Shown here: one piece after another, positions 1 through 64,000 of the stretch | Position numbering within the stretch: position 1 is the stretch's first letter | How the letters are laid out: every line of letters starts with the position of its first letter | Assembly: GCA_006503475.1 (NCBI GenBank) | Contig: RSEH01000175.1 | Span: 1 to 64,000, forward strand | Length of the DNA: 64,000 nucleotides | Direction: 5' to 3' | Source of the DNA: Stentor roeselii | Lineage: Eukaryota > Ciliophora > Heterotrichea > Heterotrichida > Stentoridae | Notes under the pieces: model-generated | What the model saw: only the letters and a program-made list of their open reading frames with translations | Databases searched by the model: none | Told to the model about the DNA's origin: nothing | Made by a program: the position numbers and the translations under genes

Positions 1-73
1 ATTGCCTTGTGGACATACTCAGCTTATTGAGTGTTATAAGGAGATGGACTTCTTTGTTTGTAAGAAATGCTGA
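1..73 (+). CDS. 3' end of a gene with a cysteine/histidine zinc-binding-like tail (partial)
   Basis: From base 2 the frame encodes a short tail with the order Cys-Gly-His, Cys, Cys-x-x-Cys, ending at TGA (71-73). The spacing resembles the end of a RING- or B-box-like zinc-binding segment. Only 23 codons are visible, so the family cannot be named. If TGA were read as Trp the frame would run five more codons to TAA, but the long genes in the window argue against that. This could be a chance open frame. Confidence 0.3.
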   Translation, partial: LPCGHTQLIECYKEMDFFVCKKC

Positions 74-1072
74 GAGTGGATAGTAATTAGGTAAATTGTT
101 TGAATTAAGATTATTTATTCAATTAGATTAGAATCTTAGAATTTTTAGAGAATTTTGGAATAGAGGGATATTGAGTAGTTGTTGGAGATTTTAGGTAAAT
201 ATTTTGTTTAGAATTATTTTATGGAACATTTCATTTTTTTATAGATCCTTGATGAGTTTTACAGCTTTTCATAGGTTTTTATTTGATAAATAATTAGATA
301 GATTAAATATATTCAAATTAGTTTTAGGAATAATAATTTTGGTTAGAGTTAAATGATTTTATTCAAATAAGCTTGGAAATTATTGTTTTATCAGCTCTAG
401 ATTCCTTTTTAAGGTATAATATTAAAATTCTACCAAACAATTAAATCCTATTTTCAATTCATATACTCAATATCTCCGAGATCAAGGTTAACAGTATATT
501 ATAATTGTGAAAATTTTAAGATAATTCTAATATCTGTTTCTTGTTTAATTGTTTGATTCAATTTTTCTGGTAAGTGATATTTTAATTTGATATTGATATT
601 ACCTTATTCCTCACAATTATATTAATTAAGTTAAATTTCTGTTTTAATATCATCGGAATACGAATAGGTTAAATATGAATTATGATATCACAGTTATCAA
701 TTAATTAATTTGAAATGAGTTTATTTCATCGGAATAATATTGTTTGATATATTTTTATAAGATTACACAGTAATCTATTACTATTTTATATAATTCGAAT
801 ACGAAAGTTTGCATATGAAATATGAAAATTGTTTGATTTTCAAGATCTTTATGATATTCCTAAAATCTTAGAACTTTATCAGTCCAAGGTTATGTATTTA
901 TGTATGAATATTCTTATAAGTTTCAAACATATTAGGAATGTTGAATGTTAATATCATACTGAAAATTCTAAACTTTTAGAATATATAAAGGTATTTTAAA
1001 ATTAATCTATCCAAACTAAGAATAATCAATATATTTAGTTTAGATTATAATTTAAAGCCTAATCATTATTAA
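74..1072. other. AT-rich intergenic region, no gene seen
   Basis: About 1 kb of very AT-rich DNA with stops in all frames. It lies downstream of the first zinc-finger/kelch gene (minus strand) and after the partial frame at the left edge. I see no RNA gene, long repeat or recognisable relic. Confidence 0.6.
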
Positions 1073-2305
1073 CTAGCTATAATTTACTACACCTATTTTC
1101 TTCTGTTTTATATCAATTCTGATAAGCTTAAGACTTTGAGTTAAAAAGTAAAGAAAATTACCTCTTTCTGAAAATCCAGAAGAATTATAATTCATGTCAT
1201 TTTCTGTAAAAGGACATCTACTTACTAATGTTTGATCTGAGTTTAATTCATATAAATTATCACTAAAGCATACAAGCCAGTTTTTTGCAAAGAATTTTAA
1301 TATATTTGAACGTGGGAAATGATTTAAATGTGAAAAAGTATTTTGATCTTGATTATAAACAAATATCTTTGAACTCTGAAATCCAACAATATAAATTTTA
1401 TCATTTATATAAGTTGCACTCGTTCTGTAATTAGATTCCGGTAGTATCTGAATTGATATCCAATTTTTATTTTTAAAATTGAACTTTTTGCTAATATTTA
1501 TTGGGTTACCTTCATCAGTACAACCTCCAAATACAAAAACTTCTTCATTAACAAAGCATGAACCTCCAAGCATGAGTTGTGAACTATTAGGAAGTATTTC
1601 TGAAGTTTGATGTTCAATATCGATGATTTTCGCTACTCCAGTAATAGGATTATACCCACCATAAACAAAATATCTGTTTTTATCAATCTTGCAGCAAGTA
1701 CAAAGATTAGATAAATCATTACTTTGGAATGTTTTAGTTGATTTTTTAAAAGTATTTAAATCAATTAAATCAATTTGATTACTTGCTGATGCTCTAAAAA
1801 CTACGGCAAATTCATCTTGAAAATTTTTGGTTTTATATTGCATTTTATATAATTCTTTTATTTCCTCTAAAATACTTTCTTCTTTTGTTTTAAATATTTT
1901 ACTGTTATCTTCTTTTTTTCCCAAAATTGATTCCAAAATTTCAGTGTTAATTAAAGACTTAATAAAAACTGATTCAAAATTTTTCTTGAGAAAATTTCTA
2001 TCTTCTCTGATTTCTTGTATTAATTTGGTAGATGCTGAAGTTATTGATGATATAAGCCTATTTGTAATATCTTTTATATTTTTTATATTCTTTTTGAATA
2101 ATTTTAATTTTTTATTCAAGTATTCAATAACTTTTTGCCTTATTTCATCTGACATATGAGTAACTAAATTTGTAGGAATATGTTTGCCTAATGAAAGTAA
2201 ATGATCTGAAATGTGATTTGAACAAAAAAATAAATTATCAGCACATGAACAGATAAAATACGGTTCTTTTTTACACCCAGATATATAACACTCTTTCAAA
2301 GACAT
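1073..2305 (-). CDS. Zinc-finger / coiled-coil / kelch-propeller protein (copy 1)
   Basis: Predicted 410-residue protein. An N-terminal zinc-binding cluster (C-x4-C-x7-C-x-C-x6-C-x2-H-x3-H, about residues 5-37) resembles a B-box. A helical, Lys-rich, coiled-coil-like stretch follows (about 60-165), then kelch-type repeats with YGG, FGG and similar turns (about 195-405) that should form a beta-propeller. Such proteins act as scaffolds or ubiquitin-ligase adaptors in other eukaryotes; the role here is not known. The ATG at 2303-2305 is chosen because the tandem paralogue at 3379-4611 starts with the same MSLK residues and then has the identical length; the longer frame to 2338 would need a TTG start. 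Stop TAG. A TATA-like box sits directly upstream. Confidence 0.85.
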   Translation of the reverse strand: MSLKECYISGCKKEPYFICSCADNLFFCSNHISDHLLSLGKHIPTNLVTHMSDEIRQKVIEYLNKKLKLFKKNIKNIKDITNRLISSITSASTKLIQEIREDRNFLKKNFESVFIKSLINTEILESILGKKEDNSKIFKTKEESILEEIKELYKMQYKTKNFQDEFAVVFRASASNQIDLIDLNTFKKSTKTFQSNDLSNLCTCCKIDKNRYFVYGGYNPITGVAKIIDIEHQTSEILPNSSQLMLGGSCFVNEEVFVFGGCTDEGNPINISKKFNFKNKNWISIQILPESNYRTSATYINDKIYIVGFQSSKIFVYNQDQNTFSHLNHFPRSNILKFFAKNWLVCFSDNLYELNSDQTLVSRCPFTENDMNYNSSGFSERGNFLYFLTQSLKLIRIDIKQKKIGVVNYS

Positions 2306-2320
2306 TTTATAAATATAGAT
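2306..2320 (-). promoter_or_regulatory. TATA-like box directly upstream of start codon
   Basis: Read on the minus strand, TCTATATTTATAAA lies immediately before the ATG of copy 1. The paralogous gene has the same string before its ATG (4612-4625) although the surrounding intergenic DNA is not obviously alike. It may be a core promoter element with a very short leader, or simply shared ancestry. Confidence 0.45.
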
Positions 2321-3378
2321 CAATTCATTTTTTACCAAATTTTATATAAAGTTTATTCGGTCAGAATTTTGAAATTAAATATGATTACAGGTATTCAAAC
2401 TTAATGATTAAGTCTTTTGAGAATTTGGATCTAAATCCTTGAATATAAATTTGTATATTTTTGATCATTATGATTTATCCAAAACAGCAGATTTTAATCC
2501 ATCAGAAAATTTTAAATTATGCTAAATACTTTGTAATCTGTATATATGACACACATAAGATAATCAAATAACTTAGGTATTTGCATATTGTAAGTATAAA
2601 ATGTTTAAATTTATTTATCCGTTATAAAGTTCTACATTTTTTTGTTCTTTTATTCAAAGTTCTACTTTTTGGATATTATTTTAAAAGTTTTACATTTTTT
2701 TATAAAATTTATGTCTATAAATCTTATAATTGATCTACGATTTTTATAAATTAAACTAATTAAAGATGAAATTTAAAATTTTTCAAGTTTCTAATTTTAT
2801 ATCAAAGTCAATATAACAATAAGTATGTTAAATGTTCATGATATCAAAAAAGACATTCGTAAAAATTAATCGACTCCAGGTGATATAACATATGAATGCA
2901 TGCTTTAATTTAATAAAACCACGATGTATATAGATTTAAACTATTATTGAACACTTTAAAATCGAACTGCCAAATTAAAACTAAGGTATTATAGAAAATC
3001 TTTCATCAAATACTAACTAGGTTTATTATTTTTAATAAACTTATTGAAATTGAATTCTTTTTATAATATTTTCAACTTGAAATATTTATCTTTAATATAT
3101 CAAGCCGAAAAATATATGTTATCACTATGATACAATTTTCTTATGAAAACTTTATAATAATTATTGATTTAATTAACTTTATTTAGAAAATATTGTGTTA
3201 TTTTTATGCAGGTTCATCGAGGTACCTTAATGATAAGTGCAAAAAAAATTAGATTGGCCAAAGTTCTGATATATCCAAAAAAGGGAAATAATCCTTTAGC
3301 CCTGCATTCAAAAATTATAAAACTACAGTGTATATATTTTAAATAATTTAAGAAACAACATCCTTTAATAATACCTAC
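2321..3378. other. AT-rich intergenic region between tandem paralogues
   Basis: About 1.06 kb with no supported gene. It contains three short direct repeats (2626-2700, listed separately). Nothing else is recognisable. Confidence 0.55.
2626..2700. repeat. Three imperfect direct repeats, about 15 bp, 29-30 bp spacing
   Basis: The core AAAGTTYTACWTTTTT occurs at 2626, 2656 and 2685. The regular spacing suggests local tandem duplication. Function is unknown; it lies upstream of the minus-strand gene ending at 1073. Confidence 0.45.
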
Positions 3379-4611
3379 TTAATCATAATTTATCACTTCA
3401 ATTTTTTTCCTTTCTGTATCAATTCTTATAAGTTTAAGACTCTCAAGAACAAAGTACAAATAGCTTCCTCTAGCAGATATTCCACTAGAATTTAAATTTT
3501 TGCAACTCTCTAAAAATGCACATCTTCTTATAAAATTCTGACTTGAATCTATTTCATACAAATAACTATTGCAACATACTAGCCAGTTTTTTACCAAAAT
3601 CTTTAAGCTACATGGCTGAAGAATATCTTGATGACTTGTAAAAGAGTTTGTATTAGGATTATAAATAAATATCTTAGAACTTTGAAATCCGACAATATTT
3701 AAATTTCTATCCAAATAAGAGATGCTTGTCTTATCATTTGATTCTGGTAAGGGCTGAATTGAATTCCATATTTTTGTATATATATTAAACTTTTTAGAAG
3801 CTGAAGTCGGATATCTTCCATCTGCACTTCCCCCAAATATATAAATTTCATCATGGAGAAGGTATGCTCCTGCATTACATAAATTTGAACTTGGAGAGAG
3901 AATTTCTAAGGTATTATTTTGTATATTAATGATTTTCACTGATCCGTTTTGTGGGTTTCCACCATAAATAAAATATCTATTTTTGTCTATTTTGCAGCAT
4001 ATACATTTTTCATAAAAGTCACTTGAATTAAAATTAATACTTTTTTTGGTATACGTGTTTAAGTCAACTAAGTCAATATGATTATCAGCAGATGTTCTAA
4101 AAACTAAGGCATAATCATCTTCCGCATCCCTAATGATCCCTAACTTCTTATCAACTATTTCATTTAAAATATCAAAAATATTATTTATTGATGATGCATT
4201 AATATATTCATATGGTTTATTATGATCAATAATTGATTTCAATATTTCTGTATCAATAAATGTTTTCGTCATATAAAACTTAAACTTTTCAATAAGATCT
4301 TTTTTTTCGAATTGAACGTCTTTTATTAATTTATTTGATAGTAAAGTAATTGATTTTATAAGTTTTATAGTGTTTTCTTTTATAGTTATTATATTTTCGT
4401 TTAGTAATTTGAGCCCTGTATTGAAATAATCATTCACATTAGGTCTGATATCATCAGCAGCAAAAGTAAAAAGATTTGTTGTTTTATGATAGCCTAATAA
4501 GCTCAAATGACTATCAATATGGTTAGCGCAAATAGCAAGATTACTTTTGCAAGAACAATGAAAATAAGGTCGCTCTTTGCATCCATCGATGGAACAAGTT
4601 TTCAAAGACAT
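3379..4611 (-). CDS. Zinc-finger / coiled-coil / kelch-propeller protein (copy 2)
   Basis: A 410-residue paralogue of the gene at 1073-2305, on the same strand and with the same length and domain order. It has the N-terminal C-x4-C-x7-C-x-C-x6-C-x2-H-x3-H cluster, a helical middle, and kelch repeats with YGG and FGG turns (about 195-405). The two align end to end, including the DNxIDLVDLNT-like stretch before the propeller and the KLIRID stretch near the C terminus. This is a tandem duplication that has diverged throughout. Starts at ATG 4609-4611, stop TAA. Biological role unknown. Confidence 0.87.
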   Translation of the reverse strand: MSLKTCSIDGCKERPYFHCSCKSNLAICANHIDSHLSLLGYHKTTNLFTFAADDIRPNVNDYFNTGLKLLNENIITIKENTIKLIKSITLLSNKLIKDVQFEKKDLIEKFKFYMTKTFIDTEILKSIIDHNKPYEYINASSINNIFDILNEIVDKKLGIIRDAEDDYALVFRTSADNHIDLVDLNTYTKKSINFNSSDFYEKCICCKIDKNRYFIYGGNPQNGSVKIINIQNNTLEILSPSSNLCNAGAYLLHDEIYIFGGSADGRYPTSASKKFNIYTKIWNSIQPLPESNDKTSISYLDRNLNIVGFQSSKIFIYNPNTNSFTSHQDILQPCSLKILVKNWLVCCNSYLYEIDSSQNFIRRCAFLESCKNLNSSGISARGSYLYFVLESLKLIRIDTERKKIEVINYD

Positions 4612-4625
4612 TTATAAATATAGAC
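4612..4625 (-). promoter_or_regulatory. TATA-like box directly upstream of start codon
   Basis: On the minus strand TCTATATTTATAA lies immediately before the ATG, matching the element before copy 1 (2306-2320). Confidence 0.45.
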
Positions 4626-4894
4626 ATAATGGAATAAAGAAAAATCTCAATATTAGGCTAATATATTTTAAATTTTTGGAAACCCTAAATTACAAATTAT
4701 CCAAAACAGTAATTAGAATAAGAAATCTTAGTTTATTCTTGAAACATTAAATAATCTGCTTTCTTGAATATTTAAACAATAAAATAATTTAATAAATTAA
4801 TTAACTTAAATTTTTCATCTTAATTAAAATATTACAACAAATACCAAAATCATATCTTCTCTTCAATACCTTATTTAAACTTTAAAATCCTCAT

Positions 4895-7800
4895 CTAAGT
4901 TTCAGAAGTATTATTAGGATACCCTCCTTTCAGCTTAATCTGATCATCACAACTACTAATAAAAAAATATTTTCTCATCCTAAAACTTTCCAAAGTCAAA
5001 ATTTTCCTATTCCTTCTTTTATTAATAACTTTAGCCAAAGCTTCAGTCCAAGTCATAAACGACCCAAAAGTTCCCATAAACCCAACAAGTGATCCAAAAA
5101 GGCTTCCAACAAACAAAAAAGTAGTATATTTCAAAATTCTTTTGGTATTAAACACATTTTCACTAAGTTCCATTTGCACCCTGACGACTAAAAAAATCAA
5201 AGTGCTCATCCTAATTAAAACCTACGAATTCTGATCAACAACTGACCCGATTTTATGTGATTTTTTATCAACGACATGATAACCTGACTGAGGACTTTCC
5301 ACAAACTGTGAGTCTGAGTAAAACAACTGATTTTTTATTACTGAAGGAATAAATAAAAGCTCGAAAATACTTGCATCGAACCCTCGAAAGAGTTGTGTCT
5401 CGTTTGTTGGGTATAAAGGAATGAAGACTTCGCTTGTTTCTCCTGGAATTGAAGAACTGGAGATTACTTTTAAAGACATGTATGAACAATAAGCCATTAC
5501 GTTGTTGATGCCAAATTCAAAGTTACCGTCTGCGAGTAGTTGAAAGTCGTTTAACTTCAGGTGGAACTCACATGTTGAACCTGTTGAATTTAAGGATATA
5601 AATTTTTCTGTGTAGAGAATGTTTTTTTCTTTTTGGAAGTAAAATTCTTCACTGCAAATACCTGCGAATCCGTAGAAATTTAGAGAAAATTGTAATGAAT
5701 TGGATTTTATTGAGATTTTATTGGTGGCTAGAGGGGATAGCGTTTTGGATTCTATCAGGTTGTTTCCTTGGAAGGACATTAGACTGTAAGCTGTCGTGAA
5801 TGCTGCGAAAATAAAAAACATCAAAGTGAAGTAACCCCCGATGTATGTCTTTTTATAGACAACTGGGATGTTTAGTTCTTGTGAATGTCTGGAAGCAAAG
5901 AAATCAATAATCATCAACCTCTCTCTCAACCACTCACTAACCAAAATAGCACTTAACAAAAATAAAGCGACTCCCATAAAACTCCACAAAAATACTTGAT
6001 AAAAAGCGCTGATCTCTTCCGATCTTGACTGATAATCCTCAGGTTGTTTGCTAGTAGCAGTTAATTTAACAAGTCTTGGTAAAGGATAACTTGTTCCAAC
6101 AGGGCAAAAAGTCCCAGTGCTGCATTGTTTACAGTAAATTTTCCCAGTTTCATCATTAAAATACCCATACCCACAAGGAGTGCACATTTGCATAGTACAG
6201 GCTCCTTCATGTTCATAAAACGTGCCAGCAGGGCAAGGTTCACATCGATTATCAACTGAATAAAAGCCAGCTTTACAAGGAACACACTTATTTTTAACGA
6301 TTTCTCCATATCTGCAAGAAAGTTGAAATTTTTGGCCTTTGAATGAAATTTTGAATAAGTTGTTAGAATAAAATATTGAGGTCAAGAAACCACTTTTTGA
6401 ATAGGAGCCTCCGAAGAGGTAGAGATAATCACCGAGATGAGTCATTGTGTGACCTGTCAGCCAAAGGTTTTGGGGAATAGAAATTTCTTCAATTATTTCG
6501 CGATTTTTTAGGTTTATTGACATTATTTTTTTGTTTAGTTCTTGATCACGTCTGCCTGATGAAATATAAGTCATTGAATCGTGAATTTCTAGTGAGAAGT
6601 CGGATATGCTTAAATTTTCTTCTGTCCAATATTCAGATACAGATACAGATGCAGATACTGATGCAGATACAGAGTTAAAAAAATTTGTAATAGTAACAAG
6701 AAATACCACATCATTCGGTTCATTATTCATAAAAGTTCCTCCAACCAAATAAATCTTAACTCCCAACTCATAAGTTTCAAACACACATCGATAATTAACA
6801 ATCTTCAAAACATTTTCACCCTTAACCTGAATCTTAAACAACCTATCCTCATAAAAGTCATAAATCCACAAATCATTTAAAAATCCCTGAAAATCTTGCC
6901 CTCCAAAAATAATCGCTTTATAAGAATAAAGAAAAATGCAAGGATTATATCGAGAACTGAAACTTGACTGAGAATTTCCATAATTTGCCCAAGTACTTGA
7001 CTTAGGCTCGTAATAATAAAGGTCGTTGAACAGAGATGATCCTGATTTTCCTGAAGAAATTAAAAGACCTGAACCACTTATGAAGTAACTTCCCATATTT
7101 TCTCTTGGAGCTGGAAGACTTCCTGAAACTTCAACTGCTACCCATTTATTGGTACTCGCTTCAAATCTCCACATATCGTTTAAGGTCTCACCTGTTGAGG
7201 AAAGTCCACCGAAGATGTAAATTGAGTTGTTAAACGGCCAGCTGATGTGATTTTTACGACTTATTGGAAAATCTGCTGATTTGGAAAGATTTGAATAGAT
7301 ATTTGTCTGTAGGTTAAAAAGTTTTATTGAATTTTCATATGATTGGAAGGTCCTACCTAGGCCGAAGACTAGAGAATCTTGCATGAGTTGAATGGAACTT
7401 CCATATAAATACTCTGCATATGTCAGAAAGTTGCAAGAAAAGTTGAGAAGGTCGATTCTGAGAACTTCTGAATATTTTTTTATTCCTTGATACCCAAAAA
7501 ACACAAAAATTTTATCTTTATAAACTGCAGCTTTTTGTCCTTTTCTCGCACTCACCTCTTTACTTAATAAAACTTCTTCCCATACCTTTTCATTTAAATC
7601 AAATCTGAAAAGTTGACAAATTAATCTTCCTTCAACTGCTCCAAACAAGTAAAGTGAGTTATTATAAAACACTAAAGACCCTTCAGTCATATATCCTGGA
7701 GAATTTTTATAAAAACCTTGAACTTTTAATGTTTCTATATCAATTCTGTTTATACCTTACAAGTAAAAGTGCTGTGATATTCCTAAAATCGAGACACCTC

Positions 7801-8257
7801 CATACAATGCTAAGTATTTTACGTTTCCAAAAGTGAATAAACAATCAGCTGAATCCACAGAAGGCACAATAAAATCACCTTGAAAACTTGAAAGGCTCCA
7901 ATAATAATAATTCAAGTTGAAAAAGTAAAGGTTTTCAGATATTCCTTTTTTTGTCATCCCGAAAAAAATGTATAACAATTTTTTTGAGGTTATAAAAGAC
8001 TTACAACGTGATAGGCCTGGAGGGGAAAAAGTTGCTAAAGGAATCACTTCACTCCAGAAGGAAAATTTCAGGTCAAATGAAAAAATTGAAGATGAAAGTA
8101 AGCCATTTTCTTGTTCTCCACCGAAAAAGTAAATTATTGAAGATGAGTCCTCAGCTGATGACGTCGAATGAATCATTCTTGGAGGGGATGAATTTGATGC
8201 AGGGAGTTGAGTTATTTCAATTGAGGTAACTATGTATGTCAAGAGTAGCAAGATCAT
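4895..8257 (-). CDS. Kelch-repeat, cysteine-rich, multi-pass membrane protein (K1)
   Basis: Three exons (8257-7761, 7745-5226, 5210-4895) give about 1110 residues. The protein begins with a signal peptide (MILLLLTYIVTS). Many kelch motifs (FGG turns) follow over about residues 25-620, with a short Ser/Ala/Val repeat near the middle. Next come a cysteine-rich segment of the ephrin-receptor/GCC2-GCC3 type (about 640-730, repeated CxxC and CPAGTF-like units), transmembrane helices near 752-772 and 797-820, and another hydrophobic helix near the C terminus encoded by exon 3. It is probably a surface or endomembrane protein with an extracellular propeller. Both introns are 15 nt and are confirmed by identical positions in the inverted paralogue K2. 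Stop TAG. Ligand and function unknown. Confidence 0.88.
5211..5225 (-). other. 15-nt intron (K1 intron 2)
   Basis: Minus-strand sequence GTAGGTTTTAATTAG. The unspliced frame stops inside it (TAG). Removal joins the C-terminal membrane exon in phase 2, at the same site as in K2. Confidence 0.85.
7746..7760 (-). other. 15-nt intron (K1 intron 1)
   Basis: Minus-strand sequence GTAAGGTATAAACAG. It contains an in-frame TAA, and removal joins two halves of one kelch propeller in phase 2. K2 has an intron at the same codon. Confidence 0.87.
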
Positions 8258-8367
8258 TATTATTTCAGATATTCGAAAATATGTTTTTCAAGAAATTGTT
8301 TAGTTGAGTTCAAATATCTAATAATAAACTATTATCGTATTTGGATTGTTATTATAAGGTATATACA

Positions 8368-8830
8368 ATGATCACAAAGGAGTGCATCTCTAGAGTCTTT
8401 TCGTGATAAACGCATTTTCATTCAATTGCAGTTCTTAATCAATCAGCGAAAATTTACAGAGATAAATCTTTTTAGTTTTTACGAGTATTGGTCGAACGCT
8501 GTGCCAGTTTCATGGTTTTTGCATCGACTAATGAAATCCTGTGAGTTTGAGTCAAAAGATGATGAGTCTGAGAAAAAACCTGAGTTTTTCTTACTGATGG
8601 AAAGAGTCAAACTTTGAATTTGCTTGTAAGAAAACCTTGAAACACATGTATCTTGTTATTTGGGTATAAAGAAATGAAAATATCGCTTTTTTATCAGGGA
8701 TTGAAAAGAGGAATTTAAATTAACAGAAACATTAAGCAATAGTATCTAATGTTTTTAAGCTGAAGCTAATTTTTCTATTTCCTGAATAGAGGAATTATTT
8801 GGTTATAATTAGATGTATGTTTTCAGCATT
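8368..8830 (-). pseudogene. Relic of the 3' end of a K-type kelch membrane gene, intron retained
   Basis: Read on the minus strand, this stretch matches K2 bases about 12600-13095 almost continuously. It includes the CIPLYPN-region codons, the SDSS-like Ser tract, and the segment across K2 intron 2 into its last exon. Frames are broken by indels and stops. A 15-nt intron copy (8468-8482, GTAAAAACTAAAAAG) sits at the homologous position, so the copy arose by DNA duplication and not from mRNA. It is closer to K2 than to K1 although it lies in K1's orientation. The short plus-strand open frame at 8426-8617 is a by-product. Confidence 0.75.
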
Positions 8831-9184
8831 CAATAAAAAGTCTTTAAAATAATGATTGTTTTATTAGATATTTAACTAGCATTAAACTTAAGATTTTCTT
8901 GAATAGATATTTGAAAAAGTGTCTCTTCATAAAAGCAAAAAATTGAAACATATATCAATTTCCTAGTTTCCTTAAGTTTTTACACTCGAATCAAGTCACA
9001 ATAAACCTCTCTTGATAAGTGTCAGAAAAGTTTAATAAAACCTCCCATACAGTATCCACTTTCCTTTAAAAGAATAAAAATCTAACATAAACTTTGTCAT
9101 CAACCTCAACATATTAAATCATTTCTTCCGAAAGTCACAAATATAGCCTAATGCAGGTCATTAATATCATATTTGAACCATTAA

Positions 9185-9290
9185 ACATTTTTGAAGCTTT
9201 TCCAAAGCCTTTACTAAAAACATATAGCAAAATTATGATCACTTCTAGAACCAAAAAAAGATGAAGAGAGACATTAAAAATTGAGAGAGC
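9185..9290 (-). pseudogene. Possible second relic of the K-type last exon
   Basis: On the minus strand, short blocks resemble the K2 C-terminal membrane exon (around 13080-13190), in the same order but with several gaps: a TTCTTGG-like block, an ATTTTGCTA block and a CTTT-GAAGCTT block. The match is weak and could be chance in AT-rich DNA. Confidence 0.22.
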
Positions 9291-9958
9291 CTTTAATAAT
9301 AGACCCGTGGCTTCTGAAATTCGTTATTTCTTGCCATTTTCTATCTCTACTAAAGAAAGTTCGATGCTTATATATAAGTATTAGAAATAAGCATTTCTTT
9401 GTAAATAAACTACCAAATAATTATATTATCCAAATTTAATGAAAATTTCAATCTAAAAATCCTAAAACAAGTAGTCTGATTCAAGATTAAGAAATTTAGT
9501 AAAAAATTGTAAAATTCCTTTTATTATAGTAATAACTTTTTGAGACTATAGAAGAACTGTGCATATAAACTGTTAATCACCAAATCAAAAAACTTAAAAA
9601 TGAAACCTGGTTTGTCCAAGCCATCAAGAAAAATTTTCCAAAATTCATATGTAAGGTTTTTTTTTGTGGGCATTAATTATTTAATCTAGAGATATTAAGA
9701 GGCTCAATAGTACTGTGATATAATTGATTATCATATTAAAATGTAAAAATGTATAAAGATAACTAAAATAGTTAACTGATAATAAGAAAATTAGGTTGAT
9801 ACTTGATTAAAGTTACTGAAAAATGATTGAAATTTTCATCATAAATATCTGAAAAATAATTTACTCCTCTTACTTACCGATTCAAAGTCATTCCTGAATG
9901 AAAACTTAAAATAATTTGATTATTAATCATCTGTAATCAATTTCATCCTCGTATAAAA

Positions 9959-12900
9959 ATGATTCTCATGTTGATATTCTTTATTCAAATATCCTCTCTC
10001 AAGATCGAACAACTACCAATCTCAAAATCCTCCCCTCCAAGATTGATACACACAACATCATCAGTAGTAAGCTCTTCCTCAAAAATTTACTTTTATGGAG
10101 GTGAAGAAGAAAGTGGTTTATTTTCATGTGCATTTTATTCATACGACATAGAATTAGACCACTGGAAAGAAATCATTTCTTACACTACTCTTTCCCCTCC
10201 TTGCCTATCACAATGTAAGTCTTTTATAACCTCAAACAACTCGTTTTTCATCATCTTTGGGAAGACTGCAAAAGGAATTTCTGAAAATATTTACGTTTAT
10301 GACTTGAATCTTTCGTATTGGAAATTTGGAAGTTTTTCAGGAGATTATATTTATCCGACGATTGATTCAGCTGAGTGTTTTTTTACTTTTGGAAAGAAAC
10401 GATACTTAGGATTGTATGGAGGAATCTTGGTTTCAGGGATATCACAGCACTTTTACTTGTAAGGGATAAACAGAATTGATACTGAAACTTTAGAAGTTCA
10501 AGCGTTTTATGAAAATTATCCGGGGAATATGACTGAAGGGTCTTTAGTGTTTTATAATGACTCTCTTTACTTATTTGGAGTTGTTGAAGGAAGATCAATT
10601 TGTCAACTTTTCAGATTTGATTTAACTGAAAAAACCTGGTACGAGATCAAAACAAGCTCTGACATACCAGCAAGAAAAGGTCATAAGTCTTCAGTCAACA
10701 AAAACTTCATGTTTGTCTTTTTCGGCTATAATTTAAACGAAAAATACTCAGAAATCTTAAGATTGGACTTAACACTACTCACCTGGTCTCTAATAAAAAA
10801 TGACATCGAATATTCATACGGAAGTACTTCTCAAACTTTTGAAAACTATGTAAGCTTCGGGCTTGGAAAGTCTCTGAAAAATTATGAAAATTCCATTATA
10901 CTCTTTTACTTCGAGTCAGAAAATTACACAGTTCACTCTGAATCTGCAGATTTTCCAGTAGGTAGAAAAAATCACATCAGCTGGGTTTACAACAACTCGA
11001 TTTTTATATTCGGAGGACTTTCTTCTTCTGGAGATACTCTTAATGATATGTGGAGATTTGATATTGATTCGGATTGTTGGGTGTATGTTAAAACGTATGG
11101 AAACATTCCAGCGAAGAGAGAGCTGATGGGCTACTTTTTTATAAACGGGTCAGGTTTAACCATTATGGGTGGAAAGTCTGGTAATACGATTTTTCAAGAA
11201 ATTTACTTTTATGAACCAAAAGCTAGTCTTTGGACCATGCTAAACGAAGGCAACAACATCACCTCTCGTTTCGACCCATGCATATTTTTCTATTCCTTCA
11301 AAATTCTGATTTTCGGAGGTCAAAACTTCGAAGAAAACTTAAACGATATGTGGATTTACGATTTCTCATCAGCGACCTTCACCCAAATAGAACTAAAATA
11401 TAAAAACCATTTAAGCATCGCAAACTATAAATGTGCATTTAAATCTGAGGGTCTATTAATTTCACTACATTTAATCGGCGGCACTGATTCAAGCAACGAA
11501 CCAAGCAAGGAAATAATTCAAATCACTATCAAAAACATCGAATCCAAGCCGCTAAACGGATCAGTTTCTTCAAACAACTCAGAAAACCTTTTATCATTAA
11601 AAGACTTTTCAATATCTCTCGAAAATTCAACACTATTCATTTTCGGAGGTAAAAGAAACCAAGAAGTATCAAAATTCATTCACTGTTACGACCTAGTCAA
11701 TAAAAAAATAATCCGCTCGATTCTCCTTCCAGAATCACTGTGGGTTGCAGGGCACTCATTAGTCCAACTCGGTCAAAGTTTTTACCTTTTCGGAGGAATC
11801 CATTCTCCAAGTGGATTCCAAACCTCTGATGTAGTTTCAAATGAACTTTACCAGATTTCATTCAACGAAGAGCCGATATTTTTGACTTGTAAATTCGGGA
11901 TGATTATAGAAGGTCGATGCCAACCTTGTCCTCCTGGTTTTTACAGTATTTCAAATGATTGCCTTCCTTGTCCTAATGGAACTTTTTATCAATACAGAGG
12001 AGCTTGTGAGATTCAGATGTGCACTCCTTGTCAATTTGGAGAGTTTAATGATGAAGAAGGTAAAACTTTCTGTAAAATTTGTAGAACTGGATTAGAATGT
12101 CCTTTGGGCTCATCTGTGCCTCTTGAAAAAAGTAAGAATTTAACTGTTTTTAGTAAACAACCTGGGGATTATTTACCTAAAGATACTGCACTTGAAGATT
12201 TGTATTTCATGCTTTTGTGGATTTTTGGAGCTTTGGCTTTTGTTTTACTTTTTCTTGTGATTTTCTGGAAACGGACCAGGAGTAAGTTTTTAAGAATTGA
12301 TCAATTTGTCACTCAACACTCTCAAGAATTGAATGTTCCTGTGATTTACAGGAAAACTGTGATTGGAGGGTATTTTACTGTCATTTTTTTGCTTTTCGCT
12401 GTGATTACTTCGGTTTACACCCTAATAGCTTATTTAGATGACAATATTTCTGAGTCAAAATCATTAGTCCCTTTAATATCAGTCAAAGATGATATAGTTT
12501 CAAGTTTTTTTTTTATAAACTTCACTTTTTACAACTTAATTGGTGAATGTAAGGAAAATGATACTTTTTGGATAAATTCCTCAATCTCATTTAAAACCAT
12601 TTCATTTACAGTGAAAAAAGAAGGAACCAACTGCCAAGCATTGATAAAATATGAAGATTTCCTTTTATCAAATAATGGGAAAATTAGCTTCAGCTTTCAA
12701 AACATCAGATACTACTGTTCACATATCTCTGTTAATTTAGCATCTTCTTCTTCAATCCCTGATCAAAACAGCGAGATTTTCATTCCTTTATACCCAAATG
12801 ACAGAACACATGTATTTCGAGGTTTTATTCCAAGTAAATTCAAAGTTTTACTCCTTCCATCAGTAAGAAAAACTCAGGTTTTTTACTCAGACTCATCGTC

Positions 12901-13306
12901 TTTCGACTCAAAAATCACAGGATTTCATTTAGTCGATGCAAAAAATCATGAAACTGGCACAACAGTCGACCAATACTCGTAAAAAATAAAAAGATTTAAT
13001 TCTATGATTTTTTTGATGGTCGATTTAGAACTGCAGTTGAATGAAAATGCGTTTATTACGAAAAGACTTGAGAAATATACTCCTTTTATGTTTCTTGGAA
13101 CACTTTTAGGATCTGTGATTGGAATTATGGAAAGTTTTGCTACTTTAATGGCATGGACTGAGGTGCTTTTTGAAGCTTTTGAGAAAAGGAGTAGAAGGAA
13201 AGTGCATTTTCAGGGGGTTGTTCAAGGTCGAAAGGGATTTGGTATATGCATGTGTGAAGACCAGTTTGAAACGAAAATGTCTATCAGGTTTAATACGACA
13301 GATTAA
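9959..13306 (+). CDS. Kelch-repeat, cysteine-rich, multi-pass membrane protein (K2)
   Basis: Three exons (9959-10458, 10474-12978, 12994-13306) give about 1105 residues. K2 is a paralogue of K1 in inverted, head-to-head arrangement, with the same order: signal peptide, kelch propeller (FGG turns), cysteine-rich CxxC segment (codons near 11890-12110), two transmembrane helices (near 12205-12265 and 12365-12435), a long juxtamembrane domain, and a C-terminal hydrophobic helix in exon 3. Both 15-nt introns sit at the same codons as in K1. Starts at ATG 9959 just after a TATAAAA string; stop TAA. Likely cell-surface or vesicle membrane; function unknown. Confidence 0.88.
10459..10473 (+). other. 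15-nt intron (K2 intron 1)
   Basis: GTAAGGGATAAACAG, phase 2. The unspliced frame stops at its second codon (TAA). Removing it yields a continuous kelch repeat matching K1. Confidence 0.87.
12979..12993 (+). other. 15-nt intron (K2 intron 2)
   Basis: GTAAAAAATAAAAAG, phase 2. Its 3' end is AAG, where most introns here end in TAG or CAG. Removal connects the C-terminal membrane exon as in K1. Confidence 0.82.
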
Positions 13307-14527
13307 GTATTAATTAGATGAAAGATATTAATATCTTATTTAAACTCACTTTAAAGTATGTATTGAAAAGTTTATTATATTAATCTGAAATAAAAATGAT
13401 TTTTTTACTTTTTGTGTCTAAGCGTTTGTAACAGAAACAGGAGTCTACTTGCTTTCTTCGCGCTTTAATTGATTTATCTAGTGAACTTACTGATGAATAT
13501 AAAGACTAAATCAAGAGATAATATTTTTTGATATAAGGTTTATTTAATTATACCTAAAGAAATGAATTGTATTATTAAAATTGATTTAAGAAATTAAAGG
13601 GAATATGATCATTCTATACCTATTTAATTAATACTATTGACTGAAATATCATAATAACCTACTTTTTTATAATTAGCGATCTGATATCAAGAAGTAAGTA
13701 ATATGGGTAAGTAATAATTGGATTTGATATTTCCGTTTACTCTTTCTTTGAAAGAACAAGACAGTTTTCATTGGTCTAAATTTAAATTAGGCGTATATTG
13801 GATTTTTTGCCTTTGGACTTAGTATTGAACTATCGCTTTTTATTTGAAACTGGGTACGAAATGATGTTGAAAGCCCTAGCTCTGGGGCCTTCTTTGGATT
13901 GTAAATTTTACTAATGTATTTTTTAGTTTTTCTAGGGCATCACGAGAGCTTTACGTAGTTGCAGAGACATAATGTTCTTCTTTCGATTATTCTGTTCCAG
14001 GATTCTGGAATTTATGATTTCCAGATGTAGTTAGAGTCGAAAATTTTTATTTCAGTATACTTTAATTGAAAGACTTTTTCTGATAATTTTTGAAGAGGTT
14101 GCTGATTTTTTTGGTAATGTTCATAAAGAATTTATTATGTTGTTATTATAGGATCATAAAATTTTAGGGTTTTACGAGTAATAGTTTCTTTTTTGATCAA
14201 GCTCTGAATAAATTAAAGATTGATAAGTCAATACGAAGATAAAACATATTAATCTTCAAACATTAGATGACTATTACGATTAAATTCATAATTAAGTTAT
14301 CAAGGTTAGGAATAGCAGGGCCATTCACATGATTATTGATTATATCTATAGAGTAAAAACTACGGCCAAAGAAAATTTATCAGTACCATTCAACTTTAAC
14401 TTAATCGATGAACTCCTTATAAAAACATGAATATTTTCTTGTGATTATATAACCAAAAGATAGGCACATTTTGTTTATTGAATGCAATGATTAGATATTA
14501 GCTAATTTTTTCAACTGAAACTATTAC
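13307..14527. other. Intergenic region, nothing recognised
   Basis: About 1.2 kb between the 3' ends of K2 and the AAA-ATPase-like gene. It is AT-rich with a slightly less AT-rich patch near 13860-14040. No open frame, RNA gene or clear relic could be supported. Confidence 0.5.
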
Positions 14528-16537
14528 TTAACTACTATCTCTCTTTATTGCGTATTTGGATAATTCACTAATAAAGTCTTTCTTGTCAATGGCACCCTTA
14601 TTGAAACTATCAATCGCTGATTTCAATCCTTCTTCATTAAACTGAAACTCTTCAGCAAAAATTTTCCATTTACCTTCGACAATAACAAAAGCAATAGCTC
14701 TCAGGATAATTTTTTTTATATGTTTATACTCATTAGAAATCTTTATAGCTTCACTAGCGTACAATTCCATTATTTGAAGCATTCCATTCTTAATTTGTAC
14801 TGTATTACTTAAATTGTAATCCTTCTTATATTCAATGATAAAGAGAGTATCAGATTCTTCATTTGGTAAAAGAGCTATATCGATCCTTTTTTTTTGTTCA
14901 GTTGAACGCTCCAATAATACGCTGTACTTTTCTAAACGATTTATCGAATTGTAAGAACTGAAGTACAGTAAAGATTTGAATACATATTCAGGGGTATTGT
15001 TATCATCTATTATGATTTTATCCAGAATTTTTACTTGAAATGAAGAGCAAAACATTTTGATGTCTTCTATTTCATTATCAACATACGAAGCATTTGCCAA
15101 ATATGGCATTTTAATTTTCAACCATTTAAGTGCGATTTCTTTGTGAAAGATTTCAATAATTTCTTTATTTGGTAAGCGATATTTATTATCAGCTACCATT
15201 GTTAAATACCCAGTGTCCATCATAAAAGTCAAAAATGAGTCGGAGTTTTGAAATATAGTTTTAGTCAAAATATCTTTATGTTCTACATCACCATCACTTA
15301 TCTTATTAAAAGCATGATTGATAGGGGTGAAGGCAATCAAGTTATTTTGCTCTAGATTTTCAATAAATTTTGTTGTAGGTAAATGCTGGATAGAACTACA
15401 AAGAAGTTCTGTTGAACCACTATTAGACCAGAATGTTGAATAAGGTTCAGGATCATTTTCCATCAAACATTTTAGGCAATTAATGACAGAAAAAGGATTA
15501 TAAATTGTCTTGCCTTGTATATTGTACCCGTTATACCATTTTGCTATTTGTTTTTTAACTTTTACGATATCAAATTTCTCTGTCATCATACTCTGAGTCT
15601 GTTCAATCAGTTTATCAACTTCTGTTTCAGTTAGGCCGTAAAATTCCGAAATTAAAGATTTCTGTACTGAATCATGGGTGAAACAATTGAGGCCAGATAA
15701 ACAATTTGTCTTCGCTAATCTTGATACCCCGGTGAATAAGGAGAACTGAACGTTTTTTTCAATAAAGCCTTTAAGGCATAAAAACATTTCGGAATAGAGG
15801 TGCAATCCGTATTCATAAAACTTAGAATTTTGTTCTGCGAGAGATATCAGGAACTTATCATACTCATCGACTAAAAGTATAACTTTTGTTCCGTAATGCG
15901 CTTTTAAAGACCTGATTAGAGTAGCCAAAGTGTTGATAATCATAATATCATCAAGACAATCAAACTTATCATTTTTAAAGTAGTTTTGTAATCTATTTTT
16001 ATCATAAGGATTAACCTTAGGTGATTTAAGTAGATACTTATGAGTTTGAATGGTATTTTGCAGTACGTTTGCTAAATAAATTTCAAGGTGTCTTTCGCTT
16101 TTTGGTTTAGCATCAGTAAAAATCAATTTAATCACAGGCAGACTTCCTTGAAGGTCAATAAATTTAGTTTCTTGTGTTTTTTTGGTTATAGGATTGTAGG
16201 GAAGAATTTCCTTATTTATCTCAAACTTCCTAAAGTTTTCCTTTTTCTCTTCATCCCTTGAAATGATTCCATCTTCAGAGACCTGGGGCTGAAAAAAACT
16301 CTCAATCATACTCAAATTTAAGCTCTTTCCCCATCTTCTCGGTCTCGTAACCAACATACATTTTTCTTTCAAGAGAGATTTAAGTAACAGAGTCTTATCG
16401 GCATAAACCATATTTCCTTCTAGTATGTCGTTAAACTCACTCCCAAGATAAAACAAGGGATCTATAGTCCCAGTAAAATTCCTATAAAAAATCGATTTTG
16501 TATTCAGCATAGAGTTTCTGAGGGGCCTGGCAAACAT
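14528..16537 (-). CDS. AAA-ATPase-like / PD-(D/E)XK nuclease-like protein
   Basis: A 669-residue intronless frame. The N-terminal half matches the AAA-ATPase-like family (Pfam AAA-ATPase_like): YADKTLLLK, then the family's modified P-loop TRPRRWGKS (64-72), Walker B LLVDEYDKF (about 219-229) and an FTGVSRL segment. The C-terminal half ends in a PD-(D/E)XK-type core, with D in RIDIALL and the ExK of IIEYKK (about 550-570), as in the associated PDDEXK_9 domain. The family is abundant in bacteria and scattered in protists; its cellular job is poorly understood. The first 24 residues are rich in Arg, Ser and Asn and lack acidic residues, so a mitochondrial presequence is possible. An in-frame Met at residue 10 is an alternative start. 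Stop TAA. Confidence 0.85.
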   Translation of the reverse strand: MFARPLRNSMLNTKSIFYRNFTGTIDPLFYLGSEFNDILEGNMVYADKTLLLKSLLKEKCMLVTRPRRWGKSLNLSMIESFFQPQVSEDGIISRDEEKKENFRKFEINKEILPYNPITKKTQETKFIDLQGSLPVIKLIFTDAKPKSERHLEIYLANVLQNTIQTHKYLLKSPKVNPYDKNRLQNYFKNDKFDCLDDIMIINTLATLIRSLKAHYGTKVILLVDEYDKFLISLAEQNSKFYEYGLHLYSEMFLCLKGFIEKNVQFSLFTGVSRLAKTNCLSGLNCFTHDSVQKSLISEFYGLTETEVDKLIEQTQSMMTEKFDIVKVKKQIAKWYNGYNIQGKTIYNPFSVINCLKCLMENDPEPYSTFWSNSGSTELLCSSIQHLPTTKFIENLEQNNLIAFTPINHAFNKISDGDVEHKDILTKTIFQNSDSFLTFMMDTGYLTMVADNKYRLPNKEIIEIFHKEIALKWLKIKMPYLANASYVDNEIEDIKMFCSSFQVKILDKIIIDDNNTPEYVFKSLLYFSSYNSINRLEKYSVLLERSTEQKKRIDIALLPNEESDTLFIIEYKKDYNLSNTVQIKNGMLQIMELYASEAIKISNEYKHIKKIILRAIAFVIVEGKWKIFAEEFQFNEEGLKSAIDSFNKGAIDKKDFISELSKYAIKRDSS

Positions 16538-17178
16538 TTATATATATGGCTGAGATTAAATAGGAAAATGGTAGGATTAGGAATAGATAAAGGGTATAAA
16601 GTATTGAAATTGGTTAAATTTTGATTCTTAATGAATCTGATTAAAGGTATTTTACTTTGAATTTTTGAGTAGAGCTTATACAAATGGTTTTTTTGTTTTT
16701 TCAAATAATTTGAGACACCAACCTGAGTAACATGAATGGATTTATCATCTGACTAAGATTGTGATGTCTAGTTTATATGTAAAGGGCTAATTTTTTCGGA
16801 GTAAAGCCAGAAGAGTGGTATAAGAGTAATTATCATCCCAAAATCAATTCTAAAACTTTCAGGTGAAAAAGTTTTTTCCAATTTCATCCGGTTTAAGTCA
16901 AAGCATTTAGTGGTATTTAAGTAGCATTTTTTCCATAAAAAAAAAATGAAGTATTCTGAAAAAATTGTTGAAAAAGACAAACCTTCTTGATTGATACCAG
17001 CAGTTCATTCAACTATTAAAGATTCAGATCAAACAAATAAAGATGAAGACAAACCATCTGATTCCAGTTCACATCCGAATGTGAAGAATCTTTGAGAAGA
17101 CTCATGATATGCCAGGTGGACCACTTTCAGTGAAAAGAACTTTTTCTGAAGGTTAAATAGGCGGATATTAATAAATAA
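16538..17178. other. Intergenic region with a TGA-interrupted open stretch
   Basis: This 640-bp divergent spacer lies between the AAA-ATPase-like gene and the RAP1-like gene, and an ATATATAA string directly precedes the ATG of the former. On the plus strand, 16946-17179 is free of TAA and TAG in one frame and has a hydrophilic, protein-like composition, but several TGA codons interrupt it. I do not call a gene here. Confidence 0.5.
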
Positions 17179-17988
17179 ATGATTTTTAATAGCGGGAAGT
17201 CTCAAATGAACTTTTATATGCCTCCATGTAGTGAAAAAGCTGAGATTTATAGGATTATCCAAGAAAACGGTGGCAGGGCATTGAAAGAAGACCAGGCTGG
17301 ATGTATCTATCTTCTTCCCTATGAGCCTAACTTTACATTAAAAGAAAGTTTCAGCCATCCAGTTTACTCTTACACTCTAGTCCTGCATTCATTTTCCTTA
17401 CAAGAACTGCAAAGCCTTGAGACCTACCAATTAAACACCACTTCAAAGTCAATCCCTTCACAACAAAAGCTTTCATACACAGAAAAAGAAGATCGATCAA
17501 TGCGAGACTTTGTAGAAAAAACCGAAGGGAACCCAAAAAACCTTTCATTTTGGCTTTCATTCAAAAATCACTGCTCAACAAATCGTTCCGCAGACAGTCT
17601 TCGAGCTCATTGGAAGTTTTTATCATCAAATCAAGCAACTAAAAAAAAGGAAAAAAAAATCCCAGCATTCAAACAACTCCTCCTCGATAGAGCAAATAAG
17701 AAAAAGCAGGAAAATCTTGAAATCGCTGAAAAAATGGTCAAAAGTCCTGAAAACTCTGGATCTGATGAACTTGGAGAACGTTTGACTGACGATTTTGCAG
17801 AAAATGAACAAAGTGAAAAGGTTTTACATGGAAATGACTTTTGTAATATTGAGAAATGCTTTGATGACTTGATTGATGCAGTTTCACATGTTAGTAAAAG
17901 AAGAGTTTCGCCTGGTGAAATAATCGATGTTCTTGTCGAGTGCTCTGGAAACGTGAAAGCGACTTTAGAAGCTTTTAAAAAGAAGTAA
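17179..17988 (+). CDS. RAP1 / TERF2IP-like telomere protein
   Basis: A 269-residue protein with three regions in the order of RAP1 proteins. An N-terminal BRCT-like domain (about 11-85) opens with NFYMPP, has ENGG, and ends LETYQL. A Myb-type DNA-binding domain (about 98-150) opens with SYTEKEDRSM and has a HWKFL third helix. A Lys-rich linker follows, then a small helical C-terminal domain (about 221-268) with VSPGEIIDVLVECSGNVKA, resembling the RCT domain that binds partner proteins. RAP1 is a shelterin subunit at chromosome ends, recruited by TRF2 in vertebrates and binding DNA directly in yeasts. The start at ATG 17179 is used; the Met at codon 10 is also plausible and lies right at the BRCT. 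Stop TAA, 20 bp from the convergent IP3-receptor stop. The assignment rests on motif order and lengths. Confidence 0.72.
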   Translation: MIFNSGKSQMNFYMPPCSEKAEIYRIIQENGGRALKEDQAGCIYLLPYEPNFTLKESFSHPVYSYTLVLHSFSLQELQSLETYQLNTTSKSIPSQQKLSYTEKEDRSMRDFVEKTEGNPKNLSFWLSFKNHCSTNRSADSLRAHWKFLSSNQATKKKEKKIPAFKQLLLDRANKKKQENLEIAEKMVKSPENSGSDELGERLTDDFAENEQSEKVLHGNDFCNIEKCFDDLIDAVSHVSKRRVSPGEIIDVLVECSGNVKATLEAFKKK

Positions 17989-18008
17989 TAGTTAAGCTGG
18001 GTTAAACT

Positions 18009-21000
18009 CTAGATTATTCTACTCTTTTGACTTGCTATCAGAGTTTTTTTTAGATTTGATGATTTTTTCAGTTTTTTTACTTCCTGCTCGAATTTCGCCA
18101 AAGACTCGCTGATTTCTTTGATTTGCGTCAGGCTCTGGTTTTCTTCATTGATTTCTTCATTTTTGAAACTAAGTCCTTGCTGTTGAGGGATCCAGTCATG
18201 TTTATTATCATTAATCTGAGTTTTGATGTCACTTTCAATTCCTGAATGTTCTGTAGATTTCTTAAAGTCAAGATAAGCAATAAAATAAATATAGTTCCAT
18301 TCACTATGCTCCTTAACCACATGGTACTTGAAAGACTTGCTAGTCAATCTTTCAATATCCTCTCTAGCCTTTCCACAAATAAAGCATTTATTATTCCTAT
18401 CGGCATTACTTTCATCATCATTCAACTTGAGGACAGTAAAGTTATCAAGAATAAGTCCATAAATAATATTTGCCAACAAAATAGGAATAATGATCATATA
18501 CAAGTCATCAAAAAAAAACCTCGAAATTACATCATTTTTTCTAAATTCCGGCATAATTACATTAGTCTCATCCCTGTAAAGCTGGTTATAGTCCAACCAC
18601 ATTCCAATCCCTCCTGAATTTTTATAAGCCTGGTCAAAAATCGTCCGAAAGCACAACAATAAAGACTCACAATTTCCAGCGAATTCTTCAGCAAAGTCAA
18701 CATAAGCCCAGATAGAAAACAGATAATTGATGATCACAATCAAGAAAAAGACTAAAACTAAAGATTTCCAAGGAAGTACAACTGACATGATCACACTTTG
18801 AAGTGAAGGGATTCGGTAAAGGATGTCAAGAAGATGAATGCTGAAGAAAAAAGGATGCCAGGCAAGTCCAAAGATAGAGAAGATGCAGAAGCCGAACTGG
18901 TAAATCACGTCTACTTTCACGGAGACCTTGCGGAAGACTCTTAAAACTTTTACCACCTGGCGGATGTCTTCTTTCATTCCTTTCAGCTCGGTCTTGATGA
19001 TTAGAGGAATGGTTTTCACGGTGAAGTAAAGAAAAATCATGCAGGATAAGATGCAGTGAACGATGCCCACTGCATAGATATGAGAAATGGTCTCACTTGA
19101 AGATGTGATGTCTTCTTTCGCCGTATTCACTTGAATGTAACCCAATTCAGGCTTGTCGAGTCTTCCGCCATTAAAGTTGTTATAAGAAAACAACAGTAAA
19201 AAGTTCAGATACAAAGTCAGTAAAAATAAGGCCACTTTGAATAAAGCGATTTTTGATGATAAAAAACGATAACCAAGTACATTTCTTATTAACTTCTGCT
19301 CGTATTCCATGTCGTCTTTTAATTTAGAAAAACGATTCACCATGTACTCGATTTTCGCTTTTTCTGATGAACGGTCTGCCTGCTCATGAAACTCGTTTTT
19401 CGCTTCTGAAGTGAGAAACTCACAAACTGGTGGCAGCCAAAAGTAAATTTTATTAATTGTTCCTTTGAAAACCACTTCAATATCCCCTGTTTTACTCTTA
19501 AAGAACAAAACCGCTGCTTTTAAAAGATCTTCACTACTGGGATTTTCTTGTCTTCTTAAAATCTTCTTAGCATTCATGAAGCTTCTGCCAATCATTTCAA
19601 ATGGTGAAAAGTTGGAGTCAGTTTTTTCATTGTAAAGTTCAGGAAAGTCGTTGATCATTGCTTTTTTAATGTCAGGGTCGTCGATTTCAGTGAAATAACA
19701 GATGAGTTGAAAGACCATGAAACCGATTTCAATGATCAACTTGCTTCGAGGCTGTTCACCTTCTAAGCCGTTGGTGTTTTCTTTATATTTTTCATTTCCT
19801 TTGAATTTTTCGAATAAGTCGTTGTCGTACTGGGCTCCTGAGGCGTCTTTGAGGTACAAAGAATAAACACTGATAAGGTTCTTTTTAAAGAGCAGAAGAT
19901 TAAAAGCTCGGAACATTCGAGTGATGACGTAATTATCTGTCCTTCCTTCCAATAAGGCGATTAAAGTGATCAAGCATTTGTACTTTAAATGAGAAATCAT
20001 CCACCCAAATAGAAGTTTTTCCCCAATTGTCTCATAAATCATGTTAAGTCCTTCATAAGACTTGATAGTTTCTGCAGTTTCATCAATACTCAGCAACTCA
20101 CTCACGATTTCTAAGAACTTACTGTTTATTATCGCCTTTTGATTTGATTTACAAGGTCCTTGAATGCATTCTGTTAACAACTCGAAACAATTACTCATGA
20201 TAAGAAAGTACTCAACCCTTTTTTTCACCATCAGTTCCCTTAACAATAAAGTAACAGCTCCAACTAAATCATAACTATTCCGTGATTTTTCTTGAATTCT
20301 TAAGTAATTCTGCAAGGTTTCATAGTGATTTTCACAGAAAAGTTGCATAAGCTTTATAATATTACTTATCATTTTTCGTGATTTTTTAAAGTACCTTGAA
20401 TTGATTCTCTCAACATCTGAAATAACTGCGATTTTCTTGGTGAAGTCTGAAAGTCGTGTGTAAAGAGCTGCGAAAAAGTGCTCACTTGAGGACTTTACAA
20501 GAAAATAATCGTAAAAGTCCTGCTGGATCTTTTCATTACCTCCATCAAGCAATTTCGTTGAAAAATCGATGAGAATAGCGAAGATTTCAGGGTCGATATG
20601 CACGTCACACATGAGTTTCATGATAATTTGAACCACGTTCATTTCTCGGAAGATTAATTGAATGGATTTTTTCTTGTTTAACTCTTTTTCTCCTTTTTCT
20701 TCAGAATCGGCTTCTGTCAGGTTGTAACCTAAAAATTCGATCACTGAACAAACTATTTGACTTGGAGGACGGTGAACTGAGGAAAGACTTATATAGTCTA
20801 AAAGTCCCTGCAATATCTGATTTTTTGATAGTTCTTTTGATTCGATTTTTCGGAATCTTTCAAGAAAACACCTGGTTTCTTCTTTTATTAACTTGGAAAA
20901 TTTTTGGTCTTTTAGAGAAATTATTAGAGAATGCCAGTTGTCTTGAAGGACTGTTGAAGAGTTTGGAACTAATGGGGCTTCTTGTTGAGGTGAGTTTTCT

Positions 21001-24000
21001 GAATGTATCTCGAAGAAGATGTAGAGGTAATTTAACTCTTTGAGGACTGGTGATAAGGAATCGGGGTCATTTTCTGATAAGTTTTTAAGAATTTGTAAGT
21101 AATTTTGAATATTTTCTAGAATTGGTACCAAGAATTTTTTTCCTTCATGATATTTTTTATGTATAAATCCAATAATTTTACTGAGATCTTTAGCTTTAGG
21201 TAAGAGTTTACCTCTGATCAAGTCAATGTATTTATAGATTATCATTATGACTTTCAATATGAATGGCAAAATATCTGTTAAAACCTTTTTCATTTTAAAG
21301 TGACTAGAAATGCAATTATTGATAAATTCTAATAATCCTGAGTTTAAATCATCTCTTGTTAAATACTCATCATTCAAATAAACATTCATCAGAAAGTCCA
21401 GCAGTGAAAGATGAACTTCATTGATACTAGGAGGTGAAGATATTTTCAACAACTTATAAACTTCATCTAAAGGAATAATTCTTTGGCACTTGTTTCTACT
21501 GAGTTTAAATCCATAAGCAGCATACCCACATTTGGCCAAGACTCGAATAAGGACTGCATGATAAAGGCAAGGATTGTCTTTTTCTCCATCACCTACAAAA
21601 TCACTATCAAAGTCAAACTTTTTATTTTTCATGAAAAGAAGTGTGTCAGTCTCGTCATTTTTCGTCAACGCTGACAAGATAAGCCTCTGAAGATGTGCGA
21701 TGGGCTCATTGTTTATCATTATCACTGTATCATAAAACTGTAAAAATTCAGGTTTTCGTCCTTCATGCAAAATCATTTCTTTAAATATCAAAATCAGTCT
21801 TTCATCGATTTTATTGCAAAGTTCAACATTTTTCTTAAAAATTTCACAAATTAAATCAATCTGGCCCATTTTCACCCTCATTGTTCTAAGAAGGACTTCA
21901 AGACTTTCATAGACCAAAAACTGGTTTTTTCTATTTTCCATAACGAAAATCGTAAGAGTTTTGAAACATTCTTGGAAAACTTCAGTTAAAAGAGCCTTTG
22001 CTTTTACTTCTGAATCTTTTTTAGGAGTTTCAGGCAAATCTTCAAGAATTGGAAAGCCGAGACTGATGAACTTGATAACATATAAATGAAAGTTTAGATA
22101 TCTTAACATTCCTTGTCTTTCAGGGTTAATTTTTGAATCATTCATGAAGACCATGCCTTTGATTTTTTTGAGAATTTCAAGGCATTGGTTGAGGTTATTT
22201 AAATTTATTTTGTTAGAACTTGGCTTTTGTTTCCAGTAACTGCAGATTACAAGAGCTTGATCTGAAAAGTACTTAAAGGTCGATAAGTGCTCTTTTGCTT
22301 CTAAATAAATATCTCCGTCGGTTTTGTGGATCATAAATGTTATTTTTTTTAAGTTTTTTATCATTTCCTTTCGTTGACTGAACATTCTGAGAACTATTCC
22401 AAGGATTTTTGTTTGGAACTTGTAGTTCTTGGTTGTTACAAAGAGATGGAGAAGGTTTTCGAATATATTTGGAATGGTTGAAATTAAGTGCTTTACGGAA
22501 GGTGAGTGGAATTTTTGGAAAGTGCTGTTTTCATCTGGATCTTGATTTTCAGGGTTTATGAGAGGTGGGATTAGTTTTTGGATGTCGAATGAGATTTTTT
22601 TCTCTAGGTCTTCATTGTTTTCTCTGTTTTCACTGTTGTCAGCTCTGGCTTTGGCCTGTCCTTCATCCATAAACCATTTAATGACGTTACTGATCAGAAA
22701 GTCCTGCCTGAGATCAATGGCATGAAAAAGCAGGTCACATAATTCAAGTTTACACTTGATTTCAATATTTTCTACTTCCGACTGATCAGTAGACCTAAAA
22801 GTATGATACTTCAAAAAATGCCTAAGTCCTTCAGAGAACCTTCTAAAAGGGTCATCCGCATTAGTTTTTAATTGTTTTTCTTTATTTTTCGCTTTTTCAT
22901 GAAAATCTTGAAGATTTCCTTTGACTTCCTTATTATTATTGATCAAATTTTGAATATTATAAAACAAGATAATATTAGCCCCATGCAACAATTCATCAAT
23001 ATCGCCTTCATCATGTCCCTTATCATTCGAAATAACTTCAAAGTTGATCAACAAATTAACAGCCTTCAACATCTGCAATAACAAAAAATTAAACTCAGGA
23101 ATAACAATTTTTCTAATATTTCTAATAAGTTCCACTTTAAATTCATAAATCGGAGAATTTTTAAACTCTCCATCTTTTTCTTCAAAAATGATCTTCGGAG
23201 CACTTTCATTTTTAATCAAAACTGTTTTTTTCTTAGCCAAATAATTACTCATTGAACTTCCCAGATCTTTGATGGTATGTCTCTGAAAAATCAGTTCACG
23301 ATGTTTCTTGCTCGAATTCAAAGCCCTTATAAGTTCAGGTTTTCTTACAGCGACTCTAGGAGAAGCGTCAACATGCATATTTACCATCATCTGCAAGAAA
23401 GCCGCTCGGATTTCAGTTGAAAGTCTGACTTCCCAGATATTCGCCTTGAGGACGTCGATTGGAAACCATTTGCTGATCGAGGCTTTACACGCCTCGTTTC
23501 TGCCTTTGCAAAGATTAGCGAAAAGTTGAATCATATTGATAAAGTAAGATATTTCATCTTTATAGATCTCTTTAACAGTGCCATCACTTTCAAAGCATTC
23601 CACAAGTGCAACATTCATCTCAGTATATTTTTCTTTCTCCTTCTCCAAATTTTTCCCTAATTCCATGACTTTATGTTGAAAAACAACAAAAAGTTTCTTT
23701 TCATCATTTTCTAAAGAAGTAGCAATGATTCCTTTATTATAAGTCTGTGGATTAAGAAACAGTTTTTCATGAATCGAGTTCTGATTGACAGTGATGCCAA
23801 CATCATCACAAGCGCAGATATCGCTCAAGAATTCAATAAGCCGTGGTTTACGATCACGAAAGAACTTCTAAATAACTCTTACCCTTAACAGCCAGATGTA
23901 ATGTTCGATGACGGAAGCCCCTGCCCTTCCCAATTGAACAGCGATTGACTTTTCTTCAAGACAAGACATAAGATCTTCATTATTCATCAGAACTGACTTC

Positions 24001-25718
24001 ATGCATTGAGTCGCTCCCAGGTCGTACCCTCCATGTTTCTGATAAACAGAGAAAAACTTAAAGGTGTAAACCTGGTTTTGTCTATTGTCCTGACAAGCGA
24101 TTCCTAAAACATTATAAGCTTTTTTTGCGATGTCTTTCAAACAGTTCATCATTGGAGAAAAATTGTCATCTGGAAGCTTTTCGTTGTCGTCTTTCAACAC
24201 TTTCGCTAAGTTGAAGTCTTTTGAGAAGAGGTTGTCGAGAAGGGTGGAAAGAACATCAAGGATCTGGTTTTCTTTGAAGGTCTTTTGCCGACTCGCGTCG
24301 ATTTGTCCGTAGTTTTTTCCTGTTGAGAAGCTGCTGCAGAGCTTATGTTGTAAAAAGTCACACATTTGTTCTAAACAATGCCTGATCATCACTGAACTTC
24401 TAAGTAACACCTTCAGGTCTTCATATGAACAAGTCAAAGTTGTTATTATTTCACTGAACCTTGAAATTATTTCATAACAGTTAATTGTGAACTGGGTTTC
24501 CCATAGTACTGAAGACTCTGCTTTAAAAATCTTAAAAAATGCTTCTTCATTTGTTTTATTTGAGAATTTCAGTCTGATGTAAGCAAGGTGCTCGTTGTCT
24601 TCCTTTCCCAGGAGTCGAACGTCTTCTGTTGCATGAACGAGGTAAAAAAAGTGGTCGATTTCGATTTTTACGTTTTGTTCCCAGTCATAAATTGAGACGA
24701 ATTTCCAGCTGCAGGCGTCTTTTCGAGGTTTTAAAGAACCGAATGGCTTGGACTTGCCTTGGCCATTCTCCAAGCTGAGGTAAAGACCGGTTGTGAGGTG
24801 TTTTAATAGAAATTCTTCAGCTGTGTAAACGTATCCTCCTGTCATCTCAGTCCTTTCAATGCGCCAGAGGCCGTTTGAGTCACTTGAGTTTGAATTGAAA
24901 AACATGAAGACGCTATCATCTGTTTTCAGGGTGTTAAAAATAACTCCACCTTCTGAATGGGAAATCCAGATACAGTCTCCGTAGTTTAATAATTTCTGCT
25001 TGTCTCTTGGAGTGAATGAGAAAAGATTGATACGCCATTTGACTTTTACGTCGAATGATGCGTTGATTTCTCGCCAGTCTTTTGAGGTGCTTTCGGGTAA
25101 TTCTTTGTAGTCCTTGCCGCTCGCGTTTATATAAGCAGGTTTGTTCATTTCCGCCAAGAAGACGACCAGCTGGACGATATCATTTGTCCTGATAAGCCCT
25201 TCGCCTTCTCGTTGAAAGTTATAGCTTGGTTCAATTTTGATGTAAGAGTAATCATTTGGAAAATCCGTCAGAGCCACTTTCACATTGTACTTCTCGATTT
25301 GACTGTTTTCTTCTGGAATCACTGTCAGGAACTTGTGAGAAGCCACGTGTTGTAAGTAAACTAGTGAACCGAATCTCACGCATTTTCCACGGTTTTTTTC
25401 GTAGTTTAAAAGGTTAGAACGGATTTCACCTTCTAGCGAGTCGCTGATTTTTTGGTAACTTTCAGTGTATTCAGAGACGGACTTTAGGGTTTTGATTTCT
25501 TGGTGGAGGTTGTTTTGGATTGAATGGATGCAAAACGGAAATACCCGGAATAAGCATTGGGAATAATCCAAATTTTCCCCACTTTTTAAATAGAGCAGGT
25601 TGTCTATGAAGCCTGATGAAGTGATATACCCAATATCTTGATATGAAAAGCTGATCTCAGATCCATACTTCAGGTAATCTGAGGTGAATGCTTCATTTTG
25701 GTCCTCCTTTCTAAGCAT
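18009..25718 (-). CDS. Inositol 1,4,5-trisphosphate receptor (calcium-release channel)
   Basis: Two exons (25718-23883, 23867-18009) encode about 2564 residues, close to animal IP3 receptors. Order: N-terminal ligand-binding/MIR region, RIH domain with the FRDRKPRLIEFLSDICACD signature spanning the splice site, long helical solenoid, RIH-associated region, six membrane segments, and a pore loop GNCESLLLCFRTIFDQ...SGGIGM (filter near residue 2360). A final membrane helix reads NIIYGLILDNF, and a C-terminal zinc site has CFICG and H-x4-H. It should be a tetrameric Ca2+ channel of internal or alveolar stores opened by IP3. The filter differs from the usual GGGxGD: the Asp position is Met. Stop TAG. 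A TTTATAAA string precedes the ATG. Confidence 0.95.
23868..23882 (-). other. 15-nt intron of the IP3 receptor
   Basis: Minus-strand GTAAGAGTTATTTAG, phase 0. The frame upstream stops at its TAG. Removal restores the RKFFRDRKPRL stretch, which is diagnostic for the RIH region of IP3 receptors, so the junction is well supported. Confidence 0.93.
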
Positions 25719-26205
25719 TTTATAAATAAAAATATATAAAAGGCCTAAGAACCTTAATTTAATCCATGAGGGAAAATCCTTTTTTTCCTTTGAAAGATCC
25801 TATTAAGATCCTTATTTAACCTCAGAATCCTTTAGACATCTTACCAAGACCCTCTTCCATTAAAAATTTCTTTTATTTACTCAGCACCCTTCAACTAAAA
25901 TATTTTTTAATATCTTAACTTTCAGTATTTCAAAATTTTTAAAATTTCTTGATCACTTCAATTAATCTCAAATAACTCAAAATATCCAAATCACTATCAA
26001 AACACTCAGACCCTTTAAAACTCCCCAAAGCCTCAAAGAGTTTTTAACTACGCAGCGATGAATCTGATAGTACTATCAAATTCAAAGACATTCCCAATCG
26101 AAAAGCCCTAATTCCTAAATACTACAAAGAAAACCAACACTTCATATCCTTATTACTTTTCAAAGATCCTCTCAGAAGTCTCATCTCAAATCCGATCAGC
26201 TCTCT

Positions 26206-26586
26206 TCATAATAATCTACTTCGCAGTAGATCTAAACAGAAGTCCACTTCATAAACCTTGACTTTCAATACATATGATAGGAAGTTTGATAGAAACTTAT
26301 CAGTATTGCTATCGCCAAGTATAAGCCGGCGATAGCAATATGCCCAGCAGTGATAAATCCACTCATGATATACATTTGGTACTTCACCAACCACTAGAGT
26401 TGCCCAAAAGAATTTTCCTTGCTCGGGGAAGTCTCTTTTTTTACTAATTTCCTCCGCATCAACGAGTTCAGAGGACTCGACATTGACCCGGGTTTGACCC
26501 GGGTTTAACCCGGGTTTGACCTTCTTTAAGAAAATTTTCAGGAAAGTTTTGCCCCCATGGCTTATTTTCCTTAAATTCCTCATCAT
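26206..26586 (-). CDS. Doubtful open frame, 126 codons
   Basis: Starts at ATG 26586 and ends at TGA. The predicted product has no recognised domain, and parts of it are encoded by the CCCGGG repeat and the hairpin arms. It may be non-coding DNA or a decayed mobile-element remnant. It is listed only because it is the sole sizeable frame in the gap. Confidence 0.18.
   Translation of the reverse strand: MMRNLRKISHGGKTFLKIFLKKVKPGLNPGQTRVNVESSELVDAEEISKKRDFPEQGKFFWATLVVGEVPNVYHEWIYHCWAYCYRRLILGDSNTDKFLSNFLSYVLKVKVYEVDFCLDLLRSRLL
26214..26231. repeat. Perfect 7-bp inverted repeat with 4-bp loop
   Basis: ATCTACT-TCGC-AGTAGAT forms a small hairpin. Confidence 0.6.
26304..26340. repeat. Perfect 13-bp inverted repeat, 11-bp loop
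   Basis: TATTGCTATCGCC (26304-26316) and its exact reverse complement (26328-26340) flank an 11-bp loop. Short further pairing (TTATCA/TGATAA) lies outside with a bulge. It could be a structured non-coding element or the core of a small inverted-repeat transposon relic; no target-site duplication was seen. Confidence 0.65.
26485..26517. repeat. Three tandem 11-bp units, RACCCGGGTTT
   Basis: Units at 26485-26495, 26496-26506 and 26507-26517 each contain the palindrome CCCGGG; the array continues into GACC. GC-rich tandem palindromes are unusual in this AT-rich window. Confidence 0.7.
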
Positions 26587-26645
26587 GGTCCTTCATTCCT
26601 TGTTTTGAAGTTCATTTTAAATCAATACAAAAAACATCAGTCTAA

Positions 26646-27286
26646 TTAACTATTCGGAATTTTCGTCTTATTCTTCAATTTCAAATTTTCTAAAGTTTCT
26701 TGCAGAAGAGGCTCAGGCAGTTGATTCCCTTCCACGAAAATATGAGAGAGACTCGGGCATAGTTGCGAAAGTACTAAAACATCACTGAAAAAATTACTTT
26801 CTTTCAAAAAATTCGCGAAAAGACCCAAGTATTCCAGCCTTTCCAGTCTAGGAAATGGTTGAAGACTTGTAAGATTATTGCTAGAAAGTGACAACCATTT
26901 CAGATTTTCAAGGCTGTGAAAAGATTCCAGGCTTGAAATTCTATTACTCCTTAAATCTAACTCTTCAACTAGAACTAAACTTGAAGAATTTTTTACTTCT
27001 GTGATTTTATTGTTGTTCAAATGTAGAATTCGCAGTGTAGGAACTACAGAAAAGTCAGGAATTCTTGTAAGTTCATTCGCTCCCTGCTTAGATCTTACCA
27101 GGTAAAGCTCTTGAATGCCGCGAAGGTTGAAGCTTGTTAGACATTCAAGTCCTGAATCATTTAAAAAGTTTCTGATAAGGCAAAGAACTTTCTATTTAAC
27201 CCTACACAACACGTTAAATCTTTTCCTTCTAGTTGACCTTCAAGTTCTTCTCTTGAAGATATTTTCAGATGGTTAAGAGAAATCAT
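26646..27286 (-). CDS. Leucine-rich-repeat protein with two tiny introns
   Basis: Predicted exons 27286-27206, 27191-27099 and 27083-26646 give 203 residues. After a short N-terminal segment (EELEGQLEGKDL) come about five LRRs of the SDS22-like type, with consensus pieces such as IQELYLGANEL, LRILHLNNNKI, VEELDLRSNRI and LKWLSLSSNNL, and a cap with LSHIFVEGNQL. Such proteins act as adaptors, often at phosphatases or in cilia; the partner is not known here. The 15-nt intron at 27084-27098 is supported by the intact LRR across the junction. The first intron would be 14 nt (27192-27205) and is the only in-frame way to reach the ATG. The start lies 10 bp from the start of the divergent channel gene. 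Stop TAA. Confidence 0.78.
27084..27098 (-). other. 15-nt intron of the LRR gene
   Basis: Minus-strand GTAAGATCTAAGCAG. It splits an LRR consensus (LYL / GAN) exactly. It is in phase 0 and contains an in-frame TAA-free read-through, so only the LRR pattern reveals it. Confidence 0.82.
27192..27205 (-). other. Candidate 14-nt intron of the LRR gene
   Basis: Minus-strand GTAGGGTTAAATAG. The ATG-containing frame and the LRR frame differ by one base and join only if these 14 nt are removed. The GT choice two bases upstream (16 nt) leaves an in-frame TAA. It would be shorter than the 15-16 nt introns known from heterotrichs. Confidence 0.55.
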
Positions 27287-27296
27287 GTTATAATAA
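27287..27296. promoter_or_regulatory. 10-bp divergent intergenic spacer
   Basis: The start codons of the LRR gene (minus) and the four-repeat channel (plus) are separated by 10 AT-rich bases. Any promoter must be shared or lie inside coding sequence. Confidence 0.6.
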
Positions 27297-30200
27297 ATGA
27301 CTCAGGCAAAAGAAAAATTTTTCAATAGCCTTGAAATTCTCTGTTCAATTCGAGAACAGTCCTCAAAAGACGCAAAAATTCAGAATATTTTTTCACCTCA
27401 CATTCCAGAACTGCAGATATTTAAAGACTTGTCGAATTTTAGCTTTAAAAATTTCCTTTTCAAATGGAATTTGTTGATAACTGTATCGAATCTTTATAAC
27501 TTGTTCTCAAGTTTTTACTTTTTAGGACTGAAGAAGGATCCTGAAGGGTTGTGGCTTGAATTTGAGATACTTTTTGAAGGAGTTTTTGTTGTTGATATGA
27601 TGTTGAATTTTTATTTTTTAAGGGAAAGGAAACGAGGAGAGTCTCATTTGCTTTTAGAAGAGATATCGAAGAGGGAAATGGGAGTGGTTTTAATGGCTTC
27701 GATACCTTTTTCTACTTTTTACACCCTGGCGCAGGTAGTAGAAAGAGAAAGTCTCAGGTATTTAAGACTGTTAAAGTGTTTGAGAGTCTTTCAAATACAC
27801 AAGTTTTTTACTCGTATTAGTCTTGTTTTTAAGTCAAAAACAACTCTTTTAGTTGTCAGAGGAATGATTCTTTTGTTTTTCTCTCAGCATTGCTCAGGAA
27901 TGGTTTATGCTTTAGTCACTGATAGACGTTTCGATAATGATCAGGAAAAATATTTGGAAGCTTTTTATTGGGCAACAGAAACAATGACAGGAATCGTCTT
28001 GTCTTCAACGTTTGATGATAACTCAACAGTGAAAATTATTGCAATTATTTTGATGACTTATGGAATTGTTTTATATGGAATTATTTTCATTCGATTGTAT
28101 ATATATATGATTCAGCTTTTTTCTAATAGATCTGAAAAGTCCTTCTGGAAAAGAGCTGTTCATACTTGGACAAATCATCGAAAAATTCCTAAAAAACTTC
28201 AGGAAAGAATTGAAAATTTTGCTTTAATTCACTTTGAACCAGAGATTCAAGATCTTTTTAAAAAGTTTCCTGAAGAAATTCCGCTTTCTTTGTCAACGGA
28301 AATAGGGATTTTTAAGTTTAAGTCGTTGGTTTCTAAGGTGAAGTTATTTGAATTATCTGAGCCTGCTTTTGTGCTGAGTGTTTTGAGATGCTTTACAGAA
28401 GAGCTTTTCTTATCAGAAGACTTTATCATAAGAAGTGGTGACCAAGCCGACAGCATGTACTTTATCATAAAAGGTCTCGTCGAAGTCACCGAAAAAACCG
28501 GTAAAAATCGTATCGCTTTAATGTCCGAGGGTGAATATTTCGGAGAAATCGGAATATTAATGAATGTATTCAGAACAGTCTCAGTAATAGCAGTCGAGCC
28601 ATGTCTCTTAGCCAAGATTTCCAAGGAAAACATGCTGAAAGTACTTGAAAATTACCCAGACCATCGCGATTTTTTATTTAAAATCGCGAAACAAAGACTA
28701 AAAACTTGCAGTTCAGAAGACATTCAACTCGATCACGACCTAGTCGAAGACAACTGCAACTCTTCTGACTCAGATCAAGAAGGTGAACTAGAATGTCCTC
28801 AATATTATTCCACTTCAGAACATGAACAAAAATCCTGGGTGTTAAAAATGTTGACTGTTCCTGAAAGTCGAAGTAAAAAAGGTTCAGTTTTAATTGACCC
28901 TCTTTCAGTTTTTTTTTATTTTTGGGTGAGTTTGATGGGTGTTGCTTTTACCTTCTGTCTTATTGAGATTCCTTTTGTGATTGCTTTTGGAATGAGGACT
29001 GATCTTGCTTATATTGACCTTGTTGTTTGTTTGGTGTTTATTGTTGATATTTTAGTCAGTTATAAGTCTTCGCATTTGAATAGATACAAGAAATATGTTA
29101 ATAATCGAGAAGAGATCAATAAAAATTACCTTGATAGGAATTTCATTTTAGATGTTTTGAGTGTTGTTCCGATTGACTGGGCGTATTACAGTTTGCAGAA
29201 TGAAAATACGGCGGTTTATTACTTTAAAACGTTTAGACTGCTAAAAATCGCTCGGGTTGTGTCTTTATTTAGGGTCATTCAAGAGCACAGCAAGGTTTCT
29301 GAAAGGATGATGAAGTACTTGCTACATGTTTATTTGTATTTTGTTATTGTTCATGTTAGTGCTTGCTTACTTAGTTATTTTTCTACATCTGGAAATGCTC
29401 AGTATGTTGATTGTCTTTATTGGAGCATTTCTATTTTTTCGCAGTCAAGTTATGCAGATATCAACCCGAATCAATCAGGGATTATTGTCTCGATTATTTT
29501 GTCGAATATGTCAAAGATTGTTTTTGTGATATTTTTCATTGAATCTGTGCTTTTTATACTTGAGAAGAACCACTTTGAGTTAGAATTCCTCAAAAGATAC
29601 AAAAACATTGAAGAGTGGATGAACCATTCTTTATTAACATCATCTCTAAAAGATTCCATAAAGCACTACCTTCTTCTAAAGTGGGACAAATTATTAGGCC
29701 TCGAAGACGAAGAAGTCCTTAAAATGTTTCCAGATTCATTATCAACCGATTTAAGACTATTCTTATTCCAAGGTATAACCGATAGTGGTTTATTTCCTAA
29801 AGACGAGCATGGTGCCCTACTCGCCTTATCAAGAAAATGCAAAATAATGATAATCAACGAAGGTCTAAACGTTTTCACCAAAGGAGAAATCGGACTTGAA
29901 ATGTACTTCATCTTAGAAGGCACAGTCGAAGTACTAGACTCCGACTTGACCGTCTTTAAACAGATCCATCAAGGCGGGTTCTTCGGCGAACTTTCCATAA
30001 TCAATGAACATCCAAGTCTCAGATCAGCGACAGTCAGCGCCAAGACTAACTTGACCCTCGCTGTTCTAAACTTGATGGATTTCAAAGATATTGTAAAAAC
30101 TCATCAAACATTTGGAAGAAAAGTTGCAGTCATTGCAGAAGAACGGAAAAAATTTAAGAATTTTAGGGATTTTGAAAAGTTTGGGGAAAATGATAGTCTG

Positions 30201-33200
30201 GATTATACGAAAAACTTGAGTTTTTCTGAGAGTCATGAAAGGACTCATGTTGGTACTTGTGTTAGCTCTCGTGATATTGAAACTGAAGTTAAACATGCTC
30301 CTTTTGTGAAGAGGGTCAGGGAAAATAAGTGGAATGAAATGGTTTATTTTGCTGTTTGGGTCTGGAATGTTTTTTTTATTCCGGTTCAGATGGGGTTTAA
30401 TGTGGAATATAATGCGGCTTTAATACTGATGGAATGTCTTTCGATGATTTTTTATGTTTTAGTAGCGATTTATTATGCTTTGGAATATCAGCTGAAGATC
30501 ACTTCACCTAAACTATCAAAAAATAAAAATTCAAAAAAAGTCCCTGATTTTCTTATAATAAGAATCATCTACAACATCCTTCTTTCCATTCCTTTCTCAA
30601 TGATCTTCAAGTTATCAGGCACAACCGACCCTCTTCCACTAATAATCCTCCTCTGCTATCTACGAATATCAAACATTCTCTACATTTTTTCCTTTTTCTA
30701 TAATCTAAAAAAAAAGTGGATTTCCTGGTACCTGTCCTTAGAAATTTCTAAAATTTTTACAGTGATTTTAGCAGTTTCCCATATTTCAAGTTGTTTATTC
30801 ATCACAATAAGTCAAAAAAGCGGAAATACTTTAAAACACTCCCAAAAGGCAGGCACTGACTCTTCTTTATACCTGACAGCTCTGTACTGGTCAGTCAATA
30901 CCTTGACTCATGTGACTCAAGGATACGTGACAAGTGTTTCAATTCAAGAAAAATATTTCAACATTTTTTATTCTTTTATCTGTTTTTTTCTTTTCATCAT
31001 TTTTTTTGGAGAAATGGTTTCTTTGATCAATGTTTCGAAAAAAGTGCTGAAAGATCAGATGTTTGAGGATTTTAATAAAACTAGTGATTTTTTGAAGAAG
31101 CAGAGAATTGAAAAACTTTCATGGCAAATTGACAGTTATTTTGACTTTATATGGGAAACACATCGAGGGCTGCAAGAAAGACATGTGATTAGTGGACTTC
31201 CTTTTCACTTGCAATCTGAGATATTTATTTATAGGTACTCTCCGATCTTACTGAGCTCTGATATCTTGAATGACGATGGCATTTTGAATAAAGAATTGAT
31301 CAGGTCGCTTTGTAGGTTCATGAAGTTTCATTATTTTTTATTAGGTGATGTGATATTGAGAATCGATGACATGCATAAAAAGTTTTACTTTATTCTTAGT
31401 GGAGAAGTCAAAATCATCTCGAGCTTGGTAGATTCAGTCATTCTCGTTCTTGGACCTGGAAATTACTTTGGAGAGACTAGTGCTTATTATAATACTTGTT
31501 ATCGGACTGCCACTGTTGTTGCCACTATGTTCACTCATACTTTTGTCGTTGAGGACGAACATGTTAATATTATTTTTCAGGTCTTTCCTGAATGGAAAGC
31601 TAGAATTGCTTTTGTTGCTGAGAAAAGGGTTAAAAGTGCTTTTCAAAATAAAGAAATTAAAATTTTGCCTGATAATAGTGAGATTGTCATTGATCATCAA
31701 CGGAAACTGGAAATGAATTGGAAAACAGAGTTTTTGATTTCTCAGACAGTTGCTGAAGCGAAAGAAGGTGCTTTTGTTGAAAAAAGTCAGAATGTTGAGG
31801 CTTTTCACTTTTGTCTTATTGTTTATTCATGCTTTGTTCTACCGATTATGGTAATGTTTTATGAAAACCCTCCTGTTTGGATGATAATAATGGAGTTAAT
31901 CTACATTTTTGAATCCTCAATTTTTATCTGCTTAGAAGTAAAACGTCTAAACTCCTCAAACCTAAATATTTTTGAAAACATCTGGAAAATCATAAAATCT
32001 AAATTCATGATAATCGACCTAATCTCAACCTTTCCTTGCAACCTGATAATAGTCCTGACACAAATAGACACAAGCAGTGTGATAATCCAAGTCCTAAGAC
32101 AAAACCGTTTAATCTCAATTTTGCGAATCCGTTCATTTCTAACAAGCCTCAGCATTTCCTACAAAAGTCTAAACAAACTAGTTACAATCCTCGAAGAAAC
32201 ACTTTACCTTCTTCTATTCATTCACTGGACAGCCTGCTTATTCCATCTTTTAAACGACTGTGGATCCCCTGACACTTACATCGATTCCCTTTACTTCACT
32301 TTAAGCATCGTTTCAGCCACAGGAAATTCAGACGTTCATCCTTGTCATTCAAGAATGATGATTTTAGTGATGATCACAGGAACCATTTCAACCTTGGCTT
32401 TAGTTGTGATGATGGGAATTCTTTCTTTGATTTTCACTGAAAAAAAAGAGACACCTGTTGAAATTTTTGACTCAATCTGCGAGAATTTTTCGTTTTTTCT
32501 TAATAAACAGGCCCCAAAAGCTTTAAAATCACGATTTAAGACATTTGCGAGGTTTAAGTCCAGTGTTCAGCATTTTTACGGCGAGGTTAGAATCAAAGAG
32601 ATTTACAAGCACCTACCTGAAAACATCGTCCACAAGTTAATCTTTGAAAAATCAAGATGTAGACTGAAAAAAGTGCCTTTTTTACGAGATCATTACCAAG
32701 AAATCCTTTTTAAACGAATAGCTTTAAGCCTTAAAGCTGAAATTTACCTTCCAGGGGACTACTTGATATACAAAGACGACCAAGGTGACGAGATGTACTT
32801 CATCGGAATAGGTGTTGTGAACATTATTTCTCCAGACAACTCAAAAATCATCAAAAGTCTTCGAAATGGCGATTTTGTAGGAGAAATGGCTTTGATCAAC
32901 AACTCTCCAAGGATTTGCTCAGTCGTCGCTAACACCCTGTGCTTGGCATTCGTCTTAAAAAAACAAGACTTTGACAGCATTTTAAAAAGTTTTCCTGAAG
33001 TCCTTGAAACGATTCGAAAGTATTCAGAAATCAGGTCTAGAGAAACAACAAGTATCATGAAAAATCCTGAATTGAAATTCGTTGAAAGTCGCCACCCAAA
33101 ACAGATTATCAGTCAATTATCGATGTATTCTGCACTCGCTTCTTCATTCGCTGTCGCTACTCAGAATCAGGATAAATTTTCATTGATCACTGGCATGAAA

Positions 33201-33359
33201 AACCTGAAAAGCTGTCAAGATCTCGACAGTTTCTCTGTTAAAGACCCAGGTTTCAATCTTTTTCGAAGACGTCCTGCGAAACATGAAACTTCAAAAAGAA
33301 GAAAAAGTTTGGAACCCTTAGGAAAAAACCTGATTTTCAATAAATTCCTGAAAATTTAA
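27297..33359 (+). CDS. Four-repeat fused cyclic-nucleotide-binding ion channel (CNGK-like)
   Basis: A 2020-residue single-exon frame made of four homologous units. Each has six membrane segments, a pore loop and a cyclic-nucleotide-binding domain (CNBDs about 361-470, 834-925, 1341-1431, 1811-1901). This is the layout of tetra-KCNG/CNGK channels known from sea-urchin sperm and some protists: a whole tetramer in one chain. S4 segments carry spaced Arg/Lys in repeats 1, 2 and 4 (for example RYLRLLKCLRVFQIHK near 153-168); repeat 3 S4 is depleted. Each phosphate-binding cassette keeps FGE/VGE and its Arg (FRTVSV, RSATV, YRTATV, PRICSV). The pores follow a YW/YF helix, but TVGYGD is replaced by GIVLSS, QSSYAD, HVTQGY and ATGNSD. 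Ion selectivity is therefore not predictable. Stop TAA. Confidence 0.9.
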   Translation: MTQAKEKFFNSLEILCSIREQSSKDAKIQNIFSPHIPELQIFKDLSNFSFKNFLFKWNLLITVSNLYNLFSSFYFLGLKKDPEGLWLEFEILFEGVFVVDMMLNFYFLRERKRGESHLLLEEISKREMGVVLMASIPFSTFYTLAQVVERESLRYLRLLKCLRVFQIHKFFTRISLVFKSKTTLLVVRGMILLFFSQHCSGMVYALVTDRRFDNDQEKYLEAFYWATETMTGIVLSSTFDDNSTVKIIAIILMTYGIVLYGIIFIRLYIYMIQLFSNRSEKSFWKRAVHTWTNHRKIPKKLQERIENFALIHFEPEIQDLFKKFPEEIPLSLSTEIGIFKFKSLVSKVKLFELSEPAFVLSVLRCFTEELFLSEDFIIRSGDQADSMYFIIKGLVEVTEKTGKNRIALMSEGEYFGEIGILMNVFRTVSVIAVEPCLLAKISKENMLKVLENYPDHRDFLFKIAKQRLKTCSSEDIQLDHDLVEDNCNSSDSDQEGELECPQYYSTSEHEQKSWVLKMLTVPESRSKKGSVLIDPLSVFFYFWVSLMGVAFTFCLIEIPFVIAFGMRTDLAYIDLVVCLVFIVDILVSYKSSHLNRYKKYVNNREEINKNYLDRNFILDVLSVVPIDWAYYSLQNENTAVYYFKTFRLLKIARVVSLFRVIQEHSKVSERMMKYLLHVYLYFVIVHVSACLLSYFSTSGNAQYVDCLYWSISIFSQSSYADINPNQSGIIVSIILSNMSKIVFVIFFIESVLFILEKNHFELEFLKRYKNIEEWMNHSLLTSSLKDSIKHYLLLKWDKLLGLEDEEVLKMFPDSLSTDLRLFLFQGITDSGLFPKDEHGALLALSRKCKIMIINEGLNVFTKGEIGLEMYFILEGTVEVLDSDLTVFKQIHQGGFFGELSIINEHPSLRSATVSAKTNLTLAVLNLMDFKDIVKTHQTFGRKVAVIAEERKKFKNFRDFEKFGENDSLDYTKNLSFSESHERTHVGTCVSSRDIETEVKHAPFVKRVRENKWNEMVYFAVWVWNVFFIPVQMGFNVEYNAALILMECLSMIFYVLVAIYYALEYQLKITSPKLSKNKNSKKVPDFLIIRIIYNILLSIPFSMIFKLSGTTDPLPLIILLCYLRISNILYIFSFFYNLKKKWISWYLSLEISKIFTVILAVSHISSCLFITISQKSGNTLKHSQKAGTDSSLYLTALYWSVNTLTHVTQGYVTSVSIQEKYFNIFYSFICFFLFIIFFGEMVSLINVSKKVLKDQMFEDFNKTSDFLKKQRIEKLSWQIDSYFDFIWETHRGLQERHVISGLPFHLQSEIFIYRYSPILLSSDILNDDGILNKELIRSLCRFMKFHYFLLGDVILRIDDMHKKFYFILSGEVKIISSLVDSVILVLGPGNYFGETSAYYNTCYRTATVVATMFTHTFVVEDEHVNIIFQVFPEWKARIAFVAEKRVKSAFQNKEIKILPDNSEIVIDHQRKLEMNWKTEFLISQTVAEAKEGAFVEKSQNVEAFHFCLIVYSCFVLPIMVMFYENPPVWMIIMELIYIFESSIFICLEVKRLNSSNLNIFENIWKIIKSKFMIIDLISTFPCNLIIVLTQIDTSSVIIQVLRQNRLISILRIRSFLTSLSISYKSLNKLVTILEETLYLLLFIHWTACLFHLLNDCGSPDTYIDSLYFTLSIVSATGNSDVHPCHSRMMILVMITGTISTLALVVMMGILSLIFTEKKETPVEIFDSICENFSFFLNKQAPKALKSRFKTFARFKSSVQHFYGEVRIKEIYKHLPENIVHKLIFEKSRCRLKKVPFLRDHYQEILFKRIALSLKAEIYLPGDYLIYKDDQGDEMYFIGIGVVNIISPDNSKIIKSLRNGDFVGEMALINNSPRICSVVANTLCLAFVLKKQDFDSILKSFPEVLETIRKYSEIRSRETTSIMKNPELKFVESRHPKQIISQLSMYSALASSFAVATQNQDKFSLITGMKNLKSCQDLDSFSVKDPGFNLFRRRPAKHETSKRRKSLEPLGKNLIFNKFLKI

Positions 33360-33399
33360 AGATTTCACAAGTTAGAATAAATTACATAAAATATCATAA

Positions 33400-33927
33400 C
33401 TAAACTCTTTTTTTCTTGTTTTTTTCAATGTAAAAAGGCTCAAAATTGATCATTTTTCGAGCTGAGTTTCCTTTAATCATATTTTTTTCACAAAATCTAA
33501 AACTCTTACAGTCTTCATAATTACCCTTTGCATTAACCGAGGCTTCCGGAGAAGAAACAAGTGACTTAGACCTAATTTCCTTTACAATATTTTTTCCTTT
33601 TTGTCCTCTGAAAAAACAGTAACTTGGCTTGTATCGTCCTGGGCTGCAAGGAACACTGTAAAAGTCTTGAGGTCCTTTTTCAGGAGTTTTAGAAAAGTTA
33701 TCTGTTAAGCTTTCACTTCGGTTTACTACAAATTCTGTCACTGAACTTCGGTTGCTTGCTAAAGGAAGAGGCATTATTGAGATCGTTTCTGATGTCGCTA
33801 CGCTGCACTTCTTTCGCTGGGCTTTTATTGGACCGGTTGAACTTAAACCGAAATCTTCTAGACATACTCGACTTGAGGGTAAGTTGTAGTCACAGCAGGG
33901 CATTAAAAGAGAATTTCTTGTTCCCAT
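33400..33927 (-). CDS. Hypothetical basic, Ser/Lys-rich protein
   Basis: A 175-residue frame starting at ATG 33927 and ending in TAG, convergent with the channel gene 40 bp away. It has no recognised domain. The sequence is rich in Ser, Lys and Asn, carries scattered Cys, and has an SPGRYKPSYCFF stretch; it looks largely disordered. Codon pattern and tight convergent spacing are like the neighbouring real genes. A markedly G/T-rich tract lies just upstream (33930-34130), similar to the one upstream of the next minus-strand gene. Confidence 0.6.
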   Translation of the reverse strand: MGTRNSLLMPCCDYNLPSSRVCLEDFGLSSTGPIKAQRKKCSVATSETISIMPLPLASNRSSVTEFVVNRSESLTDNFSKTPEKGPQDFYSVPCSPGRYKPSYCFFRGQKGKNIVKEIRSKSLVSSPEASVNAKGNYEDCKSFRFCEKNMIKGNSARKMINFEPFYIEKNKKKRV

Positions 33928-34467
33928 TTATTTGAGGCTTGATGATGAGGAAGGTTGGATTTTTAATTAAAATGTGGGGTTTTCGGGATTTTTTAGTGAT
34001 TAGGATTTTTTGGGATTGGATTTTGGAGTTGGAAGGTTTGGGAATTTGAAGTTTTTAAAAATGATTGGGAGAATTTGGGGTAGTTTAGAAGTGAGGAAGG
34101 AGGGTTTTTATTGATTTAGAGGAATTATGGATAATTTATTTGTTTTATAGAGAATCATTGTTTCTAGGAATTTTATAAACTTTAGTTTAGAGTAAATTTT
34201 ATATTTCATCTATGTGATAAGTGGCGATTGTTTTGTTTCCAGTAACCTCAACATTTCCATGATTAAATTAAAGAATATGTTTAATCTCTTGTTTAATTTA
34301 TAGTAAATCTTATATTTGTATAATATGATAACCCACTATCGTTAAAATTTTAAATGATCTAATTATTTGAATCCTTACTTAAAAAAATTATCTTTTCTAT
34401 CATATTCTCTAAAAAATTCTACTAATTTTCCATGATTGTATTAAGAAACTATATCTAATCTATCCTT
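33928..34467. other. Intergenic region with G/T-rich tract
   Basis: 33930-34130 is strongly G/T-rich on the plus strand (C/A-rich on the sense strand of the gene downstream). The rest, 34130-34467, is AT-rich. No gene is seen. Confidence 0.55.
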
Positions 34468-35718
34468 TCATTTTATAGCAAATCTGAATTTACCATTTTC
34501 TTCAGGGTCTTCAACTTTAACTCTCTGAACAGTCTTAACTTCTCCAGTAAGTGGATTGTTGATTTCATATCCTTTACTACGACTAGAAAAGAAGTCAACA
34601 TTCTTAGGAGGACTGTACATATTCACCTTATCCGGAATTTCATTCTTCTTCCTGGAGCCGAGTCCTCTTGGGTTTTGCCTTGAAACATCATAAGTATTGA
34701 CACTATCAGTAATCGGGTCATAAGTAGTGCTCCTGATAGTTGTTTTTGCAAATTTCACTGGACTCAACTTTTCATTTGCCTCGTATTTCAAAGTCGAAGT
34801 CCCTGGAAGTTCTTTTTCTTCATTTTCAGCATCGATTCCAAAGAACTTCATCGCGTTTTCTTCAATTTCCTGATTTTTAATCTCGTTTTTTTCTTTAATT
34901 TCCGGTCCTTTTGTGCTGTTTTTCCTCATTTCTTCAATCATCTGCAAGTTGTTCCAAGGGTTATTCTTCGGAGGTTCAGGGTTTTTTCCTAAATCACCAG
35001 AATTCACTTTATTACTTTCAAAAGGAGTACTTTTAACTGCATCAAAAGTGTATTTTTTTGTTGGGTCAAAAGCAGAGCCTTTCCCAGAATCAAATCCAGG
35101 ACTTTTGAAAGGATTATACCCGTTGTTCTTGACAGGTGATGAGCTTTTCAAAGGTGCAGATCCAGAGTTTTTGACTGGATCAAAATAGTTATTTTTTGCA
35201 GGGTCGAATCCTTTATCAGCGATTTGTTCCTGAATGATATATTTTAACTCATTTTTCTGCATCTGTGCCTTGATTTTTTTTTCAGCTTCTTGTTTTTCAT
35301 CGAGAGAGTTTTTTTCTTGAATTCTTTTTTCAATCAAAAAATTGAGCTGGTCTTGTTTGTTTTTGGCTGAATTAAAAACGTTGTCTTCGAAGGCCTTTGA
35401 CCGGATTTCTTGCATTTTTTCCATGTTTTTGATTTTGGTTTGGTAGTTTGCTTGGTTGTTGAACATGCTGTCCATTATTCCGTTTTCTCCGATTGGAGAA
35501 GATGACTGCTGCTTGGAAGGACCTGGCTCTGGGCTTATTGGTGAGCGAGAGTAGGTTTTCTTGTAACCACTCTCGTTCAAAGGCTGCAGTTTTCCTCGGT
35601 ATTGAGGCATTAAACGCGTGTAGTCTCCTCCTACTGCTTTTGGATACCCGGACCTGGGAACTTGACTGAAAGACTCTTTGATTGGCGACCTGGATATCGT
35701 GTTCAAGCTTGAAGTCAT
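34468..35718 (-). CDS. Hypothetical low-complexity protein with degenerate Lys/Asn/Phe repeats
   Basis: A 416-residue frame, ATG 35718, stop TGA. The N-terminal 80 residues are Ser/Pro/Tyr-rich. A charged helical stretch (about 85-165) may be a coiled coil. Then come about nine imperfect 8-12-residue units of the type FDPxK(N/S), for example GFDPAKNNYFDPVKN and AFDPTKKYTFD (about 165-250). The C-terminal part has SRQNPRG and GYEINNPLTGEV, which read like two related NP-containing motifs. It may be cytoskeletal or axonemal, but no family could be named. Confidence 0.7.
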   Translation of the reverse strand: MTSSLNTISRSPIKESFSQVPRSGYPKAVGGDYTRLMPQYRGKLQPLNESGYKKTYSRSPISPEPGPSKQQSSSPIGENGIMDSMFNNQANYQTKIKNMEKMQEIRSKAFEDNVFNSAKNKQDQLNFLIEKRIQEKNSLDEKQEAEKKIKAQMQKNELKYIIQEQIADKGFDPAKNNYFDPVKNSGSAPLKSSSPVKNNGYNPFKSPGFDSGKGSAFDPTKKYTFDAVKSTPFESNKVNSGDLGKNPEPPKNNPWNNLQMIEEMRKNSTKGPEIKEKNEIKNQEIEENAMKFFGIDAENEEKELPGTSTLKYEANEKLSPVKFAKTTIRSTTYDPITDSVNTYDVSRQNPRGLGSRKKNEIPDKVNMYSPPKNVDFFSSRSKGYEINNPLTGEVKTVQRVKVEDPEENGKFRFAIK

Positions 35719-36100
35719 TTTTATCTTGTTGGGATAATTAAGAGGGCTTTTTTAGGGGATTGGTTCAAGGGTTGGAGTTTTGGATGGTTATGATTGGAGG
35801 ATTTAGGGTTTTGGATTTTTGGGTTTAGAGATTATGGAAGTTTTATGGTTTCAATTTTGATTTTTAGGTAGGAGATGAGATTTAATTATCTTATGATTCT
35901 AGAATTTTTTTTTTGTTTCGAGTGAACTTTAGTGATCTGATACTGATGATTTAAATATTTTAAGTTATTTATTGATGTATTTATTTTATAAGAAATTATT
36001 TAAGCTATAATCACATTTTTCACTCGAAGGTCCTAATTTAAGTAGACTTAGAAAATAATGACTTAAATATGTTAAAAGTAAATTATTCTTTACTTCATGT
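35719..36100. other. Intergenic region with G/T-rich tract
   Basis: 35740-35880 is G/T-rich on the plus strand immediately upstream of the minus-strand gene ending at 34468, echoing 33930-34130. The rest is AT-rich with no gene. Confidence 0.5.
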
Positions 36101-36648
36101 TTAAATCACAGTAATTCTGCAAACTGGGCAGGTATTGTGACTAGAAATCCACTTGGTAATGCATGAACTATGAAAAGTATGCAAACAAGGAAGTGATAAA
36201 TAGTCCTGCCCGCTTGAGTCTTGACAAATCGGACAATCATTCATTAAACGGTCATTTACCAAATCTTTTCTAGTCTTCTGACGCAAGTAAAACGTGTGCA
36301 AAGAAATAATAATAGTCAAAGAGTTAAAAATCACAAAAAAGGCGTAAGTACTGTCAGTAGTGCTGAAATACTCATAAGGGTAGTTAAAGTAGAAGTAAAT
36401 ATCTCCTGATGAACTTACAATCAGCAAAATCAAAGTTATTTTCAATAAAAACATTTGTATTGCCTGATGAAAAACTAGAAGTGTTGCACTAATCAACCAT
36501 GTTGAGATGAGCCAAAAGGCGAAAGGAAATGATTGACTAAATAATTCTTACCAGTAGTATTCTGCATAAAGAACAAACTCAACAAACCAGAGCAGTAACC
36601 AGAATGTCAAAAAGTTCCTAAGTCTAAATAAATTTACGTGAGGCACAT
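36101..36648 (-). CDS. Membrane RING-H2 protein, probable E3 ubiquitin ligase
   Basis: Predicted exons 36648-36638, 36623-36552 and 36536-36101 give 172 residues. Three or four hydrophobic segments (FLTFWLLLWFVEFVL, FAFWLISTWLISATLLVF, FLLKITLILLIV, FVIFNSLTIIISL) occupy about residues 5-115. A C-terminal RING-H2 domain follows: C-P-I-C, then C-L-H-x-F-H-x-x-C, then C-P-V-C (about 130-170). It likely ubiquitinates targets at an internal membrane. The second intron is a clear 15-mer. The first, needed to reach an ATG, would be 14 nt. Without it no ATG exists in the membrane frame before an upstream TAA. Its ATG is 30 nt from the stop of the gene upstream on the same strand. Stop TAA. Confidence 0.82.
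36537..36551 (-). other. 15-nt intron of the RING-H2 gene
   Basis: Minus-strand GTAAGAATTATTTAG, between codons for YY and QSF (phase 2). The unspliced frame stops at its TAG. Confidence 0.8.
36624..36637 (-). other. Candidate 14-nt intron of the RING-H2 gene
   Basis: Minus-strand GTAAATTTATTTAG. Its removal joins ATG TGC CTC AC to the hydrophobic frame. It looks like the 15-nt intron GTAAGATTTATTTAG minus one base. Confidence 0.5.
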
Positions 36649-36678
36649 TTTCTTACGTAAGCTATTTATTCATATTAA

Positions 36679-39420
36679 TTAAACCGATGTATAAGTCTCA
36701 ATTCTCGTCCTAAGCTTAGCAAGTTTCTTTTTGTTTGAAACTAAAGCATTTATTCCTTGAATCCACTGCTTGAATGTTATGTAGTCTTTTGCTATCACTT
36801 CTATTTGTTCATGTGACTTTAAAACAATGTTAAATGGGTAAAACATTCCGCCTTTTGACTGCTGAACTGCTGGAAGAAATACTGGAACCTGTTCACCTTC
36901 TGTGAAGTCTAACTCTTCATGGCCTTGTGACTGAAGCAGGGCTAGAGTTACTTTGGATACTTTTGGATTGCAAAGTTGTTCAGTGTTGATTCTTAGGTCA
37001 AAACCGGGTTTCATCGGATGTTTCATTTCAATCTTTTCAAGAGACTTATGCAAAAAAATCTGTCTCAAAGAGAACCCACAAGACTCAGGTGGCAAGTCTG
37101 CCAACGGGTCAAACTTTCTACTTTTATCAGAAATTTTTTTATAAAGTTCAGCTCCTTCTAACAAAGGCATAATCCTTTCATAAAATGTTCTATCAACCTG
37201 ACTTGCATTTTCCAGTCTGATCCTAAAATACTTCTTATTAACAATTCGATTTCTAGGCACTTGTACCCCTCTTCCAAGTAATTTCTGTGAAAATTCCAGA
37301 TAATTCCCTTCAATGATTCCTCCTTCATCAGGAGCTTTGAATCCACTTCCCAAATATTCTTCCAAAGGACTTTTACAATTATCAATAGTTAAAGCACTAG
37401 CAACATCCCACTGATCAAGTTTCCTCAATTTCTGTTCATATTCTCCAATAAACCCGAGTTCTTTTTCAATTTCCTTGATAGCCTGTTCAAGTTCAATTTG
37501 CTGTTTACGAATAGAGACCTCTTCCTGTTCAATATTACTGATAATACTTGATATATTTGAATCAAAGTCCTTTAAATCTTTCGCAGCTCTTTCAACTCGA
37601 GCAGTGGCTTCAACGACTTTAAAGTTCATTTCATAAAGTTTCATTTCTTCAGGGTTTTTCGAGGTTTTTCTTAAATCTTGTAAAGAGCTGAGCATCTCAG
37701 CTCTTTTTCTTTCCAGTATCTTTTCAACCTCACTACTCAAGGCGAACTCTTCATTTGTGACTGAAGTAAGACTGGCCTTTAACCCTTCAGCTTCATTGCG
37801 AACCCTCTGAAGACTTTCCTTATAATTCAAAAAGTCTTCAGCGGAAACAGATTTTTCATCATTTTTCGCTGAAAACTTTTCATCCCAGGTCTGAATCGTT
37901 TCTTTCAGCATGTAAAGCTGGGCCTTTGAAGGACTAGGCACCAGGCCCAAGACTTTTAAAGACTCGCCCAGTCGAGTTTCTTCTTGTTGGAAGGAATCAA
38001 GTTGTTTTTCTAGTAAAAGTCGATCTTCAAGAAGTCCAGGTTTTGATGAAAGGGCTGAAATTATTTCATTGTTGAATTGGTCTTGTTCTGCTAGCTTCCG
38101 TGCAAGGTTTAAGTCAGAGAGGAACCCTTCTCGTTTTTCTAGAAGAGTAAGAAAGACTGTCATTAAACTTTCTAGTTTTTTGTGGTCTTTGTAGTTAATT
38201 GATGAGAATTGTGATTTGAACTCTTGCATTATGATTGAGTCTTGTACAACTTTTTCTAGGGTCGAAGAGGTGGAAAGAAGACTTGATGCTGAGTATTTCC
38301 AGGCTTTTATAGAAGCTACTCGAAGTTGGAAGATTTTTTCTGTTGTTTTAAAGGATCCTGGTTTAAGGTCACGGGAAAGGACAGGATTTGACTGGATTAT
38401 TAAAAGTTCAGAAGATTGAGCAGACCATGAAGCTCTTAACCTTGCCTCTTCTTTTTCCATTACTTTTAACTGAATTCTTAAAATTTCTTCTTCAATGTTG
38501 AACCCTTCAACTGAGCTAACTTCTAAAACGACTTTTTCAATCGGGTCTGTTTTAAAAGTCTTTACTTTTTCTTTCACTGCTTCTTCAACATTTCGAAGTT
38601 CTTCAAAACCTGGGCTTGCCAGGCACATTTTAACCATTTCATTTGAACATTGATTGATTTTCATGCGAGTTTTTTCGATTTGTTGGTCAATTGACTCGGT
38701 TTTCAGCTTGTTTAAAGCTAAACTACTGAGAACTGGGTCTTTTTGCTTCTTGAGCTTTAACATTTTTAAGATAAAGTCGTCTTCAGGCTCGTTGTATTCC
38801 AGTTCTTCTGCGAATTCGTATTCGATTAACTCGATTTGGGTCTCAAGGTTCTCTCGTTGCATGATTGTCTCGGCTTTTGCTGCTGAACGGGAAATGATGT
38901 CTTCTAAAATCATCTTTAAAGTGTTTTCCATCCTTTCTTGCTCTTGTTGAAGACTTTTTAGAGTCTCGGATAAACTGCTGTGCTTTGATGCGATTTGAGA
39001 AAGTTGGTTCTCGATTGAGTTTGAACCGTTTTCGTAGAGGGTTGGATCGATTGAGACTCCGTAGAGACGGTCGTAGTTTTCAGAGAAGACTTGATACTCC
39101 TTGTTCACTCTTTCCAGTTCTTTCTCATAAACAGCAACCTGAGTCTGGTACTTGCCTCTTAAAGCTCTACTTTTATGTGTAGACTGTTTTTTCTGTGCAA
39201 GACTCTGCAATTTCTTCTGAATAGCATTAACAGCCGCAGTCATTTCATCCTTTTTCTGCTGATTCTGCGCCTTGACACTTGTCAGTTTTTGAATCAATGT
39301 ATCCTTTTCACTGAGCTTAGAAGGAGAAGCTGGATTTTCAGGCACTGAGGCAAAAATTTGTTGTTTGATTTGATCGATCTCGATTTTGAGTGACTGAACT
39401 TTGCTCATTGGGTTCAACAT
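36679..39420 (-). CDS. Long coiled-coil protein with C-terminal PH-like domain
   Basis: A 913-residue single frame, ATG 39420, stop TAA. Residues about 1-650 are strongly helical, rich in Glu, Lys, Gln and Leu with heptad-like spacing and no long breaks. A globular segment with SRKFDPLADLPPESCGFSLRQIFLHKSLEKI follows (about 765-800). The last 90 residues resemble a PH-type fold (VFLPAVQ...FYPFNIVLKSHEQIEVIAKD...FKQWIQGINAL), suggesting a cortical or membrane-linked structural protein. Exact family not recognised. The start codon is 6 bp from that of the divergent small gene at 39427. Confidence 0.85.
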   Translation of the reverse strand: MLNPMSKVQSLKIEIDQIKQQIFASVPENPASPSKLSEKDTLIQKLTSVKAQNQQKKDEMTAAVNAIQKKLQSLAQKKQSTHKSRALRGKYQTQVAVYEKELERVNKEYQVFSENYDRLYGVSIDPTLYENGSNSIENQLSQIASKHSSLSETLKSLQQEQERMENTLKMILEDIISRSAAKAETIMQRENLETQIELIEYEFAEELEYNEPEDDFILKMLKLKKQKDPVLSSLALNKLKTESIDQQIEKTRMKINQCSNEMVKMCLASPGFEELRNVEEAVKEKVKTFKTDPIEKVVLEVSSVEGFNIEEEILRIQLKVMEKEEARLRASWSAQSSELLIIQSNPVLSRDLKPGSFKTTEKIFQLRVASIKAWKYSASSLLSTSSTLEKVVQDSIIMQEFKSQFSSINYKDHKKLESLMTVFLTLLEKREGFLSDLNLARKLAEQDQFNNEIISALSSKPGLLEDRLLLEKQLDSFQQEETRLGESLKVLGLVPSPSKAQLYMLKETIQTWDEKFSAKNDEKSVSAEDFLNYKESLQRVRNEAEGLKASLTSVTNEEFALSSEVEKILERKRAEMLSSLQDLRKTSKNPEEMKLYEMNFKVVEATARVERAAKDLKDFDSNISSIISNIEQEEVSIRKQQIELEQAIKEIEKELGFIGEYEQKLRKLDQWDVASALTIDNCKSPLEEYLGSGFKAPDEGGIIEGNYLEFSQKLLGRGVQVPRNRIVNKKYFRIRLENASQVDRTFYERIMPLLEGAELYKKISDKSRKFDPLADLPPESCGFSLRQIFLHKSLEKIEMKHPMKPGFDLRINTEQLCNPKVSKVTLALLQSQGHEELDFTEGEQVPVFLPAVQQSKGGMFYPFNIVLKSHEQIEVIAKDYITFKQWIQGINALVSNKKKLAKLRTRIETYTSV

Positions 39421-39426
39421 TATTAT
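39421..39426. promoter_or_regulatory. 6-bp divergent spacer between start codons
   Basis: The ATGs at 39420 (minus) and 39427 (plus) are separated by six A/T bases (TATTAT). If both genes are real, their promoters overlap the opposite coding sequences. Confidence 0.55.
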
Positions 39427-39702
39427 ATGAAAGTCAAGGTGTTTTCTTTAAGTAGGACAGAGAGAAAGGCAGGCCCAGTAAAGGAATTTGAGTATTCTAA
39501 AGAAAATTTTAAAAGATTGGCTAAAGAACTCAGCAGAAGTGAGTGCTTTGTTTATATTGACCTTAGTGGAGACTTGAGAATTATTGAAAGTTTTGAAGAG
39601 GTAGAGAAAATCGTTCGTGAATTAAGGAGTGTGGGACAGCAAAGTCTCGTTCTTATGAAGGAGGATTTGGAAAAGTTTACTTTTTACTCGAATTCTTATT
39701 GA
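39427..39702 (+). CDS. Small hypothetical protein, 91 residues
   Basis: Starts MKVKVFSLSRTERKAG and ends in TGA. The mix of charged and hydrophobic residues and alternation (ECFVYIDLSGDLRII, SLVLMKEDLEKF) suggests a small alpha/beta domain. It is not recognised. The TGA stop is one of only two in the window; a TAG follows four codons later. It is coding-like in composition, although its ATG almost touches that of the divergent coiled-coil gene. Confidence 0.6.
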   Translation: MKVKVFSLSRTERKAGPVKEFEYSKENFKRLAKELSRSECFVYIDLSGDLRIIESFEEVEKIVRELRSVGQQSLVLMKEDLEKFTFYSNSY

Positions 39703-39847
39703 AAATTGCAGCCTTAGATTAAATTAACTGGATTTACTAATGATTAAGTAAGTAATAGGGTTGGAATGCAAGTCTTAACACATCCACCTCTTAATACCTA
39801 GCACCCAAATAATAAATTCCCCACCAGCCTTCAACATATTTATAATA

Positions 39848-41741
39848 ATGCTGAGTCAAAAGCCTCAAGCCCTTCACAACCTAATCAACACCCTCCAGCT
39901 GCCTCCCCGCCTTCGTACCTCAAGCGACTTATCCGAGCTAATGGAAGCAACACGCGAAAGTGAATTTTTCAAACGAATCTTAAAAGAGCTTCATTCAACT
40001 GACCTCCACCGAATCTGTTGCATGAACATGACACTAGAAGAAGCCTCAAAGCAATCCTCAATTTACTCCATAGGCGATTCTTCTCAATGTTTATACATCG
40101 TGTTAAACGCCTCAGTAGTTCTAGACATTCCAAAACGTTTAAAAACATCGATAAGCATCCCTAAAGAGTTCCAACCGACGATCAAATCATTGAAACAAGC
40201 AGTGACTTCCGAGTCATTCTCCCACCTCGACGCCGACGAGCAGTCTTTAAAGTCCTTATTCGACGACCTGATTTCCTGGGACTCTAAAATAATTGAAGAC
40301 CTTCACATGTGCAGAAATCGTGACATGTCAGAAACAATTAACCCTGGAGAGTCTTTTGGCATTTTAGGAGTCTTTTCAGATAGACCTAGAAGTCACTCGG
40401 CAGTCGCTTCAGATAAGACTTTTCTTGCAGTTCTCACTCGAGCAGGTTTAAAGAAGTCACTTCAAAGTTACAATGAAAAGAAAATCAATGACAGAATTGA
40501 GTTTCTTCATAATTTGCCTCTTTTCGCTGCTTGGTCAAGAGTTTCTATTTCTAAGTTCTTGGACTTGATTTCACATGCGACTTACAAAGCAAGTCAAAAA
40601 GTATTCAAAGAAGGGGAAAATGCTGATTTCGCTATTTTTGTAATGAGTGGGGAAGTTAAATTAACCAAAGCTCAAATCACGAATAAAAGAGTTATCGAGT
40701 CGGCGGAATTTGTTTCTAGTCCTGCAGGGCCTTTGAGACTTGGAAAGGCCAGAGAAATGATTGTTTCGAATCAGTTGCAACTTGTTGTGAAAGGAAAAAA
40801 TGCGATTATTGGCTTTGATGATTTGACAAGCAAGGCTTTGATTAGGACTTATAGCTGCTTTTGTTATAGCTCGAGGGCAGAGGTCTTAGTTGTTCCCAAA
40901 CAGGTTTTTATTGATCGGGTCAATCGCCCTGAAAATTTGAACTATATTAAGGCTAAAACTTCTTCGGAAAATCTTTGGCTTAATGAAAGGGTTAAGGAAA
41001 TCAACTCTGCTGATTTAAATATTGGTAGAATTGTGGATAATTCTCAGAGGGAACATTTTGAGGAGGTTCTCAGTTTACAGGAGGGAACTGGAAGTCTTAA
41101 ACCTAGGCCCAAAACGAATGCGAGTAGGGCAAGGTTTAATAATTCTCAAATTGTTGTGAGAAGGAACAGCATGACAGACCATCGAGTATTAAGTCCTCCA
41201 AGCACAACCTTCCATAAGCACCGTAACAGTTTCGCGATATCAAAGCCCTTAAAGCCAGTTCCAAAGCGTCCACTAAGTCGTTTACCTCCTCCAAACTTCC
41301 TATCAAGTTTCCGCAAGAAAAAATACGGAGAGCCCTTAGACCCGCCTTTCTTCACCTACTGTAATTTTAATAAAAGTCACTAAAATGGTCGATCAGCCCA
41401 AAGCTTACTTCCGCAGAGCAGGTTTCGCTTTGCTTAAAGGATTTAACTGGACATACCTTCAATCAACGACTCACATAATAATCGGTCGAAAGCCTTCAGC
41501 CTCTTCTTCCCAATGGCTAGTCGACTTAGACCTTGGTCCTTCAAAGTTCGTGGCAAGACAACACGCGTTAATAGTTTACAACTTTTCATCCTCCAGGTTT
41601 GAAATTCGATGTTTGACGCAGAAAGGACGGATTAAGGTAAATGGAAAGATTTACAAGTTTCAAGACGGTGCCATTCCTTTAAAGCATAAGTCAGTCATTT
41701 CTATTCACAAGACAAGCTTTTTATTCATTTTGCCTAACTAA
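39848..41741 (+). CDS. Cyclic-nucleotide-binding + FHA domain protein
   Basis: Two exons (39848-41360 and 41377-41741) give 625 residues. Two CNB-like domains come first. The first (about 75-210) has an insert of about 45 residues before PGESFGILGVFSDRPRSHSAVA. The second (about 215-345) has EGENADFAIFVMSGEVKL, but its cassette is not recognisable. A basic Pro/Arg-rich linker (about 410-505) leads to an FHA domain (about 510-622: IIIGRK, DLDLG, VARQHALIVYNF, GRIKVNGK). Its flanking AGFALLKGFNWTYLQST resembles Fhl1/FOXK-type FHA domains. It would couple cyclic-nucleotide sensing to phosphothreonine binding. The join depends on a 16-nt intron; without it there would be two genes separated by one base. 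Stop TAA. Confidence 0.8.
41361..41376 (+). other. 16-nt intron joining CNB and FHA exons
   Basis: GTAATTTTAATAAAAG, phase 1. Unspliced, the frame ends at TAA 41381-41383 and a new ATG follows after one base. Spliced, the frame passes through that ATG into the FHA domain. Confidence 0.72.
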
Positions 41742-42335
41742 TTATTTACTTGATAGTAAAGAATCTGATCGCATGAAAGAGTCAGAGTCAGTCCTTTTGA
41801 TCACTGATTCACTTTCCTCTGTTTTTATTCGGTTTATTGGAGAAATGCAGTCTTCACAAATACGCTTTTCTTTTATATAACCTAAAAAGTTGAGAAGGGT
41901 TAAAAATCTGCAGCATTCAGAACAAAACTGCTCTCCACAGAAATGGCAGTGAAAAGATCTTCGAAAGTAAAAGTTTTTCGAACATTTCAAACATTTTGAA
42001 GAATTTTTCACCTCAGGTCGCATTGAAAGAGCTAAAAAACTCTTCCATGTTAAAAAATCGTTCAAATCATCTAAAGTCAGAGTCCATTTTCGTGAATTGT
42101 TGAGAGCTAAAACGATTTCCATCTGAATAGGGTCAACCTGGTAGTACTTCACATCACTTTCAGGGTACTCTAGTTTGACCTGCTCGTTTAAAACAGTTAA
42201 AATTCCATCTTTTAAGCAAAACATCTGAAAATCTTCAGAAACTTGTCCTTCCTTTTCAGTCTTTCTTCGAATTCTTAGCTGAAGGTCTTGGGACTTGTTG
42301 AGTCTTTTATAGTGATTCAGATGATTGTTTCCCAT
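41742..42335 (-). CDS. PH-like + FYVE-type zinc finger protein
   Basis: A 197-residue frame, ATG 42335, stop TAA that directly abuts the stop of the convergent CNB-FHA gene. Residues about 18-105 have the strand pattern of a PH-like domain ending in a helix (LNDFLTWKSFLAL). Residues about 113-165 form a FYVE-like double zinc site: C-x2-C, FYFRRSFHCHFCG, FCSECC, and KRICEDC. The canonical WxxD and exact RRHHCR are missing, so phosphoinositide binding is uncertain. Probably an endosome or membrane-associated adaptor. It is divergent from the HEAT gene across 32 bp. Confidence 0.82.
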   Translation of the reverse strand: MGNNHLNHYKRLNKSQDLQLRIRRKTEKEGQVSEDFQMFCLKDGILTVLNEQVKLEYPESDVKYYQVDPIQMEIVLALNNSRKWTLTLDDLNDFLTWKSFLALSMRPEVKNSSKCLKCSKNFYFRRSFHCHFCGEQFCSECCRFLTLLNFLGYIKEKRICEDCISPINRIKTEESESVIKRTDSDSFMRSDSLLSSK

Positions 42336-42367
42336 TCAATTATTCAATTTTCTTATATTCAACAAAG
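42336..42367. promoter_or_regulatory. 32-bp divergent spacer
   Basis: AT-rich spacer between the starts of the FYVE-like gene (minus) and the HEAT-repeat gene (plus); a bidirectional promoter is likely. Confidence 0.5.
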
Positions 42368-44908
42368 ATGCACTGTGACTTCATTCCTCCTGAAGATGAC
42401 TTCAAAAATTTCAGCAAACAAGAAACTATTCAGTCGAAATTTTCTACTCCTTATAAAAGCAGCCCTTTCAAAACTCCGACTCGCACTCGACCCGCTAGTC
42501 AAGACTTGTCAGAGTCTTTTTTGAATTCGCTTCGGGTTCATAGCACTTCGAAGAAAATACTTAAAAATGTTTTGGAGCAGGAGTGGTCGGTTAATTCTTA
42601 CTCCAAGAGCAAAAAACTTAAAATTTTAAAGAAAAATATTTCGAAATCGTCGAAAAATGAGGATTTAGATGAACGGATCCCCAGTCCAGACAGAAAACTC
42701 GTAAAGAAATTCGGTAACTACCGTCTAGAAAGTAACCCATTCGAAGAATACCTCGAAAAATTCTCAAATCACCTAGAAAACGTGAAAAACTGTGAATTTA
42801 ACGGTTTAGAAGATCTCAACCCAGACGAACAAATGTTAAAATTACTATCCTACACAAAGAGTCCATGTCGAGACCTGAAATACGGTGCAATTTTTTCCGT
42901 CTTTTTAATGATATCTGAGAATCCTTCTGAAACCCTTACAAGTTTAGTCCTAGAGACTGTTCTAGAACAACTAGAGACCTGGCAAGATGAAGACGACGAG
43001 TACCTCGAGTCAGTTTTATACCTAATCGGCTTTATCGGTACAACTCGTGCATCAATATTAAAAATCCACAAAATCGTTGAGATTCTTATCCACGACGAGA
43101 CTTCTGACATGGAAAAGATTCACCAAGCGTCTTTTTCCTGTTTATTTAATTTAGGAGTTGAAGGCATCAAGTGTCTTGTTGACTTGGCATTGAGTGGAAG
43201 TCAATACTTGAAGCTCTGGATACTTCAAAGGCTTCTTTTAACTGAATTGATTCAGATCTCAGTTATTGTCCCGGCTCTTATTCAGGATTTTCTTCATTCT
43301 CCGGGACAGGGACGTGCTTTGGCCCTTGCGGCTTTAAACCGAATGCTGGTCGTTGTAGGCCAAAGCAACTTTTTAGACCTTTTCCTTGACTCTCTTGTGA
43401 AATTTGATGAAAAAACATTCATCGCGTGTGTTGTTCGGTATTTTGGACTTCCAGGAGAACGTGCTTTGCATCTCTTAGTGAAAAAATCTGAACCTGCTGT
43501 TAAAATCGCAGCACTTCAGGCTTTGTCCTTGAAATTCAATGACCTTGGACAACAGATTCGCCTGGTTATCTGTGAAAATTCAGTTGAATCTGATGAAAAC
43601 CTTCTTCCTGGAACATTTTGGAAGTACTCTGGTCCGGTTAAGTCGGCTTTTGAAACTTGTACTGAAAAGTCAAGACTTGAAGTTAATTCTCGTGATTTTT
43701 TAGCCATTTTGCAGAGATGGGTTAGGACTCGAACTAATGAAAATAAAGAAAGTGTGTTTCCGAAGATACCGAAAGTTGGCAAGATGTTAAAAGACTCACA
43801 ACTTTTCGACTTTTCCGAAAGATTTCGTATGAGAAACAATGTTTTATCAGTTTGTTCAGCAGTTTCTGACAATTCCAAAGATGTAAGAAAAACCGCTGTT
43901 TTTTTATTAGGACAAATGGAAATTCCTGATGATTTAAAAGTTTCAAAGTATATAAAAATCGCTTTGCAAGATACTGATAGTCTAGTAAGAGCCACAGCAG
44001 CAATGGTTTCTTCTCAACTTTGTATAACTTCTAAAGGAACTTTAGAACTTCTGCTAAAACTGCTAAAAGACAACTATCCCCAAGTAAGAAGCGCGGCCTG
44101 TGCCGCGCTTAGAGTAGTCGGCCAACAAAGTCCTAAAAGAGTTTTACCAGTTTTAATGAAACTTGTCAGAGAAGGAAGTGTAAGTCGTCAAGTTGTAGCT
44201 GAGAGCATCGTAGGACTTGGCAGTGATGGGCAGGTCTTACTCATCGATCTTCTTTTCAAGGAACCCCTCGGGAACCTAGGGCTTAGAACCTGCATCATTC
44301 GTGCTTTAGGAACTGCTGAAGTCCACACCAATGGAATCGACTTTGTAATTGAAAATCTTTTTAAACTTGCCCAAGAAAGTACCCCTGCCGTTAGAAAAGC
44401 TGCATTGTTATCATTAAGAGAAATAAACATGCAAGCTAAGGATAAACTTGTTTATATGAAACCTGTGACACTTTTACCTTTATTTTTAAAACACTTGAAA
44501 GACCCTTCGAAGGAAATCAGGATTATTTGTCTTAAGGCTATTGTTGAACTGGGACCACAGGGAGAACTGGTCTTGCTTGAAGCTTTTAGAAAGGACTCGA
44601 ATTTTATCATCAGGGCACAGGCGGCGAAGGGACTTGGAATGGCAGGAGTCAGACATTTTAAAACTTTGATACTTGGACTTCATGATAATCATTTTTATGT
44701 CAGAAAAAATTCTGATAAAACTATCAGCAATTGTTTTTCTGTTGATTCTATTGTTAATGAGTTTGTTGCAAGTCCCATGCAAGCTCAGACTATTAAATGT
44801 GCGATAAAGGAAGTGCTGGCTTTACCTTATAAGATTTCTGATGCATGTGAAAAAATCTTAAGAGATGTGCTTGAAGAGTTAAGTGTTGCGGAGAGATGCG
44901 GATATTAA
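42368..44908 (+). CDS. HEAT/armadillo-repeat protein
   Basis: An 846-residue single frame, ATG 42368, stop TAA. The first about 120 residues are Ser/Lys/Arg-rich and probably disordered (KSSPFKTPTRTRPASQ). From about 160 to the end the protein is an alpha-solenoid of HEAT-like repeats, clearest in the second half: NSKDVRKTAVFLLGQM, DSLVRATAAMVSSQL, NYPQVRSAACAALRVVG, TPAVRKAALLSLREI, SKEIRIICLKAIVELG. Such solenoids scaffold complexes (for example phosphatase A subunits, cohesin regulators, ciliary proteins). No specific orthologue was recognised. Confidence 0.87.
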   Translation: MHCDFIPPEDDFKNFSKQETIQSKFSTPYKSSPFKTPTRTRPASQDLSESFLNSLRVHSTSKKILKNVLEQEWSVNSYSKSKKLKILKKNISKSSKNEDLDERIPSPDRKLVKKFGNYRLESNPFEEYLEKFSNHLENVKNCEFNGLEDLNPDEQMLKLLSYTKSPCRDLKYGAIFSVFLMISENPSETLTSLVLETVLEQLETWQDEDDEYLESVLYLIGFIGTTRASILKIHKIVEILIHDETSDMEKIHQASFSCLFNLGVEGIKCLVDLALSGSQYLKLWILQRLLLTELIQISVIVPALIQDFLHSPGQGRALALAALNRMLVVVGQSNFLDLFLDSLVKFDEKTFIACVVRYFGLPGERALHLLVKKSEPAVKIAALQALSLKFNDLGQQIRLVICENSVESDENLLPGTFWKYSGPVKSAFETCTEKSRLEVNSRDFLAILQRWVRTRTNENKESVFPKIPKVGKMLKDSQLFDFSERFRMRNNVLSVCSAVSDNSKDVRKTAVFLLGQMEIPDDLKVSKYIKIALQDTDSLVRATAAMVSSQLCITSKGTLELLLKLLKDNYPQVRSAACAALRVVGQQSPKRVLPVLMKLVREGSVSRQVVAESIVGLGSDGQVLLIDLLFKEPLGNLGLRTCIIRALGTAEVHTNGIDFVIENLFKLAQESTPAVRKAALLSLREINMQAKDKLVYMKPVTLLPLFLKHLKDPSKEIRIICLKAIVELGPQGELVLLEAFRKDSNFIIRAQAAKGLGMAGVRHFKTLILGLHDNHFYVRKNSDKTISNCFSVDSIVNEFVASPMQAQTIKCAIKEVLALPYKISDACEKILRDVLEELSVAERCGY

Positions 44909-45013
44909 AAGTATTTAAATCTATTCATTGAGTTTTAATATTTTTATAATGAACACCTTATTAAAAACTTTAAAAATAAGTGAAAGTTTCAATAATCAAA
45001 TAATTAAACTTTC

Positions 45014-45703
45014 TTAATTATTAGAAAATAACTTCCTCGGCTTTGGTGTCGAAGCTAAAAAGCGATTCACAATAACTTCTTTACTAATAGCTTCATTCAA
45101 CAAAGTAAAAGTATCAGGAAAAAGCTTTTTTTTATCCTTAAAACTTCTTGTTTTTGAAATCCTCTCTAATTTCTTCATAGAATTTTCATACATCCCTTCA
45201 ACTCGTGATTGTTTTTCACAAAACATCTTTCCAGTGGGTGTTTCAATAACATGAAACTTAGGACTTTTATTGATTATTTGTTTAGTGTTCATCGGTTTAA
45301 GTCTTCTTAAAAGTTTTTTAAAAGCGACTCGATTTCTCTTTGCTTTTAAAGTAAGTGAATCGACTTGGTCCTCTTGTCTCAAATGAGACTCAACGAATTT
45401 AACATCAGTGTTGTAAGATTCGTGACTTGCCCATGGAAGCTTCGGAAGGTTGCAGATCAAAATTCCTCTTTTTAGTGAAGTGTGGTTTCTTTTCAAGCTT
45501 TCTAACTGAAAGTTCTTGAGTTTCTTCGCCTTTAGGATTTTGGATGAGTCGTTGTTGAAAGAGTTGTGAAGGGTTTGGAGCTCAAGATGTTTTATTGATC
45601 TTCTATCCAGGGTGTTGTAGTTTTTTTTAAATAGCTCTTCGACTTTTAGTTGAAGGAGTTTTCTTTTGAGGTCTTGATTTTCATATCTTGTTCTAATATT
45701 CAT
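45014..45703 (-). CDS. Hypothetical basic protein, 229 residues
   Basis: Starts at ATG 45703 and ends at TAA. Very rich in Lys, Arg, Asn and Leu, with helical stretches (NQDLKRKLLQLKVEELFKKNY) and a PTGKMFCEKQSRVEGMYENS segment. No recognised domain. Convergent with the HEAT gene (105-bp gap). Confidence 0.68.
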   Translation of the reverse strand: MNIRTRYENQDLKRKLLQLKVEELFKKNYNTLDRRSIKHLELQTLHNSFNNDSSKILKAKKLKNFQLESLKRNHTSLKRGILICNLPKLPWASHESYNTDVKFVESHLRQEDQVDSLTLKAKRNRVAFKKLLRRLKPMNTKQIINKSPKFHVIETPTGKMFCEKQSRVEGMYENSMKKLERISKTRSFKDKKKLFPDTFTLLNEAISKEVIVNRFLASTPKPRKLFSNN

Positions 45704-45810
45704 TGAATTACTTCGGTGAGTTAAAACATGATATTACATAGAGGTCGGTATTATGTATATAAGAATATCTAGTAAATACATTTTATATTATTCTGGAACT
45801 AAGAGTTAAT

Positions 45811-45913
45811 ATTGAGTAGTGGGCTGTTCTTTTGGAATACGAAATATTTTTTTAGATATAATATTGAGTGTGGACTGTTCTTATGGAATACGAAATATTT
45901 TTTTAGATATAAT
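45811..45913 (+). repeat. 52-bp tandem duplication in a 5' flank
   Basis: Copy 1 (45811-45862) and copy 2 (45863-45913) are nearly identical and end just before the hydrolase ATG. Each includes GGAATACGAAATA followed by a T-tract and AGATATAAT. The duplication lies in the promoter or leader region. The frame happens to stay open through it, but only by using a TTG start. Confidence 0.8.
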
Positions 45914-45919
45914 TTTGAT

Positions 45920-46822
45920 ATGTCTGATCATTTATTAAGAAAGGGGTTTGATATTCCAGGTCTTGAGTTCAACTTTCCTGAATTAGACTTTTTCCCTTTC
46001 ACTACAAAAGACGGTCTAAAATTATTCACTTACAGGTACAGAAGTTCCAGCCCTCGATGCTTAGTAGTGAACTTCCACGGTGTCCATAGTTATTCAGCGA
46101 ATCATGCCATCCTTGGCAAATACTTATCAGAAATCGGTTGTGAATTTGTAAGTATTGATCAAAGAGGTCACGGTCGAAGTGAAGGTATTCGAGGTTTGAT
46201 CCCATCATTAGAGACTCTGATATCCGATAACTCTAAGTTTCTAGAAGAACTTTCATTATTTTACAGTAACCTACCCATTTACATCACTGGTGGAAGTTTA
46301 GGCGGAGCTCTTTGTTTCGCTCTGAGCTTTAAATACCCAGAGCTAGTGAAAGGAATAATCGCTTTAAATCCTGCAATCAGTGGTTTTATCAAATGTGAAA
46401 AGTTCCTCAGATGTCTTCTTTCATGTTTTTCAAAATGTTGTCCAGCACTGAAGTTATCCAAAAGGGATCCTCGAACTTTCTGTAAAAACGAGGAAATTAT
46501 CAGATATTCATCAGAAAACACTTTGAATTACTCAGGAAAGGTTCGGCTTGGAACAGCGAGTACAATCGGAAATTTAATGAATTATGTCAGGAGAAGGCCG
46601 CATTTGGTTAAATGTAATGTTTTGATTATAGTGGGATTGGAAGATACAATTGTTAATCCTAAGGAAACTGAGGAATTTTACTTAAGGTTATCAGTGAAAT
46701 ATAAAGATTTCTGGATTTACGATGATATTGAACATGCTATTGTTTATAGTCCGAAGATTTATCAGATATGTGAAAGGATTGCAGGATGGATGTTGGAAAT
46801 ACTTAAGATATCGAAAGATTAG
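45920..46822 (+). CDS. Monoglyceride-lipase-like alpha/beta hydrolase
   Basis: A 300-residue protein of the Hydrolase_4 / monoacylglycerol lipase group. The oxyanion motif is NFHGVHSYS; DQRGHGRSEG matches the family's DxRGHGxS. The nucleophile elbow GGSLGG places Ser126, with Asp242 (VGLEDTI) and His272 (IEHAIV) completing the triad. It probably hydrolyses monoacylglycerols or related esters. The ATG at 45920 is chosen because the extra 36 codons upstream are encoded by the 52-bp duplication and lack an ATG. Stop TAG, 58 bp before the giant gene. Confidence 0.9.
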   Translation: MSDHLLRKGFDIPGLEFNFPELDFFPFTTKDGLKLFTYRYRSSSPRCLVVNFHGVHSYSANHAILGKYLSEIGCEFVSIDQRGHGRSEGIRGLIPSLETLISDNSKFLEELSLFYSNLPIYITGGSLGGALCFALSFKYPELVKGIIALNPAISGFIKCEKFLRCLLSCFSKCCPALKLSKRDPRTFCKNEEIIRYSSENTLNYSGKVRLGTASTIGNLMNYVRRRPHLVKCNVLIIVGLEDTIVNPKETEEFYLRLSVKYKDFWIYDDIEHAIVYSPKIYQICERIAGWMLEILKISKD

Positions 46823-46880
46823 GTTTTAAGAGTTTGATTGTACTTTTAATTTTTTTCTGGTGGCAATGGTTTAAATAAAA

Positions 46881-49800
46881 ATGATAGGTATTCTGGTGAT
46901 TTTAGCTTCTTTATCAGAAGTTAGGTCAAGTTATGTTTATTTCTATTCTTTCTCTTATGTATTCGTTAAATAGCCTTCAGATACCAGTGGGACCTTCTAT
47001 GTTAATGCAAAACTCTATACTGGAGTGATTCCTATATGGTCAAGTGGGGTATGGATTACTTTGTCTCTATGGTCAAATAGTGCAATGACAGGAACCCTTT
47101 CGATGCAAACTGACGGTTGGGGCGAAGCTAAATTTACAGATGTGCGATCAGTTTACCGTGGAGATTGGTACATGATGGCGTCATCTCCGGGATACGATAC
47201 AGCTTACACAGCATGGTTCACAATAGCCACAGGAAACACCGCCTTTTCCAGCATATCATTTGCATTAAGTCAATCAACAGTAGGCGAATACGTTTCCTTC
47301 TCAGTAACCACAACAGTAAAAGACAGTTCTGGCAACGCGATGTTGAATCCATGTCCAATGTCAATAAGTGAGTCAGGAGGAAGTACTTTATACGGAAGTG
47401 CAACATCATTGACAATAACAGGTTCAACATCATTTACATTTTACTTTACCACAGCAGGTTCTAAGACCTTATCAGCATCATGTTATACAACAGGTACCTA
47501 CCCAATGACAGTAAGTAAGAATCAACTGACGATAACAAGTATTTCTCCAGTAATTTCTAAACAGCCTTCGAACAGTTTGACTCCATTTTCAGTGGAAGTA
47601 AGAGTTTATTACTACGGAACTACCACCTTAGTGACAAGCTACGGTCCTTACTCAGTGACTTTATCGTTAAATCCTTCAGGGACTTTGAGTGGGACATTGA
47701 CTGGCACAACTTCTTCAGGGATTGTTTCCTTTTCTAACCTTTACATTTTAAGTAGAAATACTTTCACAGTAGACGCTTCTTCTACAGACCTTCTAACAGG
47801 GAGCAGTTCAACGTTTTTCTGCACGAATTATGTGAAGACGATGAGTGTTTCTATTGACAATTCTTTACCTACAGTTCTTTTTAATCATGTTGTTACTGTT
47901 TTATTATATGGAGATGATGGAGCAGCTTTTACAGGTTCAGTCGCTGTGAGTATTTCGAGCACTTCTTTGACTGGTACTTTAAGTTTAACTACTTCGAGTG
48001 GAACAGCGACTTTTAGCTCTGTTTATTTCACGTTGTCTGGAAGTGAAATTATTACTGCTTCGGTTCCAGCTTCTAGTCCTTACTCTGCAGTTTCAGCGAC
48101 TCATACTGTGACGGTTAACCAACCTAGACTAAAGATTACAGGAACTCTTGTAAGAGATATATAGCCTACTAATACGATTACTTCATTCTCTCCTACTGTC
48201 ACTGTTTGGAACCATGCTGAAAATACTGTGTTAACGGTTAGAGGACCTTTTAGTATTACTCTTTCTTTCAGCCCTACTTGCACGGTTACTGGGACTCTCA
48301 CTGCAAACACTGTTTCAGGAGTAGCTAGCTTTACTGGAATTACTGCAAAAACTGGAGGTACTTTTACTCTTACAGCAGCATATGGAAGTTTTGTAAGTGG
48401 GACAGCTTCTATGACACTTTCAACATATGTCGGGAGTATCCAACTGAGTTCTTCGACAATGTCCCCGACTATGAATTTTGATTTTACAATTACAAGCACA
48501 CTACTAGCAATCGACTCTAGTGTTTATACTCCAGTGATCACGGTAACACTTTCAGGAGTTGGACTGGCTGGAACAATTCAAGGGAACACTGTCTCAGGAT
48601 CAGTTACCCTTACTGTGTATGGAACAACAGTTAATAGTGCCATGGTAATTACAGCGACTATTCCTGCATCTTCCCCATTTGTAGGAGTTAGTTCTTCAAT
48701 TACTGTAAATGTTTTGATTATGATACTAAAGATCACATCTTTTACAGCAGTAAGAAATAAGTAGCCAACCACCACATTGACTCCATTATCACTTACAGTA
48801 GGAGTTTACGATAACTCAGGTGTCAATGCGGAAATAGTACGGGGTCCTTATTCAGTAAGTCTTTCCTTTTCTCCAACTGTTTCAGCAGTCGGAACAACAT
48901 CATCAAGTACATCAAGTGGATTTTATACTTTTTCAGGAATTACATTAGCAAGTACAGGGTCATATGTTGTTACAGTATCAAGTTCAGGAATAACATCAGC
49001 ATCTACAGCAAGTTTTTCTTTGTCAACATATGTGAGTCAAATAACACTCTCATCCTCAAACTTGACCCCAACAGTGAATTTTGCCCATACAATAACAGCG
49101 ACATTGAAATCAGCAGATGGACTCACTTATACAGGAGCTTGCTCACTAACATGTTCAGCTCTTAATCTTGGAGCAGGATCAGTGGCTGGATCAAATAACC
49201 TTGGAACGGCTACTTTTTCGATATACTTTACTATTGCAGGTGCAGTGACAATCACCGTTAGTGCTCCAGCCTTTAACGGATATTCAGCAGTAAGCGCTAC
49301 AATAATTGAGACTGTTCAAGCTCCACTACTCAAGATCACTACTTTCACTGCAGTAATATCAAAATAGCCCACAACTTCTTTAACAACTTTTTCGATAACA
49401 GTCGGTGTTTATGATAGTACTGGAGCGACTCTAGAGAATCTTCGAGGACCATATACGATAAGCTTAAGCCTCAGTCCTGTTGGCACTTTTTCTGCAACTG
49501 TTAGTGGTTCAACTTCATCTGGACAATTCACATTAACTGGACTCAGAATTCTTTCAGCTGGAACTTTTACATTAACTGCAAGTTCCACAAGTATGACATC
49601 AGCAACAAGTTCAAGTTTTACAGTGACAAATTATGTTTATTCAATGACTTTAGCTACTTCAACGACTTCACCTTCAGTTAACTTTTCGTTTACAATAACT
49701 GCAACTTTGAAAGGAGAAGACAACAATGCATATATTGGGTCTTGTTCTCTATCACTATCTAGTACTGGAGTTTCTGGAATAGTTTCTGCCTCGAATTCAG

Positions 49801-52800
49801 CCGGAACCGCAATATTCAGCATTTATTATTCATCTATTGGCTCTAAATCTATAACAGTAACAGCTCCAGTATCAGGTTCTTACCCGTCTGTTGCGGCTTC
49901 ATTATCATCAGTGGTTGTTTTAATCCAAATCCTAAAAATTACTTCATTCACAGCTGTAATCTTTACTTAGCCAGCAAACAGTCTTGTCTCCTTTTCATTA
50001 ACAGTAGGTGTTTATGATAACTCAGGTGTAACAGTGGAAACACTCAGAGGACCATATTCTATTTCTCTCTCTTTAAGTCCTTCAGGTAGTTTTGCAGGTA
50101 CAACTACATTGAACACAGCCTCCGGAACTGTAAATTTTTCTGGTCTACGAGTCTTATCAGCTGGAACATTGACCATTGTTGCAGTAAGTACAGGAATCAC
50201 TCAGGCATCAACTTCAGCATTTGTAAATATAAACTACGCATTTACTGTTACTTGCTCAACAAGTAATGCAACCCCTTCAGTGAACTTTGACTTTACAATC
50301 ACAGCAACTATAAAAGGTGAGGACAATAATATCTTCACAGGCACTTGCGCAGCAACCCTAACCGAAACATCAGGCCAAACCGTCTATGGAACCACAAGTC
50401 TTTCAAACACTTCAGGAACGCTAAATTTCGTAATCTACTTAGGCACTGCAGGAACTAAAATAATAAGAGTAACCTGCGCAGCTATAGGCAGCAGTCCCGC
50501 AGTTTACGGAGATGTATCAGTGAACATTCTTTCATTAACCCTAAAGATAACAAGTGTATCTCCAGTGGTATTCTCTAAATAGCCAACCAACTCTTTGATA
50601 GCATTTTCAGTTTCAGTAGGAGTTTATAACAACCCTGGAACAATTGTAGAAAGTTTAAGAGGGCCTTACACAGTTGCTTTAAGTTTGACTTCGACAGGGA
50701 CTGTCTCAGGGACTTCTATTTTGGGGACTGTTTCGATTAATACTGCTTCTGGACTAGTCACTTTTTCTTCATTGAGGATCTTGTCGTTGGGGTCTTTTAC
50801 TGTAACTGCAACTAGCGCTAATATAGTGACTGGGACTTATTCAGGGATTTCTACTGTCAACTATGCCTTTTCTATGACTCTTGTAAGTTCTATTGCTACT
50901 CCTACTAGATTTTTTGATTTTACTGTGACTGCTAGTATTAAGGGTGAAGATACTTTTGCATTTATTGGGTCTTGTGCTGCTTATTTGACAGAAAATGGAG
51001 GGACTAGTATTTTAGGAACTACTAGTTTGACTACTACAACCGGCACAGCAGCATTCAGCATTTACTTCACAGTCCTAGGAAGCAAAACAATAACCTGCAC
51101 CTGCCCAGCAGTAGGTTCAAGTCCAGGTACAAGTGCAACAGTTTCAGTGACAGTTCTAATCCCATATCTAAAAGTGAGTCTTTTTTCCCCAATCGTAAAA
51201 AAAATATAGCCAACAACAAGTTTGACAACTTTTTCAATTTCAATTCAAGTCTACGACAATACAAGGACTTATTTAGAAAACGTTCACGGCCCTCATTCAA
51301 TATCTTTAATCCTGGTACCAACAGGGACTCTTTATGGAACAACAGTTGCAAGTACTTCTGCAGGGACAGCTTCATTCACAGGACTTCGAATTTTATCAGC
51401 TGGAAGTTTGAGTGTGCAGGCTTCTTGCACTAATATGATTTCAGCGACATCTGTACAGACTACTGTTGTGAATTATGCGTTTCAAGTCACTTTGGCTAGC
51501 AGTACTTTGAGTCCTTCGGTTAACTTTTTATTTACATTGACTGTTACTATTAAGGGGGAGGATTTGAATTTGTTTAAGGCCGCATGCACTGTCACACTCA
51601 CCGGTACTAGCTTGGCTGGTGGACTTACTGGAACTACTTCTACTGGGTTGTTAACTTTGCAGCCTTATTTCACGGCTACTGGCAGTAAAACTATTACTGC
51701 TACATGTCCAGCATCAGGATCAAGTCCAGCAGTCTCAGGACAACTAACATTTAACGTCTTATTACAAATGCTAAAAATCACCTCATTTACACCAGTATTA
51801 TCCAATTAGCCAACCAACAGTCTATCACAATTTTCTCTAACATTAGGAATCTACGATAATTCAGGAGTCTCAGTTGAAAACAATGTAGGAATATATTCAA
51901 TAACCTTAACAATAAGTCCAACTGCATCAGTTTCAGGTGTATGGAATGGAAACACAGCAAGTGGGGTTTTGACCTTATCAGGCTTAAGAATATTAGGAAG
52001 AGGAACATTTACATTATCAGTCATTTCTTCAGGACTAACTTCAGTAAGTACATCAAGCTTCAGTGTATATAACTACGTCTATACAATAACTTTAACCAGT
52101 TCAAGCTTGACACCCACAGCTTATTTCTCTTTCACAGTCACAGCTGTACTTAAAGGTGAGGATAGTCAAAGTTTCACTGGCACATGCGCTTTGACATTGT
52201 CTGAAACTTCGGGTTCTACTATCTTTGGAACGAGTTCTTCTACTGTTACTACTGGATCAAGTAGTTATTCTATTTACTTTTCTGCTATAGGAGTTAAAAA
52301 TCTTAAAGCCTTTTGCCCCGCATCAGAGTTGAGCCCTAGTGTTGAAGGAACCCTGTCAATAACAGTTCAAAGTTTAATCCTCAAATTTATTTCATTAAAC
52401 CCAACAGTAACATTCAAACAGCCTTCCACAAGTTTATCCTCATTTTCAGTAACATTAGGAGTCTACAACAGTTTAGGAACAATAATCGAATCAACAAGAA
52501 GATCCTATCTGATAACTTTATCATTATCTGGAAGTGGAATATTTTCAGGTATCATTGAAGGTACAACGACTTCAGGTCAACTTACCCTAAGTGGATTACG
52601 AGTGTTATCCTCCGGTTCATTCAGCCTATCAGCGAGTTGTCCAGATGCAACTTCAGCTATCTACGCGTCAACACTGACAGTGACCAATTACGTCTATTCA
52701 ATGAGCCTCAGCACATCATCAGGAAGCTATTCAAGCAACTTTGAGTTCACTCTTGTCGTGACTCTTAAAGGTGAAGATCAAAACTTGTACCCAGGAAGCT

Positions 52801-55800
52801 GTCTCGTGACTTTAAGTGAACTTAATGGATCTACTTTATCTGGAACTAACTCGGGTTATGTTAATGCTGGGACTGGGTATTTCAATTTGTGGTTCGTTGA
52901 TTCGGGAAATAAAAGGGTACAGGCTTCGTGTTCTTCAACTGGAACTTCAATACCTGTTACTAGTTCTATTCAGCTTTCAATTCTTCAGAATATTTTGAAA
53001 GTTGTTGCGATTTCGCCGATTGTAAATTTTATGTAGCCTACTTCTAGTTCTGATGTTTTTTCGGTCACTGTCTCTGTTTATGATAATTCTGGAACAAATG
53101 TTGAAACTGTCAAAGGGCCTCATTCAATTTCAATTTATTTGCAACCTTCAGGTAATATGATTGGAACACTTTCTAGAACAACATCTGCTGGATCTGCCGT
53201 TTTTTCTGGATTGCAAATAAAATCTCAGGGAATGTTTAATATTATTGCCTCGTCCACTGGAAAAGTGTCTGGTATGTCGATCAGCTTTTCAGTCGCTAAT
53301 TCAATTGGATCTATTGTATTAACCTCTTCAACATTGAGCCCAACTTCAGGTTTCAGTTTCGAGGTCACTGCAACTATCAAAGGAGAAGATGGAAATTTAT
53401 ATGGCTCTGATGTTACCGTAGCTTTATCTGCCACATCTGGAGAGCTGATAAGAGGCTCATTATACAAAATCACATCATCATCAGTTACAACTTTTCAAAT
53501 TTCATTCATGAGTTCAGGTAACAAAGTCCTCCGAGCATCAGTAAGCAGTGTTTATACCGATTTATCCCTTACAGTGCGTTCATCAGTTCTAAAAATCACT
53601 CTAAACCAATCAGTAATCCTTATTCAGCCAACAACTACCAGGACAAGTTTCCAATTAACAGTTCAAGTCAAAGATACTGTGAACGGTTCTGTTGAATCTG
53701 TGAACGGTCCTTATAGTATAAGTCTGGCGTTTTCTCCTTCAGCAGTGTATGAAGGGGTGTTGACAGGATTGACTCAAAGTGGTTCAGTCACTTTTTCTAA
53801 CTTGAGGGTGTTGAGTGCAGGAACATTTTCAGTCATTGCAAGTTCAAGTGGTATCACTGCTGCTTCAGTCTCGATCGGTCCTTTAAGTACTTTTCCGTCT
53901 CGATTAGCTATGGTGACAAGTAGTTCTAATCCTAGTGTCAACTTTCCGTTTACATTGACAGTTACAATTTACGCAGAAGACTCAACTCTCTATACAAGCC
54001 CTGCGACACTAACATTAACAAGTGACTCTCCATTTATAGGGTCAACAACGATAGAAAACACATCCGGAACAAATGTATTCACACTAAGATTCCAAAGTGC
54101 AGGTGGTAAATACTTGCAAGTGACTTCAGGGTCATTATCAACCAATATAATCGTGACAGTCCTTTCATTAGTTTTCAAGATTACCAGCTTTTCACCTGTA
54201 TTTGACAAACAGCCCGCTCTTAGCACTACAAGTTTTTCAGTAACTGTTGGAGTTTTCGATAACTCTGGAACTATAGTGGAATCTTTGTATGGAGTTTATA
54301 CTGCAGAACTGCTACTTGACCCAACTGGAAAAATTTTAGGAACTGTGAGCAAGTCTACAACTGCAGGATATGCTACTTTTACTGGACTTCGAGTATTGTC
54401 CTCTGGAAGCTTTTCATTAAAAGTGCAGTCTTCTGGGTTATTAAGTGTTTCGAGTGTTTCTAGTTCACAGTTCTTGGTGGCCAATTTTCCCTATTCCTTA
54501 TCAATCGATTCATCATCCCAAACCCCATCAGTAAACTTTCCGATCACTCTTTCAATCTCAATATACGGAGAAGACCAATCCCTCTTCCTCGGATCCTCAT
54601 CCCTAACCTTATCAGACCCAACCAATACAATCCGAGGTCAACTAACATCATCATCAACAACCGGAAAATCATCCTTATTAATCTACTTTTCCTCATCAGG
54701 AAGTAAAACAATTCAATTAACAGTAAACTCAATCACATCAAGCCTTACCTTTTCAGTTCAACCATTAAAGTTAAAACTCTCAAAACTTTCCCCTCTTGTA
54801 TTTTTTATTCAGCCTTCTTTCACCCTGGACCCTTTCGAAGTCGAGGTCTGGGTGACTGACAATTCAGGGAATTCATTGGAAGGAACATACGGCAGTTACA
54901 CAGTCAGCTTATCTTTAAGTCCTTCAGGAAGCTTGTCAGGTCCCGTCTCAGTCATCGCTGTTGCAGGCATTGCAAGGTTCACTAGTCTAAGAATTCTCTC
55001 AAATGGAAACTTTGCAATAGTCGCTTCTTGTTCAGGCTTTTCAAGTGTGAGCTCGAATGTGATGAGCATCACGAACACTGTTTACAGTTTGACAGGAAGC
55101 AGTAGTACTTTAAGACCATCGAGTTATTTTTCATTTGTTGTCACTGTTAATATTTTAAATGAAGCTGGAAGTAACTTTGTTGGGAATCGACTGGTTCAGG
55201 TTGTTGAAGTTGGAGGAAGCAGTGTTTTTGGAGTTAATAGTTTGAGTACAAGTAATGGACTTGCGAGTTTAAAGATTTACTTGAAGGATACAGGAAGTAA
55301 GACTTTAAGATGTGTTTGTTCGACTGTTACTTTTGATATTTCTATTGTGGTTGATTCTTCGGTTCTTAAAGTTGAGTTGATAACTGCGGGAGTAATTTTT
55401 ATTCAGCCGAGTACGAGTAATGATGTTTTTTCTGTCAAGGTCTCAGTGTTTGATGCGGCAGGGATTAACATGGAGGGGAATTATGGACCGCATTATATAA
55501 GTTTGGCGCTTTCGGGTTCTGGACTATTGAATTCGACACTTTCTCAGATGACTTCATCAGGAACTACAACTTTTAATTATTTGAGAGTACTGTCATCAGG
55601 AGTATTCACTTTAACAGCTTCGACTATTAGTACTGGGATTTCTTCTGGTACTGTTCAACTCTCGGCAGTGAATAACTTTTTGTTTAAGGTCGAGGCGACA
55701 AGCGCCTCGATTGTTTCTATGTATTTCACCTTGACAGTGCAGATTAGATTACTTGGAGAAGACCTCCAACTTTTCTTGACTAGCACTTTAGTGACGATGA

Positions 55801-58800
55801 CCAGTGCCTCGTCTTTCCAAGGCACAAGTCAACTTTCAATAACAAACGGGATCGGTACTTTTTCAATATACTTTGAATCTGCAGGTTCCAAATCACTACA
55901 AATTTCATCAGGATCTATTTCCACAGATCTATCTATCGAAGTCCAGGCATGTCGACTAATGATAACTTCATTTACTGCAGTAATTTTTAATCAGCCATCA
56001 AATAGTGAGATGACCTTTTCCTTAACAGTGAGCGTCTTTGATCAAGCTGCTTCGATGATTGAACAAACTCGCGGTGTTCATTCAATTTCTTTGAAGTTAG
56101 TCCCTGATGGGCAAATTGTTGGAAATGTCCAGGGTGTTACTTCTGCTGGGGTTATAACCTTTACTGGGCTTAGAGTCACTAGTGCTGGAATGTTTAGTAT
56201 TTTGGCTGAAAGGACTGGGTTCTTAAGTGATTCTACTGCTCAGTTTAATGTGGTGAATTTTCCTTTTCAATTGCAAACTGTTAGTGACTCGAATCGGGTT
56301 AGCTGCTTTTTTGAGTTTTATTTTCAAGTCGTTGTTTTTGCGGAAGATGGCAGAAGGTTTTTATCGTCGGTTAATGTTTATATTGACCAGATTGCCTCGA
56401 TGACATCGACTAGTGGAAGTTATAATGTTGTTACAAATGATGGGTCAGCAGATTTCACAGTATTATTCTCAACAAGCGGAACCAAAACACTAACATCTCG
56501 AGTAAATTCAATCCTCATATCCCTCCAACTTGAAGTAACAAACCTAAAGTTAAAATTCGAGACCCAGCCATTATCAGTACCCTCTAATCAGGCCTTACAA
56601 AGCACAGATATTTTTTCAATATCAATCTCAATCTACGACGATACTTTATCGACAATCGAATCTCAAAGGTCTCAATTCGAAGTATCCCTTTCCCTAAGCA
56701 ACAACGGAGTATTCTTCGGAACAACCACGTCTTACACGTCTTCAGGACAAGCGACTTTCACAGGTCTTCGCATCTTATCAGGTGGTTCTTTCATCATAAC
56801 AGTCTTCAGTTCCAGCTCTGAAGTGACCTCTGCGCAGACCTCTTCAATTTCAGTGCAAAACTTTGTTTATTCCATAAGCCACTCGAGTCCTTCAACTGTT
56901 TCTGTCAATTTTGAGTTCACTTTAACTGTTTTCGTCAAAGGAGAAGATGGACTTCCTTTTAATGATTTTGCGAATATTGTTGTTACTGGTGTTAGTGGAT
57001 TAGAAGGAATGGTTAGTCAAGAGACTAGTGTTGGAAGTGCAGATTTTTTACTTTATTTTACGAGGTCGGGAAATTTTGAGTTTTGGATTAGCTGTTATGG
57101 AAAAAGTCAACAGGTTTCTGTTGTGGCTTTGAAGAATTCTTTGAGGATTGTGAGTGTGGTGCCGAGTGTAATTTTTAAGTAGGTGTTGACTAGTGCAGAT
57201 ACTTTTACAGTAACAGTAGAAGTGCGAAACAATGAAGGTACACTAAAAGAAAGCCTAAGAGGACCCTACACAATATCTCTCTCCCTCGAACCTCAAGGCA
57301 CTCTATCAGGTGTATCATCCATAACCACTTCACAAGGAATCGCCATCTTCTCAAACCTTCGAATCCTAAGCCAAGGAGTCTTTTCCCTCAAGGCCTCATC
57401 GCCAGACTCCCTGTCATCAATCTCCTCCTCAATCTCAAATACAAACTCCTTATTCACTCTAGTCCTCTCAGCCTTCACATTAACCCCCAGCCAAAACTTC
57501 GACCTTCAAATATCAGTTGAACTTCATTCAGAAGACGCCCTTCTTTTCACCCAATCATCAACAATAACAGTCTCCGAGAGCTCAAATCAACCATTTTCAG
57601 GGTTAACTTCAAAGACAACATCAACAGGTTTAACAACTTTTTCATTATCATTCTCAACCCTCGGAGTGAAGTCACTTCTCTTCGAATGCAACTCAATTCA
57701 AGAGTCGTTAACAATAACAGTTGTTTCATTGAAATTACAGATCTTGTCAGTTTCGCCTTATGTAAAAATTAAATAGCCCAGGACTAGTCTTGAGACTTTT
57801 GATGTGGAAGTTGGAGTTTATGATAATGATTTAGGGACTTTAGAGAGTAGTCAAAGTTATGTGATTAACTTGCAAACTGAACCTGCTGGAGTCTTATCTG
57901 ATAGTCAATCTGTTTCTACTGTTAATGGAAAAGCGAGATTCTTGGGGATTAGGGTCTTGTCTGCTGGAAAATTTAAGATTAAGGCTTTTTGTTCTGCTGC
58001 TTCACCGGCTTTGTCTTTGGAATTTCAGGTTGTGAATTTTCTTCATGTTATTGAAAGTAAGGATAGTAGTCCGAGCGTCTCGGCTGGGTTTTGGATTGAT
58101 CTTGGATTTTGGCTTAAGGGTGAAGACTTGCAAAGTTTTAGTGGTGAGGTGAGTGTTAGTTTGAATTGTGAGCAGAACTTTCTAGGGGATAGATTGAAGA
58201 GTTGTAGTCTTGGGGAGTGCTTGTTTAGGGTTAAGTTTTTGACTTCGGGAAGCAAGTCCATGTCAATCACTTCAGGTTCAATAAGTTCCACTCTAACAAT
58301 AACAGTACTCCAAAAAAAACTTCAATTTGGCTCCTTACTCCTTGTAATTTCTAATCAGCCCAGTCAAAGCACTCAACTATTCCAAGTGCAAGTACTAATA
58401 AAAGACAACAACGGAATCACCTTAGAATCTGAAGGAAACAACTACGAAATAATTCTCTCATTATCCAGTCCAGGTCTTTTATCAGGTCTTTCATCAAAGT
58501 TAGCTTCATCAGGTTCAGTATTATTCGAAAACCTTCGCGTATTATCAAGTGGTTCATTTACTTTAACAGCAAGTTTACCAGATACAATATCCTCAACATC
58601 CAATTCTTTTTCAGTAACAAACTTCCCTCACATCCTCGATCTTTCCTTTTCTCCTTCCCAAGTGACAGCCTTCTTCGAGTTCACTTTAACAGCGACAGTG
58701 AAAGGAGAAGACTTTTCTTTATTCTCAGGTCTTTGCACAGTGAAAATTTCTGAATCAGAAGATTTAGAAGGGTCATTAGAAAACTCAGGAAATTCAGGAA

Positions 58801-61800
58801 TATTCATTTTTTCACTGATGATAAAAAAATCAGGGAACAAGCAAATCCAAGTTTCAATCGGGTCGATTTTTTCTTTAATCAATATTCAAGTTTCTCAGGC
58901 AGTGCTTAAATTAACTTCTCAAGTGCCAAGCGTATTTTTTACTTAGTCCTTGACGAGTACAGACGAGTTCTCAGTGACTATCGGGATCTACGACGCTTTA
59001 GGTGTTAATCTCGAGATTTCACAGAAAACCCATCAAGTCAATCTTTCTCTTTCATCATCTGGAACCCTTCTCGGAGTTCTTTCTCTTCAAACCACGGCAG
59101 GAGTTGCTTTATTTTCAAATTTAAGAATCCTTACAAAAGGTCTCTTCAGTTTAATCGCGTCAAGTTCAGACATGGTGCCTTGTTCATCATCAGAAATCAC
59201 TGTAGAAAGTACTTTATTTGCCCTTAGCTTGACAGTAAATCCTTCTTCTCCAACAATGAACTTTAATTTCTTGGTGACTGTTGAAACTAGCACTGAAGAC
59301 TTGAAGTTATTTTTAGAAACGGCTTCTGTGACTGTGAATATTTTGCAAAATGGACTTGTTATTGCTCAGAGCAATGTTTTGACTAGTTTTGGAAGTGGAA
59401 GTCTTTTGATGCATGTTGGAATTGGTGGAAGGATTGAAATTAAAGCGAGTTCTGGAAATGTTGAGAAAAGTGTCTTTGTTGATTTGATGAAACCGAAGTT
59501 GAAAATCGTGGAAATTAGTCCTTGGGTAATGATTATTTAGCCTTTATTTACTTCAGAGGTTTTTAGTGTTAGAGTCGCTGTTTATAACAGTGAAGTTAAT
59601 AAGGTTGAATCTGAGTATGGACCTTATTCTGTTGTTTTATCGGTTGTGGGAGATGGGTTTGATGCTGCACTTGATGGAAATCCGATTTCGGTTAGTGTTG
59701 CAGGATTCGCTAGTTTTAATGCAATTAGGATTAAAAAACAGGGAACTGCTCGTGTAAAGGTATCAGCGGATTTACTTGAATCTGCTGAGTCTGAATTGAT
59801 TACTATTAAAAATGTCCTACACTCATTTACAGTATCATCATCCGATCCAACCCCAAGTGTAAACTTTTACTTCTCCCTAACAGTGAGCCTAATGACAGAA
59901 GAAGGTACTTTATACGAGCCATCCACTCCTCTATCAATTCTCGATTCAACAAATACCTTAAAAGGTTCAAAGTCCTCCTCCTCATCCAAAGGCATCTCAA
60001 TCTTCGACATATATTTCACCTCATCCGGTCTAAAAACACTCCAACTAAAAAGCCCAACAATAACATTTCCCTATTCAATCGAAATTTTCCCTCTAAAGCT
60101 TCAACTATCGCCTCCAGTTCCACCAGTAATCTCTTCATAGCCACAATCAAGTAAAGACAAATTTTCAATAAAAGTATCAATTTTCGACAATTCCCTTCAA
60201 TTCAAAGAAACTCGTTTCGGCGAATACGAAATAACCCTTTCACTTCCCAGTCCTTTCAAAATCTCAGGAATTTCTTCAAAAACAAGTAAAAACGGTGAAG
60301 TCGACTTCATCGACATAAGAATTCTTTCATCAGGTCTTTTTAATCTCCAAGCAGAAAGTCCAGGACTTATTTCAGGATCAAGTATTGAGTTAGAAGTTTT
60401 CAACTTTCCATTTAAAATAACTCCGAAGCTTCCTGAAGGTAGATTCAGTCCTTTCTTCGATATTCAAGTCCAGGTGGAGGTCTTTGGAGAGGACTTGAAT
60501 CTCTTCTCTCAAAGTGCGACTGTTCAGATCTCTGAAAAACGTGCTGAGAACTTTTTAGGTGATAAAAGTGTTCAAGTTGTAAACGGCAGAGGAACTGCGC
60601 AGTTTTACTTTACCAGTTCAGGAAGTAAGACTTTGAGATTTGATCTTGCAGGAGTCACTGGCAGTTGTGAGTTGAACATTGAGAAACTTGTGGTTAAAAT
60701 CACTTCGGTTAGTCCTTTTGTAAGATTTATTTAGCCGAAAAGTAGTAGTGATGCTTTTGATGTGGTTGTTAAGGTCATGAATGTGCAGGAGGAGGATGTG
60801 GAAAGTATTAATGGAGCTTATCTTGTTACTTTGCAACTTAGTTCAAATGGAACTTTTTCAGGGACTTTTACAGGAACTACTGTTTTCGGGTCGATTGAAT
60901 TCAATGGACTTAGAATTTTGTCTAATGGAAATTTTTCTATTGTTCCTGTGTCTTCTGGGATTACATCTAAACAATTTGATGGACTTTCTGTTAGGAATTC
61001 GGTTAAAAGACTTGACTTTTATTTACCGAGGAATGGAAAAGCTGGGTTTATGGTTGATTTGAAAGTTGAGGTTTTTGGAGATGATCTGATACTTTATAAG
61101 AATCTGGTTGAAGTGGAAATTTTTTCGAATTATTCTGCAGTTGGGGGAACTTTGGTTAAGGCGACTAACTCTGGGTCTTTGAATTTTTCGATTTATTTTG
61201 ATGAGGTTGGATTTTTCTCAGTTTCAGCGAAATGTGAAGGTTTTTATCAGTCCGGCTCCATAACAATAACAAAAAACATAAACCCAGACCCTCTCTGCTA
61301 CGACCCTAAATCCACAGAAAAATGTTTAACCTGCATAGAAAACGCAAAACCACAGAAAGGAAAATGCGAGTGCATCGAGAACAGTCATTTTTCCGACACC
61401 TTAAAAACCTGTGTCTGCAATTCAGGTTATTCTCTAATCCAAGGATTCTGCATAAAATGCGGAAACTACTTCAAAAAATCTGAAATCTCAGCAGAACTTC
61501 TCTCAGACTACAAGTCAATAAAAGTCTCATTCAACCGAACAGTTTCTCAAACAATTTTCCCATCATGTGCCTCATTTATTTCCTTATCAACATGCGACAA
61601 CTTCACCTGCATCTGGGAAAATTCAAGAGCCCTGCTGATCCAAGTCAACTGCGAACCTTTGCCTTCAACTGTAGAAGTCGACGCGGTTCTCATTCAAGCT
61701 TTTGGTTCTCTCTGCACTCAAGAAATCGAGCAGCTTAAACTTTCCTTAATCTTACCTAAAACTGTATCACCTCCAAAAACCTGCCTTTCAGCCCCTGAGA

Positions 61801-64000
61801 GTTTTTTCACTAAATGTGGAGAAGGGTACTTGTCAGTATTTTCAAATTGCCCTGATCCTTATGTCAGCTATTCTTGGAAACTTAAAACAAGTCCTGAAAA
61901 TCAAGACCTTCAAAATCGAGTTCTTTCTTTTAAGGAAAATTTTTTGAATATTTTGAGTTTTGAACTGTTTGAAGGGACTTTTGTTTTTACTTTGGTTGCA
62001 AGACATCGACTTTTTAATTTAATGAGTCAGGATTCGAGGACTGTCAAGGTGTTTAATATGACCGGATTCACTGTGGAAATGACTTCAGGGAACTTTGCGA
62101 CTGTTAAAAGAAGTCAAAGTTTTAGAACTTCGACTGTTGTGAAAAGTTGTGGAGATGATGATTGGAGCTTTCAGTTGAAGTATCTTGGAAAGGAGAAAAT
62201 TGATTTGAAATCTGTTGGGTTTTTTAGGGGAAATATTGAAATTCCACCTTTTGTTTTGGAAACTGGGAAGAATTATAGCTTTGGAATTGAGGTTAAGGGA
62301 AAGCAGGGAGGGAGTAGTTCTGCTGGGTTGAATTTATTTGTTTTGATGAGTGATTTGGTTGTTGAGTTTTCTAGGTCTTCTGGAGAAGTTTCGGTTGATT
62401 CTGAGTTTAGAATAAGTGCGATTGTTAGTGATCCTGATAACCCCAAAGAGTCTTTTACATATTCCTGGACCTGTCTTCAAGGTTCAGACATCTGCAAAGA
62501 CAAAGACGGTTATTACCTAGTATGGAACCAAAACTCAAAAGACCTAATAATATCAAAAGGCAAACTTATCCCAGAAAATCTTTATTTCATATCCCTATCC
62601 ACATCAAGTCCCTCTAAAACTTCAACAAAAACCATCCAAATCAAAGGATCATCAAAATCCCCAGGTCAAGTTCTACTAAAACCCCTTTCATCCAAGATCA
62701 ACCCAGGAGTCCTTTTCCGAATTTCAGCAGAAATCCAGTCAATCAAATCTCTAACATTCAACTGGAAACTTTCAAGTGAAGGACAAGAACTTCTTCTCGA
62801 TTCAAGCTATTCTTATCTATCCCTTCCTCAAAATTTCCTGAAATTCGGAATTGTTTACACATTAACTTTAGAAATTCTTGCAAAGACAGAAGGAATCTCA
62901 TCATTTATTTTAATCAGTACAAATGATGCACCTTTTTGCAGTGGTATTGAAATAGAAGATAAGGAAAGTTACTCGGTTATCAATGGTTTTGGATGTTTTG
63001 ATAAAGATCTGGATAATCCTCTTTTGTATCAGTTCAGTGTGAGTGGAGAAGGAAAAAGTGTTTATTTAAATTCGCCTGTTTTAGCACCTTTGATTAAAAA
63101 ACGACTTCCGGACTTTACTCAACAAGTCAAGGTCAAAGTTTGTGATTCACTTGGACTTTGCTCGGAGTTCAAAGAAAACTATAAAAAATCAAGGGTTTTA
63201 GAAGAGTTAAAAGATGCAGACTATTTACTACTTTTCTTGAATGAGATTAAAAATTATGATGATTTACCTGTCAGTTTTATTAACTTTATTGGAAAAGTCA
63301 CGGAATTTGGCACTTTTAAAGAAATTTTCTTATATTTTGAAGAGTACTTCAAGGAAGTCAGCAGAGATTCTTATAATCTTGACCTGCTTATCAGTTGTTT
63401 AGATATTTTTTTCTCGTGTGACAAGAACTTTATTTCAAAAACAGCGAATTTGACTTTTTCTTTGATTTTTGACTTTCTTTCAGAGATGAAGACAGAAATC
63501 AGTGAATCTCAAGGCGAGTCTTTAATGGAATTTCTTTCAAATCTGAAAAATTCTTTAGAACTTCAAAAGATTTTCACCTTTTCTCATGAAATCACTAAAC
63601 TATCTCTAAAAAACTCTTATCCAAACATGAAAACTATTCACACCTCAGAAGTCTTTCTCTTCACATCTCGAGGTCATCAAAGTTTTTACTCAAGTAAAAC
63701 TTTCTCAAATTCAATTCTTTCTCTAAACTTTCCTGAAATGAACGAATTTCCCTCTTCAGAAATTTTAGACATTGAGTTGATTTTCTTTGAGTTGAATGAA
63801 AAAATTTATATTTCTTTAAAGATTTATTCAGAGGTTGATTATGAGAACTATACTTTGAAGTTAAACAACAGGTCGATGGCGAGTTTTTATTTAACAAGCC
63901 CGATTCAAGTGATTTTAAAGCGAGTTTCAAGTGATTCGATCAAAGACTGCATTGGACTGGGCAGTTCTGGCTGGGAACAAGAAATCTGCAGTTCAGACTC
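46881..64000 (+). CDS. Giant multi-module REJ/polycystin-like surface protein (3' end outside window)
   Basis: Exon 1 (46881-46958) encodes a signal peptide (MIGILVILASLS). Then 23 exons of about 570-612 nt each encode one module of about 190-204 residues, and a final long exon starts at 60735. All 24 introns are 15 nt and phase 0. Each module has two beta-sandwich-like halves: one with VGVYDN, RGPYSISLSLSP, SGT...FSGLRILSAGTF, and one with TPSVNFSFTITATLKGEDN and GTATFSIYFTSAGSKTIT, ending LKITSFTAV before the intron. The first module is divergent. The last exon carries a final module, a Cys-rich segment (codons near 61288-61480) and a REJ-type region (near 61500-63200: CPDPYVSYSWKL, SDPDNPKESFTYSWTC). 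It stays open to the window edge, where CIGLGSSGWEQEICSS may begin a GPS site. About 5,586 residues are encoded here. Membrane helices would be expected downstream. Confidence 0.87.
46959..60734 (+). other. Array of 24 phase-0 15-nt introns, one per module
   Basis: Introns start at 46959, 47550, 48150, 48750, 49353, 49956, 50568, 51195, 51795, 52407, 53022, 53613, 54198, 54798, 55392, 55980, 56577, 57168, 57762, 58344, 58932, 59526, 60126 and 60720, each 15 nt. All begin GTA. Fifteen end in TAG and nine in CAG (47550, 52407, 53613, 54198, 54798, 55392, 55980, 56577, 58344). All start-to-start distances (582-627) are multiples of three. TAG introns break the unspliced frame; CAG introns read through as five codons (V-x-x-x-Q). 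Confidence 0.9.
46974..60719 (+). repeat. 23 tandem exon-modules of about 0.6 kb
   Basis: Each unit is one exon plus one 15-nt intron. Protein consensus pieces recur at fixed spacing (GVYDNSG, SLSPSG, GLRILS, TPSVNF, KGED, FSIYF, GSKTI). DNA identity between units is only moderate, so the expansion is old or diversified, although neighbouring units in 48-52 kb look closest. An additional partial module follows in the last exon. Confidence 0.88.

Follow-up and report, generated by a model that had tools for sequence, protein, structure and literature searches.

A run of broken frames that is very probably one giant heterotrich-like ciliate gene, with a predicted 15-nt intron before each module

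Does the run of interrupted reading frames on the plus strand at 46881-64000 of the window (the whole 64,000-nt stretch of DNA analysed here) represent many broken genes or a single intact one? The initial annotation counted 15 broken frames and proposed that they fuse, once 24 introns of exactly 15 nt are removed, into one chain of about 5,586 residues, still open at the window edge. The chain indeed contains 15 in-frame stops up to 64000, each being the TAG of a 15-mer element, and the length claimed for it agrees with (17,120 - 360)/3. When the 24 x 15 nt are removed, a single frame extends from the ATG at 46881 to a TAG at contig positions 64830-64832, beyond the 64-kb window, and encodes 5,863 residues with no internal stop. 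The chain is open at the window end as described, but it closes 832 nt further, at this TAG of the contig. Read unspliced, the gene falls into 13 plus-strand ORFs of at least 150 aa, which is a practical warning; the annotation expected about 15 unrelated proteins from a standard gene caller. The apparent run of broken frames is very probably one intact ciliate gene coding for a protein of 5,863 residues. We consider it highly likely from the sequence that 46881-64832 is a single heterotrich-like gene with standard-code stops and a phase-0 intron of 15 nt before each module, a unit multiplied together with its intron, and that it encodes a putative surface protein.

Exon 1 (46881-46958), judged by eye from the sequence, carries the start codon and a signal-peptide-like segment. 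It is followed by an array of 24 modules (46974-61280, plus strand), one per exon and each composed of two related halves, the end of the last module (61280) being set by us. Module exons measure 567-612 nt, and the 23 exons lying between introns encode 189-204 aa. The elements separating them are in-frame 15-mers of the form GTA-N9-[T/C]AG (15 with TAG, nine with CAG), one per repeat, spaced by 582-627 nt and in phase 0 in 24 of 24 cases; our count thus reproduces the annotation's regular series at the same codon of each module. Located by the in-frame motif, all on the plus strand, they are, in order: GTATTCGTTAAATAG (intron 1, 46959-46973), GTAATTTCTAAACAG (intron 2, 47550-47564), GTAAGAGATATATAG (intron 3, 48150-48164), GTAAGAAATAAGTAG (intron 4, 48750-48764), GTAATATCAAAATAG (intron 5, 49353-49367), GTAATCTTTACTTAG (intron 6, 49956-49970), GTATTCTCTAAATAG (intron 7, 50568-50582), GTAAAAAAAATATAG (intron 8, 51195-51209), GTATTATCCAATTAG (intron 9, 51795-51809), GTAACATTCAAACAG (intron 10, 52407-52421), GTAAATTTTATGTAG (intron 11, 53022-53036), GTAATCCTTATTCAG (intron 12, 53613-53627), GTATTTGACAAACAG (intron 13, 54198-54212), GTATTTTTTATTCAG (intron 14, 54798-54812), GTAATTTTTATTCAG (intron 15, 55392-55406), GTAATTTTTAATCAG (intron 16, 55980-55994), GTACCCTCTAATCAG (intron 17, 56577-56591), GTAATTTTTAAGTAG (intron 18, 57168-57182), GTAAAAATTAAATAG (intron 19, 57762-57776), GTAATTTCTAATCAG (intron 20, 58344-58358), GTATTTTTTACTTAG (intron 21, 58932-58946), GTAATGATTATTTAG (intron 22, 59526-59540), GTAATCTCTTCATAG (intron 23, 60126-60140) and GTAAGATTTATTTAG (intron 24, 60720-60734). 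Introns 2, 10, 12, 13, 14, 15, 16, 17 and 20 end in CAG.

Several observations support the removal of these 15-mers as introns. The donor is GTA at every site, while GTA makes up 16.7% of the valine codons of the gene, and an A occupies position 10 in 23 of the 24 (intron 23 is the only exception), including nine of nine with a CAG end. Their inner nine nucleotides are 84-85% AT, against 62% in the coding sequence; P values for the motif composition assume independent copies, and the copies are related. The looser pattern GTA-N10-AG occurs in frame 26 times in the gene, and we left out the two that lack the YAG end, at 52146 (GAG) and 56535 (AAG), neither of which is at a module start. The stricter GTA-N6-A-N2-[T/C]AG has 23 matches in 46881-64832, all in phase 0; the two remaining phases and the reverse strand of this interval have no match. 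Over both strands of the window, GTA-N9-TAG occurs 33 times, whereas 100 shuffles average 18.3 and never exceed 32. We take the removal of all 24 to be well supported by these sequence features. In the nine stop-free copies, retention would only insert five residues; splicing of those rests on the motif.

The initial annotation saw in a 15-nt intron in each repeat an extreme case of exon-shuffling symmetry with a near-minimal intron. The length, however, is ordinary for heterotrich ciliates. The intron statistics of PMC9505925 give 15-16 nt for Stentor coeruleus, with 15 nt in 92.8% of 8,806 Stentor introns, position 10, the branch position, occupied by A in 90.9% of all introns, and a stringently conserved GUA; predominant lengths of 15 and 16 bp are likewise given for Blepharisma stoltei (PMC9942806). 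Our elements have in common with these tiny introns, as characterised there, the length and the GUA start (24 of 24 each), the A at position 10 (23 of 24), the AG end and the AU-richness. Stop codons are standard here, as in Stentor, whereas Blepharisma reads UGA as tryptophan; the giant gene has 0 UGA in 5,863 codons, with 24 UGG. The number of introns is another matter. According to the same Stentor statistics, intron-containing genes mostly have a single intron, and for genes that have more than eight the authors express uncertainty as to whether every one of the introns is removed (PMC9505925). With 24 introns at a strict repeat position, plus paralogues, that question becomes directly testable. 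An intron of 15 nt is normal for these ciliates; two dozen in a gene are unusual. Among the matches listed in our literature search, no paper dealt with this giant gene or with an intron in every repeat of a heterotrich.

Seven further candidate introns were found outside the giant gene, and we rely on three of them as controls. One, GTAAGAGTTATTTAG (23868-23882, minus strand), lies in an IP3-receptor-like gene and links two ORFs, one matching Ins145_P3_rec, MIR and RIH, the other matching RIH and RIH_assoc. The other two end in CAG and are in phase 2: one (10459-10473, plus strand) in a Kelch gene, the ORFs on either side of the intron both matching Kelch models, the other (7746-7760, minus strand) in an inverted Kelch paralogue, of which the larger of two ORFs was domain-scanned. 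For the remaining four candidates (12979+, 41361+, 5225- and 83686-), chance or the normal end of a gene could be the explanation.

We searched the genome (44.4 Mb, 522 contigs) for paralogous modules. Matches occur on at least 18 contigs (150 of 162 candidates scored), and the modules of 13 contigs were examined, those of C253, C195, C4, C179 and C470 being set aside; partial or edge matches were dropped before counting. A 15-mer is present at the homologous codon in 84 of 102 module starts on the 13 contigs, and paralogues with the element lie on eight other contigs. The 84 introns have GTA in 83 cases (the other donor is GTG, C432:118897), A at position 10 in all but two (82 of 84) and a CAG end in 29, and four paralogous copies contain an additional in-frame TAA or TGA. 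The search pattern, GT[A/G]-N9-[T/C]AG, fixes the length at 15 and the end as YAG, so that these two properties are partly given by construction; the A at position 10 is not part of it. In the other 18 module starts, a scan for GT..AG elements of 13-17 nt found no GTA..YAG element nearby. One of these modules (C490:104098) has a GTA..AAG 15-mer and was scored as lacking the intron; the 15 nt are cleanly absent from C201:50874 and C432:118318, and nine of nine scored starts on C518, C275, C62 and C220 have no intron. Since related modules without intron exist, the intron is not needed for the array to grow, and it is best seen as carried along by duplication, not as its demonstrated cause. The giant open frame of C335, which shares the C-terminal region, was considered as a possible array of these modules without introns; the 6,000 nt examined there gave no module match. 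On C441, the 3,600 nt upstream contain no module match and no long open frame.

The annotation proposed that the gene expanded by copying exon-plus-intron units, and suggested a module phylogeny with introns mapped on it. Motif statistics, paralogues and tree support this expansion. Our tree and similarity test cover 85 modules, the last 17 module starts having been added later, and the tree favours unit duplication, with 48 of its 82 inner branches open (weak). Intron presence clusters on it: six changes suffice for the 85 modules, where shuffles need 9.6 on average and only 1 of 200 does with so few. Positional counterparts recur across C50, C490 and C432. The intron sequences themselves carry no such signal. 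TAG and CAG copies were expected to sort on the tree and do not: T versus C at the intron end takes 22 changes, for a shuffle mean of 21.3. Intron and exon similarity are uncorrelated over the 2,775 pairs of the 75 introns in the tree set (-0.03; 413 of 500 permutations as high), and their identity over the nine variable positions stands at 0.442, where column composition predicts 0.450. In the 24 module pairs with exon identity of at least 0.5, intron identity is slightly raised, at 0.50, and the free positions show leanings (A4 in 61 of 84, T9 in 64 of 84). The variable positions are saturated, and common descent of the introns therefore rests on position, not on sequence.

Are all of these elements introns? 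The CAG-ended copies might have been exonised and be translated, only the TAG-ended ones being removed. None of the 26 copies of the CAG set has an in-frame stop, which would make retention harmless; however, shuffling predicts only 0.45 internal stops for this set, and the A at position 10 is kept in 26 of 26. Moreover, both Kelch genes have CAG-ended introns of 15 nt whose retention hits a stop, and GTAAGANTTATTCAG occurs 19 times genome-wide, compared with 0 for its reversed control, some of these occurrences possibly being coding and one lying within the module family (C490:102335). We consider exonisation very unlikely.

Even less probable is a local or general recoding of TAG as glutamine, which would turn the locus into one uninterrupted frame with V-x-x-x-Q at module starts. 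The alternation of TAG (15) and CAG (nine) at the site and the openness of the rest of the frame suit recoding, and the T/C state behaves on the tree as synonymous codons might. However, recoding would not explain why GTA is found at 24 of 24 sites, why some modules lack all 15 nt, or why, in four paralogous copies, the 15-mer itself contains TAA or TGA. CAA never occurs at the site, although it makes up 118 of the 158 glutamine codons found among the 5,863. TAG is confined to intron ends and the final stop of the giant gene, and at least three other ORFs of the window (1073-2338, 18009-23828 and 45812-46822) also end in TAG. Assignment to a class of genes with TAG as glutamine was rejected, TAG being not spread over glutamine positions and being used as a stop in the giant gene.

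The 15 interruptions of the unspliced frame would also fit a pseudogene or a row of separate genes in decay, but we give this reading almost no credence in view of the 17.9 kb without frameshift or stop outside intron sites, of modules conserved at the protein level and of paralogues sharing the same anatomy. Equally negligible is the excision of the 15-mers from DNA as short germline segments (IES), for which the TA near both ends of GTA..TAG could be invoked, as 29 of 84 copies end in CAG and lack the second TA, a branch A is present at position 10, and excision from TA to TA would take 11 nt and shift the frame.

Under the single-gene reading, each module would be preceded by a spliceosomal intron with a 5' GTA, a branch A at position 10 and a 3' YAG, in phase 0. 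An ancestral unit made of a 15-nt intron and a module exon would have multiplied within and between genes, the intron being copied along; splicing itself is what we infer from the sequence. The family is unusual in the number of its introns and in their free variation around one fixed design. Its 84 sibling introns are a ready-made set for studying what a spliceosome needs at the lower size limit. Going further, one may see a natural saturation experiment, on a class of spliceosomal introns that is among the smallest known, in which one ancestral intron present in at least 84 diverged copies has lost all trace of descent at its free positions, apart from the leanings, while length 15, GTA, A10 and YAG stayed fixed; stop-free CAG copies (29 of 84; nine of 24 in the giant gene) may, in addition, be tolerated or serve as optional five-residue inserts, and independent retain-or-splice choices could in this way diversify one surface protein. 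This extension is speculative and we think it rather doubtful. Animal repeat proteins such as titin, fibronectin and collagens also have at least one exon per repeat with matching intron phases; their introns are far longer than 15 nt and their lineage is different. The Tetrahymena LRR arrays are described in PMC6564038 as having exons of exactly 90 bp and mostly phase 2 introns, whose length in T. thermophila is about 257 bp for young genes and about 50 bp for old ones. That ciliate family, as described there, also grew by copying exon-plus-intron units with a uniform intron phase, whereas the giant gene has module exons of 567-612 nt and 15-nt introns in phase 0, and no LRR is found among the 15 Pfam families listed for the 24 modules at E-values up to 1.

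What kind of protein would this be? The two-half repeat within the module is shown by an hhalign comparison (95.8%, E 8e-9). Pfam matches to modules all fall under curated cut-offs or are weak (best E 7e-4), and two scanned stretches gave none. Big_1 (PF02369), a bacterial Ig-like family, shows weak similarity to three of 24 modules (best E 7e-4), its best score of 20 bits being below the gathering cut-off of 34.9 bits, which no module reaches, so that membership is not established. A PDB profile search with the module returned one weak match, to the S-layer protein 4uid (E 0.0074). The module halves are possibly Ig-like. The predicted layout would start with the signal-peptide-like exon and the 24 modules; a region containing Cys would follow, then about three membrane segments and finally a basic tail, and the protein is probably secreted or located at the surface. 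This reading is weakened by the hydropathy scan, in which the N-terminal segment stays below threshold and three segments inside the module array pass it. The membrane topology is a prediction, and the protein may function as a long stalk at the surface or in adhesion. The Cys-containing C-terminal region starts at 61281, occupies the window to 64000 and continues beyond it, ending downstream in three hydrophobic segments and the basic tail. None of its Pfam matches goes below E 0.09, and similar sequence to its 61281-63998 part recurs at 31 other loci in the genome.

Read from the ATG at 46,881 on the plus strand of contig C88 (100,365 bases, of which the window covers the first 64,000), the giant gene encounters 15 in-frame stops before position 64,000, all of them TAG, each terminating a 15-mer of the form GTA-N9-TAG. 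A GTA-N9-CAG element occupies the same place in nine more module starts. The initial annotation had described 24 recurrent 15-nt elements, one per module, whose removal fuses the broken frames into one open chain, and both statements are confirmed: the 24 elements (15 TAG-ended, nine CAG-ended) are spaced by 582-627 nt, and without them a single frame runs past the window edge, encoding 5,863 amino acids. Extending the sequence 3' of the window, as that annotation had advised, closes the frame at a TAG (64,830-64,832), and the triplet twelve bases upstream of this final stop is ACT, not GTA.

A coding reading of the elements would make their first codon Val and their last codon Gln or a stop. 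GTA accounts for 16.7% of the Val codons of the spliced gene but opens 24 of 24 elements; CAA, with 118 of that gene's 158 Gln codons, never ends one. Position 10 is an A (A10) in 23 of the 24, including all nine CAG-ended elements, and AT content over the nine inner bases is 84-85%, versus 62% for coding sequence; the P values for these comparisons assume independent copies, whereas the copies are related, and so serve as description only. The same anatomy (length, GUA, A10) is reported for the introns of Stentor coeruleus: 92.8% of 8,806 are 15 nt long, GUA is stringently conserved as the first three bases, and 90.9% of all introns have their branch A at position 10 (PMC9505925). The observation of 24 putative introns is right and the main interpretation, that they are 15-nt introns of one gene and not codons, very probably holds, on these motif statistics, the paralogues and the module tree.

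Kelch introns and genome-wide counts make it very probable that this genome uses CAG as an ordinary 3' splice site. Two inverted Kelch genes (window 5222-8257, minus strand, and 9959-12982, plus strand) carry a matching pair of phase-2 introns, 15 nt long and ending in CAG, at 7760 (minus) and 10459 (plus). Keeping the element leads to a stop after one codon, and removing it joins two long open frames; Kelch models match both pieces of the plus-strand gene, and the domain scan of the minus-strand gene covered the larger piece. Genome-wide, GTAAGANTTATTCAG has 19 matches, some possibly coding and one within the module family, versus 0 for the reversed control, and its TAG version has 34 versus 7. 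The count of 15 broken frames therefore very probably reflects T variants only. A second candidate intron pair in the Kelch genes ends in TAG in one (5225, minus) and in AAG in the other (12979, plus), the latter hinting at AAG acceptors. The IP3-receptor-like gene (window 18009-25718, minus strand), also interrupted by a 15-nt intron, provides a clean positive control for intron calling.

A single-module search of the genome (44.4 Mb) gave at least 122 matches on 18 contigs. We examined 102 module starts on 13 of these, and 84, on nine contigs, directly follow a 15-mer GT[A/G]-N9-[T/C]AG, a pattern that fixes the length and YAG end. All 84 differ in sequence; 83 begin with GTA, 82 have A10, and the 3' ends are TAG in 55 and CAG in 29. 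Near the 18 other starts, a scan for GTA..YAG elements of 13-17 nt gave none, hence no 16-nt form was seen; this form makes up 7.2% of Stentor introns (PMC9505925). Reading TAG as Gln would leave broken four paralogous copies that contain a further in-frame TAA or TGA (two on contig C201, one each on C264 and C50). The 15 nt are absent from modules C201:50874, where ...SGFTA runs directly into PAHSL..., and C432:118318, where ...VSST runs directly into PLYTN..., which is how a spliced junction should appear. Also intronless are the last matched modules of C50, C490, C432 and C264, which cluster together (97% SH-aLRT), and all nine scored module starts on C518, C275, C62 and C220. In one module of C490, near 104098, the intron site holds a GTA..AAG 15-mer with A10, GTAATTATCAAAAAG, either a candidate AAG acceptor or a copy turned coding. 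Two stretches of C506 (C506:9186 and C506:144506) each have a sole scored module start, with the intron present and adjoining matches partial; arrays mixing intron-bearing and intronless modules are possible there.

The initial annotation had called for a module phylogeny with the introns mapped on it. On our tree of 85 modules, whose details are unsure (48 of 82 inner branches are weak), intron presence requires 6 changes, a number that 1 of 200 shuffles (mean 9.6) reaches or undercuts; the T/C state of position 13 shows no signal (22 changes versus a shuffle mean of 21.3, reached or undercut by 142 of 200). Near both array ends, the modules of contigs C50, C490 and C432 cluster by position, and the first module of C88 pairs with the first of C201 (98%); arrays were therefore partly inherited whole, through duplication of genes, and partly extended within genes. 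Across 75 introns, copy-to-copy identity at the nine variable positions is 0.442, the level that column composition predicts (0.450), and is unrelated to exon similarity (correlation -0.03), so that common descent of the introns rests on their shared position; a separate gain at each site would be compatible with the intron sequences but is far less parsimonious. The proposed expansion by duplication of exon-plus-intron units is supported by the tree, but an intron is not needed for array growth, since runs of related intronless modules exist: C220 has six successive matches, of which the three complete enough to score all lack it.

Tiny introns are known in ciliates (PMC9505925), as is exon-unit expansion, in the LRR arrays of Tetrahymena (PMC6564038). 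What is new is the combination, with a 15-nt intron ahead of every module of the giant gene and of most modules examined in its relatives, together with free intron positions that retain no trace of descent; our literature search found no account of such an intron-per-module giant gene among the matches listed.

Exons bounded by introns on both sides code for 189-204 residues each, forming two mutually related halves (hhalign 95.8%, E 8e-9, with halves cut and joined by hand). Three of the 24 modules weakly resemble Big_1 (at most 20 bits versus a cut-off of 34.9); this and a weak similarity to the S-layer protein 4uid (E 0.0074) suggest that the halves may be Ig-like sandwiches. Ser and Thr make up 31% of the first 4,700 residues. 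After the array come a Cys-containing region and, close to the C terminus, three hydrophobic segments, with a basic tail last; three further segments, inside the array, pass the same hydropathy threshold. The N-terminus falls below it, so the putative signal peptide was judged by eye. We infer a long surface or adhesion protein. The C-terminal region (window 61281-63998) has 32 matching loci in the genome, itself included; no module was found upstream of it in 6,000 nt on C335 or in the stretch examined on C441. Some members of this family lie in uninterrupted frames of more than 3,000 amino acids (5,184 on C335).

The window also holds eukaryotic-looking genes for an IP3-receptor-like protein, a 2,020-aa cyclic-nucleotide-gated channel and Kelch proteins. 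Its 15 checked ORFs end in TAA (9), TAG (5, of which that at 23868 is an intron end and that at 5222 may be one) or TGA (1), and the giant gene has no TGA inside its 5,863 codons versus 24 TGG. The code thus resembles that of Stentor, which uses the standard code (PMC9505925), rather than that of Blepharisma, where UGA is Trp. The uninterrupted 2,020-aa frame (27297-33359, plus strand) has four ion-channel and four cyclic-nucleotide-binding stretches, and resembles a CNG channel whose four subunits have been fused into one chain.
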